A stretch of DNA of 42,472 bases from the NCBI GenBank assembly GCA_905478245.1, contig CAJQHT010000010.1:1-42472 (forward strand), in the 5' to 3' direction. This document shows, in pieces, positions 1-42,472 of the stretch. The notes beneath the pieces were generated by a model. That model was not told the origin of the DNA, made no database searches, and was given only the letters and a program-made list of their open reading frames with translations. Both the position numbers and the translations under genes were made by a program. Source of the DNA: an uncultured Rickettsiales bacterium. Its GTDB lineage: Bacteria > Pseudomonadota > Alphaproteobacteria > Rickettsiales > UBA1997. Within the stretch, counting starts at the first letter, position 1. Every line of letters starts with the position of its first letter.

Positions 1-122
1 CTCTTTAGTAATATGTTTTGAAGAGTAGGTCATGATAATTAGAGTTTATGTTGTTAAAGACTCTGATTATTTTAGCTGGCTTTATTTATTATTCAAGGAA
101 GAAATTAATTTATGGAAATGGT

Positions 123-219
123 ATAACTCAAGTTGTTCTTTTGCTTTCCCAGTATATTTATTATACTGGTTTCCTTTCGTGTTTTATCGTGATCAAATGG
201 ATTAATATCTGTTTTTTAG
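123..219 (-). pseudogene. Decayed duplicate of an internal ispA segment
   Basis: This stretch aligns base for base with positions 1151-1253, inside the functional ispA gene further along, in the same orientation. The first 24 bases are identical, a middle block of about 15 bases has diverged with a deletion of about five bases, and the rest is about 80% identical. The deletion and substitutions destroy the reading frame, so it cannot encode a working enzyme. The small plus-strand open frame that crosses it (48-257) looks accidental. I infer an old partial duplication. The rest of 1-336 holds no gene that I can support. Confidence 0.7.
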
Positions 220-303
220 GGCATGTCACTATTTTTATAAATTTCTTGACTTTTTAATGTTTATTAATTATAATTTATTTACAAATTGCCAATAGGCATC
301 TGC

Positions 304-323
304 GGCTCTCTTCACTGAGAGCC
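304..323 (-). terminator. Hairpin downstream of the PemK-like gene
   Basis: A perfect 7-bp stem (GGCTCTC/GAGAGCC) with a 6-base loop lies 13 bp past the stop codon of the toxin-like gene. No clear T-run follows on the minus strand, so it is at best a weak intrinsic terminator or an mRNA-stabilising hairpin. Confidence 0.35.
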
Positions 324-336
324 AAATAAATCAAAA

Positions 337-726
337 TCATCCCAATATAGTTTCACTAAGTATTTTTCTGATTTCCTCAAATTGATTACCTGTTAATCTA
401 CCCATTTTTGTTGTTAGTCTTTTTGAATCCCATAATCTTAATTGAGAAATCATTACACATTGCTCCTTATCTTTGAAATGAATCTTTTTGTAATAAGGCT
501 TTTCTTTTATTTGCGTGGTTAATGGTACTCCCCAAAATATACGATTGTTGAATTTTCTGATTACTAATATCGGTCGAGAGGAAACTTTTCCTTTACCATT
601 TTCTTCATCGCCAATATTTGCGCCTAAATGACACCACCAAATATCTCTTTGTTTAAAAGCTGGACCAATTTCTTTTCCGTCTAATTTTTGTTTTAAAATA
701 CTCCAATTGTCAAAATCTTTTTCCAT
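337..726 (-). CDS. PemK/MazF-family toxin, orphan
   Basis: The 129-residue protein matches the PemK/MazF type II toxin family, which are mRNA endoribonucleases. The N-terminal region leads into RDIWWCHLG (residues 27-35), followed by a Gly-rich segment, SRPILVIRKFN (50-60) and FWGVPLTT, the expected order of conserved blocks in this fold. Family members are usually encoded with a small antitoxin. Here neither side offers one: upstream lie 328 bases of repeats and downstream only the ispA relic. It may be a degraded toxin-antitoxin pair, a solitary toxin, or a family member with another role. No antitoxin-like short frame was recognised. The family call is fairly firm; activity is unknown. Confidence 0.75.
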   Translation of the reverse strand: MEKDFDNWSILKQKLDGKEIGPAFKQRDIWWCHLGANIGDEENGKGKVSSRPILVIRKFNNRIFWGVPLTTQIKEKPYYKKIHFKDKEQCVMISQLRLWDSKRLTTKMGRLTGNQFEEIRKILSETILG

Positions 727-780
727 AATTTAGTTTGGTATTTTTATTTTTTGCTGTTTTATTTTAATTGCGCTGAACCT

Positions 781-849
781 ATACCATTTTAACTTATAAA
801 TGAATTTAATCATTTAATAAAATATCTGTTTTAGAAGTTAAAATGGTAT
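781..849. repeat. Short palindromic element, type A
   Basis: A 69-bp element bounded by perfect 15-bp inverted repeats (ATACCATTTTAACTT and its complement). Its centre is AT-rich. A 28-bp internally deleted version occurs at 11623-11650. It is separated by a single T from the next element at 851. The gap 727-1054 consists almost entirely of these elements and holds no gene. Confidence 0.75.
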
Positions 850-850
850 T

Positions 851-1024
851 ATACCAAATCCCATTCTTTAATGAATGATATAACAAAATATTTTTTGTAA
901 GAAAAATTATAAAAAACGAGTCGTAATATGTACATATTTCGCGAGGCTTTTTATGATTTTAATCAAAAAATATAAAGTTAGATTATTTATTATTTTAACC
1001 CATTTTAAAGGTGGGAATTGGTAT
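851..1024 (+). repeat. Full-length palindromic element, type B copy 1
   Basis: A 174-bp element with imperfect terminal inverted repeats of about 20 bp (left ATACCAAATCCCATTCTTTA, right the complement of ATACCAATTCCCACCTTTAA). The middle has a hairpin core centred on the 14-bp palindrome AATATGTACATATT, flanked by A-rich and T-rich arms. A second copy at 15001-15174 has the same length and about five differences by my reading. It has no coding capacity, which fits a miniature inverted-repeat element or palindromic repeat family. Confidence 0.85.
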
Positions 1025-1025
1025 T

Positions 1026-1054
1026 ATACCAAATCCCACCTTTAATGAATGATA
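1026..1054 (+). repeat. Truncated left end of the palindromic element
   Basis: The left-end sequence of the family (ATACCAAATCCCACC, then TTTAATGAATGATAT) starts one base after the previous copy and stops exactly at the ispA stop codon (1055-1057). Confidence 0.75.
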
Positions 1055-1960
1055 TCACCGATCCCTTATAACAATAAACTCAGCTAATTGTTTTAATAAA
1101 TTTGCTTTACTACCAAATGGCTTAAGATGTAAAACTGCCTGATCGTGAAGTAACTCAAGTTGTTCTTTTGCTTTTTGCATGCCTAAAATATTAATAATAC
1201 TGGTCTCATTTCGTGTTTTTTCGTGATCAAAGGGATTAATATCCATTTTTTTAGAAGATTGGCCAGTGTGATCGAGTATGTCGTCTTTAATTTGAAAGGC
1301 TAGGCCAATATCGTGGGCATATCTAGCTAAATGCTGCCTCATTACGGGCTGGGTTTTTCCAACTATTGCTCCAGCCTCTACTGCTGCCATAAACATCTCG
1401 CCTGTTTTTAATCTGTGAAGCCTGGCAATTATTTCAGGGGTAAGACTATTGTCACCCGTTGATTCAAGGTCCATCATTTGCCCGCCAGCCATTCCGTTAA
1501 AGCCAATTGATTTTGATATTATATTTATTAATTCGCATCTAATGTGTGGATCAGGATTGGTTTGAGGATCTGATAATATTTGGAAGGCATATGTTAATAA
1601 GGAATCTCCGGCAAGAATTGCCGTAGCCTCGTTAAACTTCTTGTGACAGCTTAATTGGCCACGGCGATAATCATCGTCATCCATTGCTGGCAAATCATCA
1701 TGAATAAGAGAATAAACATGAATAAATTCTATTGCTGTTGCTACATCAATGACATCTTCTGAATCTACTCTAAATATTGCAGCAGCAGCTATTGTTAAAA
1801 ATGGTCTGATTCTTTTTCCTGGGGATAAGGCGCTATATCTCATAGCTTCAATTAATTTTGATTCTTTAAATTGCTCATTTTTTGGCAATAAAGAATCAAT
1901 TCTTTTGTTTACTAATTGGGTTATTTGGTTAAATGCGCCATCAAGATCAGAATCAATCAT
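1055..1960 (-). CDS. ispA: Polyprenyl (farnesyl/geranyl) diphosphate synthase
   Basis: IspA-type prenyl transferase, which condenses isopentenyl diphosphate with allylic diphosphates to make farnesyl or longer chains for quinones and undecaprenyl carrier. GKRIRP (residues 48-53), the first Asp-rich motif DDLPAMD (88-94), the Gln/Thr-rich middle helices and the second Asp motif in FQIKDDILD (about 225-233) are all present. At about 301 residues it has the usual length. I place the start at the ATG at 1960, one base after the uvrA stop; an in-frame TTG at 1969 would add three residues and overlap uvrA. It is the last gene of the infA-uvrA-ispA operon. The stop codon abuts a palindromic repeat. 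Bacterial FPP and GGPP synthases are hard to separate by eye, so chain length is not certain. Confidence 0.92.
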   Translation of the reverse strand: MIDSDLDGAFNQITQLVNKRIDSLLPKNEQFKESKLIEAMRYSALSPGKRIRPFLTIAAAAIFRVDSEDVIDVATAIEFIHVYSLIHDDLPAMDDDDYRRGQLSCHKKFNEATAILAGDSLLTYAFQILSDPQTNPDPHIRCELINIISKSIGFNGMAGGQMMDLESTGDNSLTPEIIARLHRLKTGEMFMAAVEAGAIVGKTQPVMRQHLARYAHDIGLAFQIKDDILDHTGQSSKKMDINPFDHEKTRNETSIINILGMQKAKEQLELLHDQAVLHLKPFGSKANLLKQLAEFIVIRDR

Positions 1961-1961
1961 T

Positions 1962-4874
1962 TTATGCAATGTTAATTTTTATATTATTATTGTCTTTGGT
2001 TAATAATTTTGCTAAATATGACCCAGTAACAGAGTCTTTGTTTTTTATGACCGCCTCAGGGGTGCCTTGCGCAACAATATAGCCCCCACTATCTCCTCCG
2101 CTTGGGCCGATATCTATAATCCAGTCTGAAGTTTTTAATACATCTAAATTATGCTCAATAACAACAACGCTATTGCCATTATCTACTAGCTTGTGCAGAA
2201 CCTGTAAAAGCTTATCTATATCTTCAAAATGCAATCCCGTGGTAGGTTCGTCCAGAATGTAGAGAGTATTGCTTGTTGCCTTTTTGCTAAGCTCACGAGA
2301 AAGTTTAATTCTTTGGGCTTCGCCGCCGGAAACTGTTGTAGCACTTTGTCCTATTTTTATATAATTAAGACCCACATCACATAGCGCTTTAAATTTATCA
2401 TAAATATGAGGCATAGATCTAAAGAAATCTGCCGCCTCTTGTGCATTCATTTCTAATATATCGGAAATGGATTTATTTTTATATTTTATTTCTAAGGTTT
2501 CACGGTTGTATCTTTTTCCATGACACACATCGCACATAACATAAACATCTGGCAGGAAATGCATCTCAATTTTAATTAAGCCGTCTCCTTGGCAATTCTC
2601 GCATCTGCCACCTTTTACATTAAAGGAGAATCTTCCGGATTTATAGCCTCTGGATCTTGATGCTGGTAAATTTGTAAAGAAATCTCTTATTGGGGTAAAG
2701 GCGCCAATATAGGTACAAGGGTTTGATCTTGGGGTTCTGCCAATTGGAGATTGATCTATCTGAATTATTTTATCAATATTTAAAGCACCTGTAATTTCAT
2801 CAAAAGGTCCAGGAGTGACTCTTGATTTATTAATAATTTTACCTAAGGCTTTATATAGTGTATGAATTATTAGGCTAGATTTTCCGCCTCCAGATATTCC
2901 GCAAACAGAAGTAAAGACTCCTAAAGGTAAATTTAAATCTACATTTTTTAAATTATTTGCCCTGGCATTTGTAATTCGAATACTTCTAGAAAAATCAACC
3001 TTTCTTCTTTTTTCGGGAAGGGGAATAGATTTTTTGCCGCTAAGATATTGTCCTGTAATACTATTCGGGTCATTAATTACTTCTTCTGGAGTTCCTTGGG
3101 AAATTATATTTCCGCCAGCCAGTCCTGCTCCGGGGCCAACATCTATCAAGTAATCAGCCTCAAGCATCATTTCCTCATCATGCTCAACCACAAGAACGGA
3201 ATTTCCCAAAGCTTTTAATTCTTTTAAGGTTGTTATTAATTTATTATTATCAGATTGATGTAGTCCAATTGAAGGCTCATCTAAAACATACATTACTCCA
3301 GAAAGTCCAGATCCAACCTGTGAGGCTAATCTTATTCTTTGAGCCTCTCCGCCAGAAAGACTGCCAGCTTTTCTATTTATAGTTAAATATTCTAAGCCAA
3401 CATTTTTTAGAAAAGATAATCTTTTATTAACTTCTTTTAACAATCTATCCGATATTGCTCGCTCTGATGCATTAAGTTTTTTGGGTAAGTCGTTAAACCA
3501 TTTGATGCTATTTGCAACAGACATTTGACTTAATTCTCCAATATGTAGATTGTTAATTTTTACACATAATGATTGCTCGCTTAATCTATAGCCTTGGCAT
3601 CTATGGCATTGTTTTAGATTTTGATATTTTACCAGCTCTTCTACTGCTAAGTTTCCTTTAGCATCACTAAGTCTGGCCTCAAGCTCACCTATTACGCCCT
3701 TAAAAATATGCTTAGCTTTAAAAGTTTTATAGCCATCATCATATTCTACCTCTATTTCCTCATTACAGCCATATAAAATAATATTTTTTATTTTTTCGTC
3801 AAGATTCTTGTAAGGCCTATTTAGGTCAAATTTGAATTTATTGGATAGGGAAGCTAATATTTGTTGATAATAGCGAGATTGAGGACCATTATTCCACACG
3901 GAAATAGCTCCTTGTTGTAGGGTTAGATTATCGTCGCTTATTATTAATTCTTCATCAAAGCATAATTCTGTTCCAAGTCCATCGCAAGATTTACATGCTC
4001 CATAAGGGCTGTTAAATGAGAAAAGTCTAGGCTCGATTTCAGATATGGTAAATCCTGATTTAGGGCAGCAAAATTTTTCAGAAAATATTAATATGTCATT
4101 TTTCTTTATATTGTCGCCATCATTTGCAGTAAAGACATCCATATTTTCAGGCAATTTAAATATCTCAACAAAAAGTAATCCTCCTGATATTTGCAGGGCA
4201 GTTTCAACAGAATCGGCAACTCTATTGCCTAATTCATCAGAGGTGACAATGCGATCAACCATAACCTCAATATCATGTTTCTTATTTTTATCGATATGAG
4301 GTAAATTTTTTAATTCATAAACTTTACCATCAATTTTTACTCTTTGAAAACCTTGCTTCTTTATAGATAATAATTCTTTTTTATGCTCACCCTTCTCTCC
4401 CCTAACTATTGGCGCTAAGATATATAATTTTGTTTTTTCTGGCAATTCAAGAATCTTTTTAACAATTTGTGATGGTGATTGACTGCTAATAGGTAAATTT
4501 GTTGCTGGAGAATATGGAACTCCAATTCTGGCATATAAAAGACGAATATGATCATATATCTCCGTAACAGTTCCCACGGTAGAACGTGGATTTCTAGAGG
4601 TAGTTTTTTGATCAATAGCAATTGCCGGAGAAAGCCCTTCTATTGATTCAACATCTGGCTTATCTTGCATATTAAGAAATTGCCTTGCATAAACTGAAAG
4701 ACTTTCTATGTAGCGCCTTTGCCCTTCTGCATATATGGTATCAAATATCAGTGAAGATTTTCCAGAGCCACTGAGCCCGGTTACAACAACTAATTTTTCT
4801 TTTGGTATATTGATGCTTATATTCTTTAGGTTATGCTCCTTTGCTCCTATTACCTTAATAAATTGCTCTTTCAT
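1962..4874 (-). CDS. uvrA: Excinuclease ABC subunit A
   Basis: UvrA is the damage-recognition ATPase of nucleotide excision repair and works as a dimer that loads UvrB. The 970-residue protein has two ABC modules: Walker A GLSGSGKSS (about 33-41) and GISGGGKSS in the second half, two LSGGEAQRI signature motifs, and Walker B sequences ending in VLDEPS and ILDEPT. The zinc-binding CxxC pairs are visible (for example CENC and CDVCHGKRY in the second module). The length is slightly above the E. coli protein (940), as in many alphaproteobacteria. It sits 17 bp after infA and one base before ispA, so the three are probably one transcript. Confidence 0.98.
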   Translation of the reverse strand: MKEQFIKVIGAKEHNLKNISINIPKEKLVVVTGLSGSGKSSLIFDTIYAEGQRRYIESLSVYARQFLNMQDKPDVESIEGLSPAIAIDQKTTSRNPRSTVGTVTEIYDHIRLLYARIGVPYSPATNLPISSQSPSQIVKKILELPEKTKLYILAPIVRGEKGEHKKELLSIKKQGFQRVKIDGKVYELKNLPHIDKNKKHDIEVMVDRIVTSDELGNRVADSVETALQISGGLLFVEIFKLPENMDVFTANDGDNIKKNDILIFSEKFCCPKSGFTISEIEPRLFSFNSPYGACKSCDGLGTELCFDEELIISDDNLTLQQGAISVWNNGPQSRYYQQILASLSNKFKFDLNRPYKNLDEKIKNIILYGCNEEIEVEYDDGYKTFKAKHIFKGVIGELEARLSDAKGNLAVEELVKYQNLKQCHRCQGYRLSEQSLCVKINNLHIGELSQMSVANSIKWFNDLPKKLNASERAISDRLLKEVNKRLSFLKNVGLEYLTINRKAGSLSGGEAQRIRLASQVGSGLSGVMYVLDEPSIGLHQSDNNKLITTLKELKALGNSVLVVEHDEEMMLEADYLIDVGPGAGLAGGNIISQGTPEEVINDPNSITGQYLSGKKSIPLPEKRRKVDFSRSIRITNARANNLKNVDLNLPLGVFTSVCGISGGGKSSLIIHTLYKALGKIINKSRVTPGPFDEITGALNIDKIIQIDQSPIGRTPRSNPCTYIGAFTPIRDFFTNLPASRSRGYKSGRFSFNVKGGRCENCQGDGLIKIEMHFLPDVYVMCDVCHGKRYNRETLEIKYKNKSISDILEMNAQEAADFFRSMPHIYDKFKALCDVGLNYIKIGQSATTVSGGEAQRIKLSRELSKKATSNTLYILDEPTTGLHFEDIDKLLQVLHKLVDNGNSVVVIEHNLDVLKTSDWIIDIGPSGGDSGGYIVAQGTPEAVIKNKDSVTGSYLAKLLTKDNNNIKINIA

Positions 4875-4891
4875 TGTTGTAAAATCTATAT

Positions 4892-5110
4892 TTAAGTATT
4901 TCTTCTGGTTATTCTGCCTTTTGTTAGGTCGTAAGTTGTCATTTCTACTTCGACCTTGTCTCCTTTTAGGATGCGAATTTTATTTTTACGTATTTTTCCA
5001 GAAGCGTGAGCTGTAATTATATGGCCATTTTCTAGCTCAACACGAAATATTGTATTAGGCAAAACCTCAACTACAACACCATCCATTGTTAGTAAATCTT
5101 CTTTAGGCAT
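4892..5110 (-). CDS. infA: Translation initiation factor IF-1
   Basis: The 72-residue S1/OB-fold protein binds the ribosomal A site during initiation. The sequence carries the standard IF-1 order: [20 protein letters not shown], the [20 protein letters not shown] block, [18 protein letters not shown] and a final RR. Length and start fit the family exactly. It leads the operon with uvrA and ispA; it is a highly expressed gene, so the operon promoter probably lies in the preceding repeat-filled gap, though I could not pick one out. Confidence 0.97.
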
Positions 5111-5287
5111 ATGAAATAATTATTTATGATTAATATTATGTTTGATTTCATGCCAGTACTTTTATTGAATGAGGCTGCATAACAAAAATATTTTACAATT
5201 ATATAGCTATTTAAAAATAGTATTTGGCATTAATCATTCTTCGTTAATGACCCTATCACATCATGTATCATTATGTCAAGTTTTATT

Positions 5288-5410
5288 ATATCATTCATTA
5301 AAGGTAGGAATTGGCATCATATTTCACGAGGCTTTTTATAGAATTCTAACAAAAAGATGCAGAAAGATAAGCTTGTTTGATTATTATAACTTAAAGATGA
5401 GTTTTGGTAT
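5288..5410 (+). repeat. Composite palindromic element in the gap before infA
   Basis: The 304-bp gap 5111-5414 holds no gene. It contains an inverted left end (ATCATTCATTAAAGGTAGGA, then ATTGGCAT) followed at once by the right half of a type C element: CACGAGGCTTTTTAT, AACAAAAAGATGCAG, then TTAAAGATGAGTTTTGGTAT. This looks like one element disrupted by another. Confidence 0.65.
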
Positions 5411-5414
5411 TAGA

Positions 5415-6089
5415 TTATTTATCGTTACAAGAGTGCTTTTTTAAGCCACCTATTGCATAAGATGGCTGTTTTTCTTTTTTTAAAGGACTTAATTGAGAAT
5501 TTCTGCTAAAAAATAACGAGGTAACAGAAGTATTGTGTTTTGAGGGTCTAAATCCATAAAAATCAATCTGGATAAAATCTAGCTCATCTTTTATTAATTT
5601 GGCACTGTTTGGAAACCAGTCAGAATTATCCAATATTATCAGCCCATCTTCTTTGATGGATTTAATGGTATTTTTAGCACATTTTAGTCTATTTTCATTG
5701 CAGTCAATAATAATTACATCATATTTTTTGTTATTTTTTAATATGAAATTTCTATATTCTTCCTCTTTTTTAAATTCTAGAATATAGTTGCTTCTATTTT
5801 GGCATTTTAATTTTTCTTGAATATTTTTAAGCCAATCTTGGTTATTTTCTATGGAGGTAACATTTTTTGCTATTTTAGACCAAAATATTGTGGAGTTACC
5901 GGCGCCAAATTCAAATATTTCTTTTTCTGAAAAATCTAGGCTTTTAATATATTCTATTGCTGGATAGCTGTAAAGCGGTATGGCCTCGCCATTTACATCT
6001 ATGGGTAAATTTAAATTCATGGAGCCTTTAAAGCCGTACCCTTCTGTGAATATTTTCTCAATATTTTTGAAATAGTTAATTTGTTGCAT
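5415..6089 (-). CDS. SAM-dependent methyltransferase-like protein
   Basis: The 224-residue soluble protein resembles class I SAM-dependent methyltransferases. EFGAGNSTIFWSK (about 80-92) is a glycine-rich motif I, TSIENN (about 98-103) fits the acidic end of the second strand, and YDVIIIDCNENR followed by GLIILDNSDW fits motifs around strands 4 and 5. This arrangement is seen in small predicted methyltransferases of unknown substrate. It starts four bases after the stop of the TonB-dependent receptor gene, so the two are almost certainly cotranscribed and probably iron-regulated. The substrate cannot be told from sequence. The last 25 residues are polar and may be a non-conserved tail. Confidence 0.7.
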   Translation of the reverse strand: MQQINYFKNIEKIFTEGYGFKGSMNLNLPIDVNGEAIPLYSYPAIEYIKSLDFSEKEIFEFGAGNSTIFWSKIAKNVTSIENNQDWLKNIQEKLKCQNRSNYILEFKKEEEYRNFILKNNKKYDVIIIDCNENRLKCAKNTIKSIKEDGLIILDNSDWFPNSAKLIKDELDFIQIDFYGFRPSKHNTSVTSLFFSRNSQLSPLKKEKQPSYAIGGLKKHSCNDK

Positions 6090-6093
6090 TATT

Positions 6094-8280
6094 TTAAAAA
6101 TCTATTTTAAAGCCAATTCGCGCTGTAAATGGTTTGCCTGGTCTTAGTCCAGCTGGCCTTGCGGCAACAGCATATTCTTTGTTAAAAATATTATCCACGG
6201 CAAATAAAAGATCTTTGTCTGGCAAAAATTCATAAGAAGCAGCAAAGTCAGTTACAAAATGTGAAGGAATTTTTTCTTCCTTGGCAATAGACCCTGTTCC
6301 AGCTTTTGTTCTCATGGCGCTAACAAATTTATTTGATAAATTTAGATTAAATTTATTAAACTCTGCTCCAATTGATAAAGCAATTTGATGTGGTGCTACA
6401 TATGGCATTTCGTCGCCCTTTGTAACATCTCCCCATTCCTCAAGCCCGCCTTCAAATGAGCTTTTAAACTCGCTTTCAATATAGGTGTAAGAGGCTCGAA
6501 TTGGGAAGTTCACTTGATTTTTTATAATATTTGTCTTTATTCTATATAAAGATGCCAGCTCCAGGCCTTTAACCTGAACTGCTCCGCCATTATATTGATC
6601 ACCAAGGGAGCCAACCTCTTCTACTAGAAGATTTTTATAATCATTAAAAAACAAGACGGATTCTAAGAATAAATTACCATTTCTGAATCTTGTTCCTATT
6701 TCGTAATTAACTGATTCTTCGGGATCGGCTTCATTGCCAGGTGTTGCTGATGCAAAACCCTTATGAATGCCGCCAAAAATATTTAAATTATCAGCAATTT
6801 TGTAATTTGCTGAAATTCCAGGAATTAAAACGTCCTCCGAGGTTTTGGTGGTAGTCGCATTAGTTCTGGCAGTGTCATTTTCATTATCATAGTCTTTTCT
6901 TTTAAGCTTAATACTTTCAAAGCGCAGGCCCGGAGCTAATGTTAATTTATTAATTCTAATTTCATCCTCAACAAAAACCGAAAAAGCCCTGCTTTTATTA
7001 ATACGATTTCCGGCATCTCCAGCTTCTCCTGCTTCGCTTAGGGATATTTCTCCATTTGTCATATCATAATGATGGGTATATTGCATGCGATCTTCATAAT
7101 CATCATGATATCTCATGCCATATTCTAAATTATGCTTAAAATCACCAATGTTAAATTTATTATTAGCGATAGATTGTATTCCCTGTGAAACATATTTTCT
7201 ATTATTAGCTTTAATATCCAGAACTCCATCAGACTCTCCTTTAGCAATGCTTAAAAAATCAGAATCACTAAATATTTCGCTAATAGATTTCGTGACGCTG
7301 CTGGAATTTGTTATTGCATCTAATTTATACCAATTTCTATCAAATTCATGATAATAAGCAGTATTTGTTATGTTGAAATTCTTGCTCGGCTCAATAAAAT
7401 GTTTCACTTCATATTGATAGTGATTAGCCTTCATATTATCAAGAGCGCTTGCTTTGTATCTTCTATATGGATTATCAACAAAATCCTCTAAACTAAGACC
7501 TAAATATGTTTCATTTGATTCTTCAACATTAGTGGCAATTTTAAATTCAATTGCTTGGAATATTTCAGAATCCTGACCATTATTGAATCTAATTTTGGTC
7601 ATAAAGTCAGATAATTCATAGCCAGTATCTCCGCCGCCATCAAGCTCTTTAAAACCATCTGATAATTGCTTGTCTATATTTATTACATAGCCAAAATTAT
7701 CAAAAGAATCGCCATAATTTATATTAATATTATTTTCATTATAGCTTCCTGTTGAGATGTTAAAAGTTCCTTTGGCAAAATCTGGAATTGGGGTGGTTAT
7801 TAAATTTACAGCTCCTGCGGTGGTTCTGGGGCCATATTTGATAGATGAAGAGCCTTTTCTAACTTCAATGCCTTTAATTCTGCCCGAAGATGGAAAATAA
7901 TAGGCTGAAGGAGCGCTATAGGGAGCTGGAGCAATTAGGATGCCATCCTCCATCAGGGTGATATTACCGCTTCTGTCATTGCCGCTGCCTCTAATGCCAA
8001 TATTTGGACGCAGGCCATAACCATCTTCTTCTTGTATATTGATACCCGGAACTTCTCTAATTAATCTTTGAATGTCATTTGTTTGTTTTTTATCTACTTC
8101 TTCTGGAGAGATATAGCTAGCAGAGCTAGTAAAATTGCTAGGAATTTGATATATTCCTTGATCTTGATCTTTTTTTACAATAATTGTTGGGGTAATGCCG
8201 TAATTATCTGCGAAGGCTGGGCTGGAAATTATAAAAATGCCTATCATTAGGCTATATATAGTGTTAATTGCACTTTTCAT
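6094..8280 (-). CDS. TonB-dependent outer membrane receptor, FecA-like
   Basis: The 728-residue protein has a signal peptide ending near SSPAFA (residue 24), a plug domain (about 55-170) with IQRLIREVPGINIQ, LRPNIGIRG, ITLMEDGILIAPAPYSAP, IEVRKGSSSIKYGP and AGAVNLIT, then a 22-strand type barrel ending in the terminal aromatic motif GFKIDF. The C-terminal NIFNKEYAVAARPAGLRPGKPF segment is typical of the family. The plug resembles ferric-citrate type receptors; the true substrate is unknown, but iron is likely because a strong Fur-box match lies 42 bp upstream. PTIIV near the mature N terminus (about 31-35) could be the TonB box. It is divergent from tonB and followed closely by a methyltransferase-like gene. 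Confidence 0.93.
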   Translation of the reverse strand: MKSAINTIYSLMIGIFIISSPAFADNYGITPTIIVKKDQDQGIYQIPSNFTSSASYISPEEVDKKQTNDIQRLIREVPGINIQEEDGYGLRPNIGIRGSGNDRSGNITLMEDGILIAPAPYSAPSAYYFPSSGRIKGIEVRKGSSSIKYGPRTTAGAVNLITTPIPDFAKGTFNISTGSYNENNININYGDSFDNFGYVINIDKQLSDGFKELDGGGDTGYELSDFMTKIRFNNGQDSEIFQAIEFKIATNVEESNETYLGLSLEDFVDNPYRRYKASALDNMKANHYQYEVKHFIEPSKNFNITNTAYYHEFDRNWYKLDAITNSSSVTKSISEIFSDSDFLSIAKGESDGVLDIKANNRKYVSQGIQSIANNKFNIGDFKHNLEYGMRYHDDYEDRMQYTHHYDMTNGEISLSEAGEAGDAGNRINKSRAFSVFVEDEIRINKLTLAPGLRFESIKLKRKDYDNENDTARTNATTTKTSEDVLIPGISANYKIADNLNIFGGIHKGFASATPGNEADPEESVNYEIGTRFRNGNLFLESVLFFNDYKNLLVEEVGSLGDQYNGGAVQVKGLELASLYRIKTNIIKNQVNFPIRASYTYIESEFKSSFEGGLEEWGDVTKGDEMPYVAPHQIALSIGAEFNKFNLNLSNKFVSAMRTKAGTGSIAKEEKIPSHFVTDFAASYEFLPDKDLLFAVDNIFNKEYAVAARPAGLRPGKPFTARIGFKIDF

Positions 8281-8321
8281 TTTAATAAATATTTAATTTT
8301 ACTTGACTTTTACAAAAGAAT

Positions 8322-8340
8322 GATAATAATTATCATTATC
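8322..8340. promoter_or_regulatory. Fur box between the receptor gene and tonB
   Basis: GATAATAATTATCATTATC matches the classical 19-bp Fur consensus GATAATGATAATCATTATC at 17 of 19 positions. It lies in the divergent intergenic region, so one bound Fur could repress both directions. Confidence 0.85.
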
Positions 8341-8356
8341 AATGGCTTAAATTTAG

Positions 8357-8371
8357 TGATAACAATTATCA
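8357..8371. promoter_or_regulatory. Second Fur-like palindrome
   Basis: TGATAACAATTATCA is a 15-bp imperfect palindrome close to the Fur core and lies 16 bp past the first box on the tonB side. It may extend Fur binding. Confidence 0.5.
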
Positions 8372-8376
8372 AAGTC

Positions 8377-8423
8377 AATATTTTTTTTAATATTTTTTTT
8401 AATATTTTTTTTAATATTTTTTT
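8377..8423. repeat. Tandem 12-bp repeat upstream of tonB
   Basis: Four head-to-tail copies of AATATTTTTTTT (the last one base short in its T-run) fill the space between the Fur boxes and the tonB start at 8439. Such repeats can change copy number during replication. Confidence 0.9.
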
Positions 8424-8438
8424 CTTATATTAATTTTT

Positions 8439-9029
8439 ATGTTTCTAGTACAGAAAATAAGAACATATCATTCTTTTATAATTTCAGCATTATTTCATAT
8501 GTTGATTTTGGCGGCTATAGTTAATATATTCAGCAATAAAGCTGATTTAAATAATATAGCTGAAATTAATCCTGTGGCAATTATAAGTGGCAGCCAATTC
8601 GCTAAAATTACCAAAAGCTTTAATAGAAATGACGATTCGTCTAGCTTTCAAGCATCTCAATTGAGGAAGGGAAGCAATAAGTCGGCTATGATTAATGGCG
8701 TCATTTCCAATTTAGCGCCTAAAAAATCTGATAATTACGATAATAGCTATTTAAATTTAGTTGCCCATAAAATTGAGCAGCATAAATCCTATATAAGCAT
8801 GTTTTCTGCTCCAAGCGGTATTAAATCTGAAGTTATATTTAAGGTAAAATTAGATGAGTCGGGAGAGCTTGATTCTTATAAAATGGTACAATCTTCTAAT
8901 TATGGCTTTTTCAACAAAGCTGCTATCAAAATATTGAAAATATCCTCTCCATTTCCTAAGCCACCTTTAAAAAATGGCTCCAGATCAGCGGAATTAACTA
9001 TACCAATAGTTTTTGACACTATTTCTTAG
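8439..9029 (+). CDS. tonB: TonB-family energy transducer
   Basis: The 196-residue protein has a single N-terminal membrane helix (about 12-32) and a C-terminal TonB domain (about 105-195): YLNLVAHKIEQHKSYI, VIFKVKLDESGELDSYKMVQ, an AAIKILK helix and FPKPP leading to LTIPIVF. TonB couples inner-membrane proton-motive force to outer-membrane receptors, here presumably the divergent neighbour. The usual Pro-rich spacer is missing and is replaced by a Ser/Asn/Lys-rich stretch, so the periplasmic reach may be short. No exbB or exbD is nearby. Expression is probably under the Fur box at 8322. No Shine-Dalgarno sequence precedes the ATG. Confidence 0.88.
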   Translation: MFLVQKIRTYHSFIISALFHMLILAAIVNIFSNKADLNNIAEINPVAIISGSQFAKITKSFNRNDDSSSFQASQLRKGSNKSAMINGVISNLAPKKSDNYDNSYLNLVAHKIEQHKSYISMFSAPSGIKSEVIFKVKLDESGELDSYKMVQSSNYGFFNKAAIKILKISSPFPKPPLKNGSRSAELTIPIVFDTIS

Positions 9030-9065
9030 TTCTTTTAAGGTAAAGTGTTGGATTGTAGAACTGTA

Positions 9066-10484
9066 TTAGCAGCTATAATACATTTCAAATTCACAAGGAT
9101 TAGGAGCGTTATTATGTATTTCCACTTCTTGTCTTTTTAGGCTGATATAAGCATCTATTTGTTCGTCAGTAAATACTCCGCCCTGCTTTAGAAAGGCTCT
9201 ATCTCTGCTTAAGGCATTAAGAGCTTCCTCGAGAGAGCGAGCAACATTTGGAATTTTCTTTAATTGCTTATCTGATAAGTCGTAAAGATCTCTATCGTCA
9301 GAATTCCCTGGGTGAATTTTATTTTTAATGCCATCTAATCCAGCCATCAACATTGCTGAAAAGGCTAAATAAGGATTTGCTACTGGATCTGGGAATCTAG
9401 TTTCTATCCTTTTAGCTTTTTGATTGGTTACATGTGGAATTCTTATTGATGCAGATCTATTCTTAGCAGAATATGCTAATATTACAGGTGCTTCAAAGCC
9501 AGGAACTAGTCTTTTATAACTATTTGTTGAAGGATTTGTGAAAGCATTTAAGCTCTTAGCGTGCTTGATTATGCCTCCAATGTAATACAAGGCCATGTCA
9601 GATAGATTAGCGTAGCCATCTCCTAAGAATAATGGCTTTCCTTCCTTCCAGATAGATTGATGAACATGCATTCCAGAGCCGTTATCACCCAGAACTGGTT
9701 TTGGCATGAATGTTATAGTTTTGCCATATGCGGCAGCAGTATTCTTGGCAACATATTTAAATTTTTGTACATTATCAGCCGTTTCCACTAATGTGCTATA
9801 TTGGAAACCAATTTCAGATTGAGAATTTGCCACCTCATGATGGTGCAATAGAGGCTCTAAACCAACCTCTTCCATAGATTTGACAATTTCATTTCTTAAA
9901 TCTTTTGATCTGTCTGTTGGTGATGAATCAAAATAAGAGCTTTTAACTGCCGATCTGTGGCCTAAATTTCCTAATTCATATTCAGTTTCGTTATTTATTG
10001 CATCTTCCTCTGATTCAATTTGATAAAAAGAATGTTGAGCGCCACTTTTAAATCTTACACTGTCAAATATAAAGAATTCTGGCTCTGGGCCAAAATAAGC
10101 GGCATCACCAATTCCTGTGGATTTTAGATATTCTTCTGCTAATTTTGCTGTATGTCTCGGGTCTCTTTCATATCCTTTATTGTTTGTTGGCTCAATTACA
10201 TCGCAAATTAGTGATATTGTTGGCTCTGCACAAAAGGGATCAACAAAAATTGAATTAAGCTGAGGCATTAAAATCATGTCAGATTCATTAATTTTTTTCC
10301 AGGCAGGAACGGATGAGCCATCAAAAGATACGCCCCTTGTAAGGCTTTCTTCACTTACCTGATTGGCGCAATGCGTTATATGAATCCATTTGCCATTATA
10401 GTCTGTAAATCTGAAATCAACAAATTTAATTTCCTTTTCTTTGATTATGCTGAAAATGTCAGCCACTGATAATGCTTTTTTCAT
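9066..10484 (-). CDS. glnA: Glutamine synthetase, type I
   Basis: GlnA makes glutamine from glutamate, ammonia and ATP and is the entry point of nitrogen assimilation; type I enzymes are dodecamers. The 472 residues match the family length. Visible blocks are FDGSSVPAW (about 53-61), GPEPEFFIFD, NSQSEIGFQ with the metal-binding Glu, NGSGMHVHQS, NPSTNSYKRLVPGFEAP and the metal/substrate block RIETRFPDP. LYDLS near residue 400 holds the Tyr that GlnE adenylylates in GSI-beta enzymes, so activity is probably under covalent control. It is a single-gene unit, convergent with tonB (36-bp gap), with its own sigma-70-type promoter at 10536-10564. Confidence 0.98.
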   Translation of the reverse strand: MKKALSVADIFSIIKEKEIKFVDFRFTDYNGKWIHITHCANQVSEESLTRGVSFDGSSVPAWKKINESDMILMPQLNSIFVDPFCAEPTISLICDVIEPTNNKGYERDPRHTAKLAEEYLKSTGIGDAAYFGPEPEFFIFDSVRFKSGAQHSFYQIESEEDAINNETEYELGNLGHRSAVKSSYFDSSPTDRSKDLRNEIVKSMEEVGLEPLLHHHEVANSQSEIGFQYSTLVETADNVQKFKYVAKNTAAAYGKTITFMPKPVLGDNGSGMHVHQSIWKEGKPLFLGDGYANLSDMALYYIGGIIKHAKSLNAFTNPSTNSYKRLVPGFEAPVILAYSAKNRSASIRIPHVTNQKAKRIETRFPDPVANPYLAFSAMLMAGLDGIKNKIHPGNSDDRDLYDLSDKQLKKIPNVARSLEEALNALSRDRAFLKQGGVFTDEQIDAYISLKRQEVEIHNNAPNPCEFEMYYSC

Positions 10485-10535
10485 AATTTAATAAAATTTA
10501 AAGATTATATTGATTGATAAATTTACTACCACAAA

Positions 10536-10564
10536 ACAATATTGCTTATTTTTAATAAAGTCAA
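10536..10564 (-). promoter_or_regulatory. Sigma-70-type promoter of glnA
   Basis: On the minus strand TTGACT is followed after exactly 17 bases by TATTGT, about 50 bp upstream of the glnA start. I see no sigma-54 promoter motif. The remainder of the 307-bp gap 10485-10791 shows no gene, only AT-rich sequence and a small hairpin near 10640. Confidence 0.6.
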
Positions 10565-10791
10565 GCATTATTCTTGTCATAAGTTGCAAAAAAGAGTTTT
10601 TTCTCTTATAATTGATGGTTTTTAGTAAGAAAATTAGAGAAATTAGAGTATTTTACTCTTAAATATGGCAAAACATAGTCTAATTTTTGTATTTCTGCAA
10701 TATATTATTTTCTAAATTCAAAAAATATCATTTCTTGCGTCATAAAGTTAAAGAAATCATCATAGATCTATCATATTTTATGATTTCATGC

Positions 10792-11565
10792 CTAATTTTC
10801 TTGAAAAGCACTCTTTTTTGGCAGTTTAGCAAAGATTGGATCAGTTATCTTGGTAGAAATGAGAGACATTAACCAGACAATAAAATATAAAGGAAAAGGA
10901 AAGGCAATTCTTGACTTATTTTTCCTCAAGCCTCTTTTTATTATTTTAGCTGCTTTTTCCGCCTTCATTAAGAATGGCATTGGAAATTCATTAACATCTG
11001 TCATGGGGGTTTTTATGTATCCTGGACAAATAACGCTAACTTTTATTCCCAGGCTAGATAGCGAGCCCCTTAGGCCCTCGCCATAAACTCGAACCGCAGC
11101 CTTGCTGGCGCTATAGGCCGGAGAGCTGGGAAGTCCTCTTAACCCGGCAAGAGATGACATTAGGGCAATTTGGCCATATTTTTGTTTTTCCATAATTCTT
11201 ATCGCCGGGTTAATTATATTTAAAACACCATTAACATTAGTATCAAAAATATCAGCTATTTGTTTTTCATTTTCAATTCCACCTGCTGTTCCAGCTGAAA
11301 TGCCGGCATTGGCAATGATTATGTCTAATTTAAATTTTTTCCCAATTTCTTCTATCCATTTTTTAGTCTCTATTTTGTCGCGCACATCCAGTATTTTAGT
11401 AAAAACTTTCAAGCCCTCTTTTTTGCAAGATTTTGCTGTTTTTTCTAGCTCTTTCTGATTTCTTCCACTTAAAAATAGAATATTTTCTTTATTTTGAGTA
11501 TATTCAAGAGCTAGCGCCCTTCCAATCCCACTGCTTGCTCCGGTAATTAATATTGTTCTTGCCAT
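10792..11565 (-). CDS. Short-chain dehydrogenase/reductase (classical SDR)
   Basis: The 257-residue NAD(P)-dependent oxidoreductase has a cofactor-binding TGASSGIGRALA near the N terminus (8-19), NAGIS (about 88-92), the catalytic Ser in MSSLAG and the YSASK catalytic Tyr/Lys pair, followed by CPGYIKTPM. SGR after the second strand suggests preference for NADP(H). The C-terminal 40 residues are hydrophobic and basic and might associate with the membrane. It stands alone between the glnA promoter and the divergent tmk gene, so the substrate cannot be inferred. Confidence 0.9.
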   Translation of the reverse strand: MARTILITGASSGIGRALALEYTQNKENILFLSGRNQKELEKTAKSCKKEGLKVFTKILDVRDKIETKKWIEEIGKKFKLDIIIANAGISAGTAGGIENEKQIADIFDTNVNGVLNIINPAIRIMEKQKYGQIALMSSLAGLRGLPSSPAYSASKAAVRVYGEGLRGSLSSLGIKVSVICPGYIKTPMTDVNEFPMPFLMKAEKAAKIIKRGLRKNKSRIAFPFPLYFIVWLMSLISTKITDPIFAKLPKKSAFQEN

Positions 11566-11622
11566 TTTATTGATTTTAATTATTAATAGTTTTAGAATTA
11601 AATTTTTCTTAATTAACTTATA

Positions 11623-11650
11623 ATACCATTTTAACTTCTAAAACTGGTAT
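11623..11650. repeat. Internally deleted type A palindromic element
   Basis: ATACCATTTTAACTTC is followed directly by TAAAACTGGTAT. The ends match those of the 69-bp element at 781-849 but the AT-rich middle is gone. Confidence 0.6.
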
Positions 11651-11697
11651 TTTACTAAATAATTAAGTTTAATCATTGTAATCAACAAAAGCAAATA

Positions 11698-12315
11698 ATG
11701 AAATATAAATTTATTACATTCGAGGGCATTGAGGGTTGTGGCAAGTCAACCCAAAGCAAGCTTTTGGCTGAATTCTTTCAGAAAAGAAACATTCAAACCG
11801 TCCTAACTAGAGAGCCCGGAGGTACTAAAGTTGCTGAAGAAATACGAAAAATATTAGTCAATGGAGATGTTAATAAAATGGACGGAATTACGGAGACATT
11901 ACTAAATTTTGCGGCCAGAAGGGATCATGTGGAAGATTTAATAAAACCAGCCCTAAAAGAGAAAAAAATAGTAATTTCAGATCGTTTTTTTGATTCAACT
12001 TTAGCCTATCAGGGCTATGGCTATGAAGGGGATTTGGAAAATATAAAGCGAATTCAAGAAAGCTCAATTGGCAATTTTGCCCCAGACATTACATTTTTAA
12101 TCGATATCGATGTTGATATTACTATGCAAAGAATACAAAATAGGGAAGATAATAATCGATATGAGGATATGAGCTTATATTTCCATAAAAGAGTAAAGAA
12201 TGGATTTGATGATATCTCTAAAATCAATAAAAACAGATTTAGGGTGATTAATGGTAAGAAATCAATTAAAGAAATACATTGGGATATTTTATTTTGCCTA
12301 GAATTGATTGCATAA
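11698..12315 (+). CDS. tmk: Thymidylate kinase
   Basis: Tmk phosphorylates dTMP to dTDP for DNA synthesis. The 205-residue protein has the P-loop FEGIEGCGKSTQ (about 8-19), the TREPGGT substrate motif (about 37-43), SDRFFDSTLAYQG with the DR(Y/F) motif, and a lid region with RYEDMSLYFHKRV. Length is usual. It is convergent with znuA; only a truncated palindromic repeat lies between the two stop codons, and the last base of the stop codon is the first base of that repeat. Neither holB nor other replication genes, its frequent partners, are adjacent. Confidence 0.96.
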   Translation: MKYKFITFEGIEGCGKSTQSKLLAEFFQKRNIQTVLTREPGGTKVAEEIRKILVNGDVNKMDGITETLLNFAARRDHVEDLIKPALKEKKIVISDRFFDSTLAYQGYGYEGDLENIKRIQESSIGNFAPDITFLIDIDVDITMQRIQNREDNNRYEDMSLYFHKRVKNGFDDISKINKNRFRVINGKKSIKEIHWDILFCLELIA

Positions 12316-12372
12316 TACCACAAAGTCCGTCTTTAATGAATGATACAGGCAAAATATTTTTAGATAAAAATT
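12315..12372 (+). repeat. Truncated palindromic element between tmk and znuA
   Basis: ATACCACAAAGTCCG, CTTTAATGAATGATAC and AAAATATTTTTAGA follow the left half of type B. It fills the whole space between two convergent genes. Confidence 0.7.
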
Positions 12373-13281
12373 CTAAGGATGAGTCTTGTCAGAAAGACAA
12401 TTTTGATAAGATTTACTGATATTTTTCATCAATTTAAGGTATAATTCATCGGAGGGCTCCAGATTCATTCCCACTGGGTCTATTGCTACAATTTCTGCTC
12501 TTGATCCTTTTGCTATTATATTGCTGAACTTCTTATTAAATTGTGGTTCAAAGAATATACACTTTATATCTTCATTGCGAGCTTTAATCTTATTCTTTTT
12601 TAAGTTTTTAATTGAAACATTTAGATGTGGTTTCTGAGTTATTTGACCTGCATTTTGCAAAAAGAATTGATTTTCAAAATATTGAAAAGCATCATGGAAT
12701 ACAATAAATTTCTTATTTTTTAATGGCTCTAATTCAAGCTCCAATTCTTGATATAGAGCGTTGATTCTTTGTATGGCTATGTCATATTTTTTTCTGTATG
12801 TTTTTGTATGTTTTGGGTTCATTTTTTCTAAATTATCTTTAATTATCTTTAAAATTCTTTTTGCGTTTTTTGTATCTAACCAAATGTGACTATCAATATA
12901 TTTATCATCAATTTTTGCCCCTTGCTTCTTCCAGTCTCTACTAGATCTTGTTTTGTAAAGTCTTAATCCTTTTTCTTTTAATAGTTTAATTTTTTTAGCT
13001 TTCTGATTATTAGCTATGGATTTGGCAAAAGAGGATTCTAGAGAGTCGTCAATGTAAAATATTATATCAGCATTCTCTATAAATTTAATATTAGATGGCT
13101 TGACATTAAATGAATGAGGACTCTTTTTGCCATCAATTGCTAAATAAATATCGTCAGAATTATGGGCTATCATTCTTATTAGTGAATCGACAGGTTTAAT
13201 TGACGATACAATTTTGGCAGAGAAGGCTGTATTAACAGGAAGAATCAGAAATAATAATATTATTTTTATCCAGAAATTCAT
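12373..13281 (-). CDS. znuA: Zinc ABC transporter substrate-binding protein
   Basis: The 302-residue periplasmic protein has a signal peptide (cleavage near AFSA, residue 22) and the cluster A-I zinc-binding fold. Metal ligands of ZnuA are recognisable: His in SPHSF (about 55-58), His in SHIWLD (about 131), His in FHDAFQYF (about 195) and the acidic residue in AIDP (about 270). The usual His/Asp-rich loop before the second ligand is replaced by a Lys/Arg/Asp-rich stretch with no histidines. It is divergent from znuCB across 186 bp. Zinc is the likeliest substrate given the neighbours; manganese cannot be excluded. Confidence 0.88.
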   Translation of the reverse strand: MNFWIKIILLFLILPVNTAFSAKIVSSIKPVDSLIRMIAHNSDDIYLAIDGKKSPHSFNVKPSNIKFIENADIIFYIDDSLESSFAKSIANNQKAKKIKLLKEKGLRLYKTRSSRDWKKQGAKIDDKYIDSHIWLDTKNAKRILKIIKDNLEKMNPKHTKTYRKKYDIAIQRINALYQELELELEPLKNKKFIVFHDAFQYFENQFFLQNAGQITQKPHLNVSIKNLKKNKIKARNEDIKCIFFEPQFNKKFSNIIAKGSRAEIVAIDPVGMNLEPSDELYLKLMKNISKSYQNCLSDKTHP

Positions 13282-13400
13282 TTAATAAATTTAGATTGTA
13301 ATTACTAAAATTAACTATTAACATTGGAAGGGCTTTAATAAAGGTCTATTTACCAATAAATTATATAGTAAAAATATAAAGCTGCTACATTGTAATATTT

Positions 13401-13437
13401 AGCCCATTCTAGCAATGGGATCTGGCATTATATTAGA
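13401..13437 (+). repeat. Relic of a palindromic element right end
   Basis: CCCATTCTAGCAATGGGATC, then TGGCATTAT resembles the right end of the family (CCCATTTTAAAGATGGGAAT, then TGGCATTAT). It lies between znuA and znuC. No convincing Zur operator was found in this 186-bp region. Confidence 0.4.
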
Positions 13438-13467
13438 TTAGCATAAATTTAAGATCAACCCTTAAAA

Positions 13468-14184
13468 ATGAAAAATACATTACTGCAGGCAAAGAATATA
13501 TCGGTATCCTATAACAAGAAGAAAATATTAGATAATGTCTCTCTTGACATTAAGGAGCAGGATTTTACTACAATTGTTGGCCCTAATGGTGCTGGAAAAA
13601 CCTCTTTATTAAAAATATTGCTTAATATCAAGAAGGCAGATCACGGAATTATTACAGGTAAAAAGGGGTTAAAAATAGGTTATTTGCCACAAAAATTATA
13701 TTTAGACGGATCGATGCCCTTATCAGCTTTAGATTTCTTAAAGCTTAATAAAAATTTTAATCAAGCAGATCTTGAGGACATCGCCAGACAAACAAAAATA
13801 GAAAATATATTAGGAAAACAGTTGAGCCAGCTTTCTGGAGGTGAAATGCAGAAAATTTTATTATCAAATTCTTTAATGGGAAATCCTGAATTACTTATTT
13901 TAGATGAGCCGGATCAAAATCTTGATATTTCTGGGCAATTGGCATTTTATGAAATGCTTAATAAAATTTATAATAGCAAAAAATTGTCAATATTAATGGT
14001 TTCTCATGATTTGCACCTGGTTATGTCATCAACTAAAAAAGTTATCTGTTTATTTCATCATATCTGCTGCTCTGGAACTCCTGATATGGTTTCCAAGAAT
14101 CCAGAATTTGCCTCTATATTTGGTAAAGACATGTCAAAATTAGTATCAGTATATAATCATTATCACTCACATAGCCATGGATAA
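13468..14184 (+). CDS. znuC: Zinc ABC transporter ATP-binding protein
   Basis: The 238-residue ABC ATPase has Walker A GPNGAGKTS (about 38-46), a Q-loop in GYLPQKLY, the signature LSGGEMQK (about 120-127), Walker B LLILDEPDQNLD and the H-loop SHDLH. It ends in YNHYHSHSHG, a His-rich tail common in ZnuC proteins and possibly metal-sensing. It overlaps znuB by 8 bp, so the two are translationally coupled. It is the only metal-type ABC ATPase in the window and could also serve the second permease at 30903-31643. Confidence 0.93.
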   Translation: MKNTLLQAKNISVSYNKKKILDNVSLDIKEQDFTTIVGPNGAGKTSLLKILLNIKKADHGIITGKKGLKIGYLPQKLYLDGSMPLSALDFLKLNKNFNQADLEDIARQTKIENILGKQLSQLSGGEMQKILLSNSLMGNPELLILDEPDQNLDISGQLAFYEMLNKIYNSKKLSILMVSHDLHLVMSSTKKVICLFHHICCSGTPDMVSKNPEFASIFGKDMSKLVSVYNHYHSHSHG

Positions 14185-14959
14185 TTTTATTTTAAATGCA
14201 ATTATTGCGGGAATAGGTATAGCCTTGATTTCTGGTCTTTTGGGGTGTTTCGTGATTTGGAGAAAAATGTCCTATTTTGGCGATTCCCTGGGCCATAGTG
14301 CGGTTCTTGGTATCGGGCTTGGCATCATTATTGGTATAAATTATAATATTTCCATAATAGCTGTTATAATATTATTCTCTATTTTGCTAACCTATATTCA
14401 AAGCAAGGGTATTTTTTCTAATGACGCTATTCTTGGCATCTTGGCGCATGGAGCGCTTAGTATTGGTATTATATTAATTAGCCTTAGCGATGCGGCCTAT
14501 TTTGATCTACATTCTTTTTTATTTGGCAATATATTGATAGTGAGTAGATGGGGAATTTTATCTATATTTTTGGTAGTGGCGATCGTTTATGTCATAATAA
14601 TTACAAATTGGAAAGCTTTAATATTAAGTACAATCAGCAGGGATCTTGCTCGCTCTAACGGTATAAATACCACAAAAATGGATTTACTTTTAACTATATC
14701 AATGGCTCTAACAATTGCAGTTTCAATACAAATAATAGGTGTTCTTTTAATTACCTCTATGCTTATTATACCGGCAGCAACTTCTAGGCAGATTGTTTCT
14801 AGTCCTAAAAACATGGCAATAATTTCAATTTTAATAGCTTTATTATCGGTCTTAGTCGGAATTCTATGTTCTTATAATTGGGATATTCCTACTGGCCCAG
14901 CAATCATTGCTATAAGTTTTATTTTATTCTTTATTGTGTTTTTATTAAAAAGGTCTTGA
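14177..14959 (+). CDS. znuB: Zinc ABC transporter permease
   Basis: The 260-residue membrane protein has about eight hydrophobic helices and the ABC-3 family pattern: GLLGCFVIWRKMSYFGDSLG with the GDSLGHS motif near residues 35-41, GILAHGALS, and the coupling-region segment IGVLLITSMLIIPAATSR. It forms the channel for ZnuA-delivered metal. It overlaps znuC. Confidence 0.93.
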   Translation: MDNFILNAIIAGIGIALISGLLGCFVIWRKMSYFGDSLGHSAVLGIGLGIIIGINYNISIIAVIILFSILLTYIQSKGIFSNDAILGILAHGALSIGIILISLSDAAYFDLHSFLFGNILIVSRWGILSIFLVVAIVYVIIITNWKALILSTISRDLARSNGINTTKMDLLLTISMALTIAVSIQIIGVLLITSMLIIPAATSRQIVSSPKNMAIISILIALLSVLVGILCSYNWDIPTGPAIIAISFILFFIVFLLKRS

Positions 14960-15000
14960 TTTTATGGCATAAATAGTTACTTTCTTATTAATGTAAATTT

Positions 15001-15174
15001 ATACCAAATCCCATTCCTTAATGAATGATATAACAAAATATTTTTTGTAAGAAAAATTATAAAAAACGAGTCGTAATATGTTCATATTTCGCGAGGCTTT
15101 TTATGATTTTAATCAAAAAATATAAAGTTAGATCATTTATTATTTTAACCCATTTTAAAGATGGGAATTGGCAT
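15001..15174 (+). repeat. Full-length palindromic element, type B copy 2
   Basis: The same 174 bp as the copy at 851-1024, with about five base differences by my reading, including one at the very centre of the hairpin core (AATATGTTCATATT here). It lies between znuB and the lysine N-methylase gene. A TTG codon in its right end (15168) is in frame with that gene. Confidence 0.88.
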
Positions 15175-15194
15175 TATATAAATATTCTAAATCT

Positions 15195-16385
15195 ATGACT
15201 AAGGAAAGCATAACAAAAGTTAAACAAATATCATATCTAGACGATTTCAAATGTGCCGCAGATAAATGCCCAGATACTTGCTGTGCCAAATGGGTTATTA
15301 ACACCACGGTAGAAAATAAAGAATTTTATGACAAGGAAAATCCTGAAATAGCTAAAAATGTTGAATCTTATAGCGATGGTGCTTTTCAAATGAAAAGGCA
15401 CGATAATGATGATTGTGTGCAATTGGAAAATGGTATTTGTAGCGTACAAAAAAACTTTGGCGAGAATCACTTACCTGATGTTTGCTATACATTTCCTCGC
15501 TCATATAAGATGATTGATCAAGATGTATATATGACTTCCAATCTTGCTTGCGCAGAAAGTCTTCGAGTTGCTCTTTACAACAATAAAAGATCTGATTTTT
15601 CTTCTTGGTCAGAAATTACTCAAACTAGAAAAAAAGCAGGATTATTTGATAGTAGATCTGGTAAATTGGCAGATTTTTCAGAGAGTCAAATTTTAGATTT
15701 GTCGCGTATCGTGAGTAATATGGTAGATGATCCTTCCTGTAGCGCTGATGAGTCTATGGCCAGACTGCTTCTTTTGGCAGATGCAGCAGATCACGATTCT
15801 GCTTTTAATTGGAATGATATAGAAAATGAAATTAAAATCACAACTAAAAAAAATGTTGTTGAGATAGCTAGGAAGACAGGTGAATCGGTTAATATGAGGA
15901 GTGAGATGATAAAGGTCTTAGATGTTGCTTTTAATGATGTTTACAGGGACACTCCGAGATATAATGTTGTTTTAAAAATGATAAAAACTCGCCTTGGCGA
16001 CCATAAATCTGATGAGGATATCTTATTTGATAATTATGAAAAAATATATGAAAATTGGGAAAAAGTGAAAATGGATTATGATTATATTCTTAAAAATTAT
16101 ATCAAAGCACAGTTAAGCTATATTATATTTCCTTTAAATGGCTCCTTTAGTAATCAATATCAATCAATGGCGTGTATATTTTTAGAATATCTATTGGTTA
16201 GGTTGGCATTGTCTTGTGGTGTATATGGTGCTAAGCAAGAATTAACACAGCCGGAATTAATTGATATCATTCAGCCAGTTGCAAAAAGGTTTTTCGTTAG
16301 AGATTCGCATAATCTTTATGGTTTCTGTAAAGATAAAGGCTGGGATGATTGTAAGACAGCAATTGCAACCATCGTAAACCTTTAA
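15195..16385 (+). CDS. FliB-type lysine N-methylase (YkgJ-like Cys cluster)
   Basis: The protein of about 396 residues matches the flagellin lysine-N-methylase (FliB) family. Its N-terminal third carries the Cys cluster that gives the family its signature: FKCAADKCPDTCCAKW, then DDCVQLENGICSV, then LPDVCYTFPR and SNLACAESLR. Such clusters probably bind an iron-sulphur cofactor. In enteric bacteria FliB methylates flagellin lysines, but no flagellar gene is in this window, so the substrate may be different. I start at the ATG at 15195; the frame stays open to a TTG at 15168, but those nine codons lie partly inside a repeat and add nothing conserved. It is a single-gene unit. Confidence 0.82.
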   Translation: MTKESITKVKQISYLDDFKCAADKCPDTCCAKWVINTTVENKEFYDKENPEIAKNVESYSDGAFQMKRHDNDDCVQLENGICSVQKNFGENHLPDVCYTFPRSYKMIDQDVYMTSNLACAESLRVALYNNKRSDFSSWSEITQTRKKAGLFDSRSGKLADFSESQILDLSRIVSNMVDDPSCSADESMARLLLLADAADHDSAFNWNDIENEIKITTKKNVVEIARKTGESVNMRSEMIKVLDVAFNDVYRDTPRYNVVLKMIKTRLGDHKSDEDILFDNYEKIYENWEKVKMDYDYILKNYIKAQLSYIIFPLNGSFSNQYQSMACIFLEYLLVRLALSCGVYGAKQELTQPELIDIIQPVAKRFFVRDSHNLYGFCKDKGWDDCKTAIATIVNL

Positions 16386-16451
16386 AAATGGCATAATACC
16401 ATTTTTCTTGACAAAACAGAATTAGGTTCCTAGAATTAGGCCGATAATAAT

Positions 16452-16500
16452 ATCAAGATCCATTTCTAAATAACTTATATTTAAAGATGGATCTTGGTAT
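16452..16500. repeat. Miniature palindromic element (core deleted)
   Basis: A 49-bp inverted repeat: ATCAAGATCCATTTCTAAAT, seven bases, then the imperfect complement ending TTGGTAT. It corresponds to the two ends of the type C element at 16606 with the central core missing. It lies in the 524-bp gap before metE (16386-16909), which has no gene and is largely made of repeats; near 16506 two copies of GATATCAAATT also occur. Confidence 0.65.
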
Positions 16501-16605
16501 AAGTTTTGATATCAAATTCGATATCAAATTTTATGTTTGAAGCGAGTCCGCATTTCACATAGTTTTGATTTAGGTAATATTAATTTCATAAATCAAATCT
16601 GTATT

Positions 16606-16777
16606 ATACCAAAATCTATTTTTAAATAGCTTATATTCAAAATATTTTTTGAATAAAAATTATAAAAAACGAGCTGCAATATGGTTATATTTTACAAGGC
16701 TTTTTATGATTTTTAACAAAAAAGATGAAGAAGATAAGTTTATTTAATTATTATAATTTAAAGATGGATTTTGGCAT
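16606..16777 (+). repeat. Full-length palindromic element, type C
   Basis: A 172-bp element with terminal inverted repeats ATACCAAAATCTATTTTTAA and the near complement (TTTAAAGATGGATTTTGGCAT, trimmed). The core has the same design as type B (AAAAAACGAGCTGCAATATG, then TTTTACAAGGCTTTTTATG) but has diverged. It is followed after one T by another element. Confidence 0.8.
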
Positions 16778-16778
16778 T

Positions 16779-16879
16779 ATACCAATTCCCGTCTTTAAAA
16801 TGGGTTAAAATTAACAAGCAATTTAGCTTTTATTTTTTCTAAAAAATATCTTGCTATATCACTTGATTAAAGTTGGTAT
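16779..16879 (+). repeat. Palindromic element, type D
   Basis: A 101-bp element bounded by ATACCAATTCCCGTCTTTAA and a right end TTAAAGTTGGTAT. A related degraded sequence lies at 38820-38880. Its right end is 30 bp upstream of the metE start. Confidence 0.6.
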
Positions 16880-16909
16880 TAAATATCATTAATTTAAATA
16901 ATAAAAAAT

Positions 16910-19225
16910 ATGACTAAATCAGCAAGTCTTGGCTTTCCTAGAATTGGAGCCTTTAGAGAATTAAAAAAAGCAGTTGAGGGCTATTGGAAAGGCAATCTTA
17001 ACAAGGATGAATTATTAACCATAGGCGCTCAAATCAGAAAAAATAATTGGCAATTACAGCAAAATGCAGGAATTAGCTATATTCCAAGTAATGATTTTTC
17101 TTATTATGATCACATCTTGGACATGATTACAACTGTCGGTGCAATTCCAGAACGCTTTGCCTTTAATGGTGGTAATGTTGACCTTGATCTTTATTTTTCT
17201 ATGGCAAGAGGCTTGCAAAAAGATGGAGTTGATGTTGTTGCAATGGAAATGACAAAATGGTTTGACACTAATTATCACTATATAGTTCCAGAATTTAGTA
17301 AAAATCAAGAATTTAAATTTTCTTCTAATAAAATTATTGAACAATATGAAGAAGCAAAAAGTCTAGGTATAGAAACAAGGCCTACTATCATTGGCCCTGT
17401 CAGCTTCTTACTATTAGGAAAAATGGTTGATAATAGCCAAAGATGGGAGTTAATAGATAGCTTACTTGCAATATATGAGCAAATTTTTGCCAAGCTTATT
17501 GAAGCTGGAGTAAAAGATATTCAAATTGATGAGCCTTATCTGGTTACTAACCTTACAGAAGAGGTTCAGGCTCTCTATAAAGATGTTTATAAAAGAATCA
17601 AAGGCTTTGCTGGCGATGTTAATGTTCATTTAGCTACATATTTTGATGATTTAGCTGATAATGCACAAACTGCTTTTGAGCTAGACGTTGATTCTGTTCA
17701 TATTGACCTTGTTAGAGCTCCAAATCAATTAGAAAATGCTCTAAATCTCCTAAAAGATAATCAATCCATTAGTCTTGGCTTAGTTGATGGTAGAAATATC
17801 TGGATTAATGACCTTGAGGCTTCTTCAAATATAGCAAAGCATGTAGCAAGTAAAATAGGTAGTGATCGAGTAATCATAGCTCCCTCTTGTCAGCTTCTTC
17901 ACACTCCTGTCGATCTTAATTCAGAAAAAGATTTAGATGTTGATATTAAATCTTGGCTATCATTTGCAACACAAAAATTAGCAGAAATTAATGCTATTAG
18001 TAAAGTTGCAAATTCTGATCAATCTGAAGTTATTGATTTATTAAATGCTAATAAGAAGGCTAATGAAAGTCGTAAAATTTCTAGTAAGATTCATAATAAT
18101 GATGTAAAAAAGAGGGCTGCTAATATTGATGAGTCTGTTCTTAATCGTAAATCATCTTATGATGTTAGAAAGAATATTCAAAAGGACTTTATTCCATTGC
18201 CTCAATTGCCAACTACAACTATTGGCTCTTTCCCTCAAACTAAAGAAGTTAGAAAATATCGTGCTGATTTTAAGGCTGGCAGAATTAATCAAGAGGAATA
18301 TGATTCTTTCTTGGCAAAAGAAACCACTAAAACCGTTAAATTTCAAGAAGATATTGGCTTAGATGTTCTGGTTCATGGTGAATTTGAAAGAAATGACATG
18401 GTAGAATATTTTGGTGAACAGTTAAATGGTTTTACATTTACTAAATTTGGCTGGGTTCAAAGCTACGGATCAAGATGCGTTAAGCCGCCTATTATTTTTG
18501 GTGATGTTTCTAGAGATAGCGCTATGACAGTTAAATGGAGCTCTTATGCTCAAAGCCTGACTGATAAAGTCATGAAAGGAATGCTTACTGGCCCTATTAC
18601 AATCTTGCAATGGTCTTTCGTTAGAAATGATCAGCCAAGAAAGGATACAGCAACACAAATTGCTTTTGCTATCAGAGATGAAGTTATAGATCTTGAAAGA
18701 GCTGGTATAAAAATCATTCAAATTGACGAAGCTGCATTAAGAGAAGGCTTGCCAATTCGTAAAGAAAACTGGAAAGAATATCTTAAATGGGCTGTTGATG
18801 CCTTTAGGGTTTCTGCTAGTGGTGTTGATGATAAAACCCAGATTCATACTCATATGTGCTATTCAGAGTTCAATGACATTATTGAAGCAATTGCTGATAT
18901 GGATGCTGATGTAATTTCTATTGAAACCTCAAGATCAAACATGGAATTGCTTGATGCCTTTATTGATTTCAAATATCCAAATGATATTGGACCTGGTGTC
19001 TATGATATTCATTCACCAAGAGTTCCTTCATTGGAAGAGATGGTTAATCTTCTTAATAAGGCTTTAAGTGTATTGAGCCCTAATCAAATTTGGGTTAATC
19101 CAGATTGTGGTCTAAAAACAAGAGACTGGCCGGAAACAAAATCAGCCTTAGAGGCAATGGTTAAGGCTGCAAATGAAGTAAGGTCTTCCATAGAGAGCCG
19201 CCAAAAGAAGCCTGCTAACGCTTAA
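16910..19225 (+). CDS. metE: Cobalamin-independent methionine synthase
   Basis: MetE transfers a methyl group from methyl-tetrahydrofolate polyglutamate to homocysteine without B12. The 771 residues match the usual two-barrel length. The N-terminal SLGFPRIGAFRELKKA block and the C-terminal zinc site are clear: HTHMCYSEF supplies His and Cys, ISIETSRS the Glu, and NPDCGLKTR the last Cys. The catalytic C-terminal barrel starts around residue 430 with TTIGSFPQTKEVRK. It is a single-gene unit with a strong terminator after it. Its upstream region holds palindromic elements; I saw no cobalamin or SAM riboswitch. The enzyme needs zinc, which fits the two metal-uptake loci nearby. Confidence 0.98.
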   Translation: MTKSASLGFPRIGAFRELKKAVEGYWKGNLNKDELLTIGAQIRKNNWQLQQNAGISYIPSNDFSYYDHILDMITTVGAIPERFAFNGGNVDLDLYFSMARGLQKDGVDVVAMEMTKWFDTNYHYIVPEFSKNQEFKFSSNKIIEQYEEAKSLGIETRPTIIGPVSFLLLGKMVDNSQRWELIDSLLAIYEQIFAKLIEAGVKDIQIDEPYLVTNLTEEVQALYKDVYKRIKGFAGDVNVHLATYFDDLADNAQTAFELDVDSVHIDLVRAPNQLENALNLLKDNQSISLGLVDGRNIWINDLEASSNIAKHVASKIGSDRVIIAPSCQLLHTPVDLNSEKDLDVDIKSWLSFATQKLAEINAISKVANSDQSEVIDLLNANKKANESRKISSKIHNNDVKKRAANIDESVLNRKSSYDVRKNIQKDFIPLPQLPTTTIGSFPQTKEVRKYRADFKAGRINQEEYDSFLAKETTKTVKFQEDIGLDVLVHGEFERNDMVEYFGEQLNGFTFTKFGWVQSYGSRCVKPPIIFGDVSRDSAMTVKWSSYAQSLTDKVMKGMLTGPITILQWSFVRNDQPRKDTATQIAFAIRDEVIDLERAGIKIIQIDEAALREGLPIRKENWKEYLKWAVDAFRVSASGVDDKTQIHTHMCYSEFNDIIEAIADMDADVISIETSRSNMELLDAFIDFKYPNDIGPGVYDIHSPRVPSLEEMVNLLNKALSVLSPNQIWVNPDCGLKTRDWPETKSALEAMVKAANEVRSSIESRQKKPANA

Positions 19226-19281
19226 AGGAATTTTACCAATTCCATTAAGACAGGACGCCAGGGCTTGATTCTGCACTATTC

Positions 19282-19322
19282 TGGTGCATATTAATATTTT
19301 AAAAATATGCACCATTTTTTTT
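19282..19322 (+). terminator. Intrinsic terminator after metE
   Basis: An 11-bp perfect stem (TGGTGCATATT/AATATGCACCA) with an AT loop is followed by eight T residues, about 55 bp after the metE stop. Confidence 0.9.
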
Positions 19323-19341
19323 GTAAATTTTAATTGGTAAT

Positions 19342-20346
19342 ATGTTTCACGATTTTTATTCATCTTTTAAATCTAATAAAAGAGGCTATTATTCGACTAT
19401 CATTTTTCTTATTATTTTCCTAATAGCTCTATTCGCAGAGCTAATTGCCAATGATCAACCCCTAATTATTAGATATAAAGAGAAAAATTATTTCCCAATA
19501 TTATTTTCTTATAATGAAACGGAATTTGGTGGTGATTTTTTAACCAAGTCAGACTATAAAGATCCTTATTTGCAGGAGCTGATAAGGCAAGATGGTTGGA
19601 TGCTTTTTCCTTTAATCCCCTATAAATACGATACTATAAATTATCACATTGAAAGCCCTGCCCCCTCGCCTCCTTCGGCTAAGAATTGGCTCGGAGTAGA
19701 TGATAATGGTCGAGATGTATTATCGAGAATAATATATGGCTTAAGAATCTCTTTATTATTTGGGCTAACTCTAACTTTTTTTACCACCATAATAGGAGTT
19801 ACACTGGGTGCATTACAAGGCTATTTTGGAGGAATATTTGATATATTATTTCAAAGATTTATGGAGATATGGTCAGGATTGCCAGTGCTTTTCTTATTAA
19901 TTATATTGTCATCAATAATTGAGCCAGGTTTCTGGATATTGCTTTTTATAGTTATTCTATTTGGCTGGATGGGTTTAGTCGGAGTTGTAAGGGCTGAATT
20001 TTTAAAAGTTAGAAATTATGACTTCATTAAAGCTGCTCATGCACTGGGCTGTTCTGACTCCAGAATAATATTTAAACATATCTTACCAAATGCCTTAACC
20101 AGTACTTTTGCTATGCTACCCTTTATACTTAGCAGCTCAATTATCACCCTTACCTCACTTGATTTTCTGGGGTTTGGTATGCCTGTTGAATCCCCTTCTT
20201 TAGGAGAGTTACTAGCTCAAGGAAAAAACAATATAAGCGCTTACTGGCTTGGTATAAGTGGTTTTTTTATCATCACCTTGATTTCGATTTTGCTAGTCTT
20301 CATGGGGGAGGCCATCAGGGATAGTTTTAATAAAAGTCAAATCTAG
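19342..20346 (+). CDS. yejE: Peptide/microcin-type ABC transporter permease (YejE-like)
   Basis: The 334-residue inner-membrane protein belongs to the oligopeptide-type permease family. It has an N-terminal helix (about 17-36), a long periplasmic insert typical of YejE (NDQPLIIRYKEKNYFPI, then ETEFGGDF), LGVDDNGRDVLSRIIYGLR (about 116-134), five more helices, and the ATPase-coupling EAA loop FIKAAHALGCSDSRIIFKHILPNA (quoted in part). YejE works with YejA, YejB and YejF in peptide uptake; none of these is adjacent here, so either the operon has been split or partners lie elsewhere. It is convergent with recO across 52 bp that hold a degraded repeat end. Confidence 0.85.
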   Translation: MFHDFYSSFKSNKRGYYSTIIFLIIFLIALFAELIANDQPLIIRYKEKNYFPILFSYNETEFGGDFLTKSDYKDPYLQELIRQDGWMLFPLIPYKYDTINYHIESPAPSPPSAKNWLGVDDNGRDVLSRIIYGLRISLLFGLTLTFFTTIIGVTLGALQGYFGGIFDILFQRFMEIWSGLPVLFLLIILSSIIEPGFWILLFIVILFGWMGLVGVVRAEFLKVRNYDFIKAAHALGCSDSRIIFKHILPNALTSTFAMLPFILSSSIITLTSLDFLGFGMPVESPSLGELLAQGKNNISAYWLGISGFFIITLISILLVFMGEAIRDSFNKSQI

Positions 20347-20398
20347 ATTATTTTATCAAATTAATACAACTCATTAAAAATAAACTTTGGTATAAATT

Positions 20399-21085
20399 CT
20401 AGACCCTCTCGTAATTTAGATGCTTCTTAAGAAAGAATCCGGTTAATTTCAATCCTAATTTAATATCAGCTTGATTTACCTCTCCTTCTTCATTTTTATA
20501 TAAAAATGTAGGTAATCTCAGCAATTTATCTTGATATTTTAGCCCCATGCTCTTTGATGCAGCTCTGCCGGTCTTTGGTGAAATAAAATATAGATCATTT
20601 TTGTCGCCGCCAAGAGCACAAGATTCTAGATCCAAGCCATATCCTAGCATTTTTAGTAATTCCAATTCTAATTTTATATATTTACTTAGAAATAATGATT
20701 CCTCATCACGGCTTTGAGTTAGGAACTGACTTAAATCATAGAATAATTCTTCGTGAGGTTCTCTTTCCATGATATTTTTCTGAATTAAGTAGAATATTGA
20801 TTTCACACAATTTAATTTTATTTTATTAAACATAATATTTGCCAAATATGAGCGCATAACTTCTATTTTAAAGAAGCCCAGACCGTCCTCTGTTCTTGAT
20901 TTCCAATTAAAATCTACTAAATTTGCTATTTGATAATTGGCAATTTTCTTTTTATTGGAGGTGGCACCCCTAACAAGGCCGCTACAGAGACCATTTTGCG
21001 CTGATAATATTTTAATTATCAGTGAGGTTTCGCTATATTTTTTGGCTGATATTATTATTCCTGTGTCTTTAATTTCTATACTCAT
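20399..21085 (-). CDS. recO: DNA repair protein RecO
   Basis: The 228-residue RecO is a mediator that loads RecA on SSB-coated DNA with RecR. It has an N-terminal OB fold (about 1-80: DTGIIISAKKYSETSLIIKI, GLVRGATSNKKK) and an all-helical C-terminal part with LLKMLGYGLDLESCALGG and YFISPKTGRAAS, the usual place of the family's zinc-finger-like segment, here with only one Cys. Length is standard. Upstream is the parS-rich region. Confidence 0.9.
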   Translation of the reverse strand: MSIEIKDTGIIISAKKYSETSLIIKILSAQNGLCSGLVRGATSNKKKIANYQIANLVDFNWKSRTEDGLGFFKIEVMRSYLANIMFNKIKLNCVKSIFYLIQKNIMEREPHEELFYDLSQFLTQSRDEESLFLSKYIKLELELLKMLGYGLDLESCALGGDKNDLYFISPKTGRAASKSMGLKYQDKLLRLPTFLYKNEEGEVNQADIKLGLKLTGFFLKKHLNYERV

Positions 21086-21168
21086 ATAGCTTATTTTATA
21101 ACTATATTTTTAATTTGCAGTAATCACTTAGGATAAATTTAAAGATAGAATCTGTCGCGAATCCTAAT

Positions 21169-21184
21169 TGTTTCACGTGAAACA
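21169..21184. promoter_or_regulatory. parS site 1
   Basis: A perfect TGTTTCACGTGAAACA. It is the centre of a 40-bp perfect palindrome, 21157-21196, whose outer arms start GCGAATCCTA. ParB binds such sites for chromosome segregation. The surrounding gap 21086-21536 has no gene and holds four parS sites. Confidence 0.95.
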
Positions 21185-21219
21185 ATTAGGATTCGCATTC
21201 TTTTCGGAATAAACCAGAA

Positions 21220-21235
21220 TGTTTCACGTGAAACA
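21220..21235. promoter_or_regulatory. parS site 2
   Basis: A perfect TGTTTCACGTGAAACA at the centre of a 38-bp perfect palindrome, 21209-21246, with different outer arms (ATAAACCAGAA). Confidence 0.95.
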
Positions 21236-21284
21236 TTCTGGTTTATAACGGCATTTTTTAGAAATTTGATAACTTAATCCCAAT

Positions 21285-21300
21285 TGTTTCACGTGAAACA
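21285..21300. promoter_or_regulatory. parS site 3
   Basis: A perfect TGTTTCACGTGAAACA at the centre of a 32-bp perfect palindrome, 21277-21308, with outer arms ATCCCAAT. Confidence 0.95.
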
Positions 21301-21335
21301 ATTGGGATATGAATGATTGAATTGACAGGGAATTA

Positions 21336-21501
21336 GTACTAAATGCCACCTTTAATGAATGATACAGGCTGTATTTCTAGCTATGCAGCGATAGAAACTG
21401 GACTACCGTCTCCCCGTCTTCAGTAAAAAGATTAGCTTCTTTTGCGATAATTCCAAAATGTTTCACGTGAAACATTCATAATTTTAGATTGGGATTTGGT
21501 A
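21336..21501 (+). repeat. Diverged palindromic element containing a parS site
   Basis: A left end (GTACTAAATGCCACC, TTTAATGAATGATAC) and a right end (TTTTAGATTGGGATTTGGTAT) of the interspersed family enclose parS site 4. The interior is otherwise diverged from type B. Confidence 0.5.
21459..21474. promoter_or_regulatory. parS site 4
   Basis: A perfect TGTTTCACGTGAAACA with only a short extended palindrome (AATG/CATT). It lies between the two ends of a degraded palindromic element. Confidence 0.95.
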
Positions 21502-21536
21502 TAATGCCAAGTCTTAGCTATAATTCCCTATAAAAG

Positions 21537-22475
21537 CTAGAGAGTTTGCAATATTTCTTTTAATGTTTCACGTGAAACATTGTTGATAAGATGCTTGTTT
21601 TGAAACTGATTTCTAAACCAGGTTAATTGTCGCTTAGCATAGTTTCTGGTTTTTTGCGTAGCAATATTAATCATTTCCTGCTTGCTTATTTCTTTCTTTA
21701 GATAGCACCCTATTTCTAGGAAGCCAATGGTTTTAAGGATAGGGGGTTTGTTTATTAAGATATCCTTAGATCTTTGCATTAAATTCTCTACTTCTAAAAT
21801 AGCACCATTTTCTAACATTTCTTCAAATCTTAAATTGCATTTATCATATAGTTCTTTTCTGTCGCTTTCAATATTGAAATGAATAAAATTATCTTCATTA
21901 TAGAATTTTATTTTTGGCTCTGAATGCCAGTAAGAAATTGTTTTGCCGGTCTGTTTTAATATTTCTAGACGCCTCAATAATCTTTGCTTGTCAAGATCTT
22001 TAATTTCATTAATTTTCTCTCCCAATCTTAATAATTCTTTTTTTAAGGCTTCAGCTCCAGACTTAAAAAATAGCTCTCTACATTCTTCTCGAACTGTTTT
22101 TTCTATATTTGGAATCTTATGAATCCCGTCAATTAATTTTGATAGATAAAGGCCAGTACCACCAACAATAATTGGCAGTTTATTTGCCAGTAAAGTTTGA
22201 TCTATTTCTTTTTTAGCTAATTTTAGCCAGTTATTAACTGAAGAATCTTGGTCATATTCTAAAACAGAATATAGTAAATGAAGGGCTTTTTTTAGTTCGT
22301 TTTTTGAGGGCTGGGCAGATAATATTGGTAGATCTTTATAAAGCTGCACAGAATCAGCGTTAATAATTACTGAATCTTTTTCTTGGGCAACTTTTAAGGC
22401 TAGGGATGATTTTCCGCTAGCTGTAGGGCCTGATATTACCAGAATTTTCTTAATTGTTTCACGTGAAACATTCAT
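21537..22475 (-). CDS. miaA: tRNA dimethylallyltransferase
   Basis: MiaA adds a dimethylallyl group to A37 of tRNAs reading U-starting codons. The 312 residues include the P-loop SGPTASGKSSLA (about 15-26), NADSVQLYKDLPILSAQPS (about 39-57), VGGTGLYLSKLIDG (about 103-116) and the C-terminal TQKTRNYAKRQLTWFRNQ tRNA-binding segment, all typical. It is odd at both ends: residues 2-7 (NVSRET) and a segment near residue 300 (NNVSRETLKEIL) are encoded by perfect parS sites, so ParB sites lie in the coding sequence at both termini. VSRET is a translation product expected of parS in this frame. Start at 22475; it is divergent from parA. Confidence 0.95.
   Translation of the reverse strand: MNVSRETIKKILVISGPTASGKSSLALKVAQEKDSVIINADSVQLYKDLPILSAQPSKNELKKALHLLYSVLEYDQDSSVNNWLKLAKKEIDQTLLANKLPIIVGGTGLYLSKLIDGIHKIPNIEKTVREECRELFFKSGAEALKKELLRLGEKINEIKDLDKQRLLRRLEILKQTGKTISYWHSEPKIKFYNEDNFIHFNIESDRKELYDKCNLRFEEMLENGAILEVENLMQRSKDILINKPPILKTIGFLEIGCYLKKEISKQEMINIATQKTRNYAKRQLTWFRNQFQNKHLINNVSRETLKEILQTL
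21564..21579. promoter_or_regulatory. parS site 5, inside the miaA 3' end
   Basis: A perfect TGTTTCACGTGAAACA in the coding sequence, read by miaA as N-V-S-R-E-T, 9 codons before the stop. Confidence 0.95.
22455..22470. promoter_or_regulatory. parS site 6, inside the miaA 5' end
   Basis: A perfect TGTTTCACGTGAAACA just after the miaA start codon, read as N-V-S-R-E-T at residues 2-7. Confidence 0.95.
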
Positions 22476-22495
22476 AAATTTTTATTATATTAAAT

Positions 22496-22511
22496 TGTTT
22501 CACGTGAAACA
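22496..22511. promoter_or_regulatory. parS site 7, upstream of the parA promoter
   Basis: A perfect TGTTTCACGTGAAACA extended to a 28-bp palindrome (22490-22517, arms TTAAAT). It ends 8 bp before the -35 element of parA, a position that suits autoregulation by ParB. Confidence 0.95.
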
Positions 22512-22518
22512 ATTTAAG

Positions 22519-22548
22519 TTGACATGTTATTTTAAATAATGATATAAT
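22519..22548 (+). promoter_or_regulatory. Promoter of the parA operon
   Basis: Consensus TTGACA and TATAAT separated by 18 bp, with the extended -10 TG one base before the hexamer. The -10 lies about 33 bp upstream of the parA ATG. This is the strongest promoter match I see in the window. Confidence 0.88.
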
Positions 22549-22581
22549 CTAATTAATTATTAAACATCACCTTAAATTAAA

Positions 22582-23385
22582 ATGAATAAGAAAACAAGAA
22601 TTATATCAATAGTTAACCAAAAAGGCGGAGTTGGGAAAACCACTAGTGCCGTCAATCTTTCTGCTGCTTTTGCTATGATGGGACGCAAGACTCTTTTAAT
22701 TGATCTTGATCCTCAAGGTAATGCTAGTACTGGTTTTGGCATAGCTGATCGATCAAAAAGCATCTATAATGTCTTAATAGATCAATGCAGCGCAAGAGAA
22801 GCCATAATTCCAACTGAGGTTGAGGATTTGTCAATAATATGTTCTAACGTAGATCTTTCAGCTTGCGAGGTTGAGCTCGCAAATGCACAAAATAGAGAAT
22901 ATATTCTGAAAGAAAAACTAAAAGACATTAAGGATGATTTTGATTATATTATTATTGACTGCCCTCCTTCATTGGGACTTTTAACCATCAATGCTTTAGC
23001 GGCAATTGATTCTATAATGGTGCCAATGCAATGCGAATTTTTTGCCTTAGAGGGATTAAGTCATCTTTTAACCACAATAGAATTGATTAAAGGTAGCATT
23101 AATCGAAAATTAAAAATCAGCGGAATAATATTAGCCATGCATGACAAAAGAAATAAATTAACAGAGCAGGTTGAAAATGATGTTCGTAGCTTCTTAGGTG
23201 ATATAGTTTATTCAATTATAATACCAAGAAATATTAAATTATCAGAAGCTCCTTCTTACGGCATGTCTGCCATAACTTATGAGCCAGAATGTCGAGGATC
23301 TCAAGCTTACATTAAATTGGCTCAAGAAATTCTTAAAAGAGAAGAATTAACTAAAAATGAATTAAAGCAATATGCAGCAAAATAA
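22582..23385 (+). CDS. parA: Chromosome partitioning ATPase ParA
   Basis: The 267-residue deviant-Walker ATPase drives movement of ParB-bound origins. It has NQKGGVGKTTSAVNLSAAFA (13-32), DLDPQGNASTGFG (about 43-55), the Walker B region YIIIDCPPSLGLL and the conserved PRNIKLSEAPSYG near residue 220, all standard for chromosomal ParA/Soj. It is the first gene of parA-parB-hisC-tadA, overlapping parB by 14 bp, and has a strong promoter next to a parS site. Confidence 0.97.
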   Translation: MNKKTRIISIVNQKGGVGKTTSAVNLSAAFAMMGRKTLLIDLDPQGNASTGFGIADRSKSIYNVLIDQCSAREAIIPTEVEDLSIICSNVDLSACEVELANAQNREYILKEKLKDIKDDFDYIIIDCPPSLGLLTINALAAIDSIMVPMQCEFFALEGLSHLLTTIELIKGSINRKLKISGIILAMHDKRNKLTEQVENDVRSFLGDIVYSIIIPRNIKLSEAPSYGMSAITYEPECRGSQAYIKLAQEILKREELTKNELKQYAAK

Positions 23386-24295
23386 AAATAATAAATTAGG
23401 TCGAGGTATTTCAGCTCTTTTAGGTAATCATGTCAGTGCAGATGCTATTTTAAATAATAGTAATGACGATATTCAAGAGAGTATTGTAAAATCTATAAAA
23501 ATAACACAGATTGTAGCTGGAATATATCAGCCTAGAAGCTTTTTCGATGAAAATAAATTAAATGAACTAAGTAAATCAATCGAAAAGCATGGGGTTATCC
23601 AGCCAATAGTGGTTAGAGTGGCAGATCAGAATAGTAATATATTCGAAATTATTGCTGGGGAAAGGCGTTATAGGGCGTCAAAAATGGCTGGACTTTCCCA
23701 AATTCCTGCTATAGTTAAAGACGTTTCCAATAGTAAGGCTTTAGAATTTGCTATCATTGAGAATGTACAAAGGTCAGATTTATCAGCCATAGAGGAGGGC
23801 AGGGGTTATAAACAGCTTGTTGATGAATTTGGATACACCCAAGGAAAGGTGGCAATAAAATTAGGAAAAAGTCGTAGCTATGTTGCTAATATAATAAGAT
23901 TACTTTCTCTTCCAAAAGAAGTGCAAGAAATGGTTGAGATTGGCAAATTATCCTCAAGCCATGCTCGGTCACTAATAGGAAAAGAAAATGCCGCTGAGCT
24001 AGCAAGAGAAATTATTTCTAAATCGCTATCTGTGCGTGAAGTTGAGGATTTAGCTGATGATTATGATCCAAGAAATGATATAATTGCCGAAAAAAGCAAA
24101 GAAGAGATCTTAAGGCAAAAATCTTTAAATAAAGAATATTTAAAGGCTTTAGAAGGAGGATTTTCAAAGATAGTAGGAGACTTAAAGGTCAAAGCTAGCT
24201 ATAATAATAAGAAAAATAAAGGTAAGGTAACAATCTTTTACGATGATTTTACTCAAATTGAAAGCCTAATTGCTAAATTAGAAAAAAATGATTAA
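23372..24295 (+). CDS. parB: Chromosome partitioning protein ParB
   Basis: The 307-residue ParB binds parS and spreads as a CTP-dependent clamp. It has the N-terminal ParA-contacting LGRGISALLG (about 8-17), the CTPase domain with QPRSFFDE, GVIQPIVVR and GERRYRASKMAG (about 91-102), ENVQRSDLSAIEEG, a helix-turn-helix (TQGKVAIKLGKSRSYVANIIRLL, quoted in part, about 143-165) and a C-terminal dimerisation part ending in FYDDFTQIESLIAKL. Seven perfect sites for it lie in the preceding 2.2 kb. It overlaps hisC by 8 bp. Confidence 0.97.
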   Translation: MQQNKNNKLGRGISALLGNHVSADAILNNSNDDIQESIVKSIKITQIVAGIYQPRSFFDENKLNELSKSIEKHGVIQPIVVRVADQNSNIFEIIAGERRYRASKMAGLSQIPAIVKDVSNSKALEFAIIENVQRSDLSAIEEGRGYKQLVDEFGYTQGKVAIKLGKSRSYVANIIRLLSLPKEVQEMVEIGKLSSSHARSLIGKENAAELAREIISKSLSVREVEDLADDYDPRNDIIAEKSKEEILRQKSLNKEYLKALEGGFSKIVGDLKVKASYNNKKNKGKVTIFYDDFTQIESLIAKLEKND

Positions 24296-25391
24296 AAAAA
24301 TAAAAGCAAAACAATATATTGAAGAAATTACACCTTACAAGCAAGGGGTTTCAAAGATTAAAGACGGATTAATGGAGGTTATCAAGCTTTCCTCAAATGA
24401 GAACGCTCTTGGCAGCAGTCCAAAAGCAATCAAAGCCTATAAAGATCATTCAGAAAGATTAAATCGATATGCTGATGGCAGTTGTTTTGAATTAAGGCAG
24501 GCAATAGCTGGAAAATATAACATTAATCCAGATCGAATTGTTTGTGGGGCAGGTTCGGATGAAATCATATCCTTATTAATTCAGGCTTTTGCAGGGGAGG
24601 GGGATGAGATAATTTATAGTCAGTATGGTTTCTTGATGTATCCAATCTCGGCGCAAAAATTTGGTGTTAAAACAATTGCCGCCAAAGAAACTAATTTAGT
24701 TGCAGATATTGATAATATCGTTGATTCAATTGGCTTAAATACAAAAATGATTTTTATTGCCAATCCAAATAACCCAACTGGATCCTATCTAAATAATGAT
24801 AAAATTCAGAAATTAATTGATAAAGTTCCAAAGAATATAATTATTATTCTGGATCTTGCCTATGATGAGTTTGTTGATAAAAATAATAAAGGATATGTTG
24901 ATGCTACAAAGCTAGTCCAAGAGAATGAGAATATTGTTATGATTAGAACATTTTCTAAAATATATGGCTTAGCCTCTTTAAGACTTGGCTGGAGCTATTC
25001 TTCAGATTATATCGGAGAAGTGTTAAATAAGAATCGCGGTCCATTTAACGTAACTGGAGCAGCTATGGAGGCGGGAATTGCTGCCATAAAAGATGATAAA
25101 TTTATTCAAGATTCCATTGCTCACAATAATTTTTGGCTTAAAAAAATAAAAGATCAATTGCAGAAGATAGGCTTAAAAACACACCCTTCAATGGCAAATT
25201 TTATTTTAATAGATTTTCTCAATAGGGATAATTGTCAAAAAGCAAATCAATTTCTATTGCAAAATGGAGTTATTTTAAGGGATCTATCTAGCTATAAGCT
25301 TGAAAACTGCCTTAGAATGACAATAGGAACAGAATATGAAAATTTAAAAGCTATAGAATTGTTAAAAGAGTTTCAGAATCTTGGGCAATGA
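24288..25391 (+). CDS. hisC: Histidinol-phosphate aminotransferase
   Basis: HisC is the PLP enzyme that transaminates imidazole-acetol phosphate in histidine synthesis. The 367 residues include KLSSNENALGSSPKAI (about 33-48), GAGSDEIISLLIQAF, IANPNNPTGSYL (about 162-173), the PLP-binding Lys in TFSKIYGLASLRLGW (about 222-236) and a C-terminal RMTIGTEYEN. Substrate specificity within the HisC/aromatic aminotransferase group cannot be fixed by eye. No other his gene is nearby; the gene overlaps parB and tadA, so it is probably carried in the partition transcript. Confidence 0.9.
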   Translation: MIKKIKAKQYIEEITPYKQGVSKIKDGLMEVIKLSSNENALGSSPKAIKAYKDHSERLNRYADGSCFELRQAIAGKYNINPDRIVCGAGSDEIISLLIQAFAGEGDEIIYSQYGFLMYPISAQKFGVKTIAAKETNLVADIDNIVDSIGLNTKMIFIANPNNPTGSYLNNDKIQKLIDKVPKNIIIILDLAYDEFVDKNNKGYVDATKLVQENENIVMIRTFSKIYGLASLRLGWSYSSDYIGEVLNKNRGPFNVTGAAMEAGIAAIKDDKFIQDSIAHNNFWLKKIKDQLQKIGLKTHPSMANFILIDFLNRDNCQKANQFLLQNGVILRDLSSYKLENCLRMTIGTEYENLKAIELLKEFQNLGQ

Positions 25392-25840
25392 AATTTAATT
25401 CATTTATGGGTGAGGCGATAAAAGAAGCAAGGAAAGCTTTAGAATTTGATGAAGTTCCTGTTGGTGCTGTTATGGTTCATTCCAAAACCGGAGAAATAAT
25501 TGCCAGAGCTCATAATAGAAACATTTCAGATCAAGACCCTACTGCTCACAGTGAGGTTTTGGCAATAAGAGCAGCATGCAAGTCTCTCAATAGTCACAGG
25601 CTTGACGAATGTGATATCTATGTAACATTGGAGCCTTGCCCAATGTGTGCTAGTGTTATTTCTTTAGCTAGAATAAGAAGAGTTTATTATGGGGCAGAGG
25701 ATAAAAAATCGGGTGGAATAGATAATGGCCCTCAAATTTATAAGCAAAAATCCTGTCATCACAAGCCAGAGATTTATGGCGATATAGACTCTAAAGAATG
25801 CTCTAAAATCCTAAAAGATTTCTTTGCTAAAAAAAGATAA
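25388..25840 (+). CDS. tadA: tRNA adenosine(34) deaminase
   Basis: The 150-residue deaminase converts A34 to inosine in tRNA-Arg(ACG). The zinc and catalytic motifs are present: PTAHSEVLAIRAA, where HSE replaces the more common HAE, and EPCPMCASVI with both Cys ligands; ARIRRVYYGAEDKKSGG follows, as in TadA. Its ATGA start overlaps the hisC stop, so it ends a four-gene operon. Guanine or cytosine deaminases are related, but the tail after the Cys motif fits TadA best. Confidence 0.93.
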   Translation: MKFNSFMGEAIKEARKALEFDEVPVGAVMVHSKTGEIIARAHNRNISDQDPTAHSEVLAIRAACKSLNSHRLDECDIYVTLEPCPMCASVISLARIRRVYYGAEDKKSGGIDNGPQIYKQKSCHHKPEIYGDIDSKECSKILKDFFAKKR

Positions 25841-25945
25841 GAAGATAATTTAAGGTATATCGTTATTTATAGCGTATTAATAATATATATTATATTCCAA
25901 TCTGTCTCCAATATTATACAATTATCAAGCTGCTCCTATCTTGAC

Positions 25946-25990
25946 TCTAGGGGTTAGAGCTAGATCTAGAAAGGCTTCAGAAAATATAAT
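25946..25990 (+). pseudogene. Possible relic of a rhodanese gene fragment
   Basis: TAGGGGTTAGAGCTAGATCT followed by AGAAAGGCTT resembles the active-site stretch of the rhodanese gene at about 26491-26515 (TAGGGGTTAGATCTAGAGAAGC), apart from a 6-base insertion. Flanking similarity is weak and the stretch is partly self-complementary, so chance is possible. The 372-bp gap 25841-26212 holds no gene otherwise. Confidence 0.3.
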
Positions 25991-26111
25991 ATTACAAAGT
26001 CAGCAATACAAACCACCCTCATATGTCAAGAAATTTATTTGCAAAAAATATAAATAAAATGCTTTACAAACAAATTAAAATCATTGAAAATGTTATTAAA
26101 AAATAACCATG

Positions 26112-26160
26112 TCAAATTTCGTTCTTTGAAGCAAATAATATAACGAAATATTTTTGATAT
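26112..26160 (+). repeat. Degraded left half of a palindromic element
   Basis: TCAAATTTCGTTCTTTGAAG, then AATAATATAACGAAATATTT follows the type B left half (CCAAATCCCATTCTTTAATG, then ATGATATAACAAAATATTTT) with several changes. Confidence 0.6.
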
Positions 26161-26212
26161 ATTTATATAACAGTTTCAAAAAACAAAAAATCTTAAGTTA
26201 GATATTATATTT

Positions 26213-26647
26213 ATGAATTTAGAAGAAATTACTCCATTGCAAAGTTATAATATACTAAAAAACAATAAGAGCTCAGCTTTAATTGATGTTAGAACTGATA
26301 TGGAGATTTCTGCTTACGGAATAGCTGATCTAGCCTCTATAGACAAGGAATCAATATTATTATCGTGGAGGAATCAGCCTGATATGGCAATTGATAGTAA
26401 TTTTTCTGCCAAACTATCTTCAATATTACAAGATAAATTTCCTAACATTCCCCATGAAGATATTGAGCTATTATTTATTTGCAGCTTAGGGGTTAGATCT
26501 AGAGAAGCTGCCACCTTATTTGCAGAGGAAGATAGCTATAAATGTTACAATATTCTGGAAGGATTTGAGGGTAAGGCTGATTCAGATGGAAGCAGGTCAA
26601 ATATCAATGGCTGGAAATGCACTTTGCCATGGAGGAATTTATCATGA
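26213..26647 (+). CDS. Rhodanese-domain protein
   Basis: The 144-residue single-domain rhodanese has ALIDVRTDMEISAYGIADLA near the N terminus (the substrate-entry DVR motif, about 24-27) and the active-site Cys in FICSLGVRSREAATLF (about 89-104). The loop sequence CSLGVRS is close to the CxxGxRS form used by sulfurtransferases, and the spacing suggests an active enzyme. The C-terminal NGWKCTLPW resembles other small alphaproteobacterial rhodaneses. Its stop codon overlaps the dnaA start (ATGA), so it is translationally coupled to the replication initiator. The sulphur acceptor is unknown. Confidence 0.85.
   Translation: MNLEEITPLQSYNILKNNKSSALIDVRTDMEISAYGIADLASIDKESILLSWRNQPDMAIDSNFSAKLSSILQDKFPNIPHEDIELLFICSLGVRSREAATLFAEEDSYKCYNILEGFEGKADSDGSRSNINGWKCTLPWRNLS
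26632..26636 (+). promoter_or_regulatory. Strong ribosome binding site that sets the dnaA start
   Basis: GGAGG sits 7 bases before the ATG at 26644. Most genes in this window lack a clear Shine-Dalgarno sequence, so this supports the inner start over an in-frame ATG at 26617 within the rhodanese gene. Confidence 0.7.
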
Positions 26648-28140
26648 TGCCAAAAATGACAATAGCAGATTTTCCAAAAAGCAGCTTGCCAGAGATTGAT
26701 TTACCAAAGAGCATGGCTGAGGTGGATAATAATTCATTAAAATCAGATATTTGGAAAGAAGTTGGTGGTGATATAGAAAAAGCTTTTGGTAGCGAGACTT
26801 ATAAAAAATGGTTCGCAAAAATTGATTTATATTCGCATGACGAGCATGAGGTCGTAATGTCTGCGCCTTCTAAGTTTCTTCGTGATTGGATCAAAAAAGA
26901 ATATTTAAATAAAGAATTCAAGAATCATAAAAATATTAAACAAGTCTGGCTTGAGAAAATACCAACCTTAAAGAAAATCTCTTTAATATTCATTGATGCC
27001 AAAAAAGAACTAAATAATAAAGCTAAATTAAATAAGAATGACGATAATAGTCAAAATGATAACGTTCTAAGTATATCAAAGCATGATAATGTTTTTTCTT
27101 TTGGTATTGAGCTTAATCCAAAATTTACATTTGACAATTTTATAGTTGGCTCTTGCAATAAATTAGCTTGTGGCATTTCAAGGGTAATAGCAAAAATAGA
27201 TGAATCTATATTTTCTGAGCAAGAAATTAATCCATTATTCTTATATGGCGGCGTAGGTCTAGGAAAAACCCACTTAGCTCAAGCTATAGCTTGGCATATA
27301 AAAGAAAATGATAAAAAAAGCAGAGTCGTCTATATTTCGGCTGAAAGATTTATGCATCAATTTGTAAAATCACTCAGAAGTAAAGATATAATGTCTTTCA
27401 AGGAGCAATTTAGACTGATAGATATTTTAATAATTGATGATTTACAGTTTATTTCAGGCAAGGATGGTACTCAGGAAGAGCTTTTAAATACTCTAAGCAG
27501 CCTAATTGAGAGCAATAAAAAAATAATTCTAGTTTGCGACAAATCTCCAGGAGATTTAAATGACATAAGTTCAAAATTAAAATCAAAAATCGCCAGCGGC
27601 TTTATTGCAGATTTTAAATGTCCAGATTACGATACCAGATTAAAAATCTTAGAATCAAAAGTTAAAAGTTTTGACTTTGCCATACCTCAAGAAGTATTAA
27701 AATTATTGGCAAATAAAGTTAATTCCAACATTCGTGATCTTGAAGGGGCTTTAAAGAAAATAACAGCAAACCATTTATTTACCGGTGAAGAAATTAATTT
27801 AAAAAATACCAAAGAATTACTAAAAGACCTATTTAGAACAAACCATAATGAGGCCACTATAGAGAAAATTCAAAAAGTTACCGCCAATCATTTCGAGGTT
27901 AAGCTTTCTGACCTAAAATCATCTAACCGGTTAAGGCAATTTGCCCGACCGAGACAAATAGCCATGTATCTAGCTAAAAACCTTACCGATAAAAATTTAC
28001 CAGAAATTGGCAGGGAATTTGGCGGAAAAAGTCACGCTACAGTTATTCATGCTATCAAAAAAACCGCAGAATTAATAGAGACTAATCCAAAATTAGCCAT
28101 AAGCTTGAAGAATCTTGAAGAAAAAATTAAAAATAATTAG
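26644..28140 (+). CDS. dnaA: Chromosomal replication initiator DnaA
   Basis: The protein is about 498 residues. Domain I (about 35-110) has WKEVGGDIEKAFGSETYKKW; a variable Asn/Asp-rich linker follows (about 120-150); the AAA+ domain has KFTFDNFIVGSCNKLA, Walker A LYGGVGLGKTHLA (about 202-214), Walker B ILIIDDLQFISGK, and a sensor 2 region; domain IV ends with SSNRLRQFARPRQIAMYLAK, then LPEIGREFGGKSHATVIHAI, the DnaA-box binding signature. The start at 26644 overlaps the rhodanese stop and has a GGAGG site. Residues 1-35 (several Pro/Lys and KSMAEVDN) precede domain I and are unusual in length. No cluster of DnaA boxes was recognised on either side, so the origin need not be here. Confidence 0.97.
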   Translation: MMPKMTIADFPKSSLPEIDLPKSMAEVDNNSLKSDIWKEVGGDIEKAFGSETYKKWFAKIDLYSHDEHEVVMSAPSKFLRDWIKKEYLNKEFKNHKNIKQVWLEKIPTLKKISLIFIDAKKELNNKAKLNKNDDNSQNDNVLSISKHDNVFSFGIELNPKFTFDNFIVGSCNKLACGISRVIAKIDESIFSEQEINPLFLYGGVGLGKTHLAQAIAWHIKENDKKSRVVYISAERFMHQFVKSLRSKDIMSFKEQFRLIDILIIDDLQFISGKDGTQEELLNTLSSLIESNKKIILVCDKSPGDLNDISSKLKSKIASGFIADFKCPDYDTRLKILESKVKSFDFAIPQEVLKLLANKVNSNIRDLEGALKKITANHLFTGEEINLKNTKELLKDLFRTNHNEATIEKIQKVTANHFEVKLSDLKSSNRLRQFARPRQIAMYLAKNLTDKNLPEIGREFGGKSHATVIHAIKKTAELIETNPKLAISLKNLEEKIKNN

Positions 28141-28221
28141 CGATAATTATTAATTCTTATTGACAAATTAACAGTTCTTTCCTAAAACTTATTTTTTAGC
28201 TTAATTAAATCTTGCCCTTTT

Positions 28222-28506
28222 ATGTTGAAGAGAGTTATTTTGACATTATTATTTGCAATATTTTTATCTGCCCAGATGTTCTCCGCCATTCATTCATCGG
28301 AGCATTCTTTAGATAAGAGTAACGAGCATTCTCAGCTTTGTAAGATTTGCTTAAAATCTGATAATCACCAGATATCTTTTGTGGAGTCTGTAAGTAGTAG
28401 TATTGATGGGTTTATTTTTAATATAGACCTTCATATTGATGATCTATCTTCATCTAGATTTTTAAATTTTCCAAACATAAGGGGTCCACCCGGTCATTTC
28501 TCCTAA
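28222..28506 (+). CDS. Small exported His/Cys protein of the metal-uptake cluster
   Basis: The 94-residue protein has a signal-peptide-like N terminus (LKRVILTLLFAIFLSAQMFS) followed by a His/Cys region SAIHSSEHSLDKSNEHS, then LCKICLKSDNH, and ends with NIRGPPGHFS. The CxxC pair and several His could bind metal. Small proteins of this shape with a C-terminal R(A/G)PP motif are found next to metal-uptake genes in other proteobacteria; I offer that as recollection of a family type, not as a database match. It is the first gene of the cluster, with a 154-bp repeat-bearing gap before the barrel gene. A possible promoter (TTGACA at 28160, weak -10 TAAAAC) precedes it. Confidence 0.65.
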   Translation: MLKRVILTLLFAIFLSAQMFSAIHSSEHSLDKSNEHSQLCKICLKSDNHQISFVESVSSSIDGFIFNIDLHIDDLSSSRFLNFPNIRGPPGHFS

Positions 28507-28517
28507 AAAGACTTATT

Positions 28518-28611
28518 ATACCAATTCCTACCTTTAATGAATGGTATAGCTAAATAATTTTTGGCAGAAAATAAACAGTATAAATATAGCGCTGTATATG
28601 AATTTTGGTAT
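28518..28611 (+). repeat. Palindromic element between metal-cluster genes
   Basis: A 94-bp element: left end ATACCAATTCCTACC, TTTAATGAATGGTAT, right end GAATTTTGGTAT. The interior is shorter than in type B and includes TATAGCGCTGTATA, another palindrome. It lies inside an apparent operon, so it might separate the small protein from the downstream genes. Confidence 0.65.
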
Positions 28612-28660
28612 TACCAAAAGATGGCACAATAACATTACTTAAAAAACAATTAAATTAATT

Positions 28661-29989
28661 ATGATAAAAAAAACAAATATTGCCGTTATGGCAGGCCTAT
28701 GCTTCTTGGTGAGTCAGCCTTTATTTGCAGGTGTAAATAAAGATATTAATTCTCTAAAAAAAGAAGTTAAAACTATACAGAGAGTTTATGAGAAAAGAAT
28801 TTCTGAATTAGAGGATCGTTTAAATAGCGACCAGATTATTTCAGAAAATGCTCAATCTTATAATTCTTCTCGTAAGATTTATGGCAATAAATTTAATCCT
28901 TCAATTGGGGTTATTTTAAATGGTCAATATAATAATTTTTCAGCTGCTGAATCTGAGATTGCAGGATTTGCAATAGGAGAAGAGGGAGATAGAGGCAGTA
29001 ATGGCTTTTCAATCGGTGAATCTGAGCTGAATTTCTCATCTAATATTGATGATAAGTTCTTTGGTAGCTTAACAGCGGCAATAGTCAATGAGGATGGTGC
29101 CAAGATTGAGCTAGAGGAAGCTTTTATAAGTACCAGACCAGAATTAGGTCTACCAACTGGAATGCAGCTAAAATTTGGTAGAGCCTTTTGGAAGTTGGGT
29201 TATCTTAATGAGAAGCACTCGCATAGCGATGATTTTTCAGACAGACCTTTGCCTTATAGAGTTTTTCTTAACAAATCATTTAATGATGATGGTGCGCAAT
29301 TATCTTATATATTGCCAACTGATTTTTACTTTGAAATAGGCGGAGGAGCTTTTAGAGGTGAAGATTTCCCTTATGGTGGAGGTGAAGAAAATAGTAATCA
29401 TTCTTTATATTTTAGGACTGGTGGCGATATCACTCAGAATCAAAATTGGAGAATTGGTGGCTATGTTCTATCGGGAGAGGCTAAGCAAAGAATTGTTGGC
29501 GAAGAGGCTTCTGAAGAAATTGCTTTCTTAGGGGAGTCGGATCTTTATATAGCTGATTTAAGATATAATTTTGCTCCAACTGGCAATGCTAAAAATCAAG
29601 AAATAACATTGCAGGGCGAGTATTTTTATCGTCAAGAGAGGGGAGCTTATAATGATGCCAATATTTCATCTGGTGATATTGATGTTGATAATGATTCGTC
29701 TGGTTTCTATTTCCAATCTGTATATAAATTCTCTCCTCAATATAGGGTTGGTTTAAGATATAGTAAGCTACAAGGTGCCGATGTACCATCAAGTCTTGAT
29801 GATAGTATCTTGAATGCTGCAGATCATGATCCGGTGAGTTATAGTGCGATGATAGATTGGACAAATAGTGAGTTCAGTCGTATTCGTTTGCAATATAGTA
29901 AAGAAGAATTATCAAAAGATAATATTGATAATCAAATTACTTTGCAATATATAGTAAGTTTAGGAGCTCATAGTGCTCACTCATACTAA
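28661..29989 (+). CDS. Outer membrane beta-barrel (porin-like) protein of metal cluster
   Basis: The 442-residue protein has a signal peptide (cleavage near PLFAG, residue 24), a short coiled coil (about 26-60: INSLKKEVKTIQRVYEKRIS) and a long alternating barrel region with many aromatic-ended strands. The barrel has surface-loop-like Asp/Glu and Gly stretches (EEGDRGSNGFS, GEDFPYGGGEEN), and the C terminus is VSLGAHSAHSY, with two His. A porin or a metal-facilitating barrel is likely; it has no TonB plug domain. It lies 17 bp before the binding-protein gene, so I infer that it feeds that transporter. It is not a known named porin to me. Confidence 0.75.
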   Translation: MIKKTNIAVMAGLCFLVSQPLFAGVNKDINSLKKEVKTIQRVYEKRISELEDRLNSDQIISENAQSYNSSRKIYGNKFNPSIGVILNGQYNNFSAAESEIAGFAIGEEGDRGSNGFSIGESELNFSSNIDDKFFGSLTAAIVNEDGAKIELEEAFISTRPELGLPTGMQLKFGRAFWKLGYLNEKHSHSDDFSDRPLPYRVFLNKSFNDDGAQLSYILPTDFYFEIGGGAFRGEDFPYGGGEENSNHSLYFRTGGDITQNQNWRIGGYVLSGEAKQRIVGEEASEEIAFLGESDLYIADLRYNFAPTGNAKNQEITLQGEYFYRQERGAYNDANISSGDIDVDNDSSGFYFQSVYKFSPQYRVGLRYSKLQGADVPSSLDDSILNAADHDPVSYSAMIDWTNSEFSRIRLQYSKEELSKDNIDNQITLQYIVSLGAHSAHSY

Positions 29990-30006
29990 TTTTAAAATAT
30001 TAAATA

Positions 30007-30903
30007 ATGTTAAAATTTAGAATAATATTATTATCTATTTTTCTAGCATTTCCTGTTAGCTCACAGGCAAAGATTAATATTTTTGCCTGTGAGCCAGAGT
30101 GGAAATCTTTGGCTCAGGAAATTGGAAAAGATAAGGTTGAAGCTTTTTCTGCCATAAGCGCTACGCAGGATCCTCATTATATAAGGGCAAAGCCTAGATT
30201 AGTTTCCAAAATAATCAAAGCTGATCTTTTGTTATGTTCAGGCGCTGATTTAGAGGTGGGGTGGCTTCCTTTATTAATAGAGAGGGGAAAAAAAGAGATT
30301 CAGATCGGTAATATTGGTCATTTAATGGCTTCTGATTTTGTTCAAACTATAGAAAAGCCAAGTCATATTGATCGTTCGCTAGGAGATATTCATGCTGATG
30401 GCAATCCTCATATTCACCTAAATCCCTATAATATTTTGTTAATTGCCAAAGAATTAACTAGTCGTTTAAAGTTAATTGATCCCAAGAATTCTGAGTTTTA
30501 TCAAGAGAATTATCAGGTTTTTATCAAAAAATGGAAATCTGCAATTAAGAAATGGGAATATAAAATTAAAAATCTAGGAGAAATTAACATTGTTAATAAC
30601 CATAAGAATTTTAGCTATTTATATGACTGGCTAAAAATAAAAAATGATATTACAATAGAGGTTCGCCCTGGTATAGCTCCTACTGCTAATCATTTAAAAA
30701 GCATCTTAGGCGATTTAAAGCAAAAACCTGCTGATTTTATTGTTCTTAGCCCTTATGATTCAGATAAATCGGCAAAGTGGCTTAGTAAAAAGGCTGATAT
30801 AAAAATATTAATTCTACCTTATACTGTTGGAGGTAATGATCATTCTGTAGATCTGTTTTCTTTGTTTGATAGTACTGTAAGTTTAATAATTAATAATATG
30901 TAA
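30007..30903 (+). CDS. Metal ABC transporter substrate-binding protein (second)
   Basis: The 298-residue protein has a signal peptide ending at SSQAK (about residue 21) and the cluster A-I fold. The metal ligands fit ZnuA-like proteins: DPHYIRAKP (His about 57), NPHIHLNP (about 131-138), NNHKNFSYL (about 200) and an acidic SPYD near 253. ACEPEWKSLAQEIGKDKVEA is the family N-terminal pattern. Compared with the znuA product, its first strand and ligand spacing differ, so the two are not recent duplicates. It overlaps the following permease gene by one base (TAATG). Confidence 0.88.
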   Translation: MLKFRIILLSIFLAFPVSSQAKINIFACEPEWKSLAQEIGKDKVEAFSAISATQDPHYIRAKPRLVSKIIKADLLLCSGADLEVGWLPLLIERGKKEIQIGNIGHLMASDFVQTIEKPSHIDRSLGDIHADGNPHIHLNPYNILLIAKELTSRLKLIDPKNSEFYQENYQVFIKKWKSAIKKWEYKIKNLGEINIVNNHKNFSYLYDWLKIKNDITIEVRPGIAPTANHLKSILGDLKQKPADFIVLSPYDSDKSAKWLSKKADIKILILPYTVGGNDHSVDLFSLFDSTVSLIINNM

Positions 30904-31643
30904 TGATAAATTTAGAGATGCTTGAATTAATCGCTCCTGCCTTAGTGGCTGGAGTTTTAATATCGCTAACACATGGCTTGCTTGGAAAGAAGGTTCTTGA
31001 GAAGGGAATTATATTTATTGATCTTGCCATTGCTCAAATAGCAGGTCTTGGCATGGTTATTGCCAATATATTTTTGCCAGATCACACATGTTTAAGTCAA
31101 TTAATTATTATTTTATTTGCCTTGAGCGCTTCTATTTTCTTTTACTATATAGAAAAAACTTTCCCAGATATTCAGGAGGCTATAATTGGCTGTAGTTTTA
31201 TTTTGGCAGCATCTTGCACTATTTTATTTTTATCAGGACATCCTCATTCTTCTGATAATATGATGCATTTGCTATCAGGTCAGATTCTATTTATAACATT
31301 TCAGGATATAATTTGGCATTCTGTAATATATTTAGCAATATTGTCGCTATGGTTCTTACAAAGAAGCGCAAGAGACAATATTGCTTTTTATATTATTTTT
31401 GCATTTGCTGTTGTTTCATCTGTTCAGCTGGTTGGAATTTATCTAGTTTTTGCCAGTTTAATATTGCCTGCTCTTGCCTCTAAAAACAAAAAGAATTCTT
31501 TATTGATATCTTGGACATATGGTATATTGTCAGTAGTTTTTGGATTGATTATGGCTGTTAATTTTGATTTACCTGCGGGTATCGCAATAGTAATAACATA
31601 TTTTATCCTTGGCCTTCTAATATTTTTATTAAGATTAAAATGA
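30903..31643 (+). CDS. Metal ABC transporter permease (second)
   Basis: The 246-residue ABC-3 family membrane protein has about eight helices. LISLTHGLLGKKVLEKGIIF and FIDLAIAQIAGLG (about 28-50) hold the position where ZnuB has GDSLGHS, and SSVQLVGIYLVFASLILPAL matches the conserved coupling segment near residue 175-195. It must pair with an ATPase, but none is encoded next to it; ZnuC at 13468-14184 is the only candidate in the window. It overlaps the binding protein and the DUF445 gene. Confidence 0.87.
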   Translation: MINLEMLELIAPALVAGVLISLTHGLLGKKVLEKGIIFIDLAIAQIAGLGMVIANIFLPDHTCLSQLIIILFALSASIFFYYIEKTFPDIQEAIIGCSFILAASCTILFLSGHPHSSDNMMHLLSGQILFITFQDIIWHSVIYLAILSLWFLQRSARDNIAFYIIFAFAVVSSVQLVGIYLVFASLILPALASKNKKNSLLISWTYGILSVVFGLIMAVNFDLPAGIAIVITYFILGLLIFLLRLK

Positions 31644-32347
31644 CAAAATTCAATTTCAGAAAAGCAATTAATAAAAGCCTGATAACAAATTGGGTGGCAT
31701 TGCTGCTTATATTGGCGGGATATTTATCTCCTCTTTATGGTGATATTATACTAATGACTGGTGTTTTTGCCTTATCTGGAGGGTTAACCAATTGGATAGC
31801 CATTCATATGCTATTTGAAAAAATACCTTTTCTTTATGGGTCGGGAATTATACCTAATCGCTTTGAAGATTTTAAAGTTGGCATTAAGGCTCTTATAATA
31901 GAAGAGTTTTTTAATAAAGAACATATCGATCAATTCTTTACCCAAAAAGGCAAGAATTTATCAGCTGATGCCATTAATAGTAAAATAGATTTCAATAAAA
32001 TATTTGAAGATTTGGTGGAGGCTATTATTGAATCCCCCATGGGCTCCATGCTTGGAATGCTAGGTGGAAAAGAGGCTCTAGCGCCATTAAAGGAACCAAT
32101 AATTAAAAAATTAAAGAACATCATTAATGAATTAGCTGAAAATAAGGGCGATAATTCAGAAAAAGATTTTATTCAGAATCTAATTCTAGAAATAGAGAAA
32201 ATAATTGATAATCGCCTTGCTGACCTAACTCCAAAGATGGTTAAAGAAATTATTCAAAAAATGATCCGAGAGCATCTAGGATGGCTGGTTATTTGGGGTG
32301 GTGTTTTTGGAGGTTTAATAGGGTTTATTTTTAGCTTCTTCCAATAA
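31640..32347 (+). CDS. DUF445 family membrane protein
   Basis: The 235-residue protein has an N-terminal pair of helices (about 15-55: NWVALLLILAGYL, ALSGGLTNWIAIHMLF), a soluble charged middle (GIIPNRFEDFKVGIKALI, about 70-90) and a C-terminal helix (LVIWGGVFGGLIGFIFSFF). This matches DUF445 proteins, whose function is unknown. The ATGA start overlaps the permease stop, so it belongs to the metal-uptake operon. A role in envelope organisation has been suggested for relatives, but I would not infer it here. Confidence 0.8.
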   Translation: MTKFNFRKAINKSLITNWVALLLILAGYLSPLYGDIILMTGVFALSGGLTNWIAIHMLFEKIPFLYGSGIIPNRFEDFKVGIKALIIEEFFNKEHIDQFFTQKGKNLSADAINSKIDFNKIFEDLVEAIIESPMGSMLGMLGGKEALAPLKEPIIKKLKNIINELAENKGDNSEKDFIQNLILEIEKIIDNRLADLTPKMVKEIIQKMIREHLGWLVIWGGVFGGLIGFIFSFFQ

Positions 32348-32410
32348 TTTTCGCTCAGGCTTTATTAAAGCCTCCTATGCTAAAAATATTAAATATAATT
32401 TTGATTATAG

Positions 32411-32439
32411 TGGACAAGGTGAAATAAATCTGATATAAT
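32411..32439 (+). promoter_or_regulatory. Promoter of the giant unknown gene
   Basis: TGGACA and TATAAT separated by exactly 17 bp, with an extended -10 TG, 43 bp upstream of the ATG at 32482. This is one of the best promoter matches in the window, so the gene is probably expressed strongly and on its own. Confidence 0.8.
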
Positions 32440-32481
32440 GGTAACAAGGGAGTTGGTTAGCATTATAAATATATTTCTATT

Positions 32482-35400
32482 ATGTCAAAAGGTAAAAAAA
32501 CAACAGAACAAAATCAAGAACGAGAAGCAAGATCTCCAGTGGCAACAACTCTGCCGCCGCATCTAGCATTTTTAGGCGAAGAAGGTCAAGCATTTGATGC
32601 TAAAGCTTTTATGGAACAAATATTAAATAATGAATTAAACAGATTTTCAGAAAAACAACAAGAAGTTGCTCGACAAATGATCAGGGCGTCTGAAAATAAC
32701 AATATGTTAGAAGTTTTACAAGATCTTCATGCATTATCAAATCAGGGTAATATTAACAATGGGGAATTAACATTAAATTTTCAAAATTTTTTGAATGATC
32801 AAATAGGTACTAGACAAGAAAAGCAAAATCAAGAACGAGAAAGACATGCCAAAGAAGAGAATAGTGATGATAAGTCTTTGGAGAGCGGCGATACTAAACA
32901 AGTTCAGGAAGTTAATTTTAGGGCTTATGATATTTTTGAGTTGAGTAACTCAGATATTTTAACGCAGTTACAATTTATTCAACAAGAGCTTAATAAGGAA
33001 GATTTGAGCACCCTAGATAAACAACGATTAATTTTTGAATATGAGCTGATCACATCTTCTCATCCAGAATTATTTCAAGTGCCAGAGAGAAGAACAAGGG
33101 GTGAAGATTTACCTGCTGCCAGGGCGGATTCAAAGGAGGAGGCTTTAAAGATTACTAATAGCGTAGGCTCAATTAACCCTAAGAACGCTACAGAAGTAGA
33201 AGCCTTAATAAATTCAGCTGACAATGAGGCAGAATATATCGTGCTAGATTATCAGAAAATTAAGAATAAGATAGCCGCAGAAGAAGTTTTTAGTTATGGT
33301 GAGACGATTCACCATGTAGAAGCTCAGACGCAACGCGTAAAAAGTATTGTTCGTGATGCCTTTAGAAAAATTACACAAGATACAATTACATCAGGAATCT
33401 CAAAAATACGTTCTGCAGCGAGAGTTGCTGATTTTTTTGAAAAAAATAAAAAATTATTAGATCAATTTTACCCAGATCCAGACGCAAAAAAAAGAATAAA
33501 AAAGAAAATAGGTAATATAAAAAATGAAACTGATGTTCATATAACAAAATATTTGGAATTGTTGTTGCATAAAGTTCAGTCAGAAGAAGAGTCTAGAAAA
33601 AATGACATTATCGCAAATATATTGTTATCAGAGAATAGTAATCAATTCCAAATAACAGCTTCCAGCCTTATTAATATGCATGAAAATAGCATTATTCCAG
33701 ATGATGATTTTAATTGCAGCAACGATTTAATAGAAAAGATTATTAATGAGTCTATAAAAAGAATTAGTAGCAATGAAGATAAGTCATATTTTATTCTTGG
33801 CTTTACTTTGCTGGCGCAAAGATTCTATTCTAATGATTCAGATCAAGTTTTTGTAAAAGAGTTATTAAAGAAAATTGAAGATTCACAGGTACTAAATATG
33901 GATAAAGAACATTTTAAAAAGTGCTTGGAAAGCTTAATGAGAAATTTTAAAAAGACAGAAGCTGAAGTTATTATAATAGAAAAAATATTACAAAATCTTG
34001 AGTTAAGTGAGATAGTAAAGTTTCAGTCAGAAAGTAACTCCTTAGTTTCAGAAATGTATGAAGGAACAGCGACCATTAACAGAAAGAAGCTTTTGAATAG
34101 CTTGATAACTGAATATATCGCCCAAAGGCAAATTAGAGAAATGCATCCATCTTTAAATGGGGCTATTGATAACGTGGTAAAAACATCAGAAGATCTGGCT
34201 TTAATAAGATATCAGGCGCAGATAGAATCCTATTTGCTAGCTGGTAAGCCTAATTTAGAATTATTAACTCAAATTGTAAAAAATGAACAATTTAGCGATG
34301 AAATTTTGATAAAAATTATTAAATCAGGTCATTGCGAAGAAGATATAAGTCGTTTAGATTTACAAAATAGAGTTAAATTCTTAGATTTACTGAGTCAAAT
34401 AGCTGCAGATCAAAATAAAATAGTTGACAATAATTTGTTTGACTTCTTTATAAAATCTGTTGCAGATGTTGAGCGGAATTCAAGTGCCTTAGGGGAGCTG
34501 GTTAAAAAAAGAACAAGCAAATTGACAGTTAATAGCAGATTGCTTGATTTGCTAGAAAAAGAAGAAGTTGAAAATGATTCCAAATTGCGCAATATAGAAA
34601 CACAAATAAAACAAGCGGAAGCTGAAAAGAAAAATGCTGAAAAACAATCAAAGGACTGGCAAGATGGAGGTGGAAATTTTCTCATAACGAAAAGGCGCTT
34701 AGCAGCAATTGAGAAAAAATCACAAGCAATTATAGAATTAGCAAAAAATATCAACAACTTACAAGATAATAAAAATGAATTAGTTGCTAAAAATGCAAAA
34801 ATGCAAGAAGCTTCGCTCAAAACTATCAAAGCTCTTAGCCAGAGCGCAGCGAGATTGAAGCAAGAAATCATAGCAGCCTCAGGGGTTGAGGGGCACAAAG
34901 CCCCAGGAGCTAAGGGTAGAGAAGATATTTACGCACAGATTAAAAAATTATTAATATCGGAACAGCAATATTTGGATGCTATTGTTGGTAACGTAGAAGT
35001 ATCGTTACAGACTTTGGGGTCCAAATTTCGCTTTACTCAAAAGATTACAGACGCTAAGAATGAAGATTCTAAGGTAGCGCAAGATTCACAAAGATCTTCA
35101 AATAAATCTTTTAATAGAAGGCTAGCTAGTTATATTGTTGCAAATCAAAACTCTTCTTCTGACGTTAATTTAGATGCGGTTCTATCTGGAGCGCTAAAGA
35201 ACGAATGCTTAGAAGCTAATCCTGACCAAGAACTAATTTCAATCTTAATTTCTAGGATCAAGGAATTTCCTGCGCTTTATTTTCAAGGCCAAGGTTCTGT
35301 AATTAGCGATATAATATCTAAAATAAGAAGAGTTGAAGATCTGGATTTATTGAGGAGTGTCGTAATAAGTAGTGAGACTAAACAAAGACAAGCTGGTGGT

Positions 35401-37650
35401 CTACAAATAGTTGGCCATTTGGTTCAGGGGTCTCAACTTGAAGATTCAAAATCAAAAAAACCAGAGATTAATTTTAAAGAATTTATTAGCGCCATAAATG
35501 AAAGAATAATAAAAATCACAGAAGCAAGAGATAGATCGGCAAGTGATAGTGGTGATGAAAAGAATGTCGAGGGTGGTGCCTCTGATTTAGCAAGAACTAC
35601 TTCTTTTAGGGTTCCTGGATCTCCTAGTTCTGTTGGCCAAAAATTTGCTACAAATAAAGGTCATAAAAGAAATTTGACTATGGCTACTTTGGGTGATTTA
35701 GCAAGAAGCCCTGGTAAGATGTTTTTCAAAAATAAATTAAAAATAAATCTTGATGGAGTTAAATCGATAGAGTCTTTTAATCTTTCTGATATATTGGATC
35801 AATTACCCGAAGTTCATAATCTTAATAAAGAAACGACTAAGACTATAATTAGCCATATTAAGACAGCCTATGAATATATGGGTCAAGGGGAAGGTCTTAA
35901 CAGGGCTAAAAAAGAAGAAATAACAAATAGCATCAAGGAAATTGCGCTTCAAATGAAGAAAAAGGATTCAGGTATATTAAATAATCAAAATTCTGAATTA
36001 TTGCGTGATTTATTATTATTAAACCCTTCTTTAAAGCCAAGTCAGAAAATAGAAATTCTACAAATATTCTCGCCAAGTCTATTGCTTGATCATAATAAAA
36101 TTTTAGAATATTTAGCTGAATGCAAGACTGATCAAGAAAAATATCAATCATTAACACAGATATTTTCATTGCTGGAAAAAGATAGAGGTGATGTCGACAA
36201 AGATCATATTTTATCTTTTATGTCTTATTATTTAAGTGAAAACCCTTGTGTTGCCTCTTTATATAATTTAAAATTATTAAAGCAATTACATAATGTTGAT
36301 ATATCATTAATGAAAGAGGGGAGTTTTGAATCATTTTATAAAACTTTATTTGACCAGCTGCCAGTTTTTCAAGTGCCAGCGTGTATAGGGGATATGGCTA
36401 GCAGCCAAGAAGGCAATATTTTTCATAGAATGTTAAAGATATACAAAATTAAGAGCATTTTAAAACATTCTATACAGGACTCAGATACTATTGTCGGATC
36501 AGATAAAAAGCTTTTAACGGAAACATTAAATTCAATAGACGATAAAATTAGAAATGAAGCCATAAATAGCATTGTAATAGGCGGAATGAATAGAGATCCA
36601 GCAGATAGTGTGTTAAGAACTATTGAAATAGCTAATATGAAAAAGGCGGATTATATACATGACCAGCTATTAACAGAATCAGATAAAAATATCTTGTCTG
36701 TTTTTTTGCTTGGTAAAGGAACTTTGAGTCCAACTATAACTAGCGAAGAGAATATTAGCAAACCTGTAACAAAGCTCTTTATAGATCAAGTTGTCAAAGA
36801 ATTTTCGTTAGAAAATCCATTATTTATAATATCGGCAATTAATTTATTGACAAGTAACTCAATATCTAAGTCCAATTATCAAGAATTATATGATTATTTT
36901 ATTTCTGAAGATGCTACAGGACAAGCAAACATCCATAGCAGAAAAAGAGAAGATTTTCAAAATGAACTTAAAAAAATAACAAGCACAGAATTAAGTGATG
37001 TAGAAAAAACGAGCATTGATACATCATTAATTGTGTGTATTAATGAAATTATTGTATTATTGATAAACACTCGGGAGCGCTTTTTGACAGATAATGAAAT
37101 CACTACTAATAATGCTGATAACCCTTTTTCTTTTGATAGTAAGTTTCTTAATGAGTTAACAAATTTAGCAAATCAACAAAGATTATCAAGAAGAGAAGAT
37201 TCAAAAGCAACTCCGGTTGCTGATATGTCGTCTATAACTTTAGGGTCGCAAGATGCTAAAGAGACAGATCGTCCAGTCGCTGCAGAAAATATTACTGATG
37301 TAGCAGCTCAGAGTCAAGAAGGTGAAATACTAGTGGATAGTAAAGTAGAAACTGTCACACCAACTCCTTCTGAGCCTGAATCTGCTTCTGAATTTGGAGC
37401 AAATCGACAAAACAGAGGCCCTGAGGCAGCAAATAGCTTAAATTTTGGTGAATTTTTTTCTAGGTCAGCGCCAGTGCCAGATAGTAAAGTAGAAACGGTA
37501 GCCGAGACAGAAGCCCCTGGTCCAGAAATTGAAGGTGCAGAAGTTTTTGATTTTAACAATCTTCCTGGTAGAGGTAGGAGTTCTACAGTTAGTAGCCGTT
37601 CTAACCAAGATAGCGGAAGTAATCCTCGTGGAGGCGGAGGTAGGAGTTAA
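32482..37650 (+). CDS. Giant 1722-residue protein of unknown function
   Basis: I do not recognise this protein. It is hydrophilic throughout, with no signal peptide and no membrane segment. Residues 1-45 are polar, 110-150 are rich in Glu/Arg/Lys, and 150-680 look helical. Residues about 688-800 form a likely coiled coil (IETQIKQAEAEKKNAEKQSK). Residues about 1037-1090 are a basic low-complexity linker (TTSFRVPGSPSSVGQKF). A second helical region runs from 1090 to about 1600. The C-terminal tail (1600-1722) is low complexity with two copies of DSKVETV (residues about 1619 and 1667, 48 apart) and ends GSNPRGGGGRS. It has its own strong promoter and sits alone between the metal operon and trpF. 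Codon use and AT content look like the neighbours. A scaffold, structural protein or secreted effector are all possible; no catalytic motif is visible. Confidence 0.9.
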   Translation: MSKGKKTTEQNQEREARSPVATTLPPHLAFLGEEGQAFDAKAFMEQILNNELNRFSEKQQEVARQMIRASENNNMLEVLQDLHALSNQGNINNGELTLNFQNFLNDQIGTRQEKQNQERERHAKEENSDDKSLESGDTKQVQEVNFRAYDIFELSNSDILTQLQFIQQELNKEDLSTLDKQRLIFEYELITSSHPELFQVPERRTRGEDLPAARADSKEEALKITNSVGSINPKNATEVEALINSADNEAEYIVLDYQKIKNKIAAEEVFSYGETIHHVEAQTQRVKSIVRDAFRKITQDTITSGISKIRSAARVADFFEKNKKLLDQFYPDPDAKKRIKKKIGNIKNETDVHITKYLELLLHKVQSEEESRKNDIIANILLSENSNQFQITASSLINMHENSIIPDDDFNCSNDLIEKIINESIKRISSNEDKSYFILGFTLLAQRFYSNDSDQVFVKELLKKIEDSQVLNMDKEHFKKCLESLMRNFKKTEAEVIIIEKILQNLELSEIVKFQSESNSLVSEMYEGTATINRKKLLNSLITEYIAQRQIREMHPSLNGAIDNVVKTSEDLALIRYQAQIESYLLAGKPNLELLTQIVKNEQFSDEILIKIIKSGHCEEDISRLDLQNRVKFLDLLSQIAADQNKIVDNNLFDFFIKSVADVERNSSALGELVKKRTSKLTVNSRLLDLLEKEEVENDSKLRNIETQIKQAEAEKKNAEKQSKDWQDGGGNFLITKRRLAAIEKKSQAIIELAKNINNLQDNKNELVAKNAKMQEASLKTIKALSQSAARLKQEIIAASGVEGHKAPGAKGREDIYAQIKKLLISEQQYLDAIVGNVEVSLQTLGSKFRFTQKITDAKNEDSKVAQDSQRSSNKSFNRRLASYIVANQNSSSDVNLDAVLSGALKNECLEANPDQELISILISRIKEFPALYFQGQGSVISDIISKIRRVEDLDLLRSVVISSETKQRQAGGLQIVGHLVQGSQLEDSKSKKPEINFKEFISAINERIIKITEARDRSASDSGDEKNVEGGASDLARTTSFRVPGSPSSVGQKFATNKGHKRNLTMATLGDLARSPGKMFFKNKLKINLDGVKSIESFNLSDILDQLPEVHNLNKETTKTIISHIKTAYEYMGQGEGLNRAKKEEITNSIKEIALQMKKKDSGILNNQNSELLRDLLLLNPSLKPSQKIEILQIFSPSLLLDHNKILEYLAECKTDQEKYQSLTQIFSLLEKDRGDVDKDHILSFMSYYLSENPCVASLYNLKLLKQLHNVDISLMKEGSFESFYKTLFDQLPVFQVPACIGDMASSQEGNIFHRMLKIYKIKSILKHSIQDSDTIVGSDKKLLTETLNSIDDKIRNEAINSIVIGGMNRDPADSVLRTIEIANMKKADYIHDQLLTESDKNILSVFLLGKGTLSPTITSEENISKPVTKLFIDQVVKEFSLENPLFIISAINLLTSNSISKSNYQELYDYFISEDATGQANIHSRKREDFQNELKKITSTELSDVEKTSIDTSLIVCINEIIVLLINTRERFLTDNEITTNNADNPFSFDSKFLNELTNLANQQRLSRREDSKATPVADMSSITLGSQDAKETDRPVAAENITDVAAQSQEGEILVDSKVETVTPTPSEPESASEFGANRQNRGPEAANSLNFGEFFSRSAPVPDSKVETVAETEAPGPEIEGAEVFDFNNLPGRGRSSTVSSRSNQDSGSNPRGGGGRS

Positions 37651-37765
37651 TATCATTTTATAACTTACTAACTTATAAATGAGTTAAATTCTAGATATTT
37701 TTATAGTAAAATTATTAAAAAACGAGCGCAATATGATCATATCGTACGAAGCTTTTTTGATTCTA
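37651..37765 (+). repeat. Palindromic element core between convergent genes
   Basis: AACTTATAAATGAGTTAAAT, then ATTAAAAAACGAGCGCAATA, then TGATCATATCGTACGAAGCT and TTTTTTGATT follow the core of types B and C, with ATATGATCATAT at the centre. It fills the gap between the giant gene and trpF and reaches the trpF stop codon at 37763. Confidence 0.65.
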
Positions 37766-38407
37766 GGCAAAAAGTCTCATAAAATCTTTTATAGCTTTTT
37801 TTGATTTCTGGCCGCGCTCTTCTTCTAAAGCTGAAGAAAGGTCAATCATTTTAGCATTAGTTTGTTTTAGAGCTTGAGCTAGATTATTTTTGTTGATTCC
37901 GCCTGATAAAAACCAATCTATCTGAATGTTTAGTTTATTTAAGATGTTCCAGTCAAAAGATTTTCCGCTGCCACCTTGATTTATATCATCCCTGTAATCA
38001 AAAAGAAAATAATGGCAATATTCTTCAAATTCAGCAATATTTTTTAAATCCCCAGCACCTGAAATGCTAAAGGCTTTGATTATAGGTAGTTGAAATTTAT
38101 TTTTTATTTCCCTGACTCTACTTAAACTTTCTTCACCATGTAGTTGCAGTAAATCAGGTTTTAGCAAATTTATAATTTGCGCTATTTTGCCGTCACTTTC
38201 ATTAACGATAACAGCAACTTTTTTAATTTCTTTTGGAATATCTTGAGTGATGTGTGAGATGTTTTTTAAATCAACGTCTCTGGAGGATTTTGCATAAAAG
38301 ACAAAGCCTATAAAATCTATGTTAAATTCACAGGCAAAATCTATATTCTCTTTGTCTTTGAAGCCGCAAAGCTTAATTTTAACTCTCTTATTCGAGATTA
38401 TGGCCAT
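37763..38407 (-). CDS. trpF: Phosphoribosylanthranilate isomerase
   Basis: TrpF opens the ring of phosphoribosylanthranilate in tryptophan synthesis. The 214-residue TIM barrel has the catalytic Cys in KIKLCGFKDKENI (about 10-22), GFVFYAKSSRDV with the SxR motif, QLHGEES (about 93-99), the second catalytic Asp in LFDYRDD (about 135) and IDLSSALEEERGQKS near 190, where DxSSxxE and GxK are expected. Phosphate-binding loops are present (FLSGGINKNN). trpB and trpA, its usual neighbours, are absent. A hairpin with a T-run lies just upstream of the start. Confidence 0.93.
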   Translation of the reverse strand: MAIISNKRVKIKLCGFKDKENIDFACEFNIDFIGFVFYAKSSRDVDLKNISHITQDIPKEIKKVAVIVNESDGKIAQIINLLKPDLLQLHGEESLSRVREIKNKFQLPIIKAFSISGAGDLKNIAEFEEYCHYFLFDYRDDINQGGSGKSFDWNILNKLNIQIDWFLSGGINKNNLAQALKQTNAKMIDLSSALEEERGQKSKKAIKDFMRLFA

Positions 38408-38411
38408 AATA

Positions 38412-38447
38412 TTTTAAAAATTGTGGCTAATTAATTAAAATTAGCCA
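38412..38447 (-). terminator. Intrinsic terminator between ybaB and trpF
   Basis: A perfect 9-bp stem (TGGCTAATT/AATTAGCCA) with a 6-base loop is followed on the minus strand by CAATTTTTAA. It comes after the ybaB stop codon and 17 bp before the trpF start. Confidence 0.65.
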
Positions 38448-38460
38448 TTATATTTGGTCA

Positions 38461-38775
38461 TTACATTTTAAAGCCAGGAGGTAATGGCATGCCACCAGTA
38501 GCATCTTTAATAGAATTTGAACTTTCTTCGTCAACTTTATTTTTAGCATTATTGAAAGCGGCAACCAATAGATCTTCTAAGATTTCTTTCTCGTCCTTTT
38601 CTATTAAAGATGGATCAACTGCACATTTTTTAACAATCCCATCGCCGGACATTGTAATTTTTACCATTCCGCCACCAGACTCACCTTCGTGAATAGTTTT
38701 TGCTAAATTTTCCTGGGCTTGCTGCATCTTTTTTTGCATTTCTTGAGCCTGCTTCATTAATCCTTGAATATCCAT
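38461..38775 (-). CDS. ybaB: YbaB/EbfC nucleoid-associated protein
   Basis: The 104-residue YbaB/EbfC family protein is a small DNA-binding dimer. Typical features are the N-terminal amphipathic helix IQGLMKQAQEMQKKMQQAQE (residues 3-22), the central GMVKITMSGDG with VKKCAVDPSLI, and the C-terminal PLPPGFKM tail. In many bacteria it sits between dnaX and recR; here it is not. A weak promoter-like TTGACA lies at 38931-38936 on the same strand. Confidence 0.93.
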   Translation of the reverse strand: MDIQGLMKQAQEMQKKMQQAQENLAKTIHEGESGGGMVKITMSGDGIVKKCAVDPSLIEKDEKEILEDLLVAAFNNAKNKVDEESSNSIKDATGGMPLPPGFKM

Positions 38776-38819
38776 AATTATTTTAATTGAGTTAATATTT
38801 ATAAAGCTAATAACGTTTC

Positions 38820-38900
38820 CTGTCTTTAAAATTGGCTAAAATCTAACTTGATAATTTTTTGAAAAAATATCTTACAAGACGGGCCATTTAAAACGGGATT
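38820..38900 (-). repeat. Degraded palindromic element upstream of ybaB
   Basis: GTCTTTAAAATTGGCTAAAA, then TTTTTTGAAAAAATATCTTA resembles the type D element at 16790-16860. Its right end is diverged. Confidence 0.45.
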
Positions 38901-38943
38901 TGGATAGATTTTGAGTTAAATTGGTCAATTTGTCAAGTTCTAT

Positions 38944-39507
38944 TTATAAAAACAAGCAATCTATTTTTAGGTTTAAATTAATATTCTTTGAAACCCAGCT
39001 TGCATCAGGATCAGAAGATGTGCCAATATCAAAATCAAGGCGATTAATTGAGCTTGTAGCTTCAAGAATGGCCTGATTATTAATTTGCTTTATTTTTCCG
39101 GAGAAGTTATGTGCCAATTTTATATTTCTAATTGTTAAGTATCCTTCTATATCATAATAATCTTCTTTTATTTTACTAATTTTGGAGGTTTCATAGGTGG
39201 CTTCAGGATATTTGTCAGTATTAAACCAGTCTTGTTTTTTTAAAGTATAATTATATTCCTTGCTCTTAGTCTTTGCTGATTTTGTTTTTATTTCTATTTT
39301 TGCTTGAGATTCTTTTATATTATCAAAATCAAAATCTATTTTTCCTATGAATTTTGTAAATCTACCTTTGAAAATATTGCCAGCATGAGATCCTATAAAT
39401 TCTATATAACTATTTTCTTGATTTATTTGACAATCATTAGCTTTGGCATCGATGATTATGGTGCTAAATAGTAAAAATAGATAATATTTTAAGCTATTTT
39501 TCTTCAT
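38944..39507 (-). CDS. YceI-family periplasmic protein
   Basis: The 187-residue protein has a signal peptide (cleavage near DAKA, residue 23) and the YceI lipocalin-like barrel: CQINQENSYIEFIGSHAGN, FTKFIGKIDFDFDN, KKQDWFNTDKYPEATYETS and a C-terminal RLDFDIGTSSDPDASW. YceI proteins bind long isoprenoid (polyprenyl) molecules. It is the last gene of a three-gene operon with cytochrome b561 and another YceI gene, 10 bp after the cytochrome gene. Confidence 0.9.
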   Translation of the reverse strand: MKKNSLKYYLFLLFSTIIIDAKANDCQINQENSYIEFIGSHAGNIFKGRFTKFIGKIDFDFDNIKESQAKIEIKTKSAKTKSKEYNYTLKKQDWFNTDKYPEATYETSKISKIKEDYYDIEGYLTIRNIKLAHNFSGKIKQINNQAILEATSSINRLDFDIGTSSDPDASWVSKNINLNLKIDCLFL

Positions 39508-39517
39508 AGTGGAATTC

Positions 39518-40078
39518 TTACGGTAAAATCCTGTTGATTAATTTATCTTTACTAATAAATTGATGTTTTAAAGCTGCAAATATATGTAAAATAAGCAATA
39601 AGAGCATTAATTTGGCCATAATGGCATGTGCAGCGCTAAATATTTTATTTAACTCGGCCTTATTGCTATATTCTGCTAAAAAAGAAATTTGCGGCCACTC
39701 AAATAAGCCAAAAAACATTGTGGCAATATTATAAGAACTGCTTGAAATCATGCACCACCCCGCTAATGGCACTGCAATCATAAAGAAGTATAATGTTATA
39801 TGGGCGCTATTTGCTAAAATGACCTCTAATTTAGACATGCTATTTGGCATTTTAGGTGGCTTATGAGAGAATCTCCAAATTAAACGAAATATACTCAAGA
39901 TCAAAATCAGAAGCCCTGCAGATTTATGGTGTTGATAAAAATTATAGGCAAGATCTTTGCTGTTGGTTGATTTTATGGCATCAACCATCCACATGCCAGA
40001 GGCAAGCTGAAAGATTATTGCAATTGCAATTAGCCAATGCAGAATAATAGCAATTTTATTATATTTTTTAACAATCAT
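39518..40078 (-). CDS. Cytochrome b561 family membrane protein
   Basis: The 186-residue protein has four to five helices and the haem-ligand His of the bacterial b561 (YodB/CybB) family: ALHWLIA-type LHWLIAIAI near residue 13, YQHHKSAGLLILI near 49, and LLILHIFAALKHQF near 160. It starts directly at the stop codon of the upstream YceI lipoprotein gene. The b561-YceI pairing is common and suggests electron transfer involving a quinone or isoprenoid ligand. Confidence 0.9.
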   Translation of the reverse strand: MIVKKYNKIAIILHWLIAIAIIFQLASGMWMVDAIKSTNSKDLAYNFYQHHKSAGLLILILSIFRLIWRFSHKPPKMPNSMSKLEVILANSAHITLYFFMIAVPLAGWCMISSSSYNIATMFFGLFEWPQISFLAEYSNKAELNKIFSAAHAIMAKLMLLLLILHIFAALKHQFISKDKLINRILP

Positions 40079-40696
40079 TTATGATTTATGAAATTCTGTT
40101 TCTATGATAATTTCTACCTCATCGCTAATTGAGGGGATAAGAGCGCCAAAACCCCAGTCATTTCTGTTTATTTTTGCTTTTGCAGAAAATCCAAGAGCTG
40201 GAAGTCCGACATATGGTTTATTTTTATAGGCTTTATTAAATTCTGCTTTTAATTTTATTTCCTTGGTGATGCCAAGCATTGTTAAATTTCCAGTAATTAT
40301 GGCTTTCTTTAATCCTGACCTAGTTATCTTTGTTGATTGAAAGCTAATTTTAGGAAATTCCTTAGCATTAAGCCAATTTTCATTATATGCTAAAAATTTA
40401 TCAAAATCTTTCTTTTCTGGAAAAGGAAAATCTGTTTTAATGGAATTTGCACTAATGCTAGCTGTTAAAATGCTTTTAGTGGGGTTGATATTATTGAAAT
40501 CTAATTCTGCATCAAACTTGGTGAATCTGGCAGTATAGTTAGACATTCCTAAATGTTTAACCCTAAAAATAACACTACTATGAGCTTTATCCAGCTTGTA
40601 TTTTCCTGAAGGTATATCGTTTAAATCTTTTTTCAAAGAAATACAAGAGGTAAGTAATAATAATAGCAATAAATTGGAAATTATATTTCTTGTCAT
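40079..40696 (-). CDS. YceI-family lipoprotein
   Basis: The 205-residue protein has a lipoprotein signal (LLLLLLTSC; the lipobox Cys is residue 18) and a YceI barrel: KYKLDKAHSSVIFRVKHLGM, SNYTARFTKFDAELDF and the C-terminal GFSAKAKINRNDWGFGALIP. It is the first gene of the operon with cytochrome b561 and a second, soluble YceI, so the cell has a membrane-anchored and a free form. Confidence 0.9.
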   Translation of the reverse strand: MTRNIISNLLLLLLLTSCISLKKDLNDIPSGKYKLDKAHSSVIFRVKHLGMSNYTARFTKFDAELDFNNINPTKSILTASISANSIKTDFPFPEKKDFDKFLAYNENWLNAKEFPKISFQSTKITRSGLKKAIITGNLTMLGITKEIKLKAEFNKAYKNKPYVGLPALGFSAKAKINRNDWGFGALIPSISDEVEIIIETEFHKS

Positions 40697-40758
40697 GATT
40701 TTGTTAAATAATTAATAAATTTAAAGATGAATTTTAGTATAAATTATTTTTAATAAAA

Positions 40759-41733
40759 CTAATTTCTTGAAAAAATTTCATATTTTAACATAAAATTTTT
40801 AGCTTTTCTGTATATGTCAGAATTATGACCAAGTAATAATGGTCTCATTTTATTACTATGTCCAAGATTGCTATTCTTAGCTTTAAATATTGCGATATTA
40901 AGTCCATATTCATCGATTCTTTTTATAAAATTTTCTATAGCAATATTTATGTTTTTAGCTTTAGGAGTTCCGTGAGGATTGGCCTGTAAAAAGTTGCCAA
41001 GCAATATAGCTTTAGGGATTTGTTTATGATTAACTATAATTTCAACAATTTGACGAAAATAGCGATCAAGCCTTTCTCCATCTTCACCCTCATCTTCCAG
41101 AAATAATATTTTATTATTGAAATATATTTGATGTTTTCCACCAAAATGCCCAGCCAGAACACTAAGGCAGCCACCGCAGATTTGACCATTAATATCCTTA
41201 TATTTATTTTCTGGACTTAAAAGCTCTAATTCATAGGTAAATATTTTCTTTTTCAAAAATATCATATCTTTCAATTCTTGCTGTGCCTCTTTTTCAATTT
41301 CATTTTTTGCTAATTGCAATAAAACTGGTCCACAAATTATATTCCAGCCCCAATTTCTTTGCATAAAATCTGATATTGAGACAATATCACTAAATCCTAT
41401 GAATAATTTATTTTGCTTTACTGGTTCCATTTCTTCTAGAAATGGTAGCAAATCTCCACTGCCATAGCCTCCCCTTGCGCACCATACTATCTTAGAATCG
41501 CTGCTTGTTAGGGCAGCTCTTAATTGCGCAAACCTATCTTTAGGGCTATTTAAGGGAAATTCATGTTTCTGATTTTCCCTGGCATGAATAAGTTTTTTTT
41601 CCAGGAATATTCTGGGCTTAAGATTGAGATATTTTTCGGCATAATTCTTAATTGCCAATATTTCACTTGTAGTACAGCTTGTTGCGGGAAAAACAATGTC
41701 AATAATGTCGCCTTTTTTGCAGCTCTTGAACAT
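40759..41733 (-). CDS. LD-carboxypeptidase, peptidase family S66
   Basis: The protein (about 324 residues from the chosen start) resembles the muramoyl-tetrapeptide LD-carboxypeptidases (LdcA) used in cell-wall recycling. It has SCKKGDIIDIVFPATS at the start, WCARGGYGSGDLLP (about 87-100), the nucleophile Ser in IGFSDIVSI (about 113-121), the catalytic Glu in FLEDEGED and His in LGHSNKMRPLLLG. I prefer the ATG at 41733 because the family normally begins just before the KKGD block; an in-frame ATG at 41796 would add 21 residues with no signal-peptide character. Some S66 proteins act on other peptides, such as microcin C. It is a single-gene unit. Confidence 0.85.
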   Translation of the reverse strand: MFKSCKKGDIIDIVFPATSCTTSEILAIKNYAEKYLNLKPRIFLEKKLIHARENQKHEFPLNSPKDRFAQLRAALTSSDSKIVWCARGGYGSGDLLPFLEEMEPVKQNKLFIGFSDIVSISDFMQRNWGWNIICGPVLLQLAKNEIEKEAQQELKDMIFLKKKIFTYELELLSPENKYKDINGQICGGCLSVLAGHFGGKHQIYFNNKILFLEDEGEDGERLDRYFRQIVEIIVNHKQIPKAILLGNFLQANPHGTPKAKNINIAIENFIKRIDEYGLNIAIFKAKNSNLGHSNKMRPLLLGHNSDIYRKAKNFMLKYEIFSRN

Positions 41734-41937
41734 AAAATATATATTTATACTAAACCCCTTGTCTAAATTGCAGATATGCGGCAAGCTTGTCTTCATTTAT
41801 CTTTTTTTGATTAAAATTTATAAAAAGCTTTGTTAAAATATAACTATTTTACAGCTCATTTTTGTAATTTTATCTAAAAAAGATCTTGCTCTATATTGCT
41901 CATTAAAGATGGACTTTAGTATTAGTTAAGATTGAAG

Positions 41938-41966
41938 TTGACTAATACCAATTGAATTTATAAAAT
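41938..41966 (+). promoter_or_regulatory. Promoter upstream of leuA
   Basis: TTGACT and TAAAAT separated by 17 bp, about 40 bp before the leuA start. A repeat right end (ATTAAAGATGGACTTTAGTAT) lies just upstream. Confidence 0.55.
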
Positions 41967-42007
41967 AGATTTTAATATTGAAAACTTTAAAATACCAGTA
42001 AAGAATA

Positions 42008-42472
42008 ATGCCAAAAGACAAAATAGTTATTTTTGACACAACATTACGAGATGGAGAACAGGCGCCAAGTGCAACAATGAACTTTGCCGAGAAGATTCTT
42101 ATTGCTAAAACATTAGAACAGATGGGTGTTGATGTCATTGAGGCTGGCTTTCCTGCTGCTTCTGAAGGTGATTTTAATGCTGTAAATCAAATTGCAAAAA
42201 ACTCTAAAACATCCAGAATTTGCGGCCTATCGCGCGCTAAGAAAAATGATATTGAAAAGGCTGGTTTAGCTGTAAAGGATGCGCCTCTTGGTCGAATTCA
42301 TACCTTTATTGCAACTAGCGATATCCATATGAAATATAAATTAAAAATGGATAAAAAACAAGTTCTGGAGGCTATTACAGATAGCGTAACTCTTGCTCGC
42401 TCTTTATGTGATGATGTTGAATGGTCTGCAGAGGATGCGGTTAGAACGAATATAGATTTTCTATTTCAAGCC
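42008..42472 (+). CDS. leuA: 2-isopropylmalate synthase, 5' part
   Basis: The frame is open to the window edge (155 codons) with no stop. LeuA condenses acetyl-CoA with 2-oxoisovalerate, the first step of leucine synthesis. The translation shows [20 protein letters not shown] (about 8-27, the metal-binding DTTLRDGEQ motif), [13 protein letters not shown] (about 44-56), [17 protein letters not shown] (about 98-114), and [11 protein letters not shown] near 140, all as in LeuA rather than homocitrate synthase or citramalate synthase. The 3' part is outside the window. Confidence 0.93.

Follow-up and report, generated by a model that had tools for sequence, protein, structure and literature searches.

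The window (here, the whole 42,472-nt stretch of Rickettsiales DNA analyzed) contains short repeats with TACCA ends in the gaps between its genes, as the initial annotation had pointed out, which raises the question of what these repeats are and how they spread. The motif TWATACCA occurs 25 times, compared with 3.9 times expected, and none of 100 shuffled versions reached 25. Our analysis indicates that the repeats very probably constitute a new MITE family (here, family A), i.e., non-coding foldback elements of about 170 bp that are moved in trans by IS630-family (DDE_3) transposases with a 3-bp TNA duplication. Within the sources searched, this family is new, and its kind (MITE) is already known; among the papers containing any of six end sequences, none is titled on mobile elements (judged by title). 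The features of the window are listed in Table 1.

TABLE 1 Mobile-element features and neighboring genes in the window (TSD, target duplication)
Feature	Position	Strand	Basis or remark
End of resident IS630-family IS, transposase N-terminal side	1..123	-	Inverted repeat TACCATTTCCATAAATTAA reads leftwards from 123
Possible (candidate) transposase start, MTYSSKHITKE (11 residues)	33-1	-	Runs off contig
Right copy of 3-bp TSD TAA of resident IS	124..126	.	Flank comparison with C51
Decayed farnesyl-diphosphate synthase gene duplicate, split by IS	124..217	-	82% identity (83/101) to intact gene
67-bp element, second end type, TACCATTTTAAC...GTTAAAATGGTA	782..848	+	Flanks CTA and TTA, non-identical
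Left TSD TTA of 172-bp element	849..851	.	Flank reading
172-bp MITE, family A	852..1023	+	BLAST, profile, end reading
Right TSD TTA of 172-bp element	1024..1026	.	Flank reading
Truncated family A left end (further element)	1027..1054	+	Abuts stop codon of farnesyl-diphosphate synthase gene
Intact farnesyl-diphosphate synthase gene	1055-1969		
Empty site TAA for the IS insertion (window 1-123/C51), in intact gene	1151..1153	.	Homology of flanks
Diverged copy	5262..5409	+	Profile 26.2 bits, E 3e-7
Second-type end plus arm	11624..11676	-	Inverted copy of 796-848, 86%
Diverged, truncated copy	12326..12440	+	Profile 33.1 bits, E 2e-9
172-bp MITE, family A, 97% identical to 852-1023	15002..15173	+	TTA at 14999-15001 and 15174-15176
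Diverged family A copy	16608..16774	+	Profile 67.5 bits, E 4e-20
Short element, ends TACCAATTCCTA and TACCAAAATTCA, TTA both sides	28519..28610	+	Boundaries from end matches
End-pattern matches bounding the short element 28519..28610	28516-28530, 28599-28613	+, -	
Diverged copy	37673..37799	+	Profile 30.5 bits, E 1e-8
Diverged copy	41787..41920	-	Profile 38.7 bits, E 4e-11

The two long copies in the window had been described as 174-bp units at 851 and 15001 with about five differences. They are indeed near-identical (97.2% identity over 180 nt, i.e., 5 differences), but the true element is 172 bp plus a flanking TTA. Its sequence, TACCAA(A/T)TCCCA...TGGGAATTGGTA, is an imperfect palindrome along the full length. 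In the cluster at 781 to 1054, this element lies between a 67-bp element with a second end type and a truncated family A left end that belongs to a further element; no open reading frame (ORF) of 100 or more aa lies wholly inside the elements of the cluster, in agreement with the absence of coding capacity noted before. Besides type A, there are two more end types, TACCATTTTAAC (window 782 to 848) and TACCATTTCCAT.

The genome of the organism comprises 1,407,879 bases in 67 contigs and is 98.7% complete. BLAST against it, proposed initially as a check, finds the unit genome-wide, with at least 78 matches (40 of 294 first-look candidates scored; some places matched on both strands). A sequence-only profile built from 32 copies gives at least 147 matches at an E value of 0.001 or better in the same 1.41 Mb (150 of 4394 candidates scored; a few places matched on both strands), and a 15-nt end pattern occurs 157 times (80 + 77), compared with 6 (3 + 3) for the reversed control pattern. 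These BLAST and profile matches rule out a syntenic intergenic sequence without other copies, the case that had been named as arguing against mobility. For the anatomy of the family, we used 47 de-duplicated rows, each of at least 120 nt and at least 80% identity; of the 37 unique cores whose two ends could be read, 33 are 168 to 176 bp long.

Both ends and their flanks are readable in 38 of these 47 rows. TTA or TAA is present on both sides of 28 readable copies, and the two triplets are identical in every one of them (18 TTA, 10 TAA), for which the chance under independence is about 3e-8. The other 10 copies are 7 tandem junctions and 3 copies with a changed flank or a lost end. A second pass took 48 typed readings that were selected by the presence of TWA left and right (some nested or composite); the two triplets agree in 44 (A-A ends, 28/28; B-B, 9/11; A-B, 4/5; C-C, 3/4); the nonmatching ones have TTA left and TAA right in three cases, which fits a 2-bp TA duplication, and TAA left and TTA right in one. 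Among 101 distinct A-type ends in the fetched loci of this genome, the preceding triplet is TTA or TAA in 82, TCA in one, and TGA in one. Two listings, which include elements of relatives, were preselected for equal TWA on both sides and therefore provide no evidence for duplication among their elements.

According to a simple ORF caller, the 47 rows lie in tandem (22), divergent (9), and convergent (7) gaps, at contig edges (8), and in an ORF (1). The last figure bears on the palindromic elements of Rickettsia, which the initial annotation had offered as an alternative, i.e., protein-coding palindromes inserted in frame. They are alike in size and palindromic form, as far as the account in PMC10969869 goes, but the distribution here is intergenic (the single row inside an ORF of at least 80 aa sits in one of only 102 aa), and the target duplication and the IS630 ends also argue against an origin of this kind, which is barely credible.

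The MITE reading is supported by inverted-repeat ends, target duplications, many dispersed non-coding copies, and a family of transposases whose ends match. The last of these, for which a search had been suggested, is found in relatives, where IS630-family transposons carry such ends and mostly the same kind of 3-bp duplication. The transposases match PF13358 and the IS630 model NF033545; 3 of 7 scanned pieces (the second ORF of locus L160, L181, and the C-terminal part of L174) pass the NF033545 cut-off of 100 bits, and the remaining four, which are partial, score 45 to 90 bits. The L160 transposon of Vampirovibrio, 1083 bp long, is flanked by TTA left and right, has 25-bp inverted ends (TACCAATTCCAAGTTTAAATAGCGT), and contains two ORFs, HTH and DDE_3, which match the IS630 model; next to it lies a 161-bp MITE whose ends are similar. 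The same transposase group was revealed within the window's own taxonomic family by PF13358 and by a five-row alignment. In genome G004 of this family, the C-terminal IS630 end reads TWA followed by TACCAATTCCCATCTTTAATACTATAT at three places (L073, L194, and L200); compared with the right end of family A, its first 19 nt equal copies such as L004 and its first 12 nt equal window 852 to 1023. One full 1103-bp IS630 copy with TAA on both sides exists in G004, and G049 has a 1090-bp copy with TAA. The IS630 ends of G023 and G069 start with TACCATTTTAACTT, a 14-nt stretch that the B end also has. In the mechanism that we propose, an IS630 transposase would recognize inverted ends beginning TACCA, excise the element, and insert it at TNA (nearly always TTA or TAA here), duplicating 3 bp; the A and B families may be moved by this IS630 branch now or have been moved by it recently.

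The genome itself has a multicopy IS630 with TACCA ends that is collapsed in the assembly, and one of its ends is window 1 to 123. Contigs C12, C27, C51, and C65 each break off within one IS630 C-terminal end, at 123 to 124 bp, as does C15, found by a pattern search, at 45 bp; the other IS end lies 122 to 124 bp from the contig ends of C10 (the window), C24, C36, and C45, giving nine contig ends in total. Many contig ends inside one IS are the expected pattern because a multicopy IS collapses in short-read assembly. Neither a full-length IS630 nor an exact family A partner is present in the assembly of this genome, and PF13358 gave no match at an E value of 1e-5 in G000 (1 candidate). The end of the resident IS, TACCATTTCCATAA, is closer to family C (14 nt shared) than to family A (8 or 9 of the first 10 nt). 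The resident IS also has an empty site: the interrupted sequence, GTGAAGTAA-IS-TAACTCAAG (C51 side and window side), compares with GTGAAGTAACTCAAG in the intact farnesyl-diphosphate synthase gene, to which the left (C51) flank is 97% (101/104) and the right (window) flank 82% identical. Judged by this flank homology, a single IS insertion appears to have C51 on one side and window position 1 on the other. A decayed second farnesyl-diphosphate synthase copy (window 124 to 217; C51, L233, and L242), apparently split by the IS630, is found at a distance of about 1 kb from the intact one.

A 3-bp duplication is usual for IS5. It is also described as usual for PIF/Harbinger in the literature consulted, and the TWA duplication together with one decayed IS5-like gene in this genome (L105) would suit MITEs moved by a transposase of the IS5/PIF-Harbinger type. 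Such a partner was sought with PF01609 and PF13359 and is largely refuted: PF13359 found nothing in this genome, the single IS5-like gene is decayed and has other ends, and IS630 transposons with the ends and the 3-bp duplication of family A do exist. We consider this explanation highly improbable. The IS5-like gene is a broken transposase gene on contig C9 (L105, 911 to 1938) with ends GGGACCGTCGCAAA.

A 67-bp element identical to window 782 to 848 is present on contig C60 with TTA on both sides. Family C is a 314-bp element with ends TACCATTTCCATAATATAAT (L251 and L254, contigs C15 and C30), which share 14 nt with the resident IS630 end, and by its appearance it is a MITE of its own. When a family A copy was compared with five B elements, the longest exact runs were 43, 30, 14, 14, and 14 nt; the view that all B elements share a center of about 45 bp, considered at one point, is too wide a description of these runs. 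Head-to-tail copies joined TTGGTA/TACCAA, with no triplet between them, occur at L005, L006, L020, and L080 (contigs C38, C4, C7, and C32), and may have arisen when circles with joined ends entered a resident copy by recombination.

A DNA search at an E value of 0.001 gave matches, many of them short, in 21 of 49 genomes (this one included). The best relatives (G008, G012, and G023) are 71 to 75% identical over 160 to 180 nt, and the family is therefore older than one genus. The end pattern clearly exceeds the control in G004, G008, G012, and G064 and is near the control in most of the 125 genomes searched. Abutting ends were found in named genomes at 12 loci (8 cyanobacterial, 2 in Vampirovibrio, 1 in an alphaproteobacterial MAG, and 1 in Oscillospiraceae).

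The departure from the textbook lies in the 3-bp duplication at IS630-type elements; the textbook insertion of an IS630/Tc1/mariner element duplicates TA (as stated in the consulted part of PMC2170065). Among the records listed by our literature search, no statement of a 3-bp duplication for IS630 appears, although ISfinder entries may list some. Fifteen plasmid loci with near transposases were read, selected by choice from those listed among 788 and 1675 matching records. Identical TNA is present at 12 of these 15 annotated loci, ISAva6 included (TTA, TAA, TCA, and TGA, 3 each; the Roseomonas reading uses the second-ranked repeat pair), beside ends starting TAC at 10 and TTC at 2. The other three are a Thermus locus with TGA/TCA, an ambiguous one in Acidithiobacillus, and a Gloeocapsopsis locus that gave no ends. 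HTH and DDE are annotated as two CDS at 9 of the 15 loci and as one at 4, ISAva6 among the latter. ISAva6 and nearby IS630-family ISs (compared hosts: Trichormus, Moraxella, Acaryochloris, Polaromonas, Deinococcus, Azospirillum, and Rhizobium) are about 1.1 kb long and share with the present elements TAC-starting ends and the identical 3-bp TNA duplication, but they are autonomous and differ in their subterminal sequence, with 34 to 46% protein identity among the matches listed.

Within the order, 2-bp duplications occur as well. IS630s with other ends in G033 and G038 have TA at all 13 readable copies, the third base matching in none (14 loci); having other ends and TA duplications in the copies read, they were rejected as partners of the MITEs. 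An exception in G033 is copy L205, which belongs to the TACYA-ended class. Full-length IS630s of 1083 to 1138 bp have identical TWA at L160, L201, L205, and L235, whereas the same-class, TACYA-ended L203, L226, and L228, also full length, carry TTA on the left and TAA on the right, consistent with 2-bp TA. The shorter L230 (947 bp) and L210 (949 bp) combine TACCAA ends with TA duplications; TACCAA alone is therefore no predictor of 3 bp, and our confidence in the IS630 explanation is slightly lowered by these copies. The 3-bp rule in this IS630 branch is strong but not clean. As a tentative generalization, which could well be wrong, a branch of IS630/Tc1-mariner in Cyanobacteria, Deinococcota, and Proteobacteria might insert at TNA with a 3-bp stagger rather than at TA with 2 bp, and in this order a foldback core might have been re-ended, following different IS630 partners across genera. 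The latter idea is based on the central 43 nt of one B element and 30 nt of another that equal the A copy and on A/B hybrids with equal flanks.

Window 852 to 1023 folds along its full length on each strand (z scores of -5.8 and -5.4), and elements from three further genera in the same taxonomic family likewise fold over their whole length. The arms form 60 to 66 Watson-Crick pairs in nine elements and one consensus (159 to 202 nt) and 94 in the 314-bp element. One interpretation is that the repeat is a structured RNA or a regulatory element such as a bidirectional terminator that is maintained because it serves the cell, its mobility being secondary. Whole-length folding (z, -5.8), a central hairpin seen by eye between an A run and a T run in several genera, both-sided changes at 6 of 55 pairs, a number reached by none of 500 shuffles, and a terminator-like stem called inside the element are in line with it. 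Selection at the RNA level was nevertheless rejected: the changes in the consensus fold are mostly G-U, and the fold beats its shuffles and slid versions, but that structure was chosen with RNA energies. A first count, on an alignment with added columns and in a frame that was still RNA-chosen, gave 155 G-T and 62 A-C cells; when the arms were paired by symmetric DNA alignment, without RNA energies, G-T was not consistently in excess over A-C (ten elements and one consensus). Because the structure had been chosen with RNA energies and symmetric DNA pairing gave no excess, we dropped the fold as a sign of RNA function. There is also no Rfam match at gathering thresholds. The terminator role, plausible by eye, was rejected too: the scan calls one terminator-like stem inside the element, at its right end (999 to 1015) and not at the central hairpin, and terminator-like sites in window 1 to 20000 number 10, compared with 10.7 by chance.

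The surroundings of the copies bear on the same interpretation. In tandem gaps, the element opposes the genes in 18 of 22 cases, or 17 of 21 (17:4) with one array merged (two-sided binomial, 0.007, calculated by hand), and a separate pattern count, in which 128 overlapping hits were merged by hand into 23 tandem loci, found 18 opposed and 5 in the same direction. This bias, noticed post hoc after looking at the data, would favor a regulatory role, but copies sit in tandem, divergent, and convergent gaps alike. On balance, a cellular function of the repeat as RNA or regulator is quite improbable.

Mobilization by IS630 transposases, which we prefer, has parallels. RUP of Streptococcus pneumoniae duplicates TA. 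RUP and IS630-Spn1 offer a likeness, RUP being a short palindrome with IS630-like ends that is proposed to be moved by IS630, but RUP is 107 bp long, compared with about 170 bp, other ends, and a 3-bp TWA duplication here (PMC3049150, in the section consulted). RUP is also described as bunched with other repeats, as are the elements here (PMC10969869, in part). ISY100 of the Tc1-mariner-IS630 group has a DDE transposase of the same family that cuts and pastes between terminal inverted repeats; in the part of PMC2170065 consulted, its target is nearly always TA, and it duplicates 2 bp, in contrast to 3 bp here. QMITE1/2 of Coxiella are likewise foldback MITEs with tens of copies in a small genome, a likeness in form and copy number, but their duplications are 2 to 3 or 7 to 11 nt of variable sequence (PMC5896051, as excerpted).

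With this reading, about 150 palindrome matches in a reduced genome gain a mobile-element identity and a link to a transposase family. TNA and TA copies in one order form an internal control by which the 3-bp step of an IS630-type enzyme becomes directly testable, and the A/B hybrids make end recognition testable.

Two other observations concern genes near repeats in the window. The mechanical TTG start of a flagellin lysine-N-methylase homolog (15168 to 16385) falls inside the element at 15002 to 15173. Several palindromes of the TGTTTCACGTGAAACA type, which we take to be parS-like, lie at 21166 to 22540 and adjoin parA/parB homologs at 22582 to 24295; this is a probable chromosome partition locus.
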